From an uncultured Opitutales bacterium (GTDB taxonomy: Bacteria; Verrucomicrobiota; Verrucomicrobiia; Opitutales; Intestinicryptomonadaceae): a DNA stretch of 64,000 nucleotides. The stretch spans positions 1-64,000 of the forward strand of contig CALXLX010000034.1 in the NCBI GenBank assembly GCA_944389315.1. Direction: 5' to 3'. A program made the position numbers and the translations under genes. Positions 1 through 64,000 of this stretch are shown piece by piece. The notes under the pieces were generated by a model. The model saw only the letters and a program-made list of their open reading frames with translations. It was not told the origin of the DNA and did not search any database. Each line of letters begins with the position of its first letter. The first letter of the stretch is position 1.

Positions 1-206
1 CGGTGGCGCTCTTCCTGCTTGGCACAGGTGTGATTATAGACTTCTCTTTGGTGTTCCTTGTAGGTATTGTAGTTGGCACTTATTCCTCTATATTTATCGC
101 AACTCCAATATTCTTCTGGTGGCACAAGGGCGCCAGGGAGAAGGCCGAAAGCCGCGAGGAAATCAAGCGCGACTGGATGGAAGAACCCCAGAAAAAGAAG
201 GCTTAA
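1..206 (+). CDS. secF: SecF, protein-export membrane protein, C-terminal fragment
   Basis: Only the last ~68 codons are inside the window; the gene enters from the left edge. The peptide carries the last membrane region of SecF, with a hydrophobic stretch followed by the family's typical VVGTYSSIFIATPI segment, then a short charged cytoplasmic tail ending in KKKA. SecF works with SecD in the inner membrane and uses the proton gradient to help the SecYEG/SecA channel complete protein export. It could equally be the end of a fused SecDF, which the fragment cannot decide. A strong terminator follows 40 bases downstream, so this is the last gene of its operon. Confidence 0.85.
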   Translation, partial: VALFLLGTGVIIDFSLVFLVGIVVGTYSSIFIATPIFFWWHKGAREKAESREEIKRDWMEEPQKKKA

Positions 207-249
207 CCCTTTGTTTCCGGCGTTTCTTGCAGGCACCGGCCAAAATAAA

Positions 250-277
250 AGCCCCCTCTTTAGAGGGGGCTTTTTTT
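250..277 (+). terminator. Rho-independent terminator after secF
   Basis: A GCCCCCTCT / AGAGGGGGC stem (251-259 with 262-270) closes on a very short loop and runs into seven T. It ends the secF transcript. The following bases up to 461 hold no gene that I can see. Confidence 0.93.
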
Positions 278-461
278 GCGCCGCAATGCTAAAATCCTTT
301 TAGTGTTACGCCAAAAAATATAGGTAAATGGAGCTGGCGGGACGGCAAGCGCATAAAGATTCTTTGCCCTATGCGAGTTTGAAATACCGAGTTTTTTTGC
401 GGGCAGGGCAGGCAATTTGTAAAATGCTTCGGCGGGAGCGGGAAAGCGCTTGTTAAAAAGC

Positions 462-1115
462 CTACTTTACGATTTTCATGACGTCCGGAAGGGCGAAATG
501 CATGAGATTTTTCCCCGAGAAGCGTTCGTCCTCAAAAAGCTTTTCCAGATCAAGAACTTTTGTCGGGCAGACATTTTTCTGCGAGAATTCAGGTTCAAGG
601 TCTCCGCCTTTAAAGTAGATTACGCCGTTTTCGAGGGAGCCTTTCTTCCCGCGCACAAGCTTTCTTGCCGCGAAGGAGAAAAACTGCGGAAGCGCGCATA
701 CGGAGCGCCCCAACGCGTAATCGAAGGAGTCCTTCTGCTCCTCAAGCCTAGCATGGAGGGCGCGGGCGTTTGCCAGACCCAGGGATTTTACCATCTCCGC
801 GACGGCTGCAATCTTTCTGCCCACGCCGTCGAACATAAAAATTTGCGCCTGAGGCCAAAGTATGGCGGCAACTATGCCCGGAAGGCCGCCTCCCGTGCCT
901 ACATCTGCTATGCGCGCGCCGTCTGCGGGGTTGAAAAACTCCCCCAGCGCGGCGCAAAACGCTACATGCCTGTACTCAACGTCCTCCATATCCTTGCGGG
1001 ATATGAGGTTTACCTTCGCGTTTTGCTCGCGCAATAGGCTGGCGAACTCAAGCAGCTTTTGGCGCTTTTGCCCGTCTATGTACGGAAGCTTCGCGAAGGG
1101 GTCTTGTTCTGGCAT
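462..1115 (-). CDS. rsmG: RsmG (GidB), 16S rRNA (guanine-N7) methyltransferase
   Basis: A 218-residue SAM-dependent methyltransferase that makes m7G527 in 16S rRNA. The SAM-binding loop IADVGTGGGLPG is clear, preceded by the family's LLREQNAKVNLIS segment. The reading frame is open upstream to 1163, but the ATG at 1115 (MPEQDPF) is preferred, because it lies just past the ndk stop at 1129 and matches the usual length near 210 residues. It is the last gene of the long minus-strand operon that begins with mqnP. No convincing terminator was seen after it. Confidence 0.92.
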   Translation of the reverse strand: MPEQDPFAKLPYIDGQKRQKLLEFASLLREQNAKVNLISRKDMEDVEYRHVAFCAALGEFFNPADGARIADVGTGGGLPGIVAAILWPQAQIFMFDGVGRKIAAVAEMVKSLGLANARALHARLEEQKDSFDYALGRSVCALPQFFSFAARKLVRGKKGSLENGVIYFKGGDLEPEFSQKNVCPTKVLDLEKLFEDERFSGKNLMHFALPDVMKIVK

Positions 1116-1128
1116 GGTGGATTTTCTC

Positions 1129-1545
1129 TTAGAAAAGCTCGCCGTCCTTGAAGAAGCGGGCAATTTCTATTTTTGCGTTTTCCTCGCTGTCGGAGGCATG
1201 CACTATGTTTTCGCGCTGGTTTAGACCGAAGTCTCCCCTGACTGTTCCTGCGGGGGCTTGGGCGCTGTTTGTGGGGCCAATGATATTGCGCACGCGCGAT
1301 ACGGCCTCGTCGCCCTCGAGAACCATAAGAATTACGCTTCTGCGGCGCATGAAGTCCAAAAGCGGGGGATAGTAGGGTTTGCCGACTATATGCGCATAGT
1401 GCTCCTCCAGGACAGATTCCTCCAGCTTTGCCATCTTGCAGGCGACTATGTCCAGTCCGGCATTCTGAAACCTTTGTATCACCGTGCCGACAAGCTTCTT
1501 TTCCATGCAGTCGGGCTTTAGAATTATAAGAGTCCTTTGTGTCAT
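1129..1545 (-). CDS. ndk: Nucleoside diphosphate kinase
   Basis: The product is 138 residues, the normal length. It transfers the gamma phosphate from ATP to nucleoside diphosphates through a phosphohistidine. The start MTQRTLIILKPDCM and the active-site segment NIVHASDS (catalytic His) are intact, and the RNIIGPTN nucleotide-binding region is present. It sits 33 bases after glycerate kinase and 13 bases before rsmG, on the same strand, so co-transcription is likely. Confidence 0.96.
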   Translation of the reverse strand: MTQRTLIILKPDCMEKKLVGTVIQRFQNAGLDIVACKMAKLEESVLEEHYAHIVGKPYYPPLLDFMRRRSVILMVLEGDEAVSRVRNIIGPTNSAQAPAGTVRGDFGLNQRENIVHASDSEENAKIEIARFFKDGELF

Positions 1546-1578
1546 ATTTTTTTAAGATTGTTGGGAGTTGTTCCAAAG

Positions 1579-2796
1579 TCAAGTTTTGCTTGGAGTATTG
1601 AAGGCTCCCGCAAGGCATGCGCGCTTTGCGGCGCCTTTTAGATTGAGCAGGGCTTGGCCTTTTCCCATGGCGGCTTTGTCGGGCATGTATTTGGGCGCGG
1701 CTTCAAAGATGAAGTTGAAGTATTCGGAAAGTTTTTCCTTTGCGGATTCGTCGAGCCTGCCGCAAAATAAGACGGTACTTATTTTTGAGTTTGCCTCCCG
1801 CGCGAGCTTTGCCGCCTCCGCGGGAAGCTTTCCCTGAAGGCTTTGAAAGTCTGCCTTGCCTTCGGCCGTTATCATGATGTCGGCATTCGAGCATTTCTCC
1901 GCAAATTTTTGAGCCTCCAACACCGCGGCAGCCCCGCTTCTAATCTTCGCCCCGAGCGCGCACACAAGGCCGAAGGCAAAACCTCCCGCGGCGCCCGCGC
2001 CTTCAAAATCTGCGGGGTTTAGATCCCGGATTTTCCCGCATCTATTCAAATATTCCCCGTAATGGCCGGGGCGGTTTGATAGGAAGAATCTGCTCATCGC
2101 CGCGCAGTAGGCCTCCATTCCCGATTCCAACATTTCCGTGTCGCTTTTTGAAGCGCCCTTCTGCGCGGAAAAAAGCCTTGCGGCGCCGTTTGGGCCCAGA
2201 AGCGGGCATCTTACATCGCAGAGAAGCTCAAAGTCGGCGGACAGGATTTTCCCGTCAACTCTGTCCGCGCACAGCGTGCATACCTTCCCCAGATTTTCGG
2301 GGCCGAACGATGTTATCTCTTTGTTGTTTTTATCGAGGAAGGCAAAGCCGAGCGCCGCGAGGGCTCCCATTGCCCCGTCGTTTGTGGCCGACCCTCCGGC
2401 GCATATGCTGACTTTCCGCGCACCCGCGCCTATGGCCGCCCTTATCTGCATGCCCGTGCCGTACGTATTGGCCCTCATTATATCGCGTTTGCCCTTGTCT
2501 ATGAGGGTAAGGCCCGATGTCTTTGCAAGCTCTATCAGGGCGCGTCCGGAGCCAAAAGCGTACGGCGCATAGATGCTTTTACCGAGGCAATCTTGAGCCG
2601 CCGCAAATTTCTCCTCCATGCAAAGAAATCCTTTTAGGGCGTCCATGGCGCCTTCACCGCCGTCCGAAGCTGCGAGCTTTTCAAAATGCAAATCGGCGCA
2701 TTTGAGGTTCTCTCTTATGCATGATTCCAGCGCGTCCGAGATCTCGGCGGACGAAAGCGAGCCTTTGAAAGAATCGGGCGAAATGACTATCCTCAT
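1579..2796 (-). CDS. glxK: Glycerate kinase (GlxK/GarK type)
   Basis: The 405-residue protein begins with the hallmark MRIVISPDSFKGSLSS and contains the internal ASDGGEGAMDAL and CAGGSATNDGAMGALAALG segments of class I glycerate kinases, which phosphorylate D-glycerate (usually to 2-phosphoglycerate). Length is slightly above the usual ~380. It lies 39 bases after thiE and 33 bases before ndk. A serine/alanine-glyoxylate-type aminotransferase elsewhere in the window (49799-50893) could feed hydroxypyruvate and glycerate towards it; that link is inference. Confidence 0.9.
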   Translation of the reverse strand: MRIVISPDSFKGSLSSAEISDALESCIRENLKCADLHFEKLAASDGGEGAMDALKGFLCMEEKFAAAQDCLGKSIYAPYAFGSGRALIELAKTSGLTLIDKGKRDIMRANTYGTGMQIRAAIGAGARKVSICAGGSATNDGAMGALAALGFAFLDKNNKEITSFGPENLGKVCTLCADRVDGKILSADFELLCDVRCPLLGPNGAARLFSAQKGASKSDTEMLESGMEAYCAAMSRFFLSNRPGHYGEYLNRCGKIRDLNPADFEGAGAAGGFAFGLVCALGAKIRSGAAAVLEAQKFAEKCSNADIMITAEGKADFQSLQGKLPAEAAKLAREANSKISTVLFCGRLDESAKEKLSEYFNFIFEAAPKYMPDKAAMGKGQALLNLKGAAKRACLAGAFNTPSKT

Positions 2797-2835
2797 AAAT
2801 CCCGCTTTCCGCGTTTTCCATGCAGTAAAACGCGT

Positions 2836-3519
2836 TTAGGCGCTGTCGCCTTTTAAATTTAAAAAGTCCCGGGTAAGGCTCCGCACCGCGTCGGTGCTGT
2901 CGGGCTTTACAAGCACGTCGGACACCGCAACTATGCGTTCGGCCCCCGCTTTTGCGACGCTCTCAATAGTCTTAGAGCTTACGCCGCCTATTGTAAACCA
3001 CGGCAGTTTAGGCTTCATGAGAGCCACTTTCTCGACGAGGCTAAGCCCCACGGGCCTTCGCCCGGGTTTTGTCTGTGTGGCAAATACGGGCCCCACGGCA
3101 AAATAGTCGAGAATATCCGCCATGGCGTCTGCGCTTTGCGCCTCCACAAGCGAATGTGTAGAAAGCCCCAAAGCCTTATTCCACCCAAGTATCATGCGCG
3201 CCTTATATGGGGGGATGTCGTCTTGGCCTATATGCAGGCCTATGTTCCCACCTTCGAGCGACGCGGCAAGCTCGATATCGTCGTTAATTACAAATATCGG
3301 GGCGTCGTCAGACCTGAATATCGGCAAAAGCGAAAGCGCAATTTGGCGCCTCTGGACGGAGGTTTCCTTCTTTGCGCGAAGCTGCACAACCTTCGCGCCG
3401 CCTTCTATCAGCTGCCTGCATTTGTCGGCAAGTTTGTCGTGAGGCACATAGCCCGTGTCCAATATGGCGTAGAATACGGCCTGCCTAAATTTTTCCGAAA
3501 ACTTGGGAGATTTTCCCAT
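2836..3519 (-). CDS. thiE: Thiamine phosphate synthase
   Basis: A TIM-barrel enzyme of 227 residues that joins HMP-PP and the thiazole phosphate to make thiamine monophosphate. Family motifs visible are KVVQLRAKK, the metal/diphosphate segment FVINDDIELA, GLHIGQDD, GLSTHS, YFAVGPVFATQTK and the phosphate loop IGGVS. The ATG at 3519 lies one base after the stop of the upstream Asp23-like gene, with GAGGA about ten bases before it; an earlier ATG at 3537 would overlap that gene. ThiC is encoded separately at 42831. No TPP riboswitch is visible at either place. Confidence 0.93.
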   Translation of the reverse strand: MGKSPKFSEKFRQAVFYAILDTGYVPHDKLADKCRQLIEGGAKVVQLRAKKETSVQRRQIALSLLPIFRSDDAPIFVINDDIELAASLEGGNIGLHIGQDDIPPYKARMILGWNKALGLSTHSLVEAQSADAMADILDYFAVGPVFATQTKPGRRPVGLSLVEKVALMKPKLPWFTIGGVSSKTIESVAKAGAERIVAVSDVLVKPDSTDAVRSLTRDFLNLKGDSA

Positions 3520-3520
3520 G

Positions 3521-4696
3521 CTACTTTTTGTCCTCAACTTGGTACTCGTCTATGTTTACCGCAGGCTCCTGGCGCATGGAGGCCGCATTTCCCGTGCCAG
3601 ATTCTATGCGCCTGTACATGGGCTTGTGTATAAGTCCCCTAAATTCGAGGATCTTGACGTTCACCCCGCCGAGTTTTTCTACCCCGAGATGCTCCCTGAA
3701 TGCTATCGTAAGAGAGTTTTGCAGCTTGTATGAAATCTCCGCAAGGCTCTGCCCGGCCTCGAGAACAAGAGACACGTCAACGCACAGGCGCCCCCTGCGG
3801 GAGTAGATTTTTACGTCCGGCTTGTTCATTGCGCCTATCCCGTAGCAGACGCTTTCTGCCAGGGAATTCATCGCAGACCTGGTTACCTCCACTTTTCCTA
3901 TCCCGCTCTTAAAAAGCCTTACTGGAGCAAAGCGCAGATACAGCCTCCTTGCCAGCCACAGGAGAAACAGTATTACAACTATACCTATAAAGATTTCCAA
4001 TGCGTGCGGCTGGGATATCAGGATCTTGAAAAATTTGAAGGTTTCTACGGAAAAATCGTAGCAGGCGTTAAGGAAGTCTGAAACCATGTGTGCGGCGCGC
4101 TCGGCCCCACTCAACGAGGAAGGATCTACCGCCGCGGCAGCATCTGGCGCGTTCAGCGCGGAGTCTGCAATAGGTTGTGCAGTGGAGGCGGCGGCTTCCG
4201 CAATGTTGGAGCTTGCCGCAGGCTCGGCACTCTGCACTGCCTGGGCCGCCTGCGTGGCAGTTTGGGCTGCGGCGTCCGCCCCGGTTCCTCCGGCTTGGAC
4301 GTTTGAAAGCTGCGCGGAAACCTGCTGTGCGGCTTCGTCGGCTTTTTGGACCGCGGCTTTAACAACCTCCTCCGCGGCCGGTTGCGCCTGCGCCTGTGCG
4401 GCGTCGGCCGCGCCGCCTATGTCGGCGCTTTTTGTAGCAGCATCGGCTGCTTGCGCCCCGTTTTGGCTTACGGCGGCGTCCACGCTTTGTGAAAGTTCTT
4501 TTGCCGCCTTCTCGAGGTTGTCCGCCCCGTTCTGAACGGCGGAATAGGGCTGCGTTTGCGCGGCCTGCTCAACCGCGCGGCTTGCGCCGTCTGTAGAGGC
4601 TGCTTCGCCTGTCGCTTGTGCGTTCTGCGCGGCCTGCGCCGCGCTGTCTGCGGCTTTCGCCGCCTCTTGAGTTGTATTTTGCTCTTCGCCGTTCAT
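3521..4696 (-). CDS. Membrane-anchored Asp23/AmaP-like protein with long Ala/Gln-rich N-terminus
   Basis: 391 residues in three parts. Residues 1-~205 are low complexity, dominated by Ala, Gln, Ser, Asp and Glu, with no signal peptide. One membrane helix lies near 233-253 (IFIGIVVILFLLWLARRLYL). The last ~110 residues (KVEVTRSAMNSLAESVCYGI... LCVDVSLVLEAGQSLAEISYKLQ) resemble the Asp23/AmaP alkaline-shock family. No biochemical role can be assigned. It lies 55 bases after ubiD and one base before thiE. The compositional bias gives long open frames on the opposite strand that should not be annotated. Confidence 0.7.
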   Translation of the reverse strand: MNGEEQNTTQEAAKAADSAAQAAQNAQATGEAASTDGASRAVEQAAQTQPYSAVQNGADNLEKAAKELSQSVDAAVSQNGAQAADAATKSADIGGAADAAQAQAQPAAEEVVKAAVQKADEAAQQVSAQLSNVQAGGTGADAAAQTATQAAQAVQSAEPAASSNIAEAAASTAQPIADSALNAPDAAAAVDPSSLSGAERAAHMVSDFLNACYDFSVETFKFFKILISQPHALEIFIGIVVILFLLWLARRLYLRFAPVRLFKSGIGKVEVTRSAMNSLAESVCYGIGAMNKPDVKIYSRRGRLCVDVSLVLEAGQSLAEISYKLQNSLTIAFREHLGVEKLGGVNVKILEFRGLIHKPMYRRIESGTGNAASMRQEPAVNIDEYQVEDKK

Positions 4697-4751
4697 GGGT
4701 ATCTTTGCTTGTGTGCGTTTATTAAAATTTTCGTTTATGCGTTTTTCAAGA

Positions 4752-6524
4752 CTAATGTTCGTGGGAAAGCTCGTCGGGCCAGGGGCGGGTATGCCCGTCT
4801 GCCGGGGTTTTCTTGCACGCGTCTATGAATATGCCTTTGCCTATCTTTACAATGTCCCGCGACGGGTCCACATTGTTAAAGGCCTTCCATAGCATCTTTG
4901 AAGTGTCGGTTATGTCTATGTTGTCGTCGAACAGTACCGTGAATTTGCGGGGGGCAAAGGCGGCCGCCGCCTCCGACAGGGCCCGCATTATCTCTTTGCC
5001 CGCGCGGGAGCGCCTCTCAAGGCTCAAGAGCAAGAATGCTCCAGCCGCGCGCATATTTACAATTCCCTCGACAGCGGATAATAGGACGGCTTTTTCTTTC
5101 TCCTCCAAAGGTCCAAAGTTTAAGCCTTCCGCGTCTTCGCGCGGGGCCTCGCCGTCTATCGGGCGGGTTAAGTCTATTCCCACCTTGGCCCCCGCAAGCG
5201 GGGTAGGGGCGGAATGGTCCAGCACGTCGAGTATGCCGCGCGTTATGAGAGTGTCCCTTTCAAAATCGAAATTTTTTGCAAGAAGGCTTGCTATGGCGCC
5301 CAAATCCGACGGGTCAACATCGTCGTCGACAACGGCTATGCTTTTGCAAAAGCTCATCTGCCCCTGCCCCCATAGGCCGCTTATCAGCTTGCGGGCGTGT
5401 TCGGGATACTCCTTCTTTATGGACACTATCGCCGAATTGTGGAACACCCCCTCCCAGGGCATAAAATAGTCTTTTATCTCGGGGAATACGCTTTGAAGAA
5501 GGGGAAGGAATATGCGCTCTGTAGCCTTTGCAAGATAGCAGTCCTCCATGGGCGGAGGCCCCACGAGCGTGGCGCAATAGACGGGCGCAAATTTGCGCGT
5601 AAGGGCGGTCACATGGAATACGGGGTAGTAATCCGCAAGGGAATAATAGCCCGTATGGTCTCCAAAAGGCCCTTCAAGGCGCAGCTCGTCGGGCTCAACA
5701 TAGCCCTCCAAAACAAATTCGGCGTCTGCGGGAACTTCCAAATCCACGGTCTTGCACTTTACAGTTCTTACTCCCTCCTTTGCGAAGAACCCCGCGAGTA
5801 GAAGCTCGTCTATACCGCGCGGCAGGGGGGCTGTCGCCGCATATATCACCGGAGCCGACGCCCCTATCGCGACAGCCACAGGCATGCGCTTCTTAGCCGC
5901 CTTGTATTCGTGAAAGTAATGCGCGCCGTCCTTATGTATATGCCAGTGCATGCCCGTTGTGTTCTTGTCGTAGATCTGCAGCCTGTACATGCCCAGGTTC
6001 TGCGGCCCGCCGTTCAGCGGTTTTGTGAACACGAGCGGCAATGTCACAAATCTGCCGGCGTCCTTCGGCCAGCATTTCAAGACGGGCAGGGTTGTTAAGT
6101 CTATATCGTCTCCCGTCTCGACAACCTCCTGGCAGGGCGCGGTTTTGCCAGAGAATCTTCTCGGGCCTATCTTGGCCAGCGGCGCAAGCTTCTTTGCCAA
6201 GGAGAAAAATTCCGAAAACGACTTCGGCGCCGAGAGCTTTGTAAGAGCCCTTACGCTATCTTCGGCCTCTGAGAGGCTTTTTACCCCGAGCGCTTTTGAA
6301 ACCCTTGAGAAACTCCCGAAGAGATTTGTCGCCACAGGAAATGGAGAGCCTTTTACATTCTCAAAGAGCAGGGCCTTTCCGCCGCCGTCGCTCTTTGACT
6401 GTTCGTCGGTTATGCGGCTTATTTCAAGCTCGGAATCCACCGTTTCCCGCACACGGATAAGCTCTCCTGATTCCTCGAGAATCTTTATGAACTTCTGAAT
6501 GCCGCACATCTTTTCCTTGCTCAT
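4752..6524 (-). CDS. ubiD: UbiD-family decarboxylase, menaquinone branch (MqnL-like)
   Basis: 590 residues, prenylated-FMN-dependent decarboxylase family. Recognisable segments are TNLFGS, CQEVVETGDDIDL, GMYRLQ, GMHWHIHKDGAHY and LEGPFGDHTGYYS. In futalosine-pathway organisms the UbiD homologue removes the carboxylate of the prenylated 1,4-dihydroxy-6-naphthoate; its position with ubiX, mqnP and the mqn genes supports that role over ubiquinone synthesis. The ATG at 6524 overlaps the ubiX stop as ATGA, which fixes the start; the in-frame ATG at 6533 is less likely. Confidence 0.9.
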   Translation of the reverse strand: MSKEKMCGIQKFIKILEESGELIRVRETVDSELEISRITDEQSKSDGGGKALLFENVKGSPFPVATNLFGSFSRVSKALGVKSLSEAEDSVRALTKLSAPKSFSEFFSLAKKLAPLAKIGPRRFSGKTAPCQEVVETGDDIDLTTLPVLKCWPKDAGRFVTLPLVFTKPLNGGPQNLGMYRLQIYDKNTTGMHWHIHKDGAHYFHEYKAAKKRMPVAVAIGASAPVIYAATAPLPRGIDELLLAGFFAKEGVRTVKCKTVDLEVPADAEFVLEGYVEPDELRLEGPFGDHTGYYSLADYYPVFHVTALTRKFAPVYCATLVGPPPMEDCYLAKATERIFLPLLQSVFPEIKDYFMPWEGVFHNSAIVSIKKEYPEHARKLISGLWGQGQMSFCKSIAVVDDDVDPSDLGAIASLLAKNFDFERDTLITRGILDVLDHSAPTPLAGAKVGIDLTRPIDGEAPREDAEGLNFGPLEEKEKAVLLSAVEGIVNMRAAGAFLLLSLERRSRAGKEIMRALSEAAAAFAPRKFTVLFDDNIDITDTSKMLWKAFNNVDPSRDIVKIGKGIFIDACKKTPADGHTRPWPDELSHEH

Positions 6525-7123
6525 AATCCCCATTCCTTAACTAAATTTTGCTCTATGCCCGCGGCCGACAATATTCTGGCCGTGACAAAGTCTATCAAAT
6601 CCTGCGCCGTCGGGTTCTTGGTATGGTAGAAAGCCGGCGAAGGCGGCAATATGACCGCCCCGCACTCGGCAAGATAGGCCATATTTCTAAGGTGCGACGG
6701 CGCGAGCGGAGTCTCCCTGGGGACCAAAACAAGCCTTCTTTTCATGCGCAGCGCCGTTTCCGCGGCGCGCAGAAACACGTTGTCGGCAATTCCGTTTGCG
6801 AGCTTGCCCACGGAGCTTACGGAACATGGGGCGATTATCGCGGCCTCAAAATTAAAAGAGCCGCTCGCCTGGGGGGCGGAGAAGTCGGTATTGTCGAAAT
6901 ATTTAAAGTTTTCCAGATTTTCCGGAGCCAGGCCCGCGCGCGTTTCCAGAAGCTCGGCAAGATTGGAGCTGCCGAGTTCTGCTTCCATAACGCTCTTTGC
7001 CGCCGCGCTTGCCGAGCAGTAAAGCTCCGCGTCCGAGGCAAGTATATGCCTTGCCGTCTCAAACGCATAGACCGCGCCCGACGCCCCGCTTACGCCCAAC
7101 ACATATCGTTTTGTCTTTTGCAT
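6521..7123 (-). CDS. ubiX: UbiX-family flavin prenyltransferase (supplies prenyl-FMN to UbiD)
   Basis: 200 residues. It attaches a dimethylallyl group to reduced FMN to make the UbiD cofactor. The N-terminal flavin loop GVSGASGAVYA, the PCSVSSVGKLANGIADN segment and the RRLVLVPRETPL phosphate-binding region are all present. It follows mqnP by one base and overlaps ubiD by four (ATGA), so enzyme and cofactor maker are translationally coupled. This corresponds to the MqnM role in the futalosine pathway. Confidence 0.94.
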   Translation of the reverse strand: MQKTKRYVLGVSGASGAVYAFETARHILASDAELYCSASAAAKSVMEAELGSSNLAELLETRAGLAPENLENFKYFDNTDFSAPQASGSFNFEAAIIAPCSVSSVGKLANGIADNVFLRAAETALRMKRRLVLVPRETPLAPSHLRNMAYLAECGAVILPPSPAFYHTKNPTAQDLIDFVTARILSAAGIEQNLVKEWGL

Positions 7124-7124
7124 T

Positions 7125-7988
7125 TCAGAATATGATATTGATTATATTGAAAGCCAGAACCTCGAAAGATACAAGGACGTTCATTCTAAAGAATACAAGT
7201 TCCGTCTTTGCCACTCCGCCCTTTGCGTACACGCAAAGCCCCGTTATGTAGATTAGGGCCGCAAGCAGCGCCGCCGTATATAGAAAAGCCCCCCCGAAGC
7301 ACACCGCGCATGCAAACAGGCTCAGAGTGGATGCCGCAAACGCCGCCGCCGCAAAAAGTTTTGTCTTTTCCTTCCCGAACCTTGCGGGAACTGAGTGCAG
7401 GGAGTTTTCCCTGTCGAACTGCTCGTCCTGAATTGCGTAGAGCAGGTCGAAACCGCATATTTGGAACAGGGCCGCCGCCGCCAGAAATATTATTCCCCAA
7501 GACAGGTTTCCGCATACGGCTATCCACGCCCCGAGGGGAGACATTGCTATCGCTGCTCCCAGCACCAGATGCGCCGCCGACGTAAATCTCTTGGTGTAGG
7601 AATAGAAAAACAGCCAGGCGAGCGCCGGAAAGGAGAGCAAAAAACACAGAAAATTGAGCATGGCCGCCGCAAATACGAATATCGCGCAGGATATGCCCAC
7701 GAAAACCGCCGCGTCTTTGCGCGATATTTTCCCAGCGCATATGGGGCGGTTTTTTGTGCGCGGGTTTTGGGCGTCGTATTTTTCGTCCGCGATGCGGTTA
7801 AAGCCCATAGCCGCCGAGCGCGCCGCCGCAAAGGCCAAAACCACCCAAAATATGTCGTAAATGCCGAAGTTTGCTCCGCTGCCATAGGCCAGGCAGAGCG
7901 CGGACATCGCAAACGGGAGCGCAAAGAGCGTATGGGCGATTTTCACCATATCCGCGTAGTCCGCGGCCTTTTTAAGTATACTTGTCAT
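7125..7988 (-). CDS. mqnP: MqnP, UbiA-family prenyltransferase for menaquinone
   Basis: 287 residues with about eight hydrophobic segments. Both Asp-rich motifs of the UbiA superfamily are visible: NRIADEKYD (N-x3-D-x3-D) followed by RTKNRP, and the second, AIQDEQFDREN. In the futalosine route this enzyme prenylates 1,4-dihydroxy-6-naphthoate in the inner membrane. It is the first gene of the minus-strand operon, and a 106-bp spacer separates it from the divergent mqnE. A 4-hydroxybenzoate substrate cannot be excluded by sequence alone, but context favours naphthoate. Confidence 0.9.
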   Translation of the reverse strand: MTSILKKAADYADMVKIAHTLFALPFAMSALCLAYGSGANFGIYDIFWVVLAFAAARSAAMGFNRIADEKYDAQNPRTKNRPICAGKISRKDAAVFVGISCAIFVFAAAMLNFLCFLLSFPALAWLFFYSYTKRFTSAAHLVLGAAIAMSPLGAWIAVCGNLSWGIIFLAAAALFQICGFDLLYAIQDEQFDRENSLHSVPARFGKEKTKLFAAAAFAASTLSLFACAVCFGGAFLYTAALLAALIYITGLCVYAKGGVAKTELVFFRMNVLVSFEVLAFNIINIIF

Positions 7989-8058
7989 GTTCCAATTTTA
8001 CAGTCCGTCATAGTTTTTTCTTTCCGCGCGCGGGCGCAATCTAATTTTATCGGAAATG

Positions 8059-8089
8059 TTGACAAACAGGTGGCATAGTGCCATCTAAT
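8059..8089 (+). promoter_or_regulatory. Candidate sigma70-type promoter for mqnE operon
   Basis: A perfect TTGACA (8059-8064) is followed after 19 bases by TCTAAT (8084-8089). The predicted first transcribed base falls at about 8095, which is the A of the mqnE ATG, so the message may be leaderless. The spacer length is longer than ideal. Confidence 0.45.
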
Positions 8090-8094
8090 TGGCG

Positions 8095-9138
8095 ATGCTA
8101 AGTAAGCTGAAAGAATCGGGTTTTGAAAGGGTGTCCTTCCGTGAGGCGGAGGATTTAGCCCATTCTACGGACATTATAGGCCTGGGATCCAGGGCCGACA
8201 AAATGCGCAGGGCTTTGCACGGTGCAAAGACCTATTACGCAATAAACGCGGCGCTGACCTATTCAAACACATGCGAGGCCCTATGCCCTATATGTTCGTT
8301 TGCGCGCCGCGAGAAAGACCCAGAGGCCTACGTTCTTACGCCGCAAGACGCCTACGAGCGCGCCCGCAGGTTTGTCGAGGCCGGGGCCGACGAGATTCAC
8401 ATAATAGGGGGCATGTACTCCAAGCTTCCCTTCGAGTACTATGTAGATTTCATAAGGAATGTCAGAAAGGCCGGGGAGAAGCTTACGATAGTTGCCTTTA
8501 CGGTTTCGGAGTGCGTGCTTATGTCGAGGGTTTCCGGCAGGCCTTTGAAGGAGGTAATAAAAATTCTCATGGACGCCGGGGTAGACGCCCTTCCGGGCGG
8601 CGGTGCGGAGATATTTGACAGTTCCGTCCGCATGAAGATTTCCCCCAACAAGCTCAGCGCCGAGGAATGGCTTGTGGCTATGCGCACCGCGCACGAATGC
8701 GGCTTAAAGACAAATGCCACCATGCTTTTCGGGCATATAGAAAGCCCGGAAAACGTTGTTGATCATCTTATGCGCCTGCGCGCTCTCCAGGACGAAACCG
8801 GCGGTTTCAAGGCGTTTGTGCCTTTACCCTTCAGGAAGGGAAAGAGTTCCATAAACGCAAATTCTTCCGGGGTGTACGCGCTTAAGATTTGCGCTTTGGC
8901 GAGGATAATTTTGGACAATTTCGAGCATGTGCGCACGCCCGCCTCGCATTATGCCGACAGGTTCGAGGAGCTTATGCTGTATTTCGGTGCGGACGATTTG
9001 GGCGGAACATATTGGAGCGAGGAGGTCGCCGTGAGCGCTGGCGCGAAGAAGGTGCTGCGCACGGAGAATGATTTGCGCCAAACCATAGCGCGCGCCGGGT
9101 TTGAGCCGGTGCGCACAAATTCAAATTATGACTTATAA
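8095..9138 (+). CDS. mqnE: MqnE, aminofutalosine synthase (radical SAM)
   Basis: 347 residues. It joins the MqnA product with the SAM-derived deoxyadenosyl unit to give aminofutalosine. The radical SAM cluster motif is C-x3-C-x2-C (CEALCPIC), followed by DEIHIIGG, DALPGGGAEIF, KTNATMLFGHIE and LQDETGGFKAFVPL, which mark MqnE rather than MqnC. The frame opens at a TTG at 8089, but ATG 8095 is chosen. No Shine-Dalgarno is present. It is the first gene of the plus-strand menaquinone operon and overlaps mqnA by 11 bases. Confidence 0.95.
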   Translation: MLSKLKESGFERVSFREAEDLAHSTDIIGLGSRADKMRRALHGAKTYYAINAALTYSNTCEALCPICSFARREKDPEAYVLTPQDAYERARRFVEAGADEIHIIGGMYSKLPFEYYVDFIRNVRKAGEKLTIVAFTVSECVLMSRVSGRPLKEVIKILMDAGVDALPGGGAEIFDSSVRMKISPNKLSAEEWLVAMRTAHECGLKTNATMLFGHIESPENVVDHLMRLRALQDETGGFKAFVPLPFRKGKSSINANSSGVYALKICALARIILDNFEHVRTPASHYADRFEELMLYFGADDLGGTYWSEEVAVSAGAKKVLRTENDLRQTIARAGFEPVRTNSNYDL

Positions 9139-9895
9139 AATAGGCAAGGTTTCATACGTTAACAGCTATCCGCTGTTTTTGTCGGACTTTCCGTTTGACT
9201 GCAAAATACTGCGCGACTATCCCGCCGCGCTCAACGCCGCCTGCGCGAGGGGAGAGCTGGACGCCTCATTGATATCGCTTTGGAGCTACGGGCGCATAAA
9301 GGACTCCTACAAAATACTGCCGAACTTTTGCATAGCCGGAGACGGCGACGTAAAGAGCGTGATACTCTCCTCGAAATATCCAATAGAATCTTTGGGCGGG
9401 AAGAGGATATTCCTTACGCCCGAGTCGAAATCTTCCGTGAGCGCGTTTAGGGCTATGTGTATGGAAAAGTACGGCTTTGACCCGTACTTAAACAGGGTTG
9501 ACTCCCCCCGAGGGGCCGACGCCGTATTCCTTATAGGAGACGCCGCTCTTTGTTTTGATTCCCGGGATTTCAACTATAGGTACGACTTCGGCGCCCTTTG
9601 GAAGAAGGCCATGACCTTCCCCATGGTTTACGCAGTGGTTGTGGTTAAGAACGAATTGTTCGATGTTTTAAAGGACGGCCTTTGCGAGGGGTTCGGCCGT
9701 TCGCTTGAAATTTTTGCCAAAGACCCCGCGCTTCACAGTCGCAACTGTGCCGAGGAGTTCGCCTCTTCGGGCGGCGGATTGCGGCCTCTTTCGGCTGAGG
9801 AGCTTTTGGACTACTATAATGTCCTCGTATATAGGCTCGGAGACGCCGACTTCAAAAAAAACCTTCTTTTGGCGAGGAAACATGGAGCTTTTTGA
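9128..9895 (+). CDS. mqnA: MqnA, chorismate dehydratase
   Basis: 255 residues. It takes chorismate out of the aromatic pathway by dehydration to 3-enolpyruvylbenzoate, the first step of the futalosine route. The N-terminus MTYKIGKVSYVNSYPLF with the SYVNSYPL signature is typical, and the DASLISLWSY and SSVSAFRAM segments fit the family's solute-binding-like fold. The ATG at 9128 lies inside the end of mqnE. The 3' end overlaps mqnC by 14 bases, indicating coupled translation. Confidence 0.95.
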   Translation: MTYKIGKVSYVNSYPLFLSDFPFDCKILRDYPAALNAACARGELDASLISLWSYGRIKDSYKILPNFCIAGDGDVKSVILSSKYPIESLGGKRIFLTPESKSSVSAFRAMCMEKYGFDPYLNRVDSPRGADAVFLIGDAALCFDSRDFNYRYDFGALWKKAMTFPMVYAVVVVKNELFDVLKDGLCEGFGRSLEIFAKDPALHSRNCAEEFASSGGGLRPLSAEELLDYYNVLVYRLGDADFKKNLLLARKHGAF

Positions 9896-10931
9896 AAAGA
9901 TAAAAGACGGTGGCAGAATATCCGCCTCCGAGGCTCTCGAAATTTGGAACGGGGGCTTTTACGCGCTTGCGCGCTGCGCGCGCGCGCGGGTTGAGAGCCT
10001 GGGCTTGGGAGACGGCGTCGGCTACATAGTAAACCGCATGATAAACTACTCGAACATCTGCCGCGCGCGGTGCAAGTTTTGCGCGTACCATGCCAAGGCG
10101 GGTGTGATAGACGCATTCAGGCTTTCGGACGATGAGATACTCAAGATAGTAGAAGACAGTGTCTCGTGCGGGGCCGTTCAGATAATGCTGCAGGGGGGGC
10201 TCCACCCGGATTTTGACCTTGATTGGGCTTGTTCGATATTAAGGAAGATATCATCAGCATATCCCAAACTTGCCCTGCATGCGTTTTCTCCTTCGGAGGT
10301 TATATGCTTTGCCGACGGGGCGGGGGTGCCCGTTATAGAGGCACTGAGGCGGCTGAAGGATTCTGGGCTTACGTCTTTGCCCGGCGCGGCGGATTTGCTC
10401 GTTGAGGATATAAGGAAAAACTACTGCCCGCTAAAGTGTTCGGTCTCCCGCTGGCGCGAGGTTATGCTCTCGCTTGCCTCTTTGGGAATGCGCTCCAGCG
10501 CGACGATGACATTCGGCATGGGGGAGACTCTCGCGCAGAGGTTGGAGCATTTGGAATTTGTAAGGTCCGTTCAGGACGAGTGCGGCGTCTTCGACGCCTT
10601 TATCGCCTGGCCGCTCGCTCCCGAAAACACGGAGCTTAAGGATATTCCCCGCCTGGGCGCGGCGGAGTTTCTGATGACGCTTGCGCTTTCGAGGGCGTTT
10701 TTGGACAACATAAGAAACGTGCAGTCCGGCTGGCTTACGGAGGGGCTGGACATAGCCCAGCTGGCGCTGAATATGGGCGCGAACGATGTCGGCGGGGTTT
10801 TGATGGACGAGATGGTCGTGCGCGCGGCGGGCATAGACAACAAGACGGGTTCGTCTGGCATGGAGGAGTGCATACGCCGTGCGGGCAAGGTTCCCTTTAG
10901 GCGCGACAATTTCTACAGGAGGATATCATGA
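9882..10931 (+). CDS. mqnC: MqnC, cyclic dehypoxanthinylfutalosine synthase (radical SAM)
   Basis: 349 residues. It cyclises dehypoxanthinylfutalosine. The motif C-x3-C-x2-C (CRARCKFC) follows INYSNI, and the MqnC marks QIMLQGGLHPDF and HAFSPSEV are present, with a C-terminal half that parallels MqnE. The true start is ATG 9882 (MELFEKI) with GGCGAGGA before it; the frame stays open upstream to 9705 inside mqnA, but that stretch is not part of the protein. mqnD starts within its stop as ATGA. Confidence 0.95.
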   Translation: MELFEKIKDGGRISASEALEIWNGGFYALARCARARVESLGLGDGVGYIVNRMINYSNICRARCKFCAYHAKAGVIDAFRLSDDEILKIVEDSVSCGAVQIMLQGGLHPDFDLDWACSILRKISSAYPKLALHAFSPSEVICFADGAGVPVIEALRRLKDSGLTSLPGAADLLVEDIRKNYCPLKCSVSRWREVMLSLASLGMRSSATMTFGMGETLAQRLEHLEFVRSVQDECGVFDAFIAWPLAPENTELKDIPRLGAAEFLMTLALSRAFLDNIRNVQSGWLTEGLDIAQLALNMGANDVGGVLMDEMVVRAAGIDNKTGSSGMEECIRRAGKVPFRRDNFYRRIS

Positions 10932-11755
10932 CGGCTGCATTTGGCCCTAAAATTCCGTTTGCCATAACGCCGTGTCCCAACGACGTTTTCTCCTACTTCT
11001 ATTGGATGAAGGAGCACGACGCCTCCCGCGGCGGGCCGAGCGCGTTTGAATTTTCCTTCGACGACATAGAGACGCTCAATCTGCGTGCGAAGGCTTCCGC
11101 CAGCCCCATAACAAAGCTGTCTTTTGCCTCGTATCTTAAAAACTCCGGCAATTACGCGCTGCTAAACGCGGGCGCGGCGCTTGGGGTGGGCACGGGGCCC
11201 GTGCTTGTCGGCAGGCTTTCTAAAGAGGAGATTCTCGCCCGCGTTTCTGGGGACGAAAATTTTGAGATACTTGTTCCCGGTTTGGACACAACGGCCGCAT
11301 TGCTTTTGAAATTCTGGCTCGGTGGAAGAAAAGCGAGGCTTAAGCCTATGTACTTTCGGGATATACTTCCCGCGATATCCTCGCATGGGGCCGACTGCGG
11401 CGTGCTTATACACGAGGGGCGCTTTGTGTTTAAGGACTCCGGGCTTGGGCTGATAGAGGATCTGGGCGGCTTTTGGACGGACAACACCTCCTTGCCCGTG
11501 CCTTTGGGCTGCATATGCCTGCGCAGGGACTTAATCGAAAGGAAGGCCCAGATAGAGGGGCTTATACGCAAAGGGCTGGATTACGCCTTCAGCCACGAGG
11601 CGGAGGTTCTGCCTGTGGTGGCGTCGTACGCGCAGTATCTTGCGCCCGACGTGCTGAAGAAGCACATATATGCGTTTGTGAACAAATATTCCTTCGACAT
11701 ATCCGACATCTCCGGCTCTCTGATAGCTAATCTTCAGAAATGTTCCAATGAATAG
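10928..11755 (+). CDS. mqnD: MqnD, 1,4-dihydroxy-6-naphthoate synthase
   Basis: 275 residues, a solute-binding-like fold enzyme that opens the cyclic futalosine derivative to 1,4-dihydroxy-6-naphthoate. The signature ITPCPNDVFSYFYW and the later SFDDIETLNLRA, ITKLSFASY and LVPGLDTTA segments match MqnD. It overlaps mqnC by ATGA at its start and mqnB by eight bases at its end. Confidence 0.95.
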   Translation: MTAAFGPKIPFAITPCPNDVFSYFYWMKEHDASRGGPSAFEFSFDDIETLNLRAKASASPITKLSFASYLKNSGNYALLNAGAALGVGTGPVLVGRLSKEEILARVSGDENFEILVPGLDTTAALLLKFWLGGRKARLKPMYFRDILPAISSHGADCGVLIHEGRFVFKDSGLGLIEDLGGFWTDNTSLPVPLGCICLRRDLIERKAQIEGLIRKGLDYAFSHEAEVLPVVASYAQYLAPDVLKKHIYAFVNKYSFDISDISGSLIANLQKCSNE

Positions 11756-12344
11756 CGGCGGCGCAAAGGCATTTTTATTCGCCACCGAGCTTGAGGCGCA
11801 TAGCGCGATAGCTTCCTTCGGGTTTAGGCTCTTGCGGGAGAGGCCGTTTAAAGTCTTTAAAAATGGGAAAGGAAACTTTCTCTTTATCTCCCGCGTGGGC
11901 ATATTGAACGCGGCCGGCTGCATGTGGCATGCCGCGAGGGACTATGGGGTTTCGTCGGTCTGCAATATAGGCGCCTGCGGAGCGTTGAAGCCGGGTTTTG
12001 AAGTCGGGGATTTTGTCCGTATAACAAGGTGCGTTTTCGATTTCAAATATTCGCGCAAGGTATATTCCCCCTCCTTGAGCCTGGGGGAAAAAATTGCTTC
12101 TCTGAGGGGGGCGGCGCTTATCACGTCGGTAAATCCGGTGGTTCTGCAGAAGGACAGGGAGAGGCTCTCGCGCTACGCAGACGTCGTTGATATGGAGTTT
12201 TACGCAATTTGCAAAGCGGCCGAGTTAAACGGTGTGGAAGCCTGCGCTATAAAATACGTCAGCGATTTCTCCGAAAATTGCGACATAGAAAAGAACATAC
12301 AAAAGCTTGAGGGCAGGCTTTTGGAATACGGGGAGATATTCTAA
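11748..12344 (+). CDS. mqnB: MqnB, futalosine/aminofutalosine hydrolase
   Basis: 198 residues, nucleoside phosphorylase superfamily. It removes the nucleobase from (amino)futalosine to give dehypoxanthinylfutalosine for MqnC. Visible are the ribose/base pocket CNIGACGALKPGFEVGD and the conserved VVDMEFYAICKAAE segment; the DF near SDFSEN fits the base-binding aspartate position. Its place inside the mqn operon separates it from a general MTA/SAH nucleosidase. Confidence 0.9.
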   Translation: MNSGGAKAFLFATELEAHSAIASFGFRLLRERPFKVFKNGKGNFLFISRVGILNAAGCMWHAARDYGVSSVCNIGACGALKPGFEVGDFVRITRCVFDFKYSRKVYSPSLSLGEKIASLRGAALITSVNPVVLQKDRERLSRYADVVDMEFYAICKAAELNGVEACAIKYVSDFSENCDIEKNIQKLEGRLLEYGEIF

Positions 12345-12345
12345 G

Positions 12346-13041
12346 GTGGCGTTTGGGGTAAAGGCTGACAGGAGAGCCGCGATGCTCTGCGGGGCGCTGA
12401 TAGCCGCGCTTGTAGTGGTTGTCTCTTACGCGCTTTTCGGAGGGGAGATGGCCGTTTTAAGCGACTGCGCGCGCAGATTTTGCGGCGAAATATCCGGATA
12501 TTTAAACCTTATCCCCGTCTGGGCCTATGCGCTTGCCATATTTATTCTGCCCATATTTTTCTTTCCCGTAAGCCTTATTTTTATGATAGCGGGCAACAAG
12601 GCAGCCTGCGGGGAGTGTTCTTTCTGGGAGGTTTACGCGTTTTGCGCGCTAGGGCTTACGTTAAATATTCTTTTCACCTATTTTTTAGCGGCGTTTTTCG
12701 GCTCTTTTGCGGAGAGGCTATTGGCAAAGCGCGGTCTGCGCGTTCCAAAAGTCTGTGCGGGAGACGAGTGCGAGATTATCCTTCTTATACGCATGATACC
12801 CGGCAACCCGCTGATAATTCAAAACTACATTTTGGGGCTTGCCCGCGTAAATTATTTGAAGTACGCGCTTATATCTGTTCCGTTTCAGCTGATAACCCTT
12901 GCAGCCTACATGTATTTTGGTGAGAGCGTCTTTGAGGGCGATTTTGCCGGAGTGTCCATGGCTGTCAGCCTGATAATTATTCTTGCGCTGATAGCGCGCA
13001 TAGTTTCAAAACGTTGTTCGCACAAGGCCGGAGATGTCTGA
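12346..13041 (+). CDS. VTT/TVP38-type (DedA-like) inner membrane protein
   Basis: 231 residues from a GTG at 12346, or 219 from ATG 12382, which has a better Shine-Dalgarno (AGGAGAG, five bases before). I keep the GTG because it retains the basic residues before the first membrane helix; the start is unsettled. About five or six hydrophobic helices and the re-entrant segment LIRMIPGNPLIIQNYILG are typical of the VTT superfamily, linked in other bacteria to lipid scrambling or transport. No direct role in menaquinone synthesis is known. It overlaps xseA by eight bases. Confidence 0.75.
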   Translation: MAFGVKADRRAAMLCGALIAALVVVVSYALFGGEMAVLSDCARRFCGEISGYLNLIPVWAYALAIFILPIFFFPVSLIFMIAGNKAACGECSFWEVYAFCALGLTLNILFTYFLAAFFGSFAERLLAKRGLRVPKVCAGDECEIILLIRMIPGNPLIIQNYILGLARVNYLKYALISVPFQLITLAAYMYFGESVFEGDFAGVSMAVSLIIILALIARIVSKRCSHKAGDV

Positions 13042-14305
13042 TTTTCTCGAAAGGAGCGACGAAATCCTGAGCGTGTCGGAATTTTCGAGGCGCTTTAAGA
13101 CGCTTGTGAAGACCGCCGTGCCAGAGTTTTGGATACGCGGCGAGGTGTCCGGCACGAGGGCTTACTCGAGCGGGCATACTTATTTTACCCTCAAGGACGA
13201 GGGGGCTACGCTGTCCGCCGTCTTGTTCAAGGGCTACTCGCGCGGAATGTCTGTCAAGATTTCCGACGGCGCGCGCGTCTTGCTGTACGGTGAGGTGGGC
13301 GTGTACGAGGCCCGCGGAACCTACCAGTTTATCGTAAAGGCCGTGCTCGACGACGGCGCCGGGGAGCTTGCCAGGCGCTTTGAGGCTCTGAAGAAAAAGC
13401 TGGAGGCGGAAGGCTTGTTCGACCCTTTGCGCAAGCGCTCCATACCGCGCTTTCCAAAGCGCATAGCGGTTGTGACGAGCCCTTCGGGGGCGGCTGTGAG
13501 GGATTTTGTCAGCATATTGCGCCGGCGCATGTGGTTTGGGGAGGTCTTGATATTTCCGTGTCGCGTGCAGGGGGCGGAGGCCGCTGGAGAGATAGTCTCG
13601 GCCCTGCGCAGCGCCCAGGAGACTGAGGGAGTGGATCTTGCTGTGGTAATGCGCGGCGGCGGAAGCTTGGAGGATCTTTGGCCGTTCAATGAGGAAATTG
13701 TCGCCCGCGCGGTTGCGGGCTGCCGGGTTCCGGTAATTTCGGCCGTCGGGCACGAGATAGACTTCTCCCTTTCCGACTTTGCCGCAGACTTGAGGGCGGA
13801 GACTCCAAGCGCGGCGGCGGAGCTTGTGTCCAGCGGCTTTTTAAGCCTTGTCGGCCGCCTGCGCGAGGCGGGAGAGGAGATTTTCTCAATTTGCGAAACT
13901 TCCATCGCCGACTATGCTCAAAGGCTTGAAAACATAGCGCGGCTATTACGCCTGAATTCCCCCTCAGGAAAGATTGAAAACTACTGCATAAGGCTCGACG
14001 AGCTGCACTCCCGCCTTTATTCCCGCGCGGAGGCCGCCCTGTCGAAAAATAGGGAGCGCCTTGCGGCCCTTTCGGCGCGCTTTGGCGCGCTGCGCCCGTC
14101 GGAGAGGATTTCCGAGATGGGGGAGCGTCTGAATTTGATTGAGAGAAACCTAAATTCTCTTAGTTTTGAGTCTGCGCTTGGCAGGGGATTTGCCGCCGTG
14201 CTTGGAGAGGGCGGAAAGTTCAAAAGCTCCGCGCGCGATTTTTTCCATGGGGAGAATATCAAGATAAAATTCTCCGACGGAGATGTGGACGCCTCCGTCC
14301 GCTGA
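13034..14305 (+). CDS. xseA: Exodeoxyribonuclease VII large subunit
   Basis: 423 residues, full length. The N-terminal OB fold (EFWIRGEVSG..., HTYFTLKDEGATLSAVLF) is followed by the catalytic region with VVTSPSGAAVRDF, RGGGSLEDLWPFN and the VISAVGHEIDFSLSDFAAD motif, then a helical, coiled-coil-prone C-terminus. It binds ssDNA and digests it to oligonucleotides together with XseB, which is not in the window. It is the last gene of the mqnE operon; an unrelated secreted enzyme gene follows. Confidence 0.95.
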   Translation: MSDFLERSDEILSVSEFSRRFKTLVKTAVPEFWIRGEVSGTRAYSSGHTYFTLKDEGATLSAVLFKGYSRGMSVKISDGARVLLYGEVGVYEARGTYQFIVKAVLDDGAGELARRFEALKKKLEAEGLFDPLRKRSIPRFPKRIAVVTSPSGAAVRDFVSILRRRMWFGEVLIFPCRVQGAEAAGEIVSALRSAQETEGVDLAVVMRGGGSLEDLWPFNEEIVARAVAGCRVPVISAVGHEIDFSLSDFAADLRAETPSAAAELVSSGFLSLVGRLREAGEEIFSICETSIADYAQRLENIARLLRLNSPSGKIENYCIRLDELHSRLYSRAEAALSKNRERLAALSARFGALRPSERISEMGERLNLIERNLNSLSFESALGRGFAAVLGEGGKFKSSARDFFHGENIKIKFSDGDVDASVR

Positions 14306-14362
14306 CTTTTTGCTACTCCGCGGAAATACTCCATATTTGCCGCCTGCCTTTTACAAAAGGGG

Positions 14363-14389
14363 TTGACTCGGATTTTTGCGGCCTATAGA
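14363..14389 (+). promoter_or_regulatory. Weak candidate promoter for the sialidase gene
   Basis: TTGACT (14363-14368) and TATAGA (14384-14389) are separated by 15 bases, shorter than ideal. The predicted start of transcription is within about two bases of the GTG at 14398, so the message could again be leaderless. Confidence 0.25.
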
Positions 14390-14397
14390 CGGTTTGC

Positions 14398-16088
14398 GTG
14401 AAGTTCCTATACGCTTTATTCCTATTGCAGATGTCCGCTTTGTGCGCGGCGCCCGCATGCGGGGCTACCCGGGAGGATGCGGGCAAAATCCGCGCGCCAA
14501 AAGTAGTCGGGGTTCCTCCCGCAGATGCGGTGTTCGGGCTTTGCTCCATGCCTGACGGCCAGATACGCCATTATAATTACGGCGGGCAGCCGGAAAACGG
14601 GGTGGGGAAATCCAACTATATAGTTTCAAACAGAATGTACATATACTCCGAAGACGGCGCGATTACATGGAAGGAACGCCAGGCGCCCGCCGGCATGGAG
14701 TTCGGCTGTTTCTTCAGCCCGCACTGGGGCAGATATTTTAATTTCCTGAATATGGACGGGAGCGCCTGGTTTTTGGATTGCGGAGCCGACGGTATATGCG
14801 CCGGCAAATCCCAAATATGCCCGTGGCCGCTCGAGCTTAATACGGAGCCTTTGGTCTTCGGAGAGCGCATTATCCTTCCTATAACCTTGCGCATTTCAAG
14901 CGCGCAAGACTTGGATTTCGGCTTCGGCGTAGTGTTTTTGATAAGCGACGATTTCGGCCGGACATGGCGCAAGTCTAACAGGCTCAACGTTCCGCACCAT
15001 AAGTCCGGAGGCCTGCACAAGGGCATAAGGTGGAATCACGACGCCATGGAGGCGTCGGCAGTGCGTTTGAAAAACGGGGATTTGTGGGCCCTGATAAGAA
15101 CCTCGCAGGACAATCTGTGGCAGTCCCGCTCCAAGGACGGAGGCCTTACATGGTCCTCCCCCGAAGCTACCGATTTCTACGGAACCTGCGTTATGCCTAA
15201 GATAAAGAGGCTTTCCGACGGGCGTCTTTTGCTGATGTGGTCCAATTCCACCCCTCTGGCGGAAGCGGAGGGCGCCGACGGGGTTTGGGAGGACGTCTTT
15301 ACAAACAGGAGTGCCATACATGCCGCCCTATCCGACGACGACGGGAAATCATGCTCGACTTCCGCCGCAATGCTGAAGACTTTGCGTCTGTTCCCGGAAT
15401 GGACAAAGGCGTGCACCAGTCGCAATTTTTGGATTTGGGCGATGGGAAGATTTTGGCGTCCATAGGCCAGCACAAGCTGCACCGCAAGCTTGTATTGTTC
15501 AATTTAAACTGGCTTCTTGAAAATTCGCGCAGTTGCGACTTTTCAAACGGATTGGACGATTGGAGCGCATTTAACTACAAGAAGGGCATAAAGGGGCATT
15601 GCGCCTACGACAGGATTGCCGGCTGCAAACTGGTTGACAATCCTAATTCCCCCGGGAAGAAGTGCCTGCTTTTAAAATACGATCCCGACGATACCCTTGT
15701 GGACGACACTCGCGGGGCCGTGTGGAATTTTCCCATGGCGCGCTCAGGCGAGATAAAACTGCTGGCTAAGTTTCTTAAAGGCTTTAAGGGCGCAAAGCTC
15801 ATGCTCCACGACCGCTGGATAAACCCCTCAGACCCAAATGCCAAGCTCTACGCTCTTTTTGCCTTCGACCTTCCCGAAAGTTTCGGAGACGGCAGCCTGC
15901 GCAGCCTGACCGTGAAATTTGATGCCGAAGGCAATCTTGCCGAGCTGTATTGCGGCGGAATGAAAATTGCCTCTGCCCAGATTGCCCGAAAGGCTCCCAT
16001 AGGCATTTCATACCTGCATTTGCAGTCGTTAAAAAAAACGCAAGACGCGGGAATGTTGGTAATGTCCGTCTCCGAGGAGGGCAGGTGA
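14398..16088 (+). pseudogene. Secreted exo-sialidase-like (BNR) enzyme, interrupted by a single frameshift
   Basis: Residues from GTG 14398 start with a signal peptide (KFLYALFLLQMSALCAAPA) and read a six-bladed sialidase-type domain with Asp boxes SEDGAITW, SDDFGRTW and SKDGGLTW. At the fourth box (SDDDGKS-) the frame breaks between 15353 and 15354. The rest (DFRRNAEDF..., GVHQSQFLDLGDGKILASIG) continues in another frame to the stop at 16088, with a C-terminal ~190-residue domain of unknown kind. Adding one G would restore the missing box Trp (TGG). It may be a real recent lesion, a sequencing error or, less likely, programmed. Role if intact: release of terminal sialic acid or a related sugar outside the cytoplasm. 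Confidence 0.85.
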
Positions 16089-16097
16089 CTTTGCATG

Positions 16098-16128
16098 CAA
16101 AAAAGAGGCGGAATAATATTCCGCCTCT
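16098..16128 (-). terminator. Rho-independent terminator downstream of ftsH
   Basis: A nearly perfect palindrome AGAGGCGGAATA/TATTCCGCCTCT (16104-16128) is followed on the minus strand by a run of T. It lies 62 bases after the ftsH stop. Confidence 0.85.
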
Positions 16129-16163
16129 GCCGTAAAAAAACACTTTATTTTCACTTAGATGCT

Positions 16164-16187
16164 TCCGCGCGCAGTGCGCGCGGTTTT
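16164..16187 (+). terminator. Probable terminator for the sialidase transcript
   Basis: CCGCGCGC / GCGCGCGG stem with a three-base loop and TTTTG after it. It faces the end of ftsH, so the convergent genes have terminators that interleave. Confidence 0.5.
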
Positions 16188-16189
16188 GC

Positions 16190-18223
16190 CTACGAGGGTT
16201 GCTCTATGGGAGGAACAGGAGGAACCTCGTCGGTTTGTCCTGAGGGAGCTGCCTCTTTAGATTCCTTTTCCTGCTCCTTTGTATCCGAGCCTTTTGCCGC
16301 CTGCTCTATGGGGCTTTTTATCTCGCCAAACTCTATTATCTCCTGCAGGTGTTTGCCCTCTATGGTTTCGTACTTAAGCAGGGCCTCGGCAATCTTCTCG
16401 AGAGTTTGCATGTTCTCGGAGAGCAAAGTGCGGGCGCGGTCGAGCTGGCCGTCCATAATCTTGGATATTTCAGAATCTATCGCCTGGGCGGTTTTCTCGC
16501 TGAAATGCTCCTCGCGGGCTATGTCCCTGCCGAGAAATATATGGTCCGTATTCTCGCCGAGGGCCACGGGCCCAAGCGCGCTCATGCCCCAGTCGCAAAC
16601 CATCTTCCTGGCTATCTTTGTCGCCGATTTTATATCCCCCGACGCCCCGGTGGATACGTCCTTAAAGACGAGTTCCTCGGCGACGCGCCCGCCCAACGCC
16701 ATGCAAATCTGGTTGAGCAGGGAGCTTTTCTTCTGCATGTGCACGTCCTTTACGGGCATGAACATAGTCGAGCCCATGCTCTGCCCTCTTGGAATTATCG
16801 TCACCTTATGGACGGGCATGTCCTTCTCGCCTATCAGAACCTGGAGCAGTGCATGTCCTGCCTCGTGGAAGGCGGTAAGGCGCTTTTCGTCGGCGTCCAT
16901 AAGCGTCTTGCGCTCGCGCCCGAAGAAGATTTTGTCCCTCGCCTCGTCTATGTCGGCGTTGTTGACAAACTTCTTGTTTCTGCGCGCGGCAATTATGGCG
17001 CTTTCGTTGAGCAAGTTTGCAAGCTCGGCGCCCGAACAGCCCGGTGTGACGCGCGCTATGTTCTTTAAATTTACGTCCTTCGAGAGGTTTATCTTCGCCG
17101 CATGAACCTTGAGTATCTCCTCCCTGCCGACGACGTCGGGCAGGTCTATCACAACGCGCCTGTCGAATCTGCCTGGGCGCAGCAGCGCCTGGTCGAGTAT
17201 GTCGGGGCGGTTTGTCGCGGCTATTACTATGATGCCCTCGTGCCCGTCGAAACCGTCCATCTCGACGAGCAGGGAGATCAGCGTCTGCTCGCGCTCGTCG
17301 TGCCCACCGCCCATGCCGGCTCCGCGCTGGCGGCCTACGGCGTCTATCTCGTCTATGAAAATTAGGCAGGGCGCCGACTTCTTCGCCTGGTCGAACATGT
17401 CCCTCACACGCGCCGCGCCTACGCCCACAAACAACTCCACAAAGTCGGAGCCGCTTATCGAGAAAAACGGCACGTTTGCCTCTCCGGCTATGGCGCGCGC
17501 CATGAGCGTCTTGCCCGTTCCGGGAGGGCCTACCATGAGTATGCCCTTGGGAATCTTCGCGCCTATGTCGTTAAAGCGCTTGGGATTTTTCAAAAATTCA
17601 ACAATCTCGGCAACCTCCTCCTTGGATTCGTCGCAGCCGGCCACATCGTCGAAACTCACCCTGTCCTTGTCGGGCGTAAGAAGCTTTGCCTTGCTTTTTC
17701 CAAAGGCCATGCCGTTTCTTCCCGCGGCCTTCATCTGCCTGGCTATAAGGAAGTAGGCTATGCCGAATAGAAGAAGGAACGGAAATACGCCCGAGAGAAA
17801 CCCCGACCAGAAAGTGCTGGCAGGCATCTGCTTTACCGTCCACGGGACTTTCTCATTTGTCAGCATCGTATAGGCGGAATCCGTCAGGCGCCCCTCATAG
17901 ACGAAGTCCAAAGTTCGCTTCGTGTCTGCCGGAGCGTCCGGCAAGGCAAATTTCGGGTTTTCAACCTTGCCCTCGACCAAATACCAGTCCTTGCCGCCGT
18001 CGGGCACATTCTTTATTCTGAGCTCCAGGATATTTTCCTGCTTCGCGGCGTTTACAAGCTGTTTTATGTCGAAAGTCTGCCTGCCGGCAGCATTCCCGCC
18101 GGATATGGACACAAGCAGCATTATGGACAAAATTATCGCAGTCCAGACCAGGAGAGTCTTCATCTGGGATCTGTCTGGAGACGTAAAATTCGGCTTCTTA
18201 AACTTGTTGGGTTTTTCTTCCAT
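16190..18223 (-). CDS. ftsH: FtsH, ATP-dependent zinc metalloprotease
   Basis: 677 residues, inner membrane. TM1 lies near residues 23-40, a periplasmic domain follows, TM2 is near 141-161, then the AAA+ module with Walker A GPPGTGKT (232-239), [13 protein letters not shown] and ATNRPDILD...RPGRFDR, and the zinc protease with HEAGH (453-457). It degrades membrane and short-lived cytoplasmic proteins as a hexamer. The C-terminal tail after ~residue 640 is rich in Lys, Glu and Pro. It lies 27 bases after tilS, a neighbour arrangement seen in many bacteria. Confidence 0.97.
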
Positions 18224-18250
18224 ATTAAAATTCTTAGGAACCTATCCTCT

Positions 18251-19651
18251 TTAGAGGTTGTAGGTCAACATTATTGCGTCGCGCTCGTCTGAGGCAAGCG
18301 CCGCACACCTCGCCGGAGGCAGACAGGGCGCCCAGAGAGGTTTTCCTCCATTATCTATGACAATGGGAAGTTGCTTTCGTTTCAAAATATCTATTTTTAA
18401 GTTTGAAAGCATCTTAAATACGTTCCTGTCCGCCGTGGAGCCCATGGGCGTGTAGGAATCCGAGGCGGCTATGTTTCTAATCCTTAGGGACGAGGCGTCT
18501 ATCTTTCGGGCGCTTAAAAATACGCCCTTTGCGTCGTCGTTCTGGCCGCTTAAGAGCGAGGCCATATGAGCCTCAGAGAGGGTTTTCTGGCAAAGGCCAA
18601 CGGCTGCGCCGTCGGGCAGGGTGTTTTCCCCAAAGTCGAGGTCCATGGCGAAATTTTCGGCGTATCCGTCCGTTATCCTCAGCTGGCTTAAGCGCGCGCA
18701 ATAGACTAAAAATTCATTTCCTACAGATACTTTTGAGTTTTTCCCAGAGCATATATTCTCCACCGTAATATCAATGTCCGCCGCCCGCGGCGGAAGTTTC
18801 CTGCCGCATTTTTTAAAAAGCTCATAAACCGCCCTGCGCGCAAGAGCCGGATATTTCCGCAGGGTTTTCGAGAGCAATGCGGAATTTCTCGCAAGTGCTG
18901 GCATGGCTTCAAGCTCGCCGAGTGCCAGCGCCTCGAGCGCGGCATCGTCCTCCTCCAAAAGCGCGCGGCTGCGGGCCGCTCCGTTTTGAAAGCTCCTGCC
19001 TGCAAGATTCTCGAGCGAGGGTAGGACAATATTCCTTATCTTGTTCCTCAGCGCGATGTTTTGCGCGTTGGTCTCGTCGAACCGCCAGTCTTGTGATAAA
19101 CCTCTAAGAGTATTTTCAATCTCCGCCTTTGAGAGGCCTAAAAGCGGCCTTAAAAAGAGAATATTTTTTCTTTTGGAGATGGGCCTCGGGGCGCAGAGGC
19201 CGCCGGAGCCGCTTCCGCGCATAAGCCGCATAAGGATATTCTCGGCGACGTCGCCCTTGTGGTGCCCCTGCACTATGGCCGAAAGCCCAAGCTCATCTGC
19301 CGCCGAAAAGAAAAACTCCATGCGCTTTTGCCTCAAGGCGTCCTCCGTGGGGTTGTCCAGGCTGCGCGGAAGGGCGCCAACTGTTATCTCCACCCCAAGC
19401 TTTGCGGCCAGGCCGCGCACGAAACTTTCGTCTTTTTCTGTATTGGGCCTCGTCTTGTGGTTGAAATGCAGAATAACTACGGAATCGCGCTTTGAGGGAA
19501 ATGCGTCGAGCAGGGTCAGAAGCGCAAGGACGGAATCCGCCCCGCCTGAACACGCCGCCCCTATGCGCCCGCCGCGCGTAAAAATATCTTTCGCAGCCTC
19601 AAACACCTTTGGGTGCATGGGCGCAAATCTGCGACCGGGGGAACTTTTCAT
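18251..19651 (-). CDS. tilS: TilS, tRNA(Ile)-lysidine synthase
   Basis: 466 residues. It converts C34 of tRNA-Ile(CAU) to lysidine, so that the tRNA reads AUA. The PP-loop SGGADSVLALLTLLD, the HFNHKTRP segment and the VQGHHKGDVAENILMRLMRGSG region identify it, and a full C-terminal substrate domain is present (SDSYTPMGS...RKQLPIVIDNGG). The start overlaps the aroK stop as ATGA. This gene matters here because AUA is the commonest isoleucine codon in several highly expressed genes in the window. Confidence 0.95.
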   Translation of the reverse strand: MKSSPGRRFAPMHPKVFEAAKDIFTRGGRIGAACSGGADSVLALLTLLDAFPSKRDSVVILHFNHKTRPNTEKDESFVRGLAAKLGVEITVGALPRSLDNPTEDALRQKRMEFFFSAADELGLSAIVQGHHKGDVAENILMRLMRGSGSGGLCAPRPISKRKNILFLRPLLGLSKAEIENTLRGLSQDWRFDETNAQNIALRNKIRNIVLPSLENLAGRSFQNGAARSRALLEEDDAALEALALGELEAMPALARNSALLSKTLRKYPALARRAVYELFKKCGRKLPPRAADIDITVENICSGKNSKVSVGNEFLVYCARLSQLRITDGYAENFAMDLDFGENTLPDGAAVGLCQKTLSEAHMASLLSGQNDDAKGVFLSARKIDASSLRIRNIAASDSYTPMGSTADRNVFKMLSNLKIDILKRKQLPIVIDNGGKPLWAPCLPPARCAALASDERDAIMLTYNL

Positions 19652-20268
19652 GCGTGGTCTGCCTGCTGGGCCTTTTTGTAGTTGCGCGCCAAGATGCGCT
19701 TTTCGGAGGCGTATATGCGCAGTATGTGCTCCTGAGTCATGGCTATGCTTCCGGAGGTGGCTATGGCTATGCCGCTTTTCATATAGTAGGGCGTGCGCTT
19801 CTTTAGAAGCTCCGCTATCCTCTCCGCCGGGTTCGGGCAGTTCAACAGCGGCCGCGACGGGTTTGCCGACGCGCGCTTGAGTATCTCCGACTCCTTTGAA
19901 AACAGCACCACGCTTATGCCCTTTGAACGCACAAGCTCGGGCATGCCGTCAAAACAGCAAAGCCCGCCTCCGCAGGATACCACGCAGCCGCTCGAGGGGT
20001 GGCCGTCCAGAATAAATTGCCTCTCAAGCTCCCTGAACCTCGCTTCCCCGAATCTTTCAAAAATCTTCCTTACCTTCATGTTCTGGGATTTCTCTATCGC
20101 GGAGTCGGAATCTATGAACTTGTATCCGAGCGCCTTCGCAAGCCTTGGCCCGAGCGTGGATTTCCCCGTGGCCATAAATCCGAGCAGGTACAGGTTTGGA
20201 CGCGCAACTTCAGGCGGAAACGAAGATGTATCCGCCTGAGTGTGCATCTTTCTTCTGCGCCGCTGCAT
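19648..20268 (-). CDS. aroK: Shikimate kinase
   Basis: 206 residues from ATG 20268, with about 25 residues before the P-loop GFMATGKST; an internal ATG at 20247 would give a length closer to the family and is a possible start. DSDSAIEK (shikimate/Mg), FGEARFRELERQ and the CGGGLCC loop are conserved. It makes shikimate 3-phosphate, upstream of chorismate and so of both aromatic amino acids and the MqnA step. It lies between hemB (13 bases) and tilS (ATGA overlap). Confidence 0.92.
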   Translation of the reverse strand: MQRRRRKMHTQADTSSFPPEVARPNLYLLGFMATGKSTLGPRLAKALGYKFIDSDSAIEKSQNMKVRKIFERFGEARFRELERQFILDGHPSSGCVVSCGGGLCCFDGMPELVRSKGISVVLFSKESEILKRASANPSRPLLNCPNPAERIAELLKKRTPYYMKSGIAIATSGSIAMTQEHILRIYASEKRILARNYKKAQQADHA

Positions 20269-20281
20269 TTATTTATATTCT

Positions 20282-21304
20282 CTATTGACTTCTAAAATAG
20301 TCGTTAGGTTCAAGGGAATCCGCAAAATAGGACAATATCATATCCGCCCCCGCGCGTTTTATGGAAATCAGGGACTCGTACTTGGCCTTCTCGAAATCGA
20401 GCCAGCCGAGCTTGGCGGCCGCGCATATCATGGAGTATTCTCCCGAGACTTGGTATGCGGCTATGGGCAGATTTGTAAGGGGCCTCAGCGAGGCTATTAT
20501 GTCAAGGTAGAAGCCGGCGGGCTTGACCATGAGCACGTCCGCGCCCTCGTCTTCGTCGAGCAGAGCCTCCTTTAGGCCCTCCCTTGAGTTTGCGCAGTTT
20601 ATCTGGTATGAACGCTTGTCGAGAGTCGGCGTTCCGGCGGACTTGCTCGACCCTACCGCGTCGCGGAAGGGCGAATAAAAGCACGATGCGTATTTTGCCG
20701 AATAGCCCATTATGGCCGTCTTCGTAAAGCCGCACTCGTCGAGAGCCTCCCTTATGGCGCTTGTGCGCCCGTCCATCGCCGCGCTCGGGGCTACAAAATC
20801 CGCCCCGGCGGACGCCGCGCCGAGAGCCATTCCGCAGAGAACCTCCACGGTTTCATCGTTTAAAATCTCCCTGCCCGATTCGTCCAGAAGACCGTCGTGC
20901 CCGTGGGTGGTGTAGGGGTCCAAGGCTATGTCGGCTATTACGGCCATTTCGGGAAAGCGTTTTTTTACCTCGCGTATGGTCCTGTTCGTGAGGCTCTTTT
21001 CGTTTAGGGCCTCGGCGGCGTCCGGCGTTTTTAGGCGCATGTCCACGGACGGGAAGGGCGCTATGGCGGCTATGCCCTTTTTCAGGAGGGAGTCGCACTT
21101 TCGGAGGAGCTTGTCTATGGACAGCCTCTGCACTCCGGGCATGGAGGGCACGTTCTGCGTCCGATTTCTTCCGTCTATTACAAATACCGGCAGAATGAAA
21201 TCGGCCGGATTTAGAAAATTCTCTTGCGAAAGAGAGAGTATAGACGCGCTTTTTCTCAGGCGCCTTGGGCGTTTGGGTATATCGAGCTTGAAATTCTCGT
21301 TCAT
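20282..21304 (-). CDS. hemB: Delta-aminolevulinic acid dehydratase (porphobilinogen synthase)
   Basis: 340 residues. It condenses two 5-aminolevulinate molecules to porphobilinogen. The two active-site lysines are in SAKYASCFYSPFRDA and LMVKPAGFYLD. The metal site reads DIALDPYTTHGHDG, so it lacks the three cysteines of zinc-type enzymes and belongs to the Mg-dependent type. It is divergent from cysS with 39 bases between start codons, and heads the hemB-aroK-tilS operon. Confidence 0.96.
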   Translation of the reverse strand: MNENFKLDIPKRPRRLRKSASILSLSQENFLNPADFILPVFVIDGRNRTQNVPSMPGVQRLSIDKLLRKCDSLLKKGIAAIAPFPSVDMRLKTPDAAEALNEKSLTNRTIREVKKRFPEMAVIADIALDPYTTHGHDGLLDESGREILNDETVEVLCGMALGAASAGADFVAPSAAMDGRTSAIREALDECGFTKTAIMGYSAKYASCFYSPFRDAVGSSKSAGTPTLDKRSYQINCANSREGLKEALLDEDEGADVLMVKPAGFYLDIIASLRPLTNLPIAAYQVSGEYSMICAAAKLGWLDFEKAKYESLISIKRAGADMILSYFADSLEPNDYFRSQ

Positions 21305-21343
21305 TGTCTATTGATTAGTTCGCTAAAAATATCGCAGACAAAA

Positions 21344-22786
21344 ATGAATCCGTCAATAATCAATACCATGACACGGCTCAAAACGGAGCTGAAACCGGCC
21401 GATGCCGATAACGTCTTTAAGATGTACTGCTGCGGCCCGACGGTTTACGGGCCCGCCCACATAGGCAACTTTCGCACATTTTTGATACAGGACGTATTGA
21501 GGCGCACGCTCGAGGCTGCGGGCGTAAAGGTAAAGCATGTGCGCAACATAACCGATGTGGACGACAAAACCATACGCGAAAGCCGCAAGCTCGGTGTCAG
21601 CCTCAAGGATTTCACAAGGCGCTGGGAGGACAAGTTCCATGCCGACTGCGCTGCGCTGAACATGCTTGCGCCCACAGTAGAGCCGCGCGCGACGGAGCAT
21701 ATAAAAGAGCAGCTCGAGCTTGTCGCCAAGCTCGTTGAAAACGGCCATGCCTATGTTTCCGACGACGGCAGCGTTTATTTTAAAATATCCACCTTCCCCG
21801 ACTACGGCAAGCTTTCGGGCTTGGACCCCGAGAGCCTGCGCACGCAGAATGTAAATTCCGCCGGGGACGCCAACGTCGCCGACGAGTACGAGCGCGACAG
21901 CGTTTCCGACTTCGCCCTTTGGAAGGGAAGAAAACCCGAAGACGGCGACAACTTCTGGAAGTCTCCCTGGGGAGAGGGCCGGCCAGGCTGGCACATAGAA
22001 TGTTCCGCCATGTCCAAAAAATATCTGGGCGACACTTTCGACCTTCATGGAGGCGGGGTTGATTTGTGCTTCCCTCACCATGAAAACGAGATAGCCCAAA
22101 GCCGCTGCGCGAGCGGGGCTAAGGAGTCCGTAAGAACGTGGTTCCACAGCGCGCACCTTATGGTGGAGGGGGCGAAGATGTCCAAGAGCCTCGGCAACCT
22201 GTACACGCTTGACGACCTCGAAAAGCGCGGATACACGCCCATGCAGGTGCGCTACGCCCTGATATCGGGCCACTACCGCCAGCAGCTCAACTTCACCTTC
22301 AAGGGGCTCGACGACGCGAAAAGCGCGCTTGCGAAGATGCTTAAGTCCCTCAAGGCCTGCCTTGCTTCTTTGGGAATATCCGAGGGAGATTTTAAGGGGT
22401 TTGTGCGCCCCGGGGCTAAATTTGAGGGCACGGCCTTCGAGCCCGCCTGGCGCGCCCTTTGCGACGACTTGAACGTGCCCAAGGCCGAAGGCGAGATTTT
22501 TACGGCATTCGCCTCAAAGTCGGTCAGGACGCTTGAAGATATAAAGGCTTTTGGCTCGCTGATGTACGCTCTTGGCATAGACCTTTTTGCCGCGCGGGCC
22601 AATGGGGCTGAAGATGCTTCTGGCAGCGTTGAGGCTCCCGCGGAGATAGTGGAGCTTGCAAAGGCAAGGTGGGAGGCAAAGAAGGCCAAAGATTTTTCCA
22701 AGGCCGATTCTTTGCGGGCTGAAATCCTTGCAAAAGGCTGGACTGTTCTCGACAAGAAGGACGGTTTCGACTTGAAGAGATCCTAA
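21344..22786 (+). CDS. cysS: Cysteinyl-tRNA synthetase
   Basis: 480 residues. MNPSIINTMTRLKTEL matches the usual N-terminus, so ATG 21344 is chosen although the frame is open into the opposite hemB gene. The HIGH-type motif is PAHIGNFRT and the second signature is KMSKSLGN. Zinc ligands are visible as CCGPTVYGP, WHIECSAMS and FPHHENEIAQS. The upstream region has no clear Shine-Dalgarno. It is followed by an AT-rich gap and a secreted protein gene. Confidence 0.97.
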   Translation: MNPSIINTMTRLKTELKPADADNVFKMYCCGPTVYGPAHIGNFRTFLIQDVLRRTLEAAGVKVKHVRNITDVDDKTIRESRKLGVSLKDFTRRWEDKFHADCAALNMLAPTVEPRATEHIKEQLELVAKLVENGHAYVSDDGSVYFKISTFPDYGKLSGLDPESLRTQNVNSAGDANVADEYERDSVSDFALWKGRKPEDGDNFWKSPWGEGRPGWHIECSAMSKKYLGDTFDLHGGGVDLCFPHHENEIAQSRCASGAKESVRTWFHSAHLMVEGAKMSKSLGNLYTLDDLEKRGYTPMQVRYALISGHYRQQLNFTFKGLDDAKSALAKMLKSLKACLASLGISEGDFKGFVRPGAKFEGTAFEPAWRALCDDLNVPKAEGEIFTAFASKSVRTLEDIKAFGSLMYALGIDLFAARANGAEDASGSVEAPAEIVELAKARWEAKKAKDFSKADSLRAEILAKGWTVLDKKDGFDLKRS

Positions 22787-22836
22787 GATTTCAATATTCG
22801 GCGGGCATTGTTTTGGGGAAAGGAAGTTTCTTTTCC

Positions 22837-22865
22837 TTGCAGACGGCGCCCGCCGTTTTTATTGT
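22837..22865 (+). promoter_or_regulatory. Candidate promoter for the DUF4832 gene
   Basis: TTGCAG (22837-22842), 17-base spacer, TATTGT (22860-22865). The expected transcription start is at about 22872, two bases before the ATG, again pointing to a leaderless message. Confidence 0.4.
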
Positions 22866-22873
22866 GGGTATTT

Positions 22874-24316
22874 ATGTTTGCCAAGTTTCTTGTTTTTGGG
22901 GCGGCTTTGCTCGCGTCTTTTGCGGCGGACGGAGCCGTTCAGAAGTTGGATTTGCGCCCTGCGCAAGACGCTGCGCGCGTGCTGGGCAACCCCGACAAGG
23001 GCTGGTACCACCATTATTACGACAACTGCCTTACCGGCTATTTGGGCAGCGACGCTGACATCTTGCGCATTCCCAATCTCAGCCATCTGTTTTTAAGGTT
23101 TGCCTGGTGCTATCTCGAGCCGGAGGAGGGTAAGTTCAACTGGGCTTTGATAGACGACCAGATAAAAAAGTGGGCTCCGCGGGGAGTTCAAATAAGCCTG
23201 TCGATAACATGTCAGGAAACCGGCGAGCCCTATGCCACTCCAAAGTGGGTGATAGCCTCCGGCGCCAAGGGCGCCCTGTATAAGGTTGGAACCAAAGGCG
23301 AGCTTTACAGCGGCGAGGGGCACGGCGTGTGGGAGCCCGATTATGCGGATCCCGTATTTTTGGAAAAGCTCGAAAACTTGCAAAAGGCCATAGCCGCGCG
23401 CTACGACGGTAGCGACGACATCGCAAGCGTGACAATCGCAAGCATAGGGAACTGGGGCGAGGGGCACAACGGCTTTACAAGCCGCAAGAAAGTGCCGGTG
23501 GACGTAATAAAAAAACACATAGACATATACGTCAGGCATTTTAAAAAGAGCCTGATAGTAATAGGCGACGATTGCCTTGCCGCATGGCATTCCAAGGAGG
23601 AGATAGAGGAGCTTCGCGGCTATGTAAGAAGCAAAAAAATTAGCTATAGGGACGATTCCATCTTGGTCAACTGGACCTACCGCCACGACCCCTCAAAGCT
23701 CAGCTTTTTGCACCCGGAGTTCTTTTCGGACGCCGCCGCCTACGCGCCTACAACGCTTGAGATGGAACATTACGGAACCATGAAAAAGCGGGGCGAGTGG
23801 GTAGGCAAGAACGGCTCCGAATTTGGCGCAGACGTTGTCCGAGAGGTAATCCGACGGGCCCAGTGCACGTTTTTGGGTTTCCACGGCCGGGCCAAGGAAT
23901 TTATGGACGACAACCCCGACTACGCCCGCGAGATGGCAAACAAGCTCGGATATTGGCTGTTTATAAACGGTGTGGGTTTCGACAAATCTAAAGGCGAGTT
24001 TGAAGTCGTTTGGGACAACCGCGGGGTCGCGCGCCCGTACAAGCCGTACAAGGTATATTTTAAATTCGGTCGGGTAGAAGGGGGCTTTGAGAAAACCGTG
24101 CTACTCAAAGACGCCGATGTTCGGGAACTCTTGCCCGGAATTACAGCTAAAAAATACAGGCCCGACATATCCGATATCCCCGAAGGACTCTACGAATTGT
24201 CCATATGCATAAGGCGGGAGATAGAAGGCAAGCCGGCCAGAATAGTAGAACTGGGCTTTAAGGAAAGCCTAAGAGGCGGAGACGGCTTTTATAGATTGGG
24301 AGAGTTAAAATTGTAA
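22874..24316 (+). CDS. Secreted DUF4832-type protein, putative glycoside hydrolase-like TIM barrel
   Basis: 480 residues. The signal peptide MFAKFLVFGAALLASFAADG points to export, and ATG 22874 is preferred to the upstream in-frame start for that reason. The GWYHHYYDN start, the LSHLFLRFAWCYLEPEEGKFNW segment and ASIGNWGEGHNG are typical of a (beta/alpha)8 glycosidase-like fold. Candidate acidic residues are E196 (GNWGEG) and E296/E298 (TTLEMEHYG). The C-terminal part from about residue 375 looks like a beta-rich DUF4832 domain. The substrate is unknown. It lies near other secreted sugar enzymes, but not in an operon with them. Confidence 0.65.
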   Translation: MFAKFLVFGAALLASFAADGAVQKLDLRPAQDAARVLGNPDKGWYHHYYDNCLTGYLGSDADILRIPNLSHLFLRFAWCYLEPEEGKFNWALIDDQIKKWAPRGVQISLSITCQETGEPYATPKWVIASGAKGALYKVGTKGELYSGEGHGVWEPDYADPVFLEKLENLQKAIAARYDGSDDIASVTIASIGNWGEGHNGFTSRKKVPVDVIKKHIDIYVRHFKKSLIVIGDDCLAAWHSKEEIEELRGYVRSKKISYRDDSILVNWTYRHDPSKLSFLHPEFFSDAAAYAPTTLEMEHYGTMKKRGEWVGKNGSEFGADVVREVIRRAQCTFLGFHGRAKEFMDDNPDYAREMANKLGYWLFINGVGFDKSKGEFEVVWDNRGVARPYKPYKVYFKFGRVEGGFEKTVLLKDADVRELLPGITAKKYRPDISDIPEGLYELSICIRREIEGKPARIVELGFKESLRGGDGFYRLGELKL

Positions 24317-24692
24317 AATATCGGATAAAATAGCAATTTCCCTGCGTTTGTGTATTTTTGCTGTTTAAATAGCGTCAAAGGTTGGTTATATTGCGGGATT
24401 TGCCGCGTTTTAAGTGGAATATAAACCGCTAAGATATAGGGCGCAGCGCGGTTTTTCAGTGGTTTAAAGCGATGTCGGCGTTTGCCTTAAGCCTTCTTTT
24501 CAATGCAAATTTAAAAATATGTTAAAATTTCCAAGCTCGGGATAGCGGCATGAAAATATCGTCAAAAAAAGTTTTGAGGATTCTTGACAGCAGAGGAAGT
24601 TCTATTTAAATGTTTAGCGAACTTATAAAGATACGGCGAACATTTCCGTGTGGGTCGTGTCGGGTTTTTAACAATAGAAGGAATATATAAAG
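24317..24692 (+). other. 376-bp AT-rich intergenic region with a candidate promoter
   Basis: No gene seen. TTGACA (24584-24589) and TTAAAT (24606-24611) are 16 bases apart and could drive the oxidoreductase gene, whose ATG has AAGGAA about ten bases before it. No tRNA or clear terminator was found. Confidence 0.45.
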
Positions 24693-26066
24693 ATGGATAG
24701 AAGGAAATTCATAAAAAGCGTTGCCGCTTCCGCGGCGGCGGTATCTATGCCCTGCTTTTCGATAGCCAAGAGCAGAAATGCGAACGAAAAGATAAACGTG
24801 GCGTTTGTTGGCGTAGGAGGCATAGGAGCCATGTCTTTGGGAGGGCTTAAAAACGATTGCGCGGATTCCGTAAATTTTGCGGCGCTTTGCGATGTCGATA
24901 CAAAATATTCCGCCGGCAATGTTAAAAAATTCGCGCCCGACGCTCCGTTTTTTACGGACTACCGCCAGATGCTGGACAAGATGGGCAAGGATATAGACGC
25001 CGTATGCGTGTCCACTCCCGACCATTCCCACTTTAAGATTGCCATGGACGCCATGGAGTGCGGCAAGCATGTGGCCGTGCAAAAGCCTTTGGCTCACAAT
25101 GTCTGGCAGGTGCGCCAGCTTGCCAAGGCGCGCAAGTACTACGGCAAGCAGCAGACCGTGATGATGAACCAAGGGCATGCGACAGACCAGATAAGGCTGC
25201 TTAAGGAGTGGGCGGACTCGGGCGTATGCGGGGACTTTTCCGAAGTTCATGTGATGTGCGGCGGGCCGAACTGGAAGAGCATATATTTTAAAAAGCCCGC
25301 GTCGTATCCCTTCGGCAAGGAGGACGTTCCTTCCAACCTCTCTTGGGATTTGTGGATAAACCAGGGCAAGTTTACGGATTACAACAGCATATACCACCCG
25401 CTTACATGGCGCTCTTTCTGGGATTACGGAACGGGCATGCTGGGAGACTGGTTCTGCCATACGGGAGACGCTCCTGTCTGGATACTCGACCTTAAGGATC
25501 CGGTGTCTGTTGAGCTTGTCAGCGCCAAGACCAATTTCGACCCGAAGGTGTTCATCCCCGATTCTTCCATCGTGAAGTGGACTTTCCCGAAGACGGACAA
25601 GCGCCCTGAGTGCGTGATGTATTGGTACGACGGTGGCCAGGAGCCTCTGACGCGCCCGCACGATTTCGACGAGGGCAGAAAGCTGCCGACGGCGGGCATG
25701 TTTATGATAGGCTCCAAGCACACGATAGAAACCGGCGTTCGCCCGAACTTCAATCCGTGCATGACGAATACGGCGTTCTTCAAGGAGTTCAAGCGCAACA
25801 TGCCGCCCAAGACCATACCGAGAATTCCCAGGGGCAGCCTGTACCGCGAATGGATAGACGCAATAAAGGGCGACGGGCCCGAGTGTGGTTCCAACTTCGG
25901 GTATGCGGCGCAGCTTACGGAGGTGGCGCTTCTTGGCTGCCTGGCTCAGCGCTTCGGCGGAAAAATAGAGTGGGACGCGGAGAATATGTCCGCCAAGAAC
26001 CGGTCGGAGCTGAATGCGTTTATAAAGGAGCCTGAGCGCTCGGGTTGGGAAAGCAAAGCCATATAA
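24693..26066 (+). CDS. Tat-exported Gfo/Idh/MocA-family oxidoreductase
   Basis: 457 residues. The N-terminus DRRKFIKSVAASAAAVSMP is a twin-arginine signal, so the folded NAD-bound enzyme is likely exported. The Rossmann loop VAFVGVGGIGAMSLGG (about 34-48) and the HVAVQKPLAHN segment (the family's EKP motif with Gln in place of Glu) are seen, and the C-terminal half fits the family's dimerisation and substrate domain. Such proteins oxidise or rearrange sugars, some at C3. Two DUF1080 genes follow after a strong terminator, so they belong to the same neighbourhood but probably not the same transcript. Confidence 0.88.
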   Translation: MDRRKFIKSVAASAAAVSMPCFSIAKSRNANEKINVAFVGVGGIGAMSLGGLKNDCADSVNFAALCDVDTKYSAGNVKKFAPDAPFFTDYRQMLDKMGKDIDAVCVSTPDHSHFKIAMDAMECGKHVAVQKPLAHNVWQVRQLAKARKYYGKQQTVMMNQGHATDQIRLLKEWADSGVCGDFSEVHVMCGGPNWKSIYFKKPASYPFGKEDVPSNLSWDLWINQGKFTDYNSIYHPLTWRSFWDYGTGMLGDWFCHTGDAPVWILDLKDPVSVELVSAKTNFDPKVFIPDSSIVKWTFPKTDKRPECVMYWYDGGQEPLTRPHDFDEGRKLPTAGMFMIGSKHTIETGVRPNFNPCMTNTAFFKEFKRNMPPKTIPRIPRGSLYREWIDAIKGDGPECGSNFGYAAQLTEVALLGCLAQRFGGKIEWDAENMSAKNRSELNAFIKEPERSGWESKAI

Positions 26067-26096
26067 TTTAGCCTGTAGCTTACATATGGAAGCATA

Positions 26097-26116
26097 GCAG
26101 GCGTGCCTGCGTTTTT
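26097..26116 (+). terminator. First of two tandem terminators after the oxidoreductase gene
   Basis: Short stem GCAGG/CCTGC with a CGTG loop, then GTTTTT. Confidence 0.6.
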
Positions 26117-26119
26117 ATT

Positions 26120-26150
26120 CGCGGTTGTACTTTGTGCAGCCGCGTTTTTT
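26120..26150 (+). terminator. Second tandem terminator
   Basis: An 11-bp stem (26120-26130 with 26134-26144), including two G-U pairs, with a TTT loop and six T after it. Confidence 0.88.
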
Positions 26151-26595
26151 ATATGCGCAGCCGCTCTTTTTATTTTGGATATCTTTTCCTCCACAGGCCT
26201 TTCCGGTTGAGTGGCAGTTTTATTTGTTTTTCAAGTTGTCGTTATTAGAGCAAAATAGAGGAAAATTTGCCCGCGGATTTTCCATGGAGATATTTTTTAT
26301 GGCTGGCAATCCGGCATTGTTTCTTCGATTAGGTCAAAGGAATCCAAAAACTTTTACTATGGAGGCAATACTGGATAAATATTTTCAGTAAATGCCTCAA
26401 CGGCTCTTGACAGCCGGGGGTACCATATCCTAAAACCCCTTCGCCAACACGGAAATTTTTTGTTGCTACGCATGTTTGCGAAATATGCGTCAGGCAGGGA
26501 TAGTACGTTGCGGCAGAATAGAAAGCATAGTAAAATTCCTATCTTGGCGTTCGCGCCGATGCTCATTACAACAGATATAAAAGTCAAAAAAACAT
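26151..26595 (+). other. 445-bp AT-rich spacer before the DUF1080 pair
   Basis: No gene with coding character. TTGACA (26407-26412) and CTAAAA (26430-26435), 17 bases apart, are the best promoter candidate; the same CTTGACAGC string is found ahead of the oxidoreductase gene at 24583. That would leave a leader of roughly 150 bases. Confidence 0.35.
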
Positions 26596-27660
26596 ATGAA
26601 AAAGTTAATATTGGCAATTTTGCTTTCGGCGGGGGTTGCGGTTTTTGCCGAAGACGTTTTTGTGGGAGAATACAAGGGTTCTTGCGAAGCGCCTAAGGGG
26701 TCTTATTTCCAGATGAACCCCACGGTGCATATGCAAATTTCAAGGATAACGCCCGATACCTACCGCGTGAAGGTTCTGCCGTTTATATGCCGCAGGCCGT
26801 ATATATACGCTATTTGCGAGGTAAAATCGGACGGGAAGGGAGACCTTGTTTTGGACGGAGCCCCCTTTACTACGCAGTACAATTTCACCAAGATTTCCGG
26901 GGTTGTAAAGGCTGACGGCACAGCCGAGTTGGAGGGTGTTTGGGGAAAGACGCCCGTAAAGATGAAGCTCGAGAAGTTTTATAGGGGTTCTCCCACCATG
27001 GGTTTAAAGCCCTTTGAGGGGGCGACGATTTTAATAGGGGAGGGGAATCTGGACAAGTGGCGCGAGGCCGACGGTTCAGCGCCCGCCTGGGAGATACTTG
27101 GAGAAGTTGTGGAGATAAAGCCCGATCCGAAGATAAAGGGCAAGAAGCGCAAGAACCGTACCATATACACGCGCGAGAAGTTTTCGGGGGACCTGCGTTT
27201 GCACCTTGAATACAAGCTGCCTGAGGAGTACGACAAGAGCGGGCAGGGCAGGGGCAATTCCGGATTGTTCTTTGGGGACATAGAGCTGCAGATACTCGAT
27301 AGTTTTCATTCGGACGGGCTATGGGACGAGGCGGGGGCCTTGTATCGCTTTTCGCCGCCGCAAGTAAACGCTGCCCTGCCGGCACAGACATGGCAGACCT
27401 ACGATGTGGAATATATCGCCGCGAAGTATAAGGACGGAAAGATAGTTTCCTATCCGCGCCTTACAGTATGGCACAACGGGGTGAAGGTGCAAGGAGACGT
27501 TGAAGTATCCTCCTGCACTTCGCACAGGCAGGATTTGGTGAACAATTATAAATTTACGGAGGGGCCCATATCGATATCGTTGCAGGACCACGACCACAAG
27601 GTGCAGTTTAGAAACATGTGGGTATGCCCGCTTTCTACAGACGACGACAAAAACCTCTAA
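26596..27660 (+). CDS. Secreted DUF1080 (3-keto-glycoside hydrolase-like) protein 1
   Basis: 354 residues with signal peptide MKKLILAILLSAGVAVFA. Residues ~22-140 form a beta-rich N-terminal domain (VFVGEYKGS... to KLEKFYRGSP), and from ~155 the DUF1080 domain follows with LHLEYKLPEEY, GNSGLFFGDIELQILDSF and QTWQTYDVEY. DUF1080 members act on 3-keto sugars or bind glycans; here the substrate is unknown. The start has an A-rich upstream (AAAAAAACAT) and no Shine-Dalgarno. It is the first of a tandem pair with the gene at 27672. Confidence 0.85.
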   Translation: MKKLILAILLSAGVAVFAEDVFVGEYKGSCEAPKGSYFQMNPTVHMQISRITPDTYRVKVLPFICRRPYIYAICEVKSDGKGDLVLDGAPFTTQYNFTKISGVVKADGTAELEGVWGKTPVKMKLEKFYRGSPTMGLKPFEGATILIGEGNLDKWREADGSAPAWEILGEVVEIKPDPKIKGKKRKNRTIYTREKFSGDLRLHLEYKLPEEYDKSGQGRGNSGLFFGDIELQILDSFHSDGLWDEAGALYRFSPPQVNAALPAQTWQTYDVEYIAAKYKDGKIVSYPRLTVWHNGVKVQGDVEVSSCTSHRQDLVNNYKFTEGPISISLQDHDHKVQFRNMWVCPLSTDDDKNL

Positions 27661-27671
27661 AAGATTTAAAT

Positions 27672-28706
27672 ATGAAAAGAATATCGGCAGTTATAATTTC
27701 TACACTTTTTGCGTTAGTAGCGTTCGCGGAGGACCCGTTTGTGGGGGAATACGCGGGAGAATTTGTTTCCGAGGCGCACTATTTCAAGGTGAACCCTAAA
27801 GTCTATGCGCAGGTGTCCAAGCCCAGTGCGGACACCTATCAGCTTGTACTTACGCCGCAGCTTTATGTCAGGGCAACGCCGTATATACGCGAAATTATAA
27901 AGGCGGACGGTTCCGGGGAGCTGAAATTTGGCTCGGACAAAGCCAGCTGGGGTTTCAAGGTTACGGTGGACAAGTCCGGCGAGATTAAGGTAATGGGCAA
28001 GGCTGGCAAGGACGCAGTATCCGCGGTGCTGAAGAAGTACGAGAGGGTATCCCCTTCCATGGGCAAGCCCGCGCCCTCAGGGTCGGATATATTGATAGGC
28101 GGCGGGAATATGGATTCATGGACTCTCAAGGACGGCAGCGCCTGCGACTGGAAAATTCTCGACGGAGGCCAGGTCGAGAGTGTAATACACCCTGCGAAGA
28201 ACGGCAAGCCCCGCAGGAACAATACCGTATATACGAAGAAAGCGTACGAATCTTTCAGGCTGCATCTTGAGTTCAAGCTTCCCGAGGACTACAAGGGCAT
28301 GGGCGTTCCCAGGTGCAACTCCGGGCTGTACATAGGCCCGGTTGAGATACAGATACTGGACACTTTCCATGCCGACGCGCAGTGGGGAGATTGCGGCGCA
28401 CTATACAAATTTGTTCCGCCGCGCGCCAACTTCAGCCTTCCGCCCGAGAAGTGGCAGACTTACGATGTCGAGTTTAAGGGGGCGAAGTTTGACGAGAACG
28501 GCAAAGTGGTGAAATATCCGCGCATAACTGCGTGGCTTAACGGCATGAAGATGTACGATTCCGTGGAGCTTACCCAGGGGACGGACCATTCCCAATTGAG
28601 GGCGGAGTCTTATGTTTACAAGCCGGGCGGGCTTAAGATATCGCTGCAAGACCACGGGGACAAAATCCGCTTCCGCAATATGTGGGTGGAGCCGATTAAG
28701 GATTGA
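27672..28706 (+). CDS. Secreted DUF1080 (3-keto-glycoside hydrolase-like) protein 2
   Basis: 344 residues, signal peptide MKRISAVIISTLFALVAFA. It has the same two-part build as its neighbour (EDPFVGEYAGE start, LHLEFKLPEDY, CNSGLYIGPVEIQILDTF, EKWQTYDVEFKGA), so the two arose by tandem duplication and have since diverged a good deal. It lies 11 bases after the first copy and shares a terminator downstream. The longer frame starting inside the upstream gene is not the true start, since the signal peptide begins at 27672. Confidence 0.85.
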   Translation: MKRISAVIISTLFALVAFAEDPFVGEYAGEFVSEAHYFKVNPKVYAQVSKPSADTYQLVLTPQLYVRATPYIREIIKADGSGELKFGSDKASWGFKVTVDKSGEIKVMGKAGKDAVSAVLKKYERVSPSMGKPAPSGSDILIGGGNMDSWTLKDGSACDWKILDGGQVESVIHPAKNGKPRRNNTVYTKKAYESFRLHLEFKLPEDYKGMGVPRCNSGLYIGPVEIQILDTFHADAQWGDCGALYKFVPPRANFSLPPEKWQTYDVEFKGAKFDENGKVVKYPRITAWLNGMKMYDSVELTQGTDHSQLRAESYVYKPGGLKISLQDHGDKIRFRNMWVEPIKD

Positions 28707-28748
28707 GGCATTCTTAGCTGCCGTATTTCAAAGTTGATTTCTATTGCG

Positions 28749-28775
28749 GCCCGGGCGCGAGTCCGGGCTTTTTTT
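28749..28775 (+). terminator. Terminator after the DUF1080 pair
   Basis: Stem GCCCGG / CCGGGC (28749-28754 with 28763-28768), eight-base loop, then seven T. Confidence 0.9.
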
Positions 28776-29071
28776 ATGGGCAATGTCGGCCTGTATGCAA
28801 AATAAGCATGCGCGGCATGTCTAATCTGTGTCGGGAAGGGAAAATAAAATCCATATATCCGGCGCAATTTTTTACGGAGTGTGGGCGCGGGGCGCTATAT
28901 GCATGATATTTTTTTGTGGGCATATATTCTTGAGGATATCGGGTGTGTTTTTTTTACAAAAGCTCCTCTTTGGCGCAGACGCGGCATTTGAGGTTTTTTT
29001 AATTTGGAGTTTTTCCAAAACGGAGTAAAAGTCTTGCATTTGAGGGAGCGTAGACCTTATTTTTGTATGCG
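28776..29071 (+). other. AT-rich spacer with candidate ispH promoter
   Basis: With the terminator before it this makes a 365-bp gap between genes. TTGCAT (29034-29039) and TATTTT (29058-29063), 18 bases apart, would start transcription within a few bases of the ispH ATG at 29072. A 66-codon open frame from GTG 28828 is hydrophobic but has no ribosome binding site, and I do not accept it. Confidence 0.4.
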
Positions 29072-29947
29072 ATGAAAGTGCTAAGAGCAAAAAGTGCGGG
29101 GTTTTGTTTCGGAGTTGAGCGCGCTATAGGCATAGCGCGCAGTTGCGCGCGCTGCGGCAGCGGACATGTTTATACGGACGGGCCGCTGATACACAACCGC
29201 CAGATGATGGAGCTTCTCGAGGGTGAGGGCATAAAGGAGATAGGCGACTACAAGAGCGAAAAAAAGGTGGATTTGGACCTTTCGGGATCTGATAAGGAAT
29301 CCGACATACTCGTATTCAGGGCGCACGGTATATCGCCAGAAAGGCGGGAGTATCTCAAGAGCCTCGGGCTGAAGTGCAAGGACGCGACCTGCCCGGACGT
29401 CGGCAAGATAGCGGGCCGCATAATGTTTCATGTAAAGAAAGGCTACACGGTAATAATAGTCGGAGACCCGCAGCACCCCGAGGTTATAGGCCTTCTCGGC
29501 TATGCGGCGGACAAGGGGTTTGTCGTAAAGAGCAAGGAGGACATAGACAACCTGCCCGACATCAAAGGCGATATTTGCATGGTGTCGCAATCTACTATGT
29601 TTACGGACGACTACCGCGAGATAGCCGAATACTTTAAAATGCGGTTTCCGCAGACTGTAGTGATTGACACTATTTGCGGCGCGACCAAGGAGCGCCAGAA
29701 GGACGTGCGCACCCTTGCTGAGGACGGCGCGCAGGCAATAGTTGTGATAGGCGGCCGCCACTCGGCAAATACTATAAAGCTCGCAATAATGGCGCAGCGC
29801 ACCGGGCTGCCGTGCTTCCATGTGGAGACGGCCAAGGAGCTTGACATGGAGGTCTTGAGAAAATTCTCGGTAGTCGGGGTTACTGCGGGGGCTTCCACTC
29901 CAGATTTCCTTATAGACGAGGTCTGCAGGCGGCTGGAAAATATTTAA
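29072..29947 (+). CDS. ispH: IspH (LytB), 4-hydroxy-3-methylbut-2-enyl diphosphate reductase
   Basis: 291 residues. The last step of the MEP isoprenoid pathway, giving IPP and DMAPP. Three cluster cysteines are visible: AGFCFGVERAI, KDATCPDVGK and DTICGATKERQ. HGISPERRE and the VGDPQHPEVIGLLG and VVIGGRHSANTIKL segments are conserved. ATG 29072 is preferred to a TTG at 29063. No Shine-Dalgarno is present. It supplies prenyl units used by MqnP and, as DMAPP-derived phosphate, by UbiX and MiaA/MiaB-type tRNA modification. Confidence 0.96.
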   Translation: MKVLRAKSAGFCFGVERAIGIARSCARCGSGHVYTDGPLIHNRQMMELLEGEGIKEIGDYKSEKKVDLDLSGSDKESDILVFRAHGISPERREYLKSLGLKCKDATCPDVGKIAGRIMFHVKKGYTVIIVGDPQHPEVIGLLGYAADKGFVVKSKEDIDNLPDIKGDICMVSQSTMFTDDYREIAEYFKMRFPQTVVIDTICGATKERQKDVRTLAEDGAQAIVVIGGRHSANTIKLAIMAQRTGLPCFHVETAKELDMEVLRKFSVVGVTAGASTPDFLIDEVCRRLENI

Positions 29948-30147
29948 TATTCCTGTTTTCCGGCGCAAAAGATGCGCCTATTTGCGGGGGGGGTGGGAGC
30001 GTGCAATTATGCTCCTTGGCCCTAAGGTTATGTAAATAGGAGTGGTATTGCATGCGTATTTTTAGCGCCCATAAAAGATATTTTTTCCCTCTCCTGCTGA
30101 TTTTGCGTGCATAAGTATAAAAAGCCCGGACGGAAGGAGGGCATGTT

Positions 30148-30279
30148 ATGTTTTTTTTAGAAAAATGCGCCCGAAGCGCTTTTTGGGGCCGATTTTTATC
30201 GGATATTTGCGCGGTTTTGCCCGGCTGGCCCGGGCGTGGAAGGCGGGGCGCGCCGGCGTTGGGGCGGTGGAGGTTTTGA
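30148..30279 (+). CDS. Candidate 43-residue small protein
   Basis: The ATG at 30148 follows one of the strongest Shine-Dalgarno sequences in the window (GGAAGGAGG, 30132-30140, seven-base spacing). The peptide starts MFFLEKCARSAFWGRFLSDI and becomes Gly/Arg/Pro-rich (GWPGRGRRGAP). There is no recognised family, and the composition of the second half could be chance in GC-rich DNA. The start signal is the only good evidence. Confidence 0.25.
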   Translation: MFFLEKCARSAFWGRFLSDICAVLPGWPGRGRRGAPALGRWRF

Positions 30280-30330
30280 GGATTTCTTTGAGCCGCTTGG
30301 GCCCGCCATGGAGGATAAAAGGAAATTTTT

Positions 30331-30359
30331 TTGTTGATTTTTGTTTCCGGGGGTATACT
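30331..30359 (+). promoter_or_regulatory. Candidate promoter for rplY
   Basis: TTGTTG (30331-30336), 17-base spacer, TATACT (30354-30359). It implies a leader of about 80 bases with a GTAGC...GCTAC pairing (30388-30430) that could serve autoregulation; this last part is inference. Confidence 0.5.
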
Positions 30360-30446
30360 TTACAACCCCTTATAAAACTTTTTCCGTAGCTACGCCCGTT
30401 CGGCGCGGTGTGGCGGCGGTATCATTGCTACAATACATCCATCAAA

Positions 30447-31115
30447 ATGAAACAGATTAAATTAAGCGTATCCAACAGGGAAAAGCTTGGCGGAAACAAT
30501 GCGAAGCGTTACCGTAAGGCCAACAAGATACCCGCCGTCATATACGGCGAAAGCGGAGAGAAGAATCTTCTGCTCGACGCCAAGGAGTTTTCCGTAGCAG
30601 CCCGTCAGATAAGCGGCATAGCGGCCCTTCTCGATATTTCTTTCGACGACGGCACGGAGTCCCGCTACGCCATGGTTAAGTCCGTGGAGCGCAATCCCAT
30701 AACGGACGCGGTGCTGCATGTGGATTTCATAGAGGTAGTCCGCGGCAAGCCCATGTTGGCGGTTGTTCCGATACACGTGACGGGCGAGGCGTTCGGCGTC
30801 AAGAATGAGAACGCGGTTCTTGAGCAGCATTTGCACGAGATGAAGATAAAGTGCCGCCCGAGGGATCTGCCCGAGTTTATCGAGGTGGACGTTTCGGACA
30901 TGCACCTGGGAGATCTTCTCACCCTCGCGGATTTGAAGCTTCCCGAAGGCGTGACTTTGGATATGGACGGCGAGCGCACGGTTGTAACCTGCGACGCTCC
31001 CATGGCCGAGGAGGTTGCTCCCGCCGAGCCCGCCGCAGAGGCTGCTCCGGCCGAGGGCGATGCCAAGGCAGCCGCTCCTGCCGCGGACGCGAAACCCGCG
31101 GAAGCCAAGAAATAG
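30447..31115 (+). CDS. rplY: 50S ribosomal protein L25/CTC
   Basis: 222 residues, of the long bL25 (CTC) form. The N-terminal 5S rRNA-binding domain starts MKQIKLSVSNREKLGGNNAKRYRKANKIPAVIYG, and the C-terminal domain (VVPIHVTGEAFGVKNENAVLEQ) is complete. It ends with an Ala/Glu/Pro-rich tail after ~residue 190, ending in EAKK. ATG 30447 has no Shine-Dalgarno (upstream CATCCATCAAA). It is followed after 85 bases by pth, a common pairing. Confidence 0.94.
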   Translation: MKQIKLSVSNREKLGGNNAKRYRKANKIPAVIYGESGEKNLLLDAKEFSVAARQISGIAALLDISFDDGTESRYAMVKSVERNPITDAVLHVDFIEVVRGKPMLAVVPIHVTGEAFGVKNENAVLEQHLHEMKIKCRPRDLPEFIEVDVSDMHLGDLLTLADLKLPEGVTLDMDGERTVVTCDAPMAEEVAPAEPAAEAAPAEGDAKAAAPAADAKPAEAKK

Positions 31116-31200
31116 ACTTTTATGCTTTGCCATCCCTTCGTCGAGTGTTGCCGCTTAGGCTTGCAATATTCGGCGGGCAGAGGGATATTTGTTCTTTGAT

Positions 31201-31803
31201 ATGCCGATAAAACTTATAGTCGGGTTGGGAAACTCGGGCGAGCGGTATGTTCGTACGCGCCACAATGCGGGTGCCAATATGCTCTATGCGTATGCGCGCA
31301 ATGCGGGTGCGCTTTTCAGGTACGACAAATTCTGCCGCGCGAATCTTGCGAAGGCGTCCATATCCTCCAGGGAGGTGTGGCTGTGCACGCTCGACGGCTT
31401 TATGAACGAAAGCGGGATAAACCTCGCGGCGGTTCTAAAATTTCTCAAGGTCGACATAGGTTCATGTGCGGTTTGCTACGACGACATAAACATAGCTCTT
31501 GGGCGCATGAAGCTTACCCTCGGCGGTTCGGCCGGGGGGCACAACGGCGTCAGGGACGTGCTGGCCCGCTGTGGAGACGGTTTTGCGCGGTTGCGCATAG
31601 GCGTCGGCGGAAGGGCGGACAAGCGCCAGGATTTGGCCGACTATGTTTTGTCTGTTATGACGGCGGAACAAACCGCGCAGATGCACTCGCTCGACGGGGC
31701 TTTTCCCGAGGCTTTGGAGCTTCTTGTAGGCAAGGGGCTTGCGGCGGCCCAGAATGTGGTGAACCGCAGGGACGATGCGGCCGAGCAAAAAGCAGAAGGG
31801 TAA
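31201..31803 (+). CDS. pth: Peptidyl-tRNA hydrolase
   Basis: 200 residues. It releases peptides from peptidyl-tRNA that drops off ribosomes. The GLGNSGERYVRTRHNAG segment carries the catalytic His; DGFMNESG, DDINIALGRMKL and the GGSAGGHNGVRD region are intact. The start is set at ATG 31201, which gives the usual MPIKLIVGLGN; an upstream in-frame start adds only four residues. Confidence 0.95.
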   Translation: MPIKLIVGLGNSGERYVRTRHNAGANMLYAYARNAGALFRYDKFCRANLAKASISSREVWLCTLDGFMNESGINLAAVLKFLKVDIGSCAVCYDDINIALGRMKLTLGGSAGGHNGVRDVLARCGDGFARLRIGVGGRADKRQDLADYVLSVMTAEQTAQMHSLDGAFPEALELLVGKGLAAAQNVVNRRDDAAEQKAEG

Positions 31804-31881
31804 GGCAACTTTACGGAGGGCTCTTTTGGGCGTTCCTTTTAAATCTGAGAATCCCGAAAACTTTCTAAGAAAAAAACGACA

Positions 31882-32172
31882 ATGAATAGCAAAAAATACA
31901 ACGCAACATTTATCCTCGACACCAGAGGTTATGAAGAACCCGTGGAAACTCTCATAGAGAAGCTCAAGGGAGTGATAGAGTCGGTGGGCGGCAAGGTGGA
32001 ATCGGCGGAGAATCTCGGCCAGAAGAACTTTGCGCGCGTTCCCAACCGCAAGTTCCCGTCGGGAATATTCGTATCCATAAAGTACGAGGGCGACGCGGCA
32101 AGTCCGGCCCAGATCACGGAGAAGCTCCGCCTGGACAAGACGGTAAACCGTCTGATGATACAGTCTGCCTAA
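31882..32172 (+). CDS. rpsF: 30S ribosomal protein S6
   Basis: 96 residues. It starts MNSKKYNATFILDTRGYEEPVE and contains the KNFARVPNRKFPSGIFVSIKYEG strand region of bS6. The leader is A-rich (AAAAAAACGACA) with no Shine-Dalgarno. It heads rpsF-ssb-rplI-dnaB; rpsR (S18), usual in such operons, is absent here. Confidence 0.94.
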   Translation: MNSKKYNATFILDTRGYEEPVETLIEKLKGVIESVGGKVESAENLGQKNFARVPNRKFPSGIFVSIKYEGDAASPAQITEKLRLDKTVNRLMIQSA

Positions 32173-32214
32173 TCCCGCTAAGGGACGCTTAACCGCGAAC
32201 GGAAAGGAATTTCA

Positions 32215-32673
32215 ATGCCCTCTTACAACAGAGTGATTTTGATGGGAAATCTCACTAGGGATCCGGAAGTCAGACAAACGCAGAGCGGCACGATGGTCTG
32301 TCGTTTTTCCATTGCGGTAAACCGTTCGTTCACTTCGGGAGACGGTTCCCAGCGCGACGAAACATGTTTCATAGAGATAGACTCCTTCGGCAGGACGGCC
32401 GAGAACATCGGCAAGTTCTTCTCCAAGGGCAAGCCCATATTGGTCGAGGGGCGTCTGCGCCAGGATTCCTGGGACGACAAGAACACCGGCCAGAAGCGCA
32501 GCAAGCTTCTCGTGGTTTTGGAGCGTTTTGAGTTTGTTGGTTCCCCCCGCGGCGGGGCGGACTCCTACGACCAGGGCGGCGATTACGAGCGTTCAACGCC
32601 TCCGTCGCGCGGGCCAAGGCAGTCCCAGCGCCCCCAGGCCGACGACATGGAGGACGACGACGTCCCGTTCTGA
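32215..32673 (+). CDS. ssb: Single-stranded DNA-binding protein
   Basis: 152 residues. The OB fold begins MPSYNRVILMGNLTRDPEVRQTQSG, then a Gly/Asp/Pro-rich linker, and the acidic tip MEDDDVPF that binds partner proteins. AAGGAA precedes the ATG. It lies 42 bases after rpsF and 48 before rplI. Confidence 0.97.
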   Translation: MPSYNRVILMGNLTRDPEVRQTQSGTMVCRFSIAVNRSFTSGDGSQRDETCFIEIDSFGRTAENIGKFFSKGKPILVEGRLRQDSWDDKNTGQKRSKLLVVLERFEFVGSPRGGADSYDQGGDYERSTPPSRGPRQSQRPQADDMEDDDVPF

Positions 32674-32721
32674 TTTTCCCGAATAAATACAAAAACAACA
32701 TTTAGAGTTTAGAGAACAATC

Positions 32722-33231
32722 ATGGCTACAAGCAAAATACTATTGGTAAAACCCGTCGAGGATCTCGGCAACGAGGGCGAACAGGTAACGGTCAAGGCCG
32801 GCTACGCCCGCAATTATCTGCTTCCCAGGAAGCTTGCGCTTCCGGTAAACCGCGCGAACAAGAAGATGGTGGAGGCTCTGCTCAAGGCCCGCGACGAGCG
32901 TTTGGCCGCCGAGCTTTCTTCGGCCGAGGCTCTTGCGGAGAAGATAAAGGCGGTTTCCGTTGCCATAGCTGTAAAGACCGGCGACGGCGGAAAGCTCTTT
33001 GGCTCGGTCACGGCCCAGAACATCATAGACAGGCTGGCCGCGGAGGGCATAGAGCTGAAGAAAAAGCAGCTCAGGCTGGCAGCTCCGGTCAAGGAGCTTG
33101 GCAAGCATACCGCTTCCGTAAGGCTGCACGCAAATGTGAAGTTCGACCTCGAGTTCGAAGTTGTCTCGGAGAACCCCATAGAGGATTCCGAGGCTGACAA
33201 GGCCGAGAAGTCGGCAGAAAAGCAGGCTTAA
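32722..33231 (+). CDS. rplI: 50S ribosomal protein L9
   Basis: 169 residues, slightly longer than the usual ~150. The N-terminal rRNA-binding part (KILLVKPVEDLGNEGEQVTVKAG, ARNYLLPRKLA) and the C-terminal domain joined by a long helix are clear. A Glu/Lys-rich tail follows. Six of its seven isoleucines are coded by AUA. Confidence 0.95.
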   Translation: MATSKILLVKPVEDLGNEGEQVTVKAGYARNYLLPRKLALPVNRANKKMVEALLKARDERLAAELSSAEALAEKIKAVSVAIAVKTGDGGKLFGSVTAQNIIDRLAAEGIELKKKQLRLAAPVKELGKHTASVRLHANVKFDLEFEVVSENPIEDSEADKAEKSAEKQA

Positions 33232-33275
33232 TCCTGTTTGCAGGTTTCATTTGACGCAACAGGGAGCTCCGCGCT

Positions 33276-34772
33276 ATGCCGCCGAAAGGAGAATCATCGG
33301 ATTCCAAGCCTGCAAGGCGTGCGACGCGGGGCTCGAGCGTTCTTACTGCGGGGGGAGGCGCCGCATCGGCGGCGTTGAATAGGCAGGAGCGTCTCGGGGA
33401 CGCTATTCTTTCGCGGGAGCTGCCGAACAATATAGACGCCGAGGAGGGCGTAATCGCGAGCATAATACTCGACGGCACGGGCGAGGTTATAAATAACTGC
33501 CTTGCCATGAAGGTGCGCGAGGAGTATTTTTACAGTCCGGTAAACAGGCGCATATATGCAGCCGCCTTGGATTTGTTCTCCAAGGGCAAGGCCATAGACG
33601 AGATAGTACTGACGGATTATTTCTCGTCGAAAAACGAGCTGGATTTGATAGGCGGGCCGGCCGCCATAGTGCGCATAGCGGGGCGCATAGAGACTTTCGC
33701 CCATTACCGCCACTGGCTTGAGATAGTCAGGGAGAAGTATTTTTTAAGAAGCATAATAAGCGTCTGCGCGCGCACCATGGAGGGCGCGTACACCGCGCAG
33801 GGCGACCTGGACAATTTTATAGAGTCCATGGAGCAGCATGTCCTGTCCATCAGCAACGACAGGGTTGCCGACACCATCCAGAAGGCGGACAAGCAGGTTG
33901 ACGGCGCGCTGAAGATCATCGAGCAGATGGTTGTCAACAAGGGAGAGCTGACGGGCATACCCACAGGTTTCCACGATTTGGACAATCTCACGCGCGGGCT
34001 GCATGCCAAGGAGATGATAGTCATAGCGGGGCGCCCGGGCACGGGCAAGACTTCCATAGCGCTGAATATGGTTGAGAGCGCAATCTTCGGGAAGAGGCGT
34101 TCGCCGACGCTGATATTTTCGCTCGAGATGGGCGCAGACCAGCTTTACGTGAGGCTTATTTCCTCCATGGCGCGTGTCGACCAGCAGGCGATGAGGTCCG
34201 GCAGGATACAAAAGAGCGTCATGGGCGACATAATGAATGCCGCCAAGGAGCTGAAGGCCGCCCCCCTATGGATAGACGACACCATGGACATGAACATTCT
34301 GGAGATGAGGGCAAAGGCAAGGCGCCTGGCCCAACAGCTTTCCAGAGACGGCCAGAAGCTGGGCCTGATAGTGCTCGACTACATACAGCTGCTTAAGCCG
34401 ATAGACTCGCGAATACCCAGGGAGCAGCAGGTCGCGGAAATGTCTCGCGGGCTGAAGGCCATGTCCAAGGAGCTGGATGTTCCGGTGATAGTGCTCGCCC
34501 AGCTGAACAGGGACAGCGAGAAGGACAAGCGCGATCCGCGCGCGAGCGATTTGAGGGAGTCCGGCTCCATAGAGCAGGACGCAGACGTCATTTTTCTCTT
34601 GAGTTGGCAGAAGATTTCTGAGAAACAGAAAGACGAACAGCCGGACGGCAACGCCCGATTGGTGCGTCTTGAGGTTGCAAAGCAAAGAAACGGACCGACC
34701 GGGTACGTCAATTTGATATTCAACCGCAACTACACCCGGTACGAGAATTATTTGAATCGTGACACCATTTAA
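33276..34772 (+). CDS. dnaB: Replicative DNA helicase DnaB
   Basis: 498 residues. An N-terminal tail of about 45 residues rich in Ser/Ala/Arg precedes LPNNIDAEEGVIASIILDG, the usual beginning, so the true start might be further in; no better ATG was seen. The RecA-like motor has Walker A GRPGTGKT (252-259), LIVLDYIQLLKP (Walker B) and the LRESGSIEQDADVI arginine-finger region. The location after rplI is a common arrangement. bamA begins ten bases after its stop. Confidence 0.96.
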   Translation: MPPKGESSDSKPARRATRGSSVLTAGGGAASAALNRQERLGDAILSRELPNNIDAEEGVIASIILDGTGEVINNCLAMKVREEYFYSPVNRRIYAAALDLFSKGKAIDEIVLTDYFSSKNELDLIGGPAAIVRIAGRIETFAHYRHWLEIVREKYFLRSIISVCARTMEGAYTAQGDLDNFIESMEQHVLSISNDRVADTIQKADKQVDGALKIIEQMVVNKGELTGIPTGFHDLDNLTRGLHAKEMIVIAGRPGTGKTSIALNMVESAIFGKRRSPTLIFSLEMGADQLYVRLISSMARVDQQAMRSGRIQKSVMGDIMNAAKELKAAPLWIDDTMDMNILEMRAKARRLAQQLSRDGQKLGLIVLDYIQLLKPIDSRIPREQQVAEMSRGLKAMSKELDVPVIVLAQLNRDSEKDKRDPRASDLRESGSIEQDADVIFLLSWQKISEKQKDEQPDGNARLVRLEVAKQRNGPTGYVNLIFNRNYTRYENYLNRDTI

Positions 34773-34782
34773 GATACAGTCG

Positions 34783-37215
34783 ATGATACTCCGCGCGGTT
34801 GCATTTTTACTTCTGTTGCGGGCGTGCGTGCTTGGAGCCCAAGGGATAGGCGGCGGGCCCTATGCTCCCGGCGGCGATGGCGGGGCGCTCGGGGCTGTTG
34901 CGTCGGCGGCTGCGGCTGACCACAATGCTTTGGACGACCAGAGCAAGATGATTGTAGACAGGATCACCGTGCGTTTTGAGGGCCCGCAGCATGTTTCCGA
35001 GGACGCAGTCATGGCGCATGTTAAGGTCAGGAAGAACATGGCTTTCGACCAGCACAATTTGGACTCGTCCATACGCTCCCTCTACGGGACGGGCTTGTAC
35101 GACTTTGTTGAGGCCTACAAGACGCTGCCCTCTCCGGGAAAGATGGACATAGAGTTTTTCCTCATACCCAAGTACAGGATAAGCCAGATAATATTCAGCG
35201 GAAATTCGGAGTTTGGCGCGGCGCGTCTGCAAAGGCAGATTAGCTCGTATTCCGGCGGCCCTCTGGACGACAGGGAGGTCAAGCGCGACGTGGACAAAAT
35301 CGTCAAGTACTACAAGGACAAGGGCTATTCCCTCGCGAAGGTTTCCTATGCGATAGAGAAGAACGACACCAACGGCACCGGCGTGGTGCGTTTCGACGTC
35401 GATGAGGGGCAGGATGTCACGATAGAGAACATATATTTCACCGGCAACAGCCACATAGAGGCCGACGTCCTCCTTGACGAGATGAAGACCGGCACATGGA
35501 TGTTCCTCATCTCCCACATAACCGACATCGGACGTTTCAACGAGGACGATTTCCAGTCCGACCTCGAGAAGTTGCGCCAGTACTACCGCAACGAGGGCTA
35601 TTTGGACGTGGAGATAGACGAGAGCAAGGTTAAGCTTGATTTCCCCGATTCGGACGAGCCCGGAGAGATGGACATAACCATACCCATCTCTGAGGGAAAG
35701 CAGTACAAGATAGGCAAGACCACCTTCCGCAACAACAAGCTCTTTAAAACGGAGGTTTTGGACGAGTTTGTCTCGTACAACAAGCTCTCGGCGGGCAATG
35801 TGTTTTCCCCGAAGCGCGTTGATACGCTCGTAGAGGATATCAAGGATTATTACGGGCAGTACGGGTATATAGAGACCATAGTCCGCGCGTTGCGCCGCCC
35901 AAATCTTGAGACAGGCCAGATAGACCTGATAATAGACATCATAGAGAGCGACAAATACTACGTTGAGAGCATCAACATACAGGGCAATACGAAGACCAAG
36001 AGCGAGGTCATCATAAGGGAGCTTGCTCTTGAGCCGGGGGATATTTTCGACTATGTCAGAATGAAGGCGTCGGAAAACCGCCTTAAGAACACGCGTTTCT
36101 TCGACGAGGTCACAATATCTCCCGAGGTGACGAGCATACCAAACCGCCGCAACATGAGAATTATCGTCAAGGAGGCCAGAACAGGAAACTTGACCTTCGG
36201 AGCGGGCTTCAGCACGGTCGAGAGCTTTGTCGCCACGGCGGAACTTTCCCAGAGCAATTTCGACTATCAGAACTACGACAGCTGGTTCCAGGGGGCCGGG
36301 CAGAAGTTTAGGATAAGGGCGTCCATAGGAGACGAGTCCAGCCAGGTGATAATAGGTTTCGAGGAGCCGTGGATATTCAACCGCGAGATTGCGTTTGGCT
36401 TCGAGCTTTTCAGAACGGATACGGGTTATTATTCCGACGAGTATTCTGAACTGCGCACGGGCATGACATTCTACATACGCAAATATCTCTTTGAGCACGT
36501 CGAAGGGCGCCTGGGCTACACGGTAGAAGACGTGAACATATACGACGTGACCTCCAACGCCCCGTGGCCCATAGCCAAGGAGGAGGGGCATAGGTCTATT
36601 TCGGAGATAAACTTAAGCTTCCTGAGGGACACTCGCGACAACGCCATGACGCCCACAAAGGGAACCCGATTCGAGATAGTTCAGGCTGTGGCCGGCGGCC
36701 CCCTCATGGGCCAGACCAACCTCTACAGGGTGGAGGGCAGAGCCGGTGCATGGTTTAGAATGTGGGAATACATACCTGCGTGCAAGTTTGCAAACCAGGT
36801 GTTCTCCCTCGTGGGAAGAACGGGGTCTGTCATGGGGTACGGCGGCAAGGAGGTTCCGTTCTTCGAGAGGTACTTCCTCGGAGGCGCGTACAATATGCGC
36901 GGTTTCAAATACCGCAAGGTGGGCCCCATAGAAAACGGGGAGCCGGTAGGCGGAAATTCGTTCGGGTACATATCGGCGGAATATTCGTTCCAAGTAATAG
37001 AGCCCCTGCGCATAGCGCTGTTCTACGACATAGGCTTTGTCAATGCCGACTCTTGGGATTTCGACCCGTCGGAATACAACGACGACTTCGGCATAGGGTT
37101 CCGCATAAACCTCATGGGCGCGCCCATGCGCATAGACATAGGCATGCCCATAACGCACGGCAAGGATAACGACGACGGCATACAGTTCAACTTCTCCTTC
37201 GGATCCGTATTCTAA
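34783..37215 (+). CDS. bamA: BamA, outer membrane protein assembly factor
   Basis: 811 residues from ATG 34783, which yields the signal peptide MILRAVAFLLLLRACVLGAQG. Five POTRA domains follow (first near ~55-125; later ones include NIYFTGNSHIEADVLL and SINIQGNTKTKSEVIIREL). The C-terminal beta barrel carries the family's RGF signature (YNMRGFKYRKVGP) and ends in FSFGSVF. It inserts beta-barrel proteins into the outer membrane. With skp downstream, this is the classic bamA-skp pair. Confidence 0.96.
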   Translation: MILRAVAFLLLLRACVLGAQGIGGGPYAPGGDGGALGAVASAAAADHNALDDQSKMIVDRITVRFEGPQHVSEDAVMAHVKVRKNMAFDQHNLDSSIRSLYGTGLYDFVEAYKTLPSPGKMDIEFFLIPKYRISQIIFSGNSEFGAARLQRQISSYSGGPLDDREVKRDVDKIVKYYKDKGYSLAKVSYAIEKNDTNGTGVVRFDVDEGQDVTIENIYFTGNSHIEADVLLDEMKTGTWMFLISHITDIGRFNEDDFQSDLEKLRQYYRNEGYLDVEIDESKVKLDFPDSDEPGEMDITIPISEGKQYKIGKTTFRNNKLFKTEVLDEFVSYNKLSAGNVFSPKRVDTLVEDIKDYYGQYGYIETIVRALRRPNLETGQIDLIIDIIESDKYYVESINIQGNTKTKSEVIIRELALEPGDIFDYVRMKASENRLKNTRFFDEVTISPEVTSIPNRRNMRIIVKEARTGNLTFGAGFSTVESFVATAELSQSNFDYQNYDSWFQGAGQKFRIRASIGDESSQVIIGFEEPWIFNREIAFGFELFRTDTGYYSDEYSELRTGMTFYIRKYLFEHVEGRLGYTVEDVNIYDVTSNAPWPIAKEEGHRSISEINLSFLRDTRDNAMTPTKGTRFEIVQAVAGGPLMGQTNLYRVEGRAGAWFRMWEYIPACKFANQVFSLVGRTGSVMGYGGKEVPFFERYFLGGAYNMRGFKYRKVGPIENGEPVGGNSFGYISAEYSFQVIEPLRIALFYDIGFVNADSWDFDPSEYNDDFGIGFRINLMGAPMRIDIGMPITHGKDNDDGIQFNFSFGSVF

Positions 37216-37230
37216 AAAAGTCGGAAAAAT

Positions 37231-37260
37231 TTGAACATTTGGCGATAAAACTTTACTAAT
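37231..37260 (+). promoter_or_regulatory. Candidate internal promoter for skp
   Basis: TTGAAC (37231-37236), 18-base spacer, ACTAAT (37255-37260). The transcript would start at about 37267 and give a short A-rich leader without a Shine-Dalgarno. Confidence 0.4.
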
Positions 37261-37287
37261 GTCTAAAAATAAAATACTAAAAACAAT

Positions 37288-37866
37288 ATGAAAAAATTAA
37301 GCATACTGGTTTCTTCAATCTTGGTTGCAGTGGTAGCGCAGGCGGCTCCTACGATTTATGTCGTCGATACCGCGCAGGTTTACTCCAACTATTATAAGGC
37401 TAAAGAGGCCAACGCACAGATACAGTCCTCCATAGAGCAGACAAGGCAGGAGCTTCAGAAGATGGAGCAGAAGCGCCAGGCCTTGATAAAGGAGCTCAAC
37501 GCCGTCGAGGAGAAGATGAAAAACCCCGCGCTGACGGAGGACGCAAAGAAGAAGATCGCCCAGGAGGAGGGCGCTCCCAAGTTCAACGAGATCCGCGCGC
37601 TGGAGCAGAACATAAAGAATGTAAACGCTCAGGCCAGTCAGAGGCTTGAACAGAATGTGCAGTCCATAAGGGCCATACATTTGCAGGATATCCGCGAGGC
37701 CGTCTCCAAGATTGCCGAGACCAAGAAGGCGGACTTCATCCTCGAGAAGAGCGTATGCATATTCTCCAAGCCCACTGTTGATCTTACCCAGGAGGTCATC
37801 GCCGCGATAAATGCGGGCGCTCCCGCTGAGGTTGCCGCTCCCGCAAAAACGGAGGCTAAGAAATAG
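37288..37866 (+). CDS. skp: Skp/OmpH-like periplasmic chaperone
   Basis: 192 residues. Signal peptide MKKLSILVSSILVAVVAQA, then IYVVDTAQVYSNYYKAKEAN and a long coiled-coil stretch (~40-130, rich in Gln/Lys/Glu), the prongs of the trimeric chaperone that carries outer membrane proteins to BamA. The C-terminal EVAAPAKTEAKK tail is low complexity. A strong terminator follows. Confidence 0.92.
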   Translation: MKKLSILVSSILVAVVAQAAPTIYVVDTAQVYSNYYKAKEANAQIQSSIEQTRQELQKMEQKRQALIKELNAVEEKMKNPALTEDAKKKIAQEEGAPKFNEIRALEQNIKNVNAQASQRLEQNVQSIRAIHLQDIREAVSKIAETKKADFILEKSVCIFSKPTVDLTQEVIAAINAGAPAEVAAPAKTEAKK

Positions 37867-37892
37867 ATTTTTACCATCAAGACAGGTAATAA

Positions 37893-37927
37893 AACCCGGG
37901 ATTGCTTGTGCAGCCCCGGGTTTTTTT
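37893..37927 (+). terminator. Terminator after skp
   Basis: Stem AACCCGGG / CCCGGGTT (37893-37900 with 37915-37922), then T7. Confidence 0.92.
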
Positions 37928-38146
37928 GTGCAGTTTAAAAGATATTGCAAACAGGGTGGGGCGAAGCGGGGTGCAAGTATTTTGTTTTTAATATGCTCGC
38001 CGGCGATGTTTCTCCGCTTATTTGCTCCGGAAGCGCAAAATAGGCGGGATGCCTCTCTTTAGCCCCCAAGGGCCGAGATTTGCGCGCGCTATGAGGCTAT
38101 GTGCCTATTATTCCCCGGACATATCCGCGCTCGCCGAACCTAAATT

Positions 38147-38217
38147 AAAAAAGGCCGACGCGGCGCGGAAGCTGCGGAATTTTTTCAAGGATTCCGTCTC
38201 TTCCGGGCCGCGTCGGC
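38147..38217 (-). terminator. Extended terminator of the RNase P RNA gene
   Basis: A perfect 11-bp outer stem (38154-38164 with 38207-38217) encloses a second stem-loop (CGGAAT/ATTCCG), then six T on the minus strand. It abuts the RNA's 3' end. Confidence 0.88.
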
Positions 38218-38609
38218 ATCGGGGAGCTGTAAGCCGAATTCTGTTCTCGCAAATCGCCGATTGAAATGCGAAAGCGTCCATTTATCTGAATATGGGGAAT
38301 ATACCCCAAACCCTCCCGCCTAAGCGGGACGCGACACACCCGAAGCCCTGCGGACGAGCAGCCCAAGCTTCATACGCTGTCTTGCACCGGATTGGGTTTA
38401 CCTTGCCGTGGCCGATTGCTCGTCACGCGGTGGGCTCTTACCCCGCCTTTTCACCCTTACCCTTGCGGGCGGTTTGTTTTCTGTGGCACTGTCCATGGAC
38501 GAGCCTTGCGGCGCGCCCCCCGCCTTTTCAGACGGAATCCCGCTCTGCGGTGTCCGGACTTTCCTCTCTCAAAAGAACCTTCCGAGAGCGGACGCTCGCT
38601 CCCCGACAT
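38218..38609 (-). ncRNA. rnpB: RNase P RNA (type A)
   Basis: Read on the minus strand, the hallmark conserved blocks are in order: GAGGAAAGTCCGGAC near 38560-38575, GGGTAAGGGTGAAAAGGCGG and GGTAAGAGCCCACCG near 38430-38465, GGTAAACCCAATCCGG near 38385-38405, and the 3' block ACAGAATTCGGCTTACAG near 38230-38250. Helix P1 can be formed by 38598-38606 with 38219-38227, which fixes both ends to a few bases. It is the catalytic RNA that cuts pre-tRNA 5' leaders. No protein gene is present on either strand here. Confidence 0.95.
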
Positions 38610-38748
38610 TTTTGAGCGTCCGACTTTTAAAATCTTATTGCAAGAAAAATCGTCGGCATCGAAACTGTCGCTGGCGTTTGGAGTTTTTAGGCGCTCTTTT
38701 GCCTTGATTTGTATATCAAGGAATATATTCTTTGGATAAATTAAAGAG

Positions 38749-39867
38749 ATGAAAGCGCTTTTTGCAGTTTTTGCGGCCGTATTTATTTGCGTGTGCGTCC
38801 GCGCGGATACGACGGTGTATACTCCGGTGTACGGGGTTTCGTCGGTGTCGTGTCCGGCAAATGCGGATACCTTTATAACGATACCTTTTACGCGGCCCGC
38901 GGAGTTTTCCGGCAAGGTGCAGTCTGCGGCGATGAACGGCGAGTATTTGGACGTCGTAGTTGCGGGCGAACCCCATTGGTCTGCGAACCAGTTTGTTTAC
39001 GATTCCGCCTCCCAGAGGAATTACTACTATCTTAAGTTTACATCCGGCAATCTTGAGGGCGCGTGGTACAACGTCAGGGCAAACGGGGCCTACACGCTCT
39101 CTCTGGAATTTGGCGAGGGTGAGCTTTCGGAGGTTTCCGCCGGGGATACTTTTGAGATAATCCCGCATTGGACTCTTTCCACCCTATTCCCCAACGGGGG
39201 CAATTTTGTAAAAAACACAATTGGCGCATTCGGGTACAATGCGACCAAGCTTTACAAATACACGGGCTTTGAGGACGGGCATATAATAGAGCCAGATCCG
39301 GGTGTGAACAACGCTTTTAAGGCGGTGTATTACTACCGCAAGTTCGGCACTACGGATTCGTGGATGAACGGGAAGACTCCCGTGCCGGACGACATTGTCG
39401 AGCCAAATTCCTTCCTCAGGGTAAGGCAGCCCGCGGGGGAGGCTTCCGCGGTGGATATTTCCGGAGTGTTGCCGGCGTGCGCGACTACGGTTGTGGCGTA
39501 TACATTGTCGGCGGACACCGCGCAGGACAACTATATATCGTTTTCAAACCCTGTGGACATCAAGCTTTCTGATTTGACTGAGGCATTGATAGACAGCGGG
39601 GTTTTCACCCCGACGACGTCGAGCGCCCCCATCGCCGAGGACAGGCTTTATGTCTACGACAATTCCAGGGTGGAGCTAAACCAGGCGGCCTCTAAGGTCT
39701 ACTTCTATAGGAGCGTAGGGAATATCGGCTGGTTTAACGGGAAGACCCTTGCAAATGACGATATAATAAAGGCGGGGTCGGCTCTAATTCTTCGCAAGAA
39801 AGCCACGCCTTCCCCGGTTGCATTCAGGGGAAAATTTATACCATTTTATAAAAACAATACTCAATAA
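38749..39867 (+). CDS. Secreted TIGR02597-like protein
   Basis: 372 residues with signal peptide MKALFAVFAAVFICVCVRA. The N-terminal segment YGVSSVSCPANADTFITIPFTRPAEFSGKV and two internal segments with SWMNGKTPVPDDIVEPNSFL and GWFNGKTLANDDIIKAGSAL repeat the family's pattern. To my knowledge, TIGR02597 proteins are found in Verrucomicrobiota and are commonly next to PEP-CTERM genes; the function is unknown. AAAGAG precedes the ATG. It lies 12 bases before the PEP-CTERM gene, so the two are co-transcribed. Confidence 0.7.
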   Translation: MKALFAVFAAVFICVCVRADTTVYTPVYGVSSVSCPANADTFITIPFTRPAEFSGKVQSAAMNGEYLDVVVAGEPHWSANQFVYDSASQRNYYYLKFTSGNLEGAWYNVRANGAYTLSLEFGEGELSEVSAGDTFEIIPHWTLSTLFPNGGNFVKNTIGAFGYNATKLYKYTGFEDGHIIEPDPGVNNAFKAVYYYRKFGTTDSWMNGKTPVPDDIVEPNSFLRVRQPAGEASAVDISGVLPACATTVVAYTLSADTAQDNYISFSNPVDIKLSDLTEALIDSGVFTPTTSSAPIAEDRLYVYDNSRVELNQAASKVYFYRSVGNIGWFNGKTLANDDIIKAGSALILRKKATPSPVAFRGKFIPFYKNNTQ

Positions 39868-39879
39868 CACTCAAATAAC

Positions 39880-40521
39880 ATGAAAAAGGCATCCATATTT
39901 ATAGCGCTTTCCGCTTTTTCATTGGGCGGGCTGTACGCCTCCTACAATTACGATATGAGCGGGGGGTATTTCTACAATTCCGACGGCCAGATACTCGACA
40001 AGGCGTATATGGCTCTTGTCGTTTGCGAAAACGATGTCGACTTATCGTCTATAACCTTGGAGAGCGGCTATTCGTTTTTGGACAACACCTGGCTGAACGG
40101 CGACTCGGCCGAGGGTGTCTATGTTTTGAATGTCAGTTATTTTGACGATTCCTATCCGTATGCGAGCGGAGTTATAAACAACGACACTTTGCCCTCTTCT
40201 CTGACCGGGGACGAGCGCATAGCCCTGATTGCGTGGGCCCAGTCTGACGGCGAGATAAGCAGCACTATAGACGACGGGACGGACTATCTCGTCTTTGCTC
40301 CCGAGCTCATCGGCGGAGAGCTTTCGGGCGGAATGGAGTGGAATTTGGATCCATCAAATTCAAACGCTCAGAATTGGGCGTTCCTTTCCACCGACATGGG
40401 CGGCAATATATCGTGGGAGAACCTCGCTCTTTCCAAGACTGTGATTCCCGAGCCCGCCACATACGCAGGGCTAAGCGGCCTGCTGGCCTTGGCCTTCGCT
40501 TTCTTAAGAAAGCGGAAATAG
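39880..40521 (+). CDS. PEP-CTERM sorting domain protein
   Basis: 213 residues. An N-terminal signal peptide (MKKASIFIALSAFSLGGLYA) and a C-terminal tripartite signal: VIPEPATYAG, a hydrophobic helix (LSGLLALAFAFL), then RKRK. That makes it a substrate for an exosortase, which is not in the window. The middle part is acidic, rich in Asp/Ser/Tyr and without recognised domains. It follows the TIGR02597-like gene directly, likely both exported surface or matrix proteins. Confidence 0.88.
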   Translation: MKKASIFIALSAFSLGGLYASYNYDMSGGYFYNSDGQILDKAYMALVVCENDVDLSSITLESGYSFLDNTWLNGDSAEGVYVLNVSYFDDSYPYASGVINNDTLPSSLTGDERIALIAWAQSDGEISSTIDDGTDYLVFAPELIGGELSGGMEWNLDPSNSNAQNWAFLSTDMGGNISWENLALSKTVIPEPATYAGLSGLLALAFAFLRKRK

Positions 40522-40553
40522 TAGCCCCTGTTTCTCAGGAACATTTCAAAAAG

Positions 40554-40593
40554 ACGCCGGCTTGCGCAGACTTAGCAAACCGGCGTTTTTTTT
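40554..40593 (+). terminator. Terminator after the PEP-CTERM gene
   Basis: Stem ACGCCGG / CCGGCGT (40554-40560 with 40580-40586), then T8. The rest of the 331-bp gap to the ferredoxin gene holds only this and the opposing terminator; no gene is seen. Confidence 0.9.
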
Positions 40594-40776
40594 GAAGATG
40601 CATAAAGTGGCGTTCTGCGGTATTTTTTTGGGAGATGGCGCGCTAATAGAGAGAAAATTTTTTGCCGATATTTTCTCTTTTCAGAGAGGCTCTGGCGGAT
40701 ATTTCCGGCGCGTATTTTTGTTGTATAGGCGCTGTATTCAAAGGTAAAGCGGCGATATTTTCTGCCTTTTAGCGCA

Positions 40777-40812
40777 TAAAAAAACGACCGCCAAAAATAA
40801 ATGCGCGGTCGT
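40777..40812 (-). terminator. Terminator after the ferredoxin gene
   Basis: Stem ACGACCGC / GCGGTCGT (40784-40791 with 40805-40812) followed by T7 on the minus strand. Confidence 0.88.
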
Positions 40813-40852
40813 CGTAAAAATTTTTTGTAGGGTATAAGTGAAGCTGGCGAAA

Positions 40853-41086
40853 TTATTGATCGCCGTCGTCGCCTATGGCCTGAACGGGGCAGGCTTCCAT
40901 AGCGTCGTTGCAAAGAGCCGTCTCCTCGTCGTTGGAGGGCTGCTTGGTGACGTAGCTGTAGCCTTCGTTGCTGTTGCCGAAGAAATCGGGCGCGGTCTCG
41001 CGGCAGAGGTCGCAATCTATGCACTGATCGTCAACGTAGAACTTGCCCGGTACGTTCTTCTCCCATTTGTTGTCTTTGTTTGCCAT
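40853..41086 (-). CDS. Ferredoxin, single [4Fe-4S] type
   Basis: 77 residues from MANKDNKW (41086); the frame continues upstream without coding character. The cluster motif is C-x2-C-x2-C in QCIDCDLCRETAP, closed by EACPVQAIG. One further Cys lies at LCNDAM. The acidic, small protein is a typical electron carrier of this phylum and may serve the radical SAM or Fe-S enzymes such as IspH and MiaB; that is inference. It is divergent from tmk. Confidence 0.9.
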   Translation of the reverse strand: MANKDNKWEKNVPGKFYVDDQCIDCDLCRETAPDFFGNSNEGYSYVTKQPSNDEETALCNDAMEACPVQAIGDDGDQ

Positions 41087-41193
41087 AATGGGAGAAAGAC
41101 TATGTTGAGGCATCAGGCAGTCAAGCAATTTTCGCGGGTTTAAGCCGCTTTTTAGACGCTTTGCGCAAAAAAATATTTGCCTTGTACGGGGGC

Positions 41194-41853
41194 ATGGAGC
41201 AGTATTTGAAACCGTCTATGGAAGGCGGAATCTTCATAACGTTCGAGGGCGGCGAAGGCTGCGGCAAAAGCTCCCATATAAAGGCTCTGAAGGAGTGGTT
41301 TGAGTCCCGCGGTTTTTCGTGCGTGATCACCCGCGAGCCGGGCGGGACTCCGCTTGCCGAGAAAATAAGGGCCCTGCTGTTGGAGCGCGGCTCCGACGAG
41401 CCGATGTGCGCCCTGACGGAGCTGCTGCTTTTCGAGGCCGCAAGGGCGCAGCATGTTGAGGCTCTGATACGCCCGGCGCTGAAGGCTGGAAAAGTGGTGA
41501 TATCGGACAGGTTTTACGACTCTACCACCGCATACCAGGGCGCGGCGCGGGCTCTCGACCCCAAGACGGTTGCCCTATTGAACAAGGTTGCAACATCTTC
41601 GCTCTCTCCCGATCTTACTATAATTTTGGATTTGCCCGTGGCGGAGGGGCTGGCTCGGGCGAATCTTCGCGACGAGGGTGCCGCAGACCGCATGGGTTCG
41701 CAAAGCACGGATTTCTACGAGGCCGTGCGCAAGGCATTTTTGGATTTGGCCAAAGCCGAACCGGAACGTTTCAGGGTTGTTTCTTCCGCGGGCTCAAAGG
41801 AGGAGACCTTCAATGAGATACTCGGGGTTGTGAGGGGGAAGTTCGGCATATGA
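41194..41853 (+). CDS. tmk: Thymidylate kinase
   Basis: 219 residues from ATG 41194, or 211 from ATG 41218 (MEGGIFITFEGGEG), which would sit closer to the P-loop; both are possible. It phosphorylates dTMP. The P-loop FEGGEGCGKSS, TREPGGTPLAEKIR (DR/EPGGT motif) and DRFYDSTTAYQG are conserved. It overlaps holB by ATGA, the frequent tmk-holB couple. Confidence 0.95.
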   Translation: MEQYLKPSMEGGIFITFEGGEGCGKSSHIKALKEWFESRGFSCVITREPGGTPLAEKIRALLLERGSDEPMCALTELLLFEAARAQHVEALIRPALKAGKVVISDRFYDSTTAYQGAARALDPKTVALLNKVATSSLSPDLTIILDLPVAEGLARANLRDEGAADRMGSQSTDFYEAVRKAFLDLAKAEPERFRVVSSAGSKEETFNEILGVVRGKFGI

Positions 41854-42794
41854 GCGCGGGCGCGAAAAGGACTGTGGATGTTTTGCTGTCGGCATTGCGC
41901 GCCGGAAGGTTGCACCATGCCGTGATGCTTTACGGGGCGGATTTGGGCGAGCTTGAGGAGACTGCAAAGACTGTTTCAAGGGAGATTTTGGCGTCGGAGA
42001 ATTTGCCGCATAACCCGGATTTTTTCGAGCTCAGGCCCGAGGGGAAGGCCCGCAATATAAGGATAGGCTCGGATTCCGACAGGGTGGGCGGCGAGTGGCC
42101 GCCAAACTCGATGCGCTGGCTTTTGCATGTCTTGAGGGAGTCTGCCCACGGAACGAGGGGAAAGGTTGCCCTTATATACGAGGCCGACAGAATGAACGTG
42201 CCCACGGCCAACGCCTTCCTAAAGACTCTGGAGGAGCCCCCGCGCGACACTTTCATGTTTCTGCTTACGCAGCGGCCTAACGACTTGCTCGACACCATAA
42301 AGAGCCGTTGCGTCCAGATGCGGGTGGACTGCCCGCCGCGCCCGCTCGAGGACGAGGAATGGGCGCAGTGGCTGGAAAGCTATGCGGCATGGATAAAGTA
42401 TCTGTCCGAAGGCGCGCAGCGCGGAAGGGTGGCCGAGGCTTTCATGAGGGGGTACGCGCTTGTAAACTCCTTCAATTTGATACTTTCGCGCCTTTCAGAC
42501 GCCCAGAGCGACATCGCCGAGGACAAGTTCGACGAGATGGACGAGGAGCTTGTGGAGGCTGCTTTGGCGGGGGAGCGCAGGTCTTTGCGCAAGAGGATGC
42601 TCATGCAGATAGAGGATATAACGGTGTCTGCGGCGCTCGAGAACTATCCGAGCGTATCCGCCAGCCGCAGGCTGTCTAGGGCCGTGGCCGAGCTTGAAAA
42701 GTGCGCGTCTTTCATGGAGCTTAATATGGCGGATGCGGCCGCGTTTGAATATTTCATGCTGTCGAGCATCAAGATATGGTCGGCAAAAATTTAG
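41850..42794 (+). CDS. holB: DNA polymerase III delta' subunit
   Basis: 314 residues. Fits the clamp-loader delta' family by HHAVMLYGAD, VALIYEADRMNVPTANAFLKTLEEPP and LLTQRPNDLLDTIKSRCVQMR (SRC motif). The P-loop is degenerate, as expected for delta'. It helps load the sliding clamp. Spacing to thiC is 36 bases. Confidence 0.88.
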   Translation: MSAGAKRTVDVLLSALRAGRLHHAVMLYGADLGELEETAKTVSREILASENLPHNPDFFELRPEGKARNIRIGSDSDRVGGEWPPNSMRWLLHVLRESAHGTRGKVALIYEADRMNVPTANAFLKTLEEPPRDTFMFLLTQRPNDLLDTIKSRCVQMRVDCPPRPLEDEEWAQWLESYAAWIKYLSEGAQRGRVAEAFMRGYALVNSFNLILSRLSDAQSDIAEDKFDEMDEELVEAALAGERRSLRKRMLMQIEDITVSAALENYPSVSASRRLSRAVAELEKCASFMELNMADAAAFEYFMLSSIKIWSAKI

Positions 42795-44609
<1,815 letters not shown>

Positions 44610-44669
44610 ATTTGGCCTCTTTTGCCTCCGCCGCAAGGTGGAAACTCTCAATTTCCCCTGAGGTTGTCG

Positions 44670-44693
44670 GGCACATTTACATGTGCCTTTTTT
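44670..44693 (+). terminator. Terminator after thiC
   Basis: Stem GGCACAT / ATGTGCC with TTAC loop, then T6. Confidence 0.93.
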
Positions 44694-44766
44694 GTGAGCT
44701 AAACGAGCCGATCTTCCCGCGTTGCGGCTAGGCTTCTTAGGCGCTCTTAAGGGCAACGCGCGGCTT

Positions 44767-46905
44767 CTACTTCTGTGAAGCGCGCACTGCGGGCCTTGAT
44801 TTTGCCTCCCTGATGTTTTTTTCCCCGAGGAATTGCGCGGTATTCTTGCAGCCCGCGGCCTCCGTTTCTGTTCCGAGGGCCTTATATACATACCAGGCTT
44901 TCTTGCGCTCGCCGAAGGGTTTGCCCTCTTTGGGCAGAGTTCTTAGGCCTATTTTAAGCCCGCCTTCCATGGCGTTGTCACACCAGTTGTGGTAGTGGAA
45001 GGCTTCGAGATTGTCGCGGTTTTTCATCTTCTCCCACATATACAGCATGGCGGCTGATTGCGTATTTTGGGAGATGTCGTCGTATTCGGAATTGAACCCC
45101 TGCTCGGAAAATATTATGCGCCGGGGCTTTCCGCCTGAGAGAAATTCGGGCCTTTTCATGTACTCGAATATTACGTCTATGTTCTTAGGCGTTATGTAGG
45201 GAGTGGAAAAATCGAATCTGCACAGGCTTTTATCATCGTTCCAAGTGTCGGCCTTAAAGAGGTTCAGAGGGTAGGGGTGGTAGGCAAGTCCCCATTCAAA
45301 GTCTCCTTCGGCTGCGGTGCTCAAGGCGAGGAAGTCCAATATCTCCTTAACCGAGTATGTGCGCCAGGACGGGTCGGGTTCGGCCTTTTTAAAGCCGTGC
45401 GTAAGGCTTATAAATACCCTCGCGTGCGGATTGCGCGACCGCGCGAGAATTTCCGTAAGGCGCATACTCTTGATATACTCGGCAAGATACACATGCATGG
45501 GCGGTTCGCCCATGTTCGTCCAGTCCGAGGCGTAGTCAACCTCGTTATGGATTATGTAGTTGTCTATGCGCCCTGTTTCGGGATTGTCCCCCGCATACCT
45601 GTCAGCGAGAAAATCTATGGCCGCGGCGTAGGCGAGAAAGCCTTCTTTATCTTGCAGATTCGGCATGGCGTAGGCGCCGTCGGGCTTGGCGCGGGGGTGT
45701 ATGATTAGTTTCGCGCAGTCGGAGGAACGGTCGAAGTTTACGAGCAGTATGGCGCTTACCTTTATTTTATGCTCGAGAAAATAACGGTAGGTCTTGTCGT
45801 AATGTTTTACTATCGCGGCAGAAAATTTGTAGGTTCGGCCGCAGAATTTCCGCTCTATAATCTCCTTTTCCCAGGGGCGCGCAAAGAGCCCGTTTACCAA
45901 TACGTTTGATGTTATGTGGCATACGCCAAGTTCGGAAAGTTCCCCGAAAATCTCCATGCGCGGGAAATCCGCGGCGCCCATGCCCTTTATGCTGCCCGCT
46001 TTCGGGGGAGGGGATATGTGCTTTTGGATTGCGGAGAAATCTGACGGATAGGCCAGGTGCGAGAGTGCCTTGTATCCTCCGGACAAGTCCGCAACAAACC
46101 ATTTTGACAATATCAGGTCCTCCCCGCCTTCGGAAAAACGCTTCAGGCGCACGGAAATTTCACCGGACGCGGAATCCGGCAGGGAATAGCTTTGCGGAGC
46201 CGCGGGAAAGCCGAAATATGCCTCGTCGTAGAAATTCAGGCGCACAAGGCGCGCGGACTTTGGCAGGCTTGCGGCCTTTATGCTTATCTCTATGCTGTCC
46301 GGCAGAATCTTGACTTTTTCTATCCTCGCGGGAAACTTTTCCCTGAAGCGGCCTTCTATTGCGGCGTCGTGCGATATGATATTTTTGCGTATTTCTTGGG
46401 ATTTTAACATATCGGCCTTCTCCTCCGCGTCGGGCGGGCGCAGCTTTATGTTTCTTATGCCGATCTTCACTCCGCTTTTTCTGCCGAAATCCAGCCTAAA
46501 TCCCCTTTTGCCAGATTCACAGAACTTCCCAAAAGTCTTTTCCGACATGTTAAATACCGCTTTTCTCCAGCGCTGCGTGTCTGGCAGGGATCCGAGAATT
46601 ATCCTGCTTTGCGGGCTTGCGGGCTCCGTGAAAAGCTCCGCGCCCTCTACTCCCTGCGGGCAAAAATACTCAAACTCCAGCATGAAGTCTTTTTTTGAGC
46701 TTTGCTTTTTCGATTCCGCGTAGATGTAAGGGTCTATGCCGAGCGTCTCCAGAAAAAATTCGCCGGATTCCTCCCTGACGGAAATTTGGTTTGCCCTGTC
46801 TTTGTCGAGCCTAAAGTCTGTGTCGGCCGCCGATGGAAGCGGCGCAAATATTGCCACAAAGCAAGCCGCCCTCAGGACCACCGCGATTTTCGTAAAAAGC
46901 TTCAT
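44767..46905 (-). CDS. Secreted DUF5722-type putative glycoside hydrolase
   Basis: 712 residues. Signal peptide MKLFTKIAVVLRAACFVAIFAPLPSAA. The first ~290 residues are beta-rich (carbohydrate-binding or Ig-like). The C-terminal ~380 residues look like a TIM barrel with E455 (IIHNEVDYASDW) and E601 (IIFSEQGFN), the right order and spacing for acid/base and nucleophile of clan GH-A. I assign it to DUF5722 from memory of that pattern; the substrate is unknown. It stands alone between convergent thiC and the topB terminator. Confidence 0.65.
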   Translation of the reverse strand: MKLFTKIAVVLRAACFVAIFAPLPSAADTDFRLDKDRANQISVREESGEFFLETLGIDPYIYAESKKQSSKKDFMLEFEYFCPQGVEGAELFTEPASPQSRIILGSLPDTQRWRKAVFNMSEKTFGKFCESGKRGFRLDFGRKSGVKIGIRNIKLRPPDAEEKADMLKSQEIRKNIISHDAAIEGRFREKFPARIEKVKILPDSIEISIKAASLPKSARLVRLNFYDEAYFGFPAAPQSYSLPDSASGEISVRLKRFSEGGEDLILSKWFVADLSGGYKALSHLAYPSDFSAIQKHISPPPKAGSIKGMGAADFPRMEIFGELSELGVCHITSNVLVNGLFARPWEKEIIERKFCGRTYKFSAAIVKHYDKTYRYFLEHKIKVSAILLVNFDRSSDCAKLIIHPRAKPDGAYAMPNLQDKEGFLAYAAAIDFLADRYAGDNPETGRIDNYIIHNEVDYASDWTNMGEPPMHVYLAEYIKSMRLTEILARSRNPHARVFISLTHGFKKAEPDPSWRTYSVKEILDFLALSTAAEGDFEWGLAYHPYPLNLFKADTWNDDKSLCRFDFSTPYITPKNIDVIFEYMKRPEFLSGGKPRRIIFSEQGFNSEYDDISQNTQSAAMLYMWEKMKNRDNLEAFHYHNWCDNAMEGGLKIGLRTLPKEGKPFGERKKAWYVYKALGTETEAAGCKNTAQFLGEKNIREAKSRPAVRASQK

Positions 46906-46979
46906 GCACCCTATTTTCCCTTATGCGCGGGAATCTTGCAAGACCAATAAGGCGCGCCCCATTTCGCGCGGGGACCCGC

Positions 46980-47012
46980 AAAAAAAGCCCGGCTTGCTTC
47001 TTAGCCGGGCTT
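46980..47012 (-). terminator. Terminator after topB
   Basis: Stem AAGCCCGGC / GCCGGGCTT (46985-46993 with 47004-47012), T7 on the minus strand. Confidence 0.92.
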
Positions 47013-47048
47013 TCCGTCTTTTTATAAAGAATGACTTGCTGCGGTTTA

Positions 47049-49649
47049 TTAGAAGGGGGCGTCCCCGGTTTCAACCTCGTCGGAGGCGGCAACCTTCTTC
47101 GCCTTTGCCGGCGCTTTGTCCTTGCCCGCCGCCTTCTTAAATGTCCTCTTTATAAATTCAAAGCCTATTTCACCCTTGTTGTTCAAGACCAGGAACGCCG
47201 AGAATTTCTTCTTCGTGCGGTTTGATACGAAGTCCTCGATAAGAGGAGTCTTTCCCGTCTCCGCAAGGGACTTTATCTCCTCGTGCGTAATCTTGTGGGA
47301 GAGCATGGTCTTGTATATTCTAAACGAGCATTTCTTGCCGGGCTCATCCTTGCTGTAGCACTGGTAAACCCTGCTGCCCTCGACTATCTTCGCGCTCTGG
47401 CAGGTGCAAAATCCGTGCGCGTATTTCGGGCAGACGCAAACCTCCGGAGCGTTTGAGAAATCCTCGACTATTGCCGCGCCTTCGGCTCCGTTGTCTCCGC
47501 CGGAGGCCGCGCTGCGGTTGTTGTCGAATATGAACTTGACCTTGTTGGTCTCGTCGAGCTTGAGCGTTGCGGTGTAGGGCTTGCCGAGCTTGCTCTTGAA
47601 GCCGTCCAGCGGGCCGACCTGCCCCTTGCATACAAGCTCGCGCACCTCGTCGGAACTGAGCTTGCGGTTGCCCATGGTCTTGTAGACGACTATCGCGCCG
47701 TCCTGCGACCTGAACGCCCTGAAACTCTCAAGCAGCGGCTTGCCGTCCGTCGGGCTTATTATGTCCGTAGCCTTGGAGCCCGTCTCGGACTCTTTGAAAT
47801 TTCTCGCTTTTTCCACAATCTTTGTGGTCATTTCGGAGATTCCGTTCATAAATACTTCTCTGGAAAGAGAATTCTTTTCTATCAGTTTTAGTTTGTGTTC
47901 CCATTCCCCCGTCATGGAGGGACTGGTTAAATCTTCTACTCCCAATTCCCTGAGGAAGCTTATCAGGTTTTCCGCGGTGGTTGTCGGAACAAGCTCGCGG
48001 CGCTGGCGCTCCACAAACTTGTGGTTTATCAGGGTGTCTATTATCTGGGCCCTCGTGGCGGGCGTGCCCAACCCCTTCTCCTTGAGCGCCTCCGCAAGAT
48101 CCTCGTCCTCGACGAACTTTCCCGCGCCCTCCATCGCCGAAAGCAGCGTGGCCTCCGTGTATCTCGACGGCGGCTTTGTACGCTCGGCCTTTATGGAAGC
48201 CTCTGCAACCTTGGCGTCCTCGGGGTCCGCGCTCAGCGCGGGCAGGGTGGAGGCGTCGTTGCCGTCGGAGTTGTTGTCGGCCGGGGCGTCCTTGCCGTAG
48301 ACATCGCGCCAGCCGCCGTATTTTAAAACCTTGCCCTCTGTCTTGAACGAATGCCCCGCGCAGACCGTCGTGCGCGTGGTGACGTCAAACTGCGCCTCGG
48401 GATAAAACGCCGCCACAAAACGCCTGGCTATCATGTCGTAAATCTTGCGCTCGTCCTCCGTGAGCTTGCCCGATTGCATCTCCGTGGGCATGAGCGCAAA
48501 GTGGTCTGAAACCTGCGAATTGTCGAAAATCCTCCTGCCGGCCTTGGATATGTACCCCTCGTCGACGGCGCGCTTTGCATACTGCGCATAGGGCTCCGGC
48601 AGGGAAAGCATCGTGCTGCGGCACACCCCGCGGTAATCCTCCGGCAGGGCCCGCGAGTCTGTTCGCGGATAGGTTATCATCTTGTGCTTCTCGTACAGGC
48701 TCTGCGCTATGCTCAGCGTGCGCGCCGCGGGAAGCGAAAAACGGTTGTTCGCCTCCCTCTGAAGCGTGGTAAGATCGTATAGGCGCGGCGCTATCTGCTT
48801 GGAAAGCGTCTTCTTGTCTGAGGCGGAACCCGCGCCCGCGGCGGAAACCTCCTCGAGTATGCGCTTCGCGGTATCCTCGTCCCAAATCCTGTCGGCCTTG
48901 TCGAGAGGGTTCTTCTCGCTCTTTACAAAATCCGCGCGCTGCAACAGGCCCTCGTACTCGCCGTTCTTAACCGAAAAACGCACCGCAAGCTTCCAGTAGT
49001 CCTGCGGCTTGAAATTCTGAATCTCCCTCTCCCTGTCGACTATCAGGGCCAAAGTGGGAGTCTGCACCCTGCCGACGCTCGCAAGAGCCTTGCCCCTAGA
49101 CCCAAACATACGGCTCGTGATGGCTCTTGTGCCGTTTATGCCCACCAGCCAGTCCGACTCGCTCCTGCACCTTGCCGCGTCCTGAAGCGGCTGCATCTGC
49201 TCCTCCGTGCGCAAATCGTCAAACGCCGCGCGTATCGCCGAGGGCGTCATGGACGAAAACCACAGGCGCAAACGCGGCTTCTTGCACTTGGTTATCTCGT
49301 AAATGTAGGTGAATATCAGCTCGCCCTCGCGCCCGGCGTCGCAAGCGTTTATCAGGGTGTCCACATCGGGCCTGTTTATCAGCTTCTTGAGCGACTGCAG
49401 CTTGGCCTTGCTCTTCTCTATCGGCTTTAGCTCAAATTTCTTCGGTATTATGGGCAGCGTCGCAAAAGACCATCTGGCAAGCTTCTTGTCTATGTCGTCG
49501 GGCATGAAAAGCTCGACCAAATGGCCCAGGGCCGAGGTTATTATATACTCCTCGTTCTCGTAATAGTCATCGGTCTTCTTTGCCTTGCCGAGCGCCCTAG
49601 CTATGTCGGCCGCAACGCTCGGTTTCTCCGCGATTATCAGCTTTTTCAT
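47049..49649 (-). CDS. topB: DNA topoisomerase III (TopB-type IA topoisomerase)
   Basis: 866 residues. The Toprim start MKKLIIAEKPSVAADIARALG, NACDAGREGELIFTYIYE, and the catalytic tyrosine in MITYPRTDSRALPE mark a type IA enzyme of the TopB group. After ~residue 640 come repeated C-terminal modules (FRSQDGAIVVYKTMGNRKLS..., VYQCYSKDEPGKKCSFRIYKTMLS..., each with a G-x2-P-x2-DF... type end) and a Cys-rich patch CVCPKYAHGFCTC. It decatenates and relaxes DNA via single-strand passage. Confidence 0.94.
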   Translation of the reverse strand: MKKLIIAEKPSVAADIARALGKAKKTDDYYENEEYIITSALGHLVELFMPDDIDKKLARWSFATLPIIPKKFELKPIEKSKAKLQSLKKLINRPDVDTLINACDAGREGELIFTYIYEITKCKKPRLRLWFSSMTPSAIRAAFDDLRTEEQMQPLQDAARCRSESDWLVGINGTRAITSRMFGSRGKALASVGRVQTPTLALIVDREREIQNFKPQDYWKLAVRFSVKNGEYEGLLQRADFVKSEKNPLDKADRIWDEDTAKRILEEVSAAGAGSASDKKTLSKQIAPRLYDLTTLQREANNRFSLPAARTLSIAQSLYEKHKMITYPRTDSRALPEDYRGVCRSTMLSLPEPYAQYAKRAVDEGYISKAGRRIFDNSQVSDHFALMPTEMQSGKLTEDERKIYDMIARRFVAAFYPEAQFDVTTRTTVCAGHSFKTEGKVLKYGGWRDVYGKDAPADNNSDGNDASTLPALSADPEDAKVAEASIKAERTKPPSRYTEATLLSAMEGAGKFVEDEDLAEALKEKGLGTPATRAQIIDTLINHKFVERQRRELVPTTTAENLISFLRELGVEDLTSPSMTGEWEHKLKLIEKNSLSREVFMNGISEMTTKIVEKARNFKESETGSKATDIISPTDGKPLLESFRAFRSQDGAIVVYKTMGNRKLSSDEVRELVCKGQVGPLDGFKSKLGKPYTATLKLDETNKVKFIFDNNRSAASGGDNGAEGAAIVEDFSNAPEVCVCPKYAHGFCTCQSAKIVEGSRVYQCYSKDEPGKKCSFRIYKTMLSHKITHEEIKSLAETGKTPLIEDFVSNRTKKKFSAFLVLNNKGEIGFEFIKRTFKKAAGKDKAPAKAKKVAASDEVETGDAPF

Positions 49650-49743
49650 GTCCTAAAAATTTTTTTCTACACCGCAGGCGTTTACGTCCAAACGGGCGGT
49701 CTATACCCGCTCAAACGCTGTGCACCCGTAAAAAACATCGCCC

Positions 49744-49779
49744 AAAACGGACGGCGCCATACAGTATCAGCGCCGTCCG
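49744..49779 (-). terminator. Terminator after the aminotransferase gene
   Basis: A perfect 10-bp stem (49748-49757 with 49770-49779), T4 on the minus strand. The T tract is short. Confidence 0.75.
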
Positions 49780-49798
49780 CAAAATGGGCATATACCGC

Positions 49799-50893
49799 TT
49801 AGGCCTGCTTGGCCTTGCCTATGTAGGCGGGCAATATCTGGTCTATGTTGTCCAGAAGCTCCTTCATGGTCTCGGGGGTCTCGTCGCCCATGTTGGAAAT
49901 TCTGAATGTCTTGCCCTTTATCTTTCCATAGCCGCCGTTGAACACCATCGCAAAACGCTTTTTGAGTTCGTCAAGCAACCCGGGCAAATCAACATCGAGA
50001 TTGTTCTTGAAGCAGTTGAGGCTTACCGACCCGTACTTCTCCTCGGGGAAAAGCTCGAAACCGTGCGCATAGCCCCACTGGCGGACTATCCTGTTGTTCT
50101 CCAGATGGCGCGCATAGCGGTTCTCAACGCCCTCCTCGAATATGTCGTCAAGCTTGCTCCTGAGAGCGTATATAAGCGAGATTATCGGAGTGGAGGGAGT
50201 CTGGTTCTTGTCGTAGAACTTCTTGAACTCCAGGAAATCAAAATAATATCCCCTGCCTTCCACAGTCTCCGCGCGCTTCATGGCCTTGTCGGACACCGAG
50301 CAGAAGGAAAGTCCCGGAGGTATTGCCAAAGCCTTCTGGCAGCCGGTCACCATAACGTCTATGCCAAGCTCGTCCTTCTTTATCGGCAGCGCAGAGAAGG
50401 AACTTACCGTGTCCACTATCGACACTACGTCGGGGAACTTCTTGAGCACCTCGGAAAGGGCGGAAATGTCGCTCATGGTGCCGGTGGACGTCTCGTTGTG
50501 TATTATGGTGACAGCGTCGTACTTGTTCGTGGAAAGCTCCTTCTCCAACGCCTCGGGATCTACCGGCTTGCCCCATTCGGCCACCAGCGCTCCCGCCTCT
50601 TTGCCGCAGCGCTTGGACACGTCGAACCACTTGTCCGAGAAAGCTCCGTTGCAGCAGTTCAAAACGCCCTTCTTTACCACGTTGCGTATAGCTCCCTCCA
50701 TGACGCCCCAAGATGAGCTCGTGCTCAAAAATACGGGGTCGTTCGTGTAGAACAACTGTTTTAGGCGCGGCATAACCTCCTCTACGAGCTTTACGAAGTC
50801 TTTGCTCCTGTGCCCGAATATGGGGGTTGTCATTGCCTTGTATGTTTTTTCGGAGACCTCTACGGGTCCGGGAATGAACAATTTGTATGACAT
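49799..50893 (-). CDS. Class V aminotransferase (serine/alanine-glyoxylate type)
   Basis: 364 residues. Fold type I PLP enzyme; the Schiff-base lysine is in VTGCQKALAIPPG, and PGPVEVSEKTYKAM, FGHRSKDF and HNETSTGT are typical of the AGAT/SPT branch. It probably moves amino groups among alanine, serine, glyoxylate and hydroxypyruvate, or acts as phosphoserine aminotransferase; sequence alone does not settle it. It lies 34 bases after panD. No Shine-Dalgarno is seen before ATG 50893. Confidence 0.85.
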   Translation of the reverse strand: MSYKLFIPGPVEVSEKTYKAMTTPIFGHRSKDFVKLVEEVMPRLKQLFYTNDPVFLSTSSSWGVMEGAIRNVVKKGVLNCCNGAFSDKWFDVSKRCGKEAGALVAEWGKPVDPEALEKELSTNKYDAVTIIHNETSTGTMSDISALSEVLKKFPDVVSIVDTVSSFSALPIKKDELGIDVMVTGCQKALAIPPGLSFCSVSDKAMKRAETVEGRGYYFDFLEFKKFYDKNQTPSTPIISLIYALRSKLDDIFEEGVENRYARHLENNRIVRQWGYAHGFELFPEEKYGSVSLNCFKNNLDVDLPGLLDELKKRFAMVFNGGYGKIKGKTFRISNMGDETPETMKELLDNIDQILPAYIGKAKQA

Positions 50894-50927
50894 TTTCGGT
50901 TGTTTTTTTAGGTTAGAAAAATTCTCT

Positions 50928-51299
50928 TTAAGCCAGCGGATTGTGCGCCTTGATGATTTCCGTGTTCTCCTTCGCGAGCGTTATCGTGCTCGGATTCCAG
51001 ACGGCGGCCTCCTCGGGCGTCATCTGCGCGAAGGACATAAGCACAAGCAAATCTCCCACTTTTCCCATGTGGGCGGCCGCTCCCCTCAGCGATATGGTGC
51101 GGCTTCCCGCAGGCGCGGGTATGGCGTAGGTCTCAAAACGCTTGCCGTTTGTTATGTTGCCGACAAGTATCTTCTCCCCGCGAAGCAACCCCGTCTTCTT
51201 CATGAAACTCTCGTCTATGGCCAATGAGCCTTCATAGTCGAGCAATGCGTCCGTAACCGTCGCGCGCAGAATCTTGGACTTTAGAAGTTGTACTAACAT
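50928..51299 (-). CDS. panD: Aspartate 1-decarboxylase (pyruvoyl enzyme)
   Basis: 123 residues from [16 protein letters not shown] (51299), with AGGAAAAG before it; a longer frame from 51356 is unlikely. The precursor cleaves itself at Gly-Ser in [10 protein letters not shown] to form the pyruvoyl group. [10 protein letters not shown] and [11 protein letters not shown] are conserved. It makes beta-alanine for pantothenate and CoA. The 179-bp AT-rich spacer before it has a possible TTGACT...TATATT promoter, 14 bases apart. Confidence 0.95.
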
Positions 51300-51478
51300 T
51301 TCTTTTCCTGTTAGAATTTTGTAAAAGCCGACACAAATATAAGTTTTTCCCAACAAGTCAACTATTTTAGTGTTTTATGCAACTTTAACGGCAAAATTTG
51401 TCCAAAAAATTTGCCCGCGCGTGCAGTTTTGCGCCTATATGCATGCCTATTAAGCACATATATTTATATGCCAAAGGG

Positions 51479-52336
51479 CTAATCTTTTGGGAAGGCCCCC
51501 TTCGTGGCGCAGACTTTCGCAGCGGCGTCGGCGGCGCGTTGGGCGGCGGCTTGTGGGGCTTGCCCGGAACTTACCGCCGCTATGAAAGTGGCTGTAAAGC
51601 AATCTCCCGCTCCCACGGTGTCCACAATGTCGGTTTCCGTAGCCTTCTGGCTCAGCCGAAAATCTTGTCCGAATATCAAGGATCCTTTTTCTCCAAGCGT
51701 GAGTATCAGATATTTTAGGCGGAATATTTTTAATATCCTCTCCGCGGCGGCGCAATCGTCGAGGGCTCCAAGGCCAAAATACCCTTTGAAAACGCCGATT
51801 TCAAATTCGTTAAGCTTTAGGGCGTCGGCAAATTCCAGGCTTTCGACTATTCTGTCCCTCGAATAGAATGAGCCGCGAAGGTTTGCGTCGAAGACCCTCA
51901 AAGCCCCTTTGGGGCACGATGCCAAAATCTTAAACAGGCTTTGCGCCGAGGTTTTTCCCTCCTGCGCCAAAGTCCCGTACGCGACAACGGCAACCCTTTC
52001 CAGAAAGGGAACAATAGCCTTATCATAGGAAATTTCCTCCCAGGCGCAACCAGGCAAAATCCCGTACGAGATATCCGCTCCTTCCCCGCGGACGAGGGTC
52101 TTGCCTGTGGGAAGACTTTTTTTCTGTATAAAGCGCGCGTCCAAACCGAGAGAGTAAATTCTCTCCGCGGCAAGCTTGCCGTCTTCGTCGTTTCCGAGCG
52201 CGCTTACGGGAAATGCGTCTAAGCCCGCCCTCTTGCAGTGGTAGGCAAAATTGAGGGGAGCCCCGCCGAGAGTTTTGGCCCCGTCGGGGAAACAGTCCCA
52301 AAGTATTTCCCCAAAAGATATTGCTATAGGTCTCAT
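51479..52336 (-). CDS. PfkB-family sugar kinase (fructokinase-like)
   Basis: 285 residues from ATG 52336, which overlaps the exonuclease stop as ATGA. LGGAPLNFAYHCKRAG (sugar binding), NLRGSFYSRD and the ATP/catalytic motif DTVGAGDCFTATFI with the base Asp are intact. The FGEILWDCFPDGAKTLGGAPLNFA start is like fructokinases. The exact sugar is unknown. Confidence 0.88.
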   Translation of the reverse strand: MRPIAISFGEILWDCFPDGAKTLGGAPLNFAYHCKRAGLDAFPVSALGNDEDGKLAAERIYSLGLDARFIQKKSLPTGKTLVRGEGADISYGILPGCAWEEISYDKAIVPFLERVAVVAYGTLAQEGKTSAQSLFKILASCPKGALRVFDANLRGSFYSRDRIVESLEFADALKLNEFEIGVFKGYFGLGALDDCAAAERILKIFRLKYLILTLGEKGSLIFGQDFRLSQKATETDIVDTVGAGDCFTATFIAAVSSGQAPQAAAQRAADAAAKVCATKGAFPKD

Positions 52337-52920
52337 AAATCCGCAATGTCCCGTTTGCCACATTCGTTAAGGTTGTTCTCCAATCCGGAGAGAAATCCCG
52401 AATTTAAGTTTTCCCCGAAAAAAATCAATGCAAGGCGCGCGCAGACGAGGGCGTCGTCTATGGCATTGTGGTGCCGGAATGTGCCGATAGAAAAATATTC
52501 GGCAAGGGTGTCGAGCTTGAAATTCGCCGGCCTCAAGAAAGAGGGCTTTCGGGAGAATGCCTTTCTTGCGGCGCGGCAGGTGCAGAGAAATTCGTAGCCT
52601 GGATAATCCATCGAATAGCTCGCGTGGGCGGCTTTTAGGCAGCGCTCGTCAAACTGGGCGTTGTGGGCAACGAGAGTCAGCCCTTCTATCCTTTTTGAAA
52701 TTTCTGCCCAGACTTGCGGAAATATGGGGGCATTTTGCGTGCTGAAGGAGTTTAGCCCGTGTATGCGGGTATTCATATAGGAGTAATAGTCGGGCTGGGG
52801 CCTGATAAGACGGTATATGCGCTCCTTCACCTCTCCACCTCCAACGACGACAACTCCCACGCTACATATGCTGGCGGGGTCTTGGTTTGCCGTTTCAAAG
52901 TCTATGGCCGCAAAATCCAT
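52333..52920 (-). CDS. DnaQ-like DEDDh 3'-5' exonuclease
   Basis: 195 residues. Motifs Exo I (AIDFETANQDP), Exo II (LVAHNAQFDERCL) and Exo III with the His (RHHNAIDDAL) are in order. It is close to the epsilon-type exonuclease family, but without a polymerase III link in the window. It may act in repair or RNA turnover. The coupled PfkB gene appears unrelated in function. Confidence 0.88.
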   Translation of the reverse strand: MDFAAIDFETANQDPASICSVGVVVVGGGEVKERIYRLIRPQPDYYSYMNTRIHGLNSFSTQNAPIFPQVWAEISKRIEGLTLVAHNAQFDERCLKAAHASYSMDYPGYEFLCTCRAARKAFSRKPSFLRPANFKLDTLAEYFSIGTFRHHNAIDDALVCARLALIFFGENLNSGFLSGLENNLNECGKRDIADL

Positions 52921-53238
52921 ATATTAAATATAGATGCTCCCGCGTTTTTTATTCGAGCATTTTTTACCATTTTATTTTTTCGCGCGCTTTATTCCCCGAA
53001 ATTTTATAAGGCTCAAAAATTATGCAGAAACGCTTGTATGCTTCTTTTCAATTTCAGTTTGCATTTAAATACTTATGGATTTTTCCCTTGAAAAGCCAAT
53101 ACCTGCCTATAAAAATGAATCTTTCCATTGCGAGATGGGGTATTTGTATTGGTGTGGGGGCTTTATCTATTAAATAATATAAGCGGGTTAAGCTGCATGC
53201 CTTTTTTTAACCGTTTAACTCATACAAAATTAAAAACC
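52921..53238 (+). other. 318-bp AT-rich spacer between divergent genes
   Basis: No gene seen. AT-rich throughout with several partial -10-like hexamers (for example TATTAA at 53169-53174), none paired with a convincing -35. An in-frame extension of the GH42-like gene runs back to 53128, but lacks a start signal. Confidence 0.5.
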
Positions 53239-55140
53239 ATGGGGAAGATAACTGCAACTGTGCTGGCCGTGCTGCTGGCGGCTTTAAACTGCTTTTCCGG
53301 ACAGGAAAAGATTTTTTCATACAGGTCTTTTAATCCCGAGTTTGAAGCCATGAAGCGTTTTGCCAAATCAGGGGTAAATACCGTGGCGCTATTTCCGGCA
53401 AATACGCACAACTCAATAGGGGGGAAATATTCGCAATATCCCGATGTATGGGAGTGGTTTGACATCTACAATTTTGACTCCCTCGACAGGCAGTTCGACG
53501 ATGTTTTATCCGTAAATCCCGCGGCGGACTTTGTCTGCATAGTCGATTTGAACACCCCCATTTGGCTTTCCCGCAGAATGGCCATGTTGGGATATTCCAT
53601 GGAGAGCGACAGTTTCACACAGCTTTCAAACGCGGTAGCCAATCCCCATTGGCGCAAGGCCGTCGAGGATTATTTAAAGGCGTTTTTAGGGCATACGGAA
53701 AAGAAATACGGCTCCAAGATAAAAGCCTATCTGCTCGCATGCGGGCAGACGGACGAATGGATGGATTACAGCCGCTATTTTTCCGCCAGATTCAAAAGCC
53801 AGCGCTGGAAGGAATGGCAGGAAGGCCGCGGAATAAGTCCGGTAGGCGTGCCTTCTTTAGAGAGGATAGACAGCGCATCGTTTGAAAATTTTATAAGGGA
53901 TCCCAAAACCGAGGGAGACATTCTCAACTATCTTGAGTTTTCCAGCGATATAATTGCCTCGACAATAGAGCATTTTGCCAAGATAACCAGACAGAATATA
54001 TCGAAGGACAAGCAGATAGGCATGTTTTTCGGATACATACTGCAGCTTGACTACAAGCGGCTTGTGTCGTGCGGGCATCTTTGTTATGAGAGGGTATTTG
54101 ATTGCCCGTATATAGATTTCTATGTAAGCCCCGGATCTTATAACGACAGAAAAATGGGGCAGGGCAGCGGTTTCATGTGCCCGAATGGTTCCCGCATGCT
54201 GCGGGGCAAAGGCTGGCTGCACGAGATAGACCACAGGACTTTCTCATCAAAAGTTCCCCATCCGTCGGTGCCCGTGTTGGATTCCTTATGGAAAACCCAG
54301 GCGGAGGTTTGCGCAGGCTTGAAGCGGGAATTTTCCCTCAGCATCATAAACGGGGCTTCTCTATGGTGTTTCGATATGTTTGGAGGGTTTTTCGACTCTC
54401 CCGATACCATGGCTCTCATAGAGAAATCGCGCAAATTGTGGGAAAGATACGCCTCATTAAATGCCGATAGCGCGGCGGAGATAGCCTTTGTGGTGGATCC
54501 TCAAAGCGCCGTTTACATAAACGACAACAGCCGCAAGTGCGTAGAGCCGTTTTTGCGCATGCGCACCAAGCTAAACGCGGTGGGGGCTCCCTTCGAGGTG
54601 TATTCTTTTGGCGATTTGGACAAGGCTGATTTGTCCAAGATAAAGCTTTTTATATTTCCCGCAATGTTTCATCTTACAAAGGAGCGCAAAGAGCTGCTTG
54701 AAAAATACGTATTTAAAGATTCCAAGACGTCTCTTTTCATACATGCGGCAGGCATATCCGACGGCAAGAGTTTGGACGTATCCCGCGTGAAGAATCTTAC
54801 CGGATTTGAATACGGCACAAAGGGCGTCAGCGTAAAGGATTTTGGCACATATAAGATAGCCTACATAGGCGACTATTCCGGCGCGACATCCGAAGCCATG
54901 CGTTCGTTGGCCGAAAAGTCTGGCGTAAAGCTCTACGCCGATTTTGGCAATCCTGTTTATGCGAACAGCCGACTTGTCGCGGTGCACACCGCCGACGGAG
55001 GGGAAAAAACGGTGCGCCTGCCCAGAAAGTGCTCCAAGGTTGTGGAGCTTTTCTCCGGCAAGACAGTGGCGGAAAATGCCGACGAATTTGTATATAAATT
55101 TGCTTCTCCGGACACCGCCTTATTTGAGCTTGTTGACTGA
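53239..55140 (+). CDS. Secreted GH42-like (beta-galactosidase-type) protein
   Basis: 633 residues. Signal peptide MGKITATVLAVLLAALNCFSGQ fixes ATG 53239. The barrel part (MKRFAKSGVNTVALFPANTH...) contains candidate catalytic residues E173 (CGQTDEWMDY) and E329 (GWLHEIDHRT). From ~residue 420 a flavodoxin-like trimerisation-type domain (EIAFVVDPQSAVYINDN... LSKIKLFIFPAMFHLT) and a small beta C-terminus follow, as in GH42. Overall similarity looks remote, and the substrate is unknown. Confidence 0.65.
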   Translation: MGKITATVLAVLLAALNCFSGQEKIFSYRSFNPEFEAMKRFAKSGVNTVALFPANTHNSIGGKYSQYPDVWEWFDIYNFDSLDRQFDDVLSVNPAADFVCIVDLNTPIWLSRRMAMLGYSMESDSFTQLSNAVANPHWRKAVEDYLKAFLGHTEKKYGSKIKAYLLACGQTDEWMDYSRYFSARFKSQRWKEWQEGRGISPVGVPSLERIDSASFENFIRDPKTEGDILNYLEFSSDIIASTIEHFAKITRQNISKDKQIGMFFGYILQLDYKRLVSCGHLCYERVFDCPYIDFYVSPGSYNDRKMGQGSGFMCPNGSRMLRGKGWLHEIDHRTFSSKVPHPSVPVLDSLWKTQAEVCAGLKREFSLSIINGASLWCFDMFGGFFDSPDTMALIEKSRKLWERYASLNADSAAEIAFVVDPQSAVYINDNSRKCVEPFLRMRTKLNAVGAPFEVYSFGDLDKADLSKIKLFIFPAMFHLTKERKELLEKYVFKDSKTSLFIHAAGISDGKSLDVSRVKNLTGFEYGTKGVSVKDFGTYKIAYIGDYSGATSEAMRSLAEKSGVKLYADFGNPVYANSRLVAVHTADGGEKTVRLPRKCSKVVELFSGKTVAENADEFVYKFASPDTALFELVD

Positions 55141-55244
55141 TTTTAACTTTTTGAAATAATTTGTCCATTTTTCATTTCGTCCCGCTTACGGCTTAGTTTC
55201 CCTTCCGCGGGCGAAATTTACCTGTGCCAGGCTACATAAAACGG

Positions 55245-55287
55245 AAAAGACCGATTCCGCGCGGATAATGGGCGGTTTCGGTCTTTT
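55245..55287. terminator. Bidirectional terminator between the GH42-like gene and fabG
   Basis: AAAAGACCGA / TCGGTCTTTT (55245-55254 with 55278-55287) gives A/T tracts on both sides, so it can serve both convergent genes. Confidence 0.75.
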
Positions 55288-55318
55288 CTTTGCCGGGCTG
55301 AAAGTCTTGCAGGTCTTT

Positions 55319-56065
55319 TTACATTGCAAGCCCGCCGTCGACGGAGATGGTTTGCCCCGTTATGTAGCCGGCCTCCTCCGAGCAGAGGAAAACGCAGAGG
55401 TTTGCAATTTCCTCGGGCAAGCCCATGCGCTTCAGCGGAATGGTGTCTATGGCTTTTTGCATTATGGCCGGGGAGAGCACGGCGGTCATGTCCGTCTTTA
55501 TAAATCCCGGAGCTATTGCGTTTACCGTGATGGAGCGCGAGGCGAACTCCCTTGCGAGGGTCTTGGTAAGGCCTATTATGCCAGCCTTGGCGCTGGAGTA
55601 GTTGGCCTGGCCTGCGTTGCCCATTACGCCCGATACGGAGCTTATGTTTACAATTCTTCCCCAGCGGTTCTGGAGAATTGCGCGGGAAAGATCCCTTATA
55701 AGATAGAAGCAGGAGGATAGGTTCGTGTTTATGACACTCTGCCACTCCTCGTCGGACATGCGCATCATGAGGTTGTCGCGCGTGATGCCCGCATTGTTTA
55801 CGAGAATGTCAACCTTGCCGAACTCCTTTAGAATGTTTGCCACGTTTTCCTTAACCTGCGCGGGGTCGGAGACGTCGAAGGCGAAGGCCTTTGCCTTTCC
55901 GCCGCCGGCGTTTATTTCGTCGGCCACGGCGCCGCAGGAGGAGGGGTTCTTGCTCACGCATATTACCGTACAGCCCTGTTCGGCGAGCTTTTCGGCTATG
56001 GCCTTGCCTATGCCGCGCCCCGCGCCGCTTACGAGGGCTATTCTGTCTGAAAATGTAAGTTTCAT
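55319..56065 (-). CDS. fabG: 3-oxoacyl-ACP reductase FabG
   Basis: 248 residues from MKLTFSDRIALVSG (56065); a longer frame to 56116 is rejected. SDR fold with the NADPH loop GAGRGIGKAIA, the NNAGITRDNLMMRM segment typical of FabG, Ser (VNISSVSGVMG), and YSSAKAG (Tyr and Lys). It ends VDGGLAM. It reduces beta-ketoacyl-ACP in fatty acid synthesis. No acpP or other fab genes are adjacent. Confidence 0.92.
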   Translation of the reverse strand: MKLTFSDRIALVSGAGRGIGKAIAEKLAEQGCTVICVSKNPSSCGAVADEINAGGGKAKAFAFDVSDPAQVKENVANILKEFGKVDILVNNAGITRDNLMMRMSDEEWQSVINTNLSSCFYLIRDLSRAILQNRWGRIVNISSVSGVMGNAGQANYSSAKAGIIGLTKTLAREFASRSITVNAIAPGFIKTDMTAVLSPAIMQKAIDTIPLKRMGLPEEIANLCVFLCSEEAGYITGQTISVDGGLAM

Positions 56066-56448
56066 GTTTTTACATAGTGGCTTTCCGAACTTAAATGTCG
56101 AGTACGGAATTTCCATAGGGGGCTTGCGCCCCGCCTCAGGCGTTGGATTTTTTAATCATATTGGCATGCGGCTTTGTTTTAGGCATGCGGCGGGCAGATT
56201 AGCATGCGTTGGTGGGGCGCGCCCGCCGTGCGGGCGGCTTGGGATTGCTTCATTCCGTCCCTGGATTTAGCGCACCCGCCCGTTTTTATGCGGGTAAAAA
56301 AATGCTTGCATAGAAGTTTTAAAGGGGTATGTTCTATTCTTTTTACAGGTCGGCTTGTCGGTTTTCGGCGGGCCGAGAAACAAATCAACAAAAATCCTCA
56401 ACCCCGCGCGGGGGTAAAATCCCGGGCGAATAAGGTACATCAAAATAA
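56066..56448 (+). other. 383-bp spacer with rpsA promoter and leader
   Basis: No gene seen. GC-rich hairpins lie at about 56217-56240 (GCCCGC/GCGGGC) and 56402-56413 (CCCCGCGCGGGG, in the rpsA leader). They have no T tract and are not terminators. Confidence 0.5.
56306..56333 (+). promoter_or_regulatory. Candidate promoter for rpsA
   Basis: TTGCAT (56306-56311), 16-base spacer, TATGTT (56328-56333). The leader would be about 110 bases and contains an A-rich stretch plus one GC palindrome, a plausible site for S1 autoregulation (inference). Confidence 0.45.
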
Positions 56449-58110
56449 ATGAGTAACGTAATGGAAGAACTGCTTGCAAACAGCAGTTTCGCAGAACTCA
56501 AATCCGGCTCTATAGTTAAGGGCAGGGTGATAGAAATACGTCAGAATGAAGTGGTCGTCGACATAGGCGGAAAGAGCGAGGGCGTTGTTCCCTCCCACGA
56601 GTTTGCCGACATAAACGACGTACAAATCGGCCAGGAGATAGACGTCCTGCTCGAAAAGCTCGAAGACCGCGAGGGCAATCCGGTAATATCCTACGACAAG
56701 GCCCAGCAGAAGAAGAATTGGGAGCTCATACTCCAGAACTGCAAAGAGGGCGCCATACTGCCCGGCAGGGTGAAGAGCAAGGTCAAGGGCGGCCTGATTG
56801 TAAGCATAGGTGTGGATTCCTTCCTGCCCGCTTCCCAGATAGACGTTCAGCCCCCCAAGAATCTAGACCAGTATGTGGGCCAGACTTACGACTTTAAAGT
56901 TGTCAAGATCAACACCGAGCGCAAGAACATAGTTGTTTCCCGCCGCGAGCTCATAGAGGAGCAGCGCGCCGAGAAGCGCCGCCACCTCCTCGAGGAGGTA
57001 AAGCCCGGCGACGTACGCAAGGGCATCGTGAAGAATATCACCGACTACGGCGCGTTTATAGACCTCGACGGCCTCGACGGCCTGCTGCACATCACCGACA
57101 TGAGCTGGGGCAGAATTTCCCGCCCGGACGAGATGGTCAAAGTCGGCGAGGAGATCAACGTGATGATCATCGAGGTCGACAAGGAGCGCGAAAGGGTGTC
57201 TTTGGGCCTGAAGCAGACGACTCCCAATCCGTGGGAGAATATAGAGCGCAAGTTCCCGGTGGGCGCGCATGTTCGCGGCAAGGTTGTAAACCTCGTCAAC
57301 TACGGTGCGTTCATAGAGCTCGAGGACGGCGTAGAGGGCCTGGTACACATCACGGAGTTCTCCTGGACCAAGCGCATCACCAAGCCCAGCGAGGTTCTCA
57401 AGGTCGGCGACGAGGTTGAGGCGGTTGTCCTCAATATCGCCAAGGAGGAGCAGAAAATTTCCCTCGGCCTGCGCCAGCTCGAGGCCAATCCGTGGGAGAT
57501 GGCCGTCCACAATTATCCGGTGGGCGCGCATGTTCGCGGCAAGGTCCGCAATCTGACCACCTACGGAGCGTTCATAGAGCTCGAAGAGGGCATAGACGGC
57601 ATGGTCCATGTCTCCGACATGAGCTGGACTCGCAAGATAAACCATCCTTCCGAGATGCTCAAGAAGGGCGACGAGGTAGACGCCATAGTCCTGGTTGTGG
57701 ATCCTGAGAACCAGCGCATTTCCTTGGGCATCAAGCAGCTGTCCGTAGATCCGTGGGAGGAGATAAATACCCTCTTCAAGATTGGCGACTTGGTCACCGG
57801 CAAGGTCAGCAAGATAACCAACTACGGCGCGTTTGTTGAGCTGCAAAACGACATAGACGGTCTTGTCCACATCAGCCAGATCAGCGAGGATAGGGTAGAG
57901 AAGGTCAAGGACGTTCTCAAGGTTGGCGACGAGGTCAAAGCCCGCGTCGTAAAGATAGACCGCGACGAGCGCCGCATAGGTCTGTCCATCAAGGCCGCCC
58001 AGTACGACGAGGACAAGCTCGCCGAGGAGGTTGCCGCCTTCGACAAGATCCGCAAGGATCAGGATCTCACCTCTCTGGGCGATTTGCTCGACGAGGCCAC
58101 CAACAAGTAG
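56449..58110 (+). CDS. rpsA: 30S ribosomal protein S1
   Basis: 553 residues with six S1 (OB-fold) repeats, each with a variant of KGxVxxITxYGAFIDL/IELxxGxxGLxH. It starts MSNVMEELLANSSFAELKSGSIVKG. Two repeats share a 29-bp identical DNA segment (57256-57284 and 57517-57545), exactly 87 codons apart. No clear Shine-Dalgarno lies before ATG 56449, as in many bacteria where S1 translation does not depend on one. Long antisense frames here are mere mirrors of biased codons. Confidence 0.97.
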   Translation: MSNVMEELLANSSFAELKSGSIVKGRVIEIRQNEVVVDIGGKSEGVVPSHEFADINDVQIGQEIDVLLEKLEDREGNPVISYDKAQQKKNWELILQNCKEGAILPGRVKSKVKGGLIVSIGVDSFLPASQIDVQPPKNLDQYVGQTYDFKVVKINTERKNIVVSRRELIEEQRAEKRRHLLEEVKPGDVRKGIVKNITDYGAFIDLDGLDGLLHITDMSWGRISRPDEMVKVGEEINVMIIEVDKERERVSLGLKQTTPNPWENIERKFPVGAHVRGKVVNLVNYGAFIELEDGVEGLVHITEFSWTKRITKPSEVLKVGDEVEAVVLNIAKEEQKISLGLRQLEANPWEMAVHNYPVGAHVRGKVRNLTTYGAFIELEEGIDGMVHVSDMSWTRKINHPSEMLKKGDEVDAIVLVVDPENQRISLGIKQLSVDPWEEINTLFKIGDLVTGKVSKITNYGAFVELQNDIDGLVHISQISEDRVEKVKDVLKVGDEVKARVVKIDRDERRIGLSIKAAQYDEDKLAEEVAAFDKIRKDQDLTSLGDLLDEATNK

Positions 58111-58134
58111 TTTCCCAAATTGCTTTGCCAAAGA

Positions 58135-58164
58135 GCCTGCGGAGTTTTCTCCGCGGGCTTTTTT
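58135..58164 (+). terminator. Terminator after rpsA
   Basis: Stem GCCTGCGGAG / CTCCGCGGGC (one G-U pair), TTTT loop, T6. Confidence 0.93.
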
Positions 58165-58344
58165 GTTTTTGCGGCGGAATATAAAGCTGTGCTTAGTATG
58201 GTGCGTGCGCCGCGCATTTAGAACCAGGGCCTGAAGGCGGCTGGCCGAATTTCCCGCAGGGCGACTTTTTGCTCTTTGGGTGCCGGGTCTTTGGGGGTGA
58301 GGGCAAGAAGAAAAAATCCGCCACAGCCAAAGGAGAATTTCTTT

Positions 58345-58392
58345 ATGCGAAGTTATATAGGCTTGAAGGATTTTTCCGCCGCGCTTTTATAG
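58345..58392 (+). other. Possible 15-codon upstream reading frame before miaB
   Basis: AAAGGAGA (58329-58336) precedes ATG 58345; the peptide is MRSYIGLKDFSAALL, and the stop ends eight bases before the miaB ATG. The string TTTCTTTATGC occurs at both starts (58339-58349 and 58394-58404). It could couple translation or be a duplication by chance. Confidence 0.25.
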
Positions 58393-58399
58393 TTTCTTT

Positions 58400-59779
58400 A
58401 TGCCCTTGAAAGTTTACATAAAGACCTACGGCTGCCAGATGAACGAGCGCGACAGCGAAAACCTCGCCGCGCTTTTCGTGGAGGCTGGGCATGTTTTGGC
58501 CAAGACGGAGGCCGAGGCCGACGTGATAGTGCTAAATACCTGTTCCGTTCGCGAAGCCGCCGAGCAGAAGGCTTTGGGCAAGGCCGGCCATCTTTGCGCG
58601 CGCAAGGGCTCAGACGGGCTTCCCATAGTGGGCATAACAGGCTGCATGGCCCAGAACCTCGGCGCGGAGATTTTGCGCAGGGTGCCAGAGATAGATTTTA
58701 TTTTGGGGACGCGCAAATCCGTGGACATAGTCTCCCATGTGGAGGCGGTGGCCAAGCGCAGGGCCGAGGGACAGAGGGCCGCAAAGGTAAAGCGCCGTTC
58801 AAAGCGCTATCCGGTCGACGCTTCGCATGCGGATATAGATATTTCGGACGACGAGTTGTCGCACAACATGGTGAAGCACCATTTGGACATTCCCGGGCGC
58901 GTGTGCGCGTATGTGTCTATAATGCAGGGTTGCGCGATGAACTGCTCGTATTGCATAGTTCCGCAGGTACGCGGGCCGGAGCGGTCGCGCCCGATAGAGG
59001 ATATCGTAGAGGAAGTGCGCCTCTTGGCGGGGCGCGGCGTGAAGGAGATTACTTTGCTCGGGCAGGTTGTAAACGCCTACGGGAGGGAAAGCATTCCGTA
59101 TGAAAACGGAGTAAGCCCCTTCGTGCGGCTTCTTCGCAGGATAAACGATATAGACGGAATTTCTCGCATAAGGTTTGTATCCCCGCATCCCTCATATTTC
59201 AGGCAGGACCTTATAAGCGCTTACGGGGAGCTGGAGAAGCTTTGCGAGTATGTGCATCTGCCCTTGCAGTCGGGCTCGGACAGGGTTTTAAGGGCCATGA
59301 ACAGGCCCTATCGGGCGGATAAATTTGTGCGCATAGCAGACTCTTTGCGCGCGGTGAAGCCAAATATGTCCATATCTACGGACATAATAGTGGGCTATCC
59401 GGGGGAGACCGAGGAAGACTTTGAGATGACGAAGTCCCTGTTTGAAAAGGTCGGCTTCGACATGGCCTATATTTTCAAATACAGCCCGCGGCCGGGCACA
59501 AAGAGCGCACTTTTGCCAGACGACGTCTCCGAGGAAGTGAAAGAAAGCCGCAACCAGGCGCTTTTGGAGCTTCTTGCCAAGCAGTCCCAGGAGTTTAACG
59601 ACAGGTTTGTGGGCAGAACCGTTGAAGTCCTCGTGGAGGACGCCGCAAAGCGCGGAGAGGCTCTCAAAGGCTTTACCAGGGAGCACAGAAAGGTCGTCCT
59701 TACAGGGGGGAAAGTCGGCTTTTGCAATGTCCGTATAGAAAAAGCCACAGTCACCACGCTCGAAGGCCGCGCGGTCTAA
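58400..59779 (+). CDS. miaB: MiaB, tRNA methylthiotransferase
   Basis: 459 residues. It adds the 2-methylthio group to i6A37 of tRNA by radical SAM chemistry with two Fe-S clusters. The N-terminal cluster cysteines (KTYGCQMN, LNTCSVRE, TGCMAQ) and the radical SAM motif C-x3-C-x2-C (CAMNCSYC) are complete, and a TRAM domain closes the protein (RFVGRTVEVLVE...). It ends near residue 459, a normal length. Confidence 0.96.
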   Translation: MPLKVYIKTYGCQMNERDSENLAALFVEAGHVLAKTEAEADVIVLNTCSVREAAEQKALGKAGHLCARKGSDGLPIVGITGCMAQNLGAEILRRVPEIDFILGTRKSVDIVSHVEAVAKRRAEGQRAAKVKRRSKRYPVDASHADIDISDDELSHNMVKHHLDIPGRVCAYVSIMQGCAMNCSYCIVPQVRGPERSRPIEDIVEEVRLLAGRGVKEITLLGQVVNAYGRESIPYENGVSPFVRLLRRINDIDGISRIRFVSPHPSYFRQDLISAYGELEKLCEYVHLPLQSGSDRVLRAMNRPYRADKFVRIADSLRAVKPNMSISTDIIVGYPGETEEDFEMTKSLFEKVGFDMAYIFKYSPRPGTKSALLPDDVSEEVKESRNQALLELLAKQSQEFNDRFVGRTVEVLVEDAAKRGEALKGFTREHRKVVLTGGKVGFCNVRIEKATVTTLEGRAV

Positions 59780-60090
59780 GGCGTTCTTCGGCATTCATAT
59801 ATTTTCCGCCTCGGGCAAATCGGGTTTGGTGAAAAGAGATTTTTTATGCGGTTTTTTGCGGGGCTCGCCCTTCTGCCATTTTCCTCTTTTAATATTTTAT
59901 ATTTAAAAATATTTTTCATTCCTGCTGCGCCCGCAATGCGGCTTTTGCGCGCTATTATGGAAAAGCCTCCGGAAAAATCCACCCGGCGGCTTAAACAGAT
60001 CCGAGCTTTCCATGATAACAAAAAGGCGGATTGCAAAACGGCATTATTGCAATCCGCCCCAAGGCGCGTTTAGCGCCTGAAAATTCCAGC
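59780..60090 (-). other. 311-bp spacer between miaB and the PPi-PEPCK gene
   Basis: Apart from the minus-strand terminator at 60020-60058, no gene or RNA is recognised. A 75-codon plus-strand frame from 59846 runs through the terminator and is not accepted. Confidence 0.55.
60020..60058 (-). terminator. Terminator after the PPi-PEPCK gene
   Basis: A 12-bp perfect stem (60025-60036 with 60047-60058) and T5 on the minus strand. A small GGCGC/GCGCC hairpin lies between it and the stop. Confidence 0.93.
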
Positions 60091-63000
60091 TCAATAGAGG
60101 AAGGGGTCAACACCGAGGGTTCCGGCCATCTTCTTGACGTAGGAGAGGCTTCTTCCCTCCTTAAGCCGCGCCTGGGCGCGTGCAATCTTGGCGAGGAGCT
60201 CGTCTTTGATGTCGGCGTTGGAGTTTTTCTCGAGGGCCTTTTTAAGATAGTCTATCTCCGATATGAGGAAGTTCATCTTGACCTGCTGGCGGGTGACTAT
60301 CCTCTCGGCGTACCAGTCTGAATTCACAATGTTCTCGTATTTGAACATGTCCCTTATGGATTCGTCGGCGAGTGTCTTGCCCTGGTAGGAGCCGTCCTTC
60401 ATTATATACAAAAGCGCCTTTAATGGCGGGCAGGCACCCTCTATGGAGCCGTCGTCAAAATACGCCTGCGCGGCGCGCCTATGGGCGCCGGTTATGTTGT
60501 CCATGCTCTCGGCAAAACAAGCCATGTCCTGAAGCTCGGGCCTGAGCATGTCGGGCGTGAATATGCTTGCCGGATTTGAGAATATCCTGCCGAAGAACGC
60601 TATGACAAACTCTTCGGTTATGCGCCAGCCGAGCCTCGACGACAATACCGGTTTGCCCTCAAACTCCATGTCCTTGCACCGCTCGAGCATCTTGTGCTCT
60701 ATTAAATATTGGGGGTTTCTCTCCTCTGGCTTCATGCGGCACCAGAGCTCGGGTATGAGCAGGCTGATGTCGTGGTCTATCCTGTATTTCGGCCCAAGAT
60801 ACCCCGCGCTGCTGAGCCAGCCGTCGTACCCGGTAAGCGCGAAGGAAAGCAGGGCGGCGTTTAAGTCGCTGATTGCGCAAAGCGCGTTAAAGGGGGCCTT
60901 TGTCATGGCGCCCTCAAGCCCGGCCCCCGTCGTGGAGGGCGATTTGCCTGTCATTGAGGCTATGTACTCCATGAAAAGCTCCGGAAGCTCCAAATAGCTC
61001 AAAGGCCCGTGCACAGCCAGCGGGCGTATGCCCTCGGAGGCCGGATTGTTGCGCCTGCCGGATATCACCGCGCTTACGGGCATGGGCACCTTCTTGTCCA
61101 GCGGAATGCGGCGCTTAAGGCGCATGCCTATCTCGGCAATGTAGTATTTGCACGGATTAACCAAGTCTTCCCTGTCCTGCAAATAGCGCACGTTCTTTGA
61201 GGGTTTGCCGTCGACGAGCCTCGGGTGCGCGGAACTTACGACATAGTCGGGCTTGGGACTCTTGAGAAACTCCTCGAGGTTCTCCCTCATGGGAGGCGTG
61301 TAGTTGTAGAAGCGTATGACGTCCTCGGCCATAGCCTTGACCTCGTCGTGCGTGAGGGGCTGGTAGTTGGAGAGAAATACCCCGCTTTGCGACATGTCGC
61401 GCTCTGCGCGCTTGTCCTGCCCGCGTATGACGGCCTCGTCGGGCCGCTGGAAGAGCCTGTACTCGCAGTTGTCCACAAACTTGACGCTGCGGTAATAGTC
61501 CTTCATGCCCTTGGGCAGATATTCTATGTTCCCGCTCGGGGCAACTACCGACGAGGTGATGTCGTCCTCCATCTGTATCTTGTAGGAGGGGAAGAAATCC
61601 TTTCTAAGGCTGAAGGTCCTCCACGAGCCGTCAGGCATAAACCCTACTCTCAGATAGGAGGTAAGCACCGTCGCGGAACGGAATTTCAGTATGTTGCCGT
61701 ACTTCCCGTCTATGGAGTCCACCGTAAACATCTTCTTCCAGTCTCCGCCCCAGCTTTCGCGGTAGTGGCGCTTTACCGTAAGGGCAAACTCCCTTATGTA
61801 GAAGGGTATGGACTTTAGCCATGCGTTGTATTCGTCCGTGTACAGAGGGGAGGGCGTAAGCAGCTTTACAACAGAACCCATCGTGCGCCGGGAATCCAAA
61901 ATCTTGCGGCTCTTTTCGTGGTGGTTTTCGGCCTCGTCCTTAAAGCGGTCTCCGTAGTTCTTGTCTATTATCTTTTCTACCTCCTCTATGTCGTTCTTGA
62001 AATCGGCGACTATGGAGGGGCCGTGGATTATGGCGTCTGAAATATCCTTGGATATCTCGCTCTTCCCGCCGCCCGACACTGTTGCGGGCTTGTGGCAGAA
62101 TACGCCCTCCTCAAGGGCGCCCACAAGCCTCCAGCGCCTCTGCTCGTGCGGGCGCAGCATCCTTACCTTGTAGCCCCACGGAGAAACGTACGTCGTGTTT
62201 GGAACAAGGTGCAGGCTCTTCTCCTCCCCGTTCTTGCTCCACGTTATGCTTTGCGTCTTGAGGGAAAAATACGAGCTGGAATCCACATAGATTATGCTAG
62301 GGAAGATTTTGTCCGCCGCCCAGCCGTCGGGATTGACGTTCACCCTGTCCCCAAGAAGGGCCATGGCCTCGTCGAAAGTCATCGCGTCTTGCGGCATGTA
62401 GCGCGACATTATGAAGTCTTCGCCCAAATCCCTCGTGGAAAAGGCTATAGCCCCGCCGCTGTGCTCCTCCTCGCACTGCCCGTACAAATTGGCCGAAAAA
62501 CTTATCTGGGTCTTAACTTCCTTCTTGGTGTAGCCAAAGTAATTGTCGGATATTATGGTGACTATCGCGCCGCTCGAGTCGCGCGCGGTGACTTTGAAGG
62601 CTTCGCCGTCGTTGTAAAGTTCGCCCTCGTCCTTCCAGCACATGCCGTCGCGCCGCTGCCTTTCGGTGGCGTCCTCAAATCTCGGAAGCCCGGCCTCCTT
62701 CTTCGTAATCGCACTAAGGTGGGGGGCGAGTATTATACAGCCCGTATGCCCCGTCCAGTTCTCAAAATCGAGCGCAGGATCGTTCTCCCTCAAATAAGGG
62801 TTGCCGAAGTTGCCGAATATGCTTTCCGCAAAATCTATATTCGACACCAGGTTTCCCGGCGCGAACATTCTTATCTCCATGCGCCTCTCGTTGGAGGTGT
62901 TGGCTATCTCCGGGCATACCACAGGGCGCATGTAGAGGCTGACCCATACCTTGGCATGCTTTTCCTGCGTCGAGGTAAAGGGCAACTCGAGATATTTTTC

Positions 63001-63555
63001 CGGAATGTTTATCGCAGCCTTGTATAGATTTAGAAATACCCGAGCGGGCACGGCCTTTTTGTCGTCGGGTATGGGAAGGCCCCCCTCGGCGACGTGGAAT
63101 ACGCCCTTTGTGGTGCGCCTGTCGTTTTTGGGGTTGTGCAAGACCCCCTGCTTTACGCGGTAGGAGGAAACCATGTCCGACTCGTACTTGTCCGCGTTCG
63201 GAGGCAGCGAGAGCGTGCGCGCCATTCCGTAGCGGTCCACCGTCAGCGTCTTAAGCGGCAAGGCTATGTCCGCATCCTCAACATCGATGTCCGAGCGTTT
63301 GAAATAGTTCTTTAAAAATGTCATTATGCGCTCGTCGGCGGGGCAGTAGTAGTTTGCGCCTATGTCGCGGAACATCTCCTTGTAGTTTAGAAGAAGTGGC
63401 TTTGCGGTATCCATGAACGGATAGTCGTCCTCCTTGCCGTACACGGGCTGGTCGAGCGCCGCAAGGCGCAAATTAACATATTCCATGAACACCTTGTCGT
63501 CGAAGACAGTCTTGTTGGTTCTGGGATCTATGCCTATCTGGGTCTTATCTATCAT
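60091..63555 (-). CDS. Diphosphate-dependent phosphoenolpyruvate carboxykinase (PPi-PEPCK)
   Basis: 1154 residues, matching the ~1140-residue PPi-PEPCK known from Propionibacterium and Entamoeba, and about twice as long as ATP- or GTP-PEPCK. It interconverts oxaloacetate + PPi with PEP + CO2 + Pi. Family stretches recalled and seen: GVLHNPKNDRRTTKG (137-151), GLPIP, ENWTGHTGCIILAPHL (266-280), KKEVKTQISFSANL, EEEHSGG, HKPATVSGGGKSEISK (~488-503) and MEYIASMTGKSPSTTGAG (~862-879). The Gly-rich KSE loop replaces the usual P-loop. No signal or membrane segment. It is divergent from a DUF47/PhoU-like gene. Confidence 0.88.
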   Translation of the reverse strand: MIDKTQIGIDPRTNKTVFDDKVFMEYVNLRLAALDQPVYGKEDDYPFMDTAKPLLLNYKEMFRDIGANYYCPADERIMTFLKNYFKRSDIDVEDADIALPLKTLTVDRYGMARTLSLPPNADKYESDMVSSYRVKQGVLHNPKNDRRTTKGVFHVAEGGLPIPDDKKAVPARVFLNLYKAAINIPEKYLELPFTSTQEKHAKVWVSLYMRPVVCPEIANTSNERRMEIRMFAPGNLVSNIDFAESIFGNFGNPYLRENDPALDFENWTGHTGCIILAPHLSAITKKEAGLPRFEDATERQRRDGMCWKDEGELYNDGEAFKVTARDSSGAIVTIISDNYFGYTKKEVKTQISFSANLYGQCEEEHSGGAIAFSTRDLGEDFIMSRYMPQDAMTFDEAMALLGDRVNVNPDGWAADKIFPSIIYVDSSSYFSLKTQSITWSKNGEEKSLHLVPNTTYVSPWGYKVRMLRPHEQRRWRLVGALEEGVFCHKPATVSGGGKSEISKDISDAIIHGPSIVADFKNDIEEVEKIIDKNYGDRFKDEAENHHEKSRKILDSRRTMGSVVKLLTPSPLYTDEYNAWLKSIPFYIREFALTVKRHYRESWGGDWKKMFTVDSIDGKYGNILKFRSATVLTSYLRVGFMPDGSWRTFSLRKDFFPSYKIQMEDDITSSVVAPSGNIEYLPKGMKDYYRSVKFVDNCEYRLFQRPDEAVIRGQDKRAERDMSQSGVFLSNYQPLTHDEVKAMAEDVIRFYNYTPPMRENLEEFLKSPKPDYVVSSAHPRLVDGKPSKNVRYLQDREDLVNPCKYYIAEIGMRLKRRIPLDKKVPMPVSAVISGRRNNPASEGIRPLAVHGPLSYLELPELFMEYIASMTGKSPSTTGAGLEGAMTKAPFNALCAISDLNAALLSFALTGYDGWLSSAGYLGPKYRIDHDISLLIPELWCRMKPEERNPQYLIEHKMLERCKDMEFEGKPVLSSRLGWRITEEFVIAFFGRIFSNPASIFTPDMLRPELQDMACFAESMDNITGAHRRAAQAYFDDGSIEGACPPLKALLYIMKDGSYQGKTLADESIRDMFKYENIVNSDWYAERIVTRQQVKMNFLISEIDYLKKALEKNSNADIKDELLAKIARAQARLKEGRSLSYVKKMAGTLGVDPFLY

Positions 63556-63683
63556 ATATATGGCCTTGTTTGTATCTTAAATGAAATCCGAATAAAAATA
63601 TCGGCAATATATCATCTTGCGATACTGTATTTATATCCTTTGACGCAAAAAACTAAGACTTGTTGCGTTTTATTTGCAAGAGA

Positions 63684-63700
63684 ATTTGCCTCAGGCAAAT
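63684..63700. promoter_or_regulatory. Perfect 17-bp palindrome, possible operator
   Basis: ATTTGCCT-C-AGGCAAAT, eight-base arms around one base, in the divergent region upstream of the PPi-PEPCK gene. I saw no second copy in the window. The binding protein is unknown. Confidence 0.35.
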
Positions 63701-63831
63701 CCGCGCCTTTCCTGCCGTGAGAGACTTACTCCCCCCGCCCATGCAAAATTGCGCGAAAGCTGCATTTGAGGCATGCGGCGGCGGCGCGCATCTGGCGGGA
63801 GAGCCTTATTTTTAGCCGGCAAAATATTACT

Positions 63832-63864
63832 TAAACAAAATCCTAACGAAATCCTAACAATATA
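63832..63864 (+). promoter_or_regulatory. Three in-phase 11-bp direct repeats, Pho-box-like
   Basis: TAAACAAAATC (63832-63842), CTAACGAAATC (63843-63853), CTAACAATATA (63854-63864). The 11-bp period is that of OmpR/PhoB-type response regulator sites, and the CT..C plus AT-rich pattern is close to a Pho box. They lie 50-83 bases before the phosphate-related gene at 63915. Confidence 0.45.
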
Positions 63865-63914
63865 AGCGTTGACCTTGCCGACTGCAATTTTTGACTTAAA
63901 ATCCAAATAAAGAC

Positions 63915-64000
63915 ATGAATATAAACTTCATACTCAGTATATTCACGCCGAAGGACAAAAAATTCTTTCCGCTGTTTGAGAATATGGCCGATGCCATGCA
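63915..64000 (+). CDS. DUF47/PhoU-like phosphate transport accessory protein, N-terminal fragment
   Basis: Only 28 codons are in the window. The start MNINFILSIFTPKDKKFFPLF matches the DUF47 (PhoU-like, Pit accessory) family, whose genes usually sit beside a low-affinity phosphate/sulfate permease. The rest lies beyond the right edge. The A-rich upstream has no Shine-Dalgarno. Confidence 0.75.
   Translation, partial: MNINFILSIFTPKDKKFFPLFENMADAM

Follow-up and report, generated by a model that had tools for sequence, protein, structure and literature searches.

AUA is the textbook rare codon: most bacteria avoid it and read it only with a specially modified tRNA. In a comparison of ten bacteria, AUA usage ranged from 0.6 to 39 per 1000 codons, the highest value being that of Borrelia burgdorferi (39 per 1000), and in every one of the ten AUA was reduced in highly expressed genes; the same 2025 study reports, in the part drawn on here, that TilS efficiency and AUA usage are not clearly correlated among distantly related bacteria (PMC12514573). 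A C34 modification of tRNA-Ile2, 2-aminovaleramididine (ava2C) at position 34, aids AUA reading and begins from TilS, according to the portion of PMC11938285 used. Judged by titles and abstract beginnings, none of the papers listed deals with a preference for AUA in Opitutales or Verrucomicrobia, or with preferred AUA generally.

The window, that is, the whole stretch of DNA analysed (positions 1 to 64 000; GC content ca. 54%), is one part of a 2.27-Mb assembly (54 contigs, 91% complete). Its genome, a member of a family of Opitutales (Verrucomicrobiota), is designated G000; G001 is a congener, and G006 and G010 are sister species.

Isoleucine codon usage in the window and the genome

An earlier note on the window had named AUA as the favourite Ile codon even in ribosomal proteins. 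Its counts for S6 (5/7) and L9 (6/7) were both reproduced (Table 1), and the two genes together (11/14 AUA) depart from an assumed share of 25% (p=4e-5). For S1, 11 of the first 13 Ile codons are AUA, as had been stated; over the whole gene the share is 25/46, because the remaining Ile codons are AUA in 14/33 cases. AUA is dominant only in the first third of S1, and the quoted portion makes the case look stronger than the full gene does. The remark that MqnE shows the same pattern held for the codons of the best MqnE candidate (13/19 AUA) and not for the name, since its score lies below the NCBIfam cut-off for MqnE. An MqnC-like neighbour (9705-10931), which also scored below the NCBIfam cut-off for its name, uses AUA for 20 of its 24 Ile codons.

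Table 1. Features of the window and their isoleucine codons.
Feature	Position	Strand	Assignment	AUA	AUC	AUU
Ribosomal protein S6	31882..32172	+	Pfam PF01250, TIGR00166	5	2	0
Ribosomal protein L9	32722..33231	+	Pfam PF01281/PF03948, TIGR00158	6	1	0
Ribosomal protein S1	56449..58110	+	TIGR00717 rpsA	25	16	5
tilS, tRNA-Ile lysidine synthetase, 466 aa	18251..19651	-	TIGR02432 138.9 bits (cut-off 93.6), PF01171	11	3	10
MqnE-like radical SAM enzyme	8089..9138	+	best model MqnE, under its cut-off	13	0	6
Whole window	1..64000		longest-ORF set including some spurious ORFs	744 of 1100 Ile codons		

Genome-wide counts were obtained from a 464-kb sample (the window and twenty further 20-kb pieces of the same genome) by using a purpose-made codon-score gene finder with Ile codons excluded from the score, which predicted 329 genes. 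These contain 5521 AUA, 1297 AUU and 1005 AUC codons, so that AUA makes up 71% of Ile codons (5521/7823) and 43.3 per 1000 codons at a GC3 of 0.68. In 19 S10-spc ribosomal proteins, 115 AUA, 35 AUC and 22 AUU codons were counted (AUA 115/172, 67%). AUA also stayed ahead when 19 + 4 ribosomal proteins were included (S6, L9, S1 and S7 added), and the claim that it is the favourite Ile codon even in ribosomal proteins was upheld. The AUA preference is real and genome-wide.

A highly expressed set was assembled from the 19 ribosomal proteins together with S6, L9, S1, S7 and EF-G (290 Ile codons: 184 AUA, 75 AUC and 31 AUU). AUC is doubled in this set (25.9%, 75/290, versus 12.5% in the rest; p=2e-9) and AUA is slightly reduced (63.4%, 184/290, versus 70.8%, 5452/7705; p=0.009); for the 19 S10-spc proteins alone, the drop in AUA against the genome is not significant (p=0.31). 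With this shift to AUC, the idea that highly expressed genes favour AUA is not supported: AUA is not a translationally selected ('optimal') codon in the sense of one enriched in highly expressed genes.

These counts bear on the reading implied by the earlier note, in which lysidine-bearing tRNA-Ile2 is the major Ile tRNA and AUA the fastest codon. Such a straight translational optimum would agree with AUA being the commonest Ile codon in the ribosomal proteins and in EF-G (29/52), and with the ribosomal share in the relative G008, which at 63% lies above that of its genome sample (57%), a difference that is not significant (p=0.13). It is nevertheless unlikely, given the enrichment of AUC and slight depletion of AUA in the highly expressed genes of G000, an AUA-versus-AUC ribosomal shift that is negative in 9/9 sampled genomes (the interval includes zero in G006 and G008), and the single tRNA-Ile(CAU) gene. 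The AUA-versus-AUU ribosomal shift was +0.59 [0.19, 0.99] in G008 and +0.34 [-0.05, 0.72] in G000, as against -0.76 [-1.34, -0.18] in G010 and -0.46 [-0.87, -0.04] in G004; the other sampled genomes were undecided. From the two shifts taken together, AUA has risen from the bottom of the three Ile codons towards the middle and has not become the optimum. The change in the highly expressed genes of G000 is that AUA carries no penalty relative to AUU.

AUA usage among relatives

Codon counts were made without G023, G027, G030 and G032-G035; the L4 match was absent in G005, G009, G018, G024 and G029, and G019 (7 ribosomal genes only) was excluded from the trees. G000 and G001 contributed 19 of 23 ribosomal genes each, because contigs end. 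The AUA share of ribosomal Ile codons in 12 genomes of the family was 0.67 (G000), 0.66 (G001), 0.63 (G008), 0.57 (G013), 0.52 (G014), 0.51 (G006), 0.36 (G012), 0.27 (G004), 0.27 (G011), 0.14 (G002), 0.09 (G003) and 0.08 (G010). Four further family members gave 0.64 (G015), 0.45 (G016), 0.43 (G017) and 0.24 (G007), and the eight other order members tested gave 0.00-0.31. A search of named genomes covered 80 loci, the 15 closest and 65 others (63 Verrucomicrobiota groups, 2 Richelia). Ribosomal AUA was 0.09-0.67 in the 15 closest, which are Opitutales and related records and include several genomes already counted; two of them come from yak gut (abomasum, cecum). Of the 65 others, the 59 with a GC3 of at least 0.45 never exceeded 0.08, and the remaining six, which have lower GC3, reached 0.23. 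High ribosomal AUA marks one Opitutales family.

In the ribosomal tree, the family forms a single clade (support 100/100). For the character 'AUA is the top Ile codon', parsimony requires at least six changes here; in the simplest history the state was gained once on the stem and lost five times. The state of G012 is marginal (AUA 74 versus AUC 77 with 23 genes, AUA on top with 19 genes). The sisters G006 and G010 (100/99) show the largest difference, with AUA shares of 0.51 versus 0.20 in the genome samples and of 0.51 versus 0.08, that is, six-fold, in ribosomal genes, at genome-sample GC3 values of 0.65 and 0.67, respectively. Ile is the amino acid with the most changed codon usage between them, with a distance of 0.31 against 0.20 for Phe, which ranks second.

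GC content or GC3 was rejected as the driver: a ribosomal GC3 of 0.64 goes with 8% AUA in G010 and one of 0.61 with 63% in G008, and across 12 family members AUA and GC3 gave rho 0.43 (p=0.17). Across 12 family genomes, whose points share ancestry, AUA usage rises with GAG (rho 0.89) and AGG (rho 0.85), and Ile may therefore belong to a wider change.

Codon meaning, DNA context and decoding apparatus

Residues facing AUA codons of G000 in eight AUA-poor relatives were collected from aligned ribosomal proteins and SecY: Ile 58%, Val 18%, Leu 12% and Met 2%. Those facing AUC in the same alignment were Ile 66%, Val 14%, Leu 13% and Met 1%, and AUU was alike. Reassignment of AUA was rejected on this match; AUA is isoleucine in G000. 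At 42 invariant Ile columns, ATA is used in 28/42 cases in G000, 29 in G008, 2 in G010 and none in G020 or G031.

ATA accounts for 0.70 of ATA, ATC and ATT in the codon frame of G000, for 0.29 in each other frame and for 0.39 in intergenic DNA; in the AUA-poor G002 the values are 0.17 in frame and 0.38 intergenic. GUA, CUA and UUA make up 0.19, 0.05 and 0.04 of the codons of their own amino acids in the G000 sample. Since these are low and no such excess of ATA is seen between genes or off frame, the AUA bias is codon-specific.

A mutational or DNA-signature bias, by which the genome makes ATA or avoids ATC everywhere, for example through GATC avoidance, is an improbable explanation. Some DNA-level bias does exist: in intergenic DNA, ATA is over-represented (observed/expected 1.52) and ATC under-represented (0.80); GATC has an observed/expected ratio of 0.48 in G000 and of 0.06-0.69 in 12 family loci, against 0.75-1.14 in eight other order members; and ATC makes up 4% of Ile codons after G versus 13-22% after other bases, so that GATC avoidance lowers AUC after G. 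However, the in-frame ATA share far exceeds both the intergenic and the off-frame values given above. AUA-rich and AUA-poor members cannot be told apart by intergenic ATA (0.31-0.39 in G000, G006 and G008 versus 0.32 in G010 and 0.38 in G002), and the strongest GATC avoiders, G003 (0.06) and G010 (0.33), use the least ribosomal AUA (0.09 and 0.08). On the frame comparison and the relatives, DNA context with GATC avoidance was rejected as the main cause, and a mutation-driven bias is largely refuted. CTAG has an observed/expected ratio of 0.13 in G000.

Rfam searches identified 38 tRNA genes in the G000 assembly. By resemblance to E. coli tRNAs, we take L004 (C2:21870) to be the canonical tRNA-Ile(CAU), distinct from L011 and L027, which we take to be the methionine tRNAs. 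L004 carries C4:G69 and C5:G68, which are described as TilS determinants in E. coli in the part of PMC12514573 used. The anticodon-arm pattern of tRNA-Ile(CAU) was found exactly once in 17/19 family genomes, G000 included. The exact pattern gave no match in G009 and G010, nor did a search of G010 with up to three mismatches. G009 yielded hardly a candidate in the searches made and is hence uninformative; because tilS is present and AUA still used in G010, its tRNA-Ile(CAU) gene may sit in an assembly gap. Copy number of tRNA-Ile(CAU), one of the checks proposed in the earlier note, offered no explanation with one gene in 17/19 family genomes and was rejected as the cause, the gene being single in AUA-rich and AUA-poor relatives alike; nor does it point to the abundant tRNA-Ile(CAU) that the note had implied. 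The family shares C-G at 29:41 of this tRNA versus G-C in five other order members (hand numbering), and AUA-rich and AUA-poor members have this pair alike; other variation within the family lies at scattered acceptor and T-arm positions and is not sorted by AUA usage.

No match for tRNA-Ile(UAU) was found in the 91% complete G000 assembly, and no credible match in the family. tRNA-Ile(GAU) was not found in the G000 assembly, but 16S rRNA is likewise missing from it, and a loss of the tRNA gene does not follow; tRNA-Ile(GAU) adjoins tRNA-Ala(TGC) near 16S in G004 (two copies), G011 and G012. The nearly complete tRNA sets of G008 (AUA-rich; 38/40 tRNA places covered) and G010 (AUA-poor) are much the same and mostly single-copy. 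G000, G008 and G010 have unusually full sets of C34 and G34 tRNAs, such as Lys CTT, Glu CTC, Ala CGC, Leu GAG and Pro GGG, nearly all single-copy.

The assignment of TilS in the window was confirmed by a TIGR02432 score above cut-off and an N-type PP-loop domain (Table 1). Under known decoding rules, with one tRNA-Ile(CAU) gene and no tRNA-Ile(UAU) found, AUA reading should rest on lysidine-type modification; at 43 AUA per 1000 codons, this agrees with the heavy dependence on TilS that had been proposed. tilS was found once in 11/12 family genomes searched, the miss being G009. Autoregulation through AUA avoidance inside tilS was rejected: a low AUA share (11/24 versus 0.706 in the genome; p=0.010) was seen in G000 only and was absent in six other family genomes with a baseline (p 0.38-0.76; three more had no baseline). 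The TilS proteins of G000 and of the congener G001 (L234) are 71% identical; the L2 proteins of the two genomes are 98% identical.

A second AUA reader, either an extra CAU tRNA-like gene or a tRNA-Ile(UAU), is very improbable. A fourth CAU tRNA-like gene does lie ca. 4.4 kb beyond the window end (L036:4410-4484, minus strand; G000:C34:68411-68481; ARAGORN; Rfam tRNA 41 bits), but it has no encoded CCA and an odd acceptor stem, and it has no counterpart in G001, whose AUA usage is equal; elsewhere, two weak matches turned out to be tRNA-Trp genes. This gene was rejected as the cause. A tRNA-Ile(UAU) reader is opposed by the search of the family given above and by the Opitutales relative G020, which has such a gene yet hardly uses AUA. 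The G020 gene (L338, G020:C40:30476, minus strand) stands beside tRNA-Arg(ACG); tilS matches are present in G020, but a search with up to three mismatches gave no anticodon-arm pattern of tRNA-Ile(CAU) in this genome.

Chance, or the selective reading of a few genes, can be practically dismissed: the earlier note did count only the first part of S1, but the genome-wide preference extends over 329 genes, and among the 291 of them that have 10 or more Ile codons the per-gene AUA share is 0.71 in the median and 0.54 and 0.85 at the first and ninth deciles.

Proposed mechanism and comparison with known systems

The best explanation, held with a confidence that stops just short of even, is weak selection at the level of decoding that followed a rise of lysidine-bearing tRNA-Ile2 relative to tRNA-Ile(GAU) on the family stem. 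The supply or the speed of the modified tRNA would have increased there through tRNA expression or modification and not through gene copies. AUA would then no longer have been slower than AUU and, with its penalty removed, could have accumulated as the default Ile codon by weak codon-level selection or drift. tRNA-Ile(GAU), which is located in the rRNA operons of relatives, would keep an edge for AUC in the most expressed genes, and the shift would later have been lost in several sublineages. The near-equal tRNA gene sets of G008 and G010 count against this explanation, as do the scattered differences in tRNA-Ile(CAU), which do not follow AUA usage, and the rise of AUA with GAG and AGG. Classical translational selection is expected to be strongest in highly expressed genes; as AUC and not AUA is enriched in those, selection for AUA in ordinary genes is unexplained by the standard model.

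A wider reading is possible though somewhat doubtful. In it, a single-copy, lysidine-modified tRNA-Ile2 would serve as the main Ile tRNA across most of the proteome, in a family of high GC3 living at moderate temperature. The hierarchy AUC > AUA > AUU, in which AUA is not last, would have been set once on the family stem and lost repeatedly as the supply or the modification of the tRNA changed and gene copies did not, and G006 and G010 would thus decode Ile differently with nearly the same tRNA genes. The group, in which these two close relatives differ six-fold in ribosomal AUA at the same GC3 and nearly every genome has one tRNA-Ile(CAU) gene, constitutes a natural experiment on how a codon comes to be favoured. 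The family is a controlled setting for asking what makes a codon preferred at fixed gene copy number, and whether the activity of TilS or of the modification changes with the preference.

Some thermophilic bacteria and archaea use AUA and AGG freely at moderate GC. Unlike these, the group of G000 has at least two named relatives from animal gut, and its preference flips between sister species. With the bacteria that decode AUA through lysidine and TilS, G000 shares one tRNA-Ile(CAU) gene, with an anticodon arm like that of E. coli tRNA-Ile2, and a TilS with a PP-loop domain. The ava2C system would serve the same AUA reading; its second enzyme is given as unidentified in the portion of PMC11938285 used, so the system is not traceable in sequence. 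The difference from the lysidine/TilS bacteria is one of usage: AUA is a minor codon there and the main Ile codon in G000, which, at 43 AUA per 1000 codons and with a window of ca. 54% GC, lies beyond the ten-species range quoted from PMC12514573.
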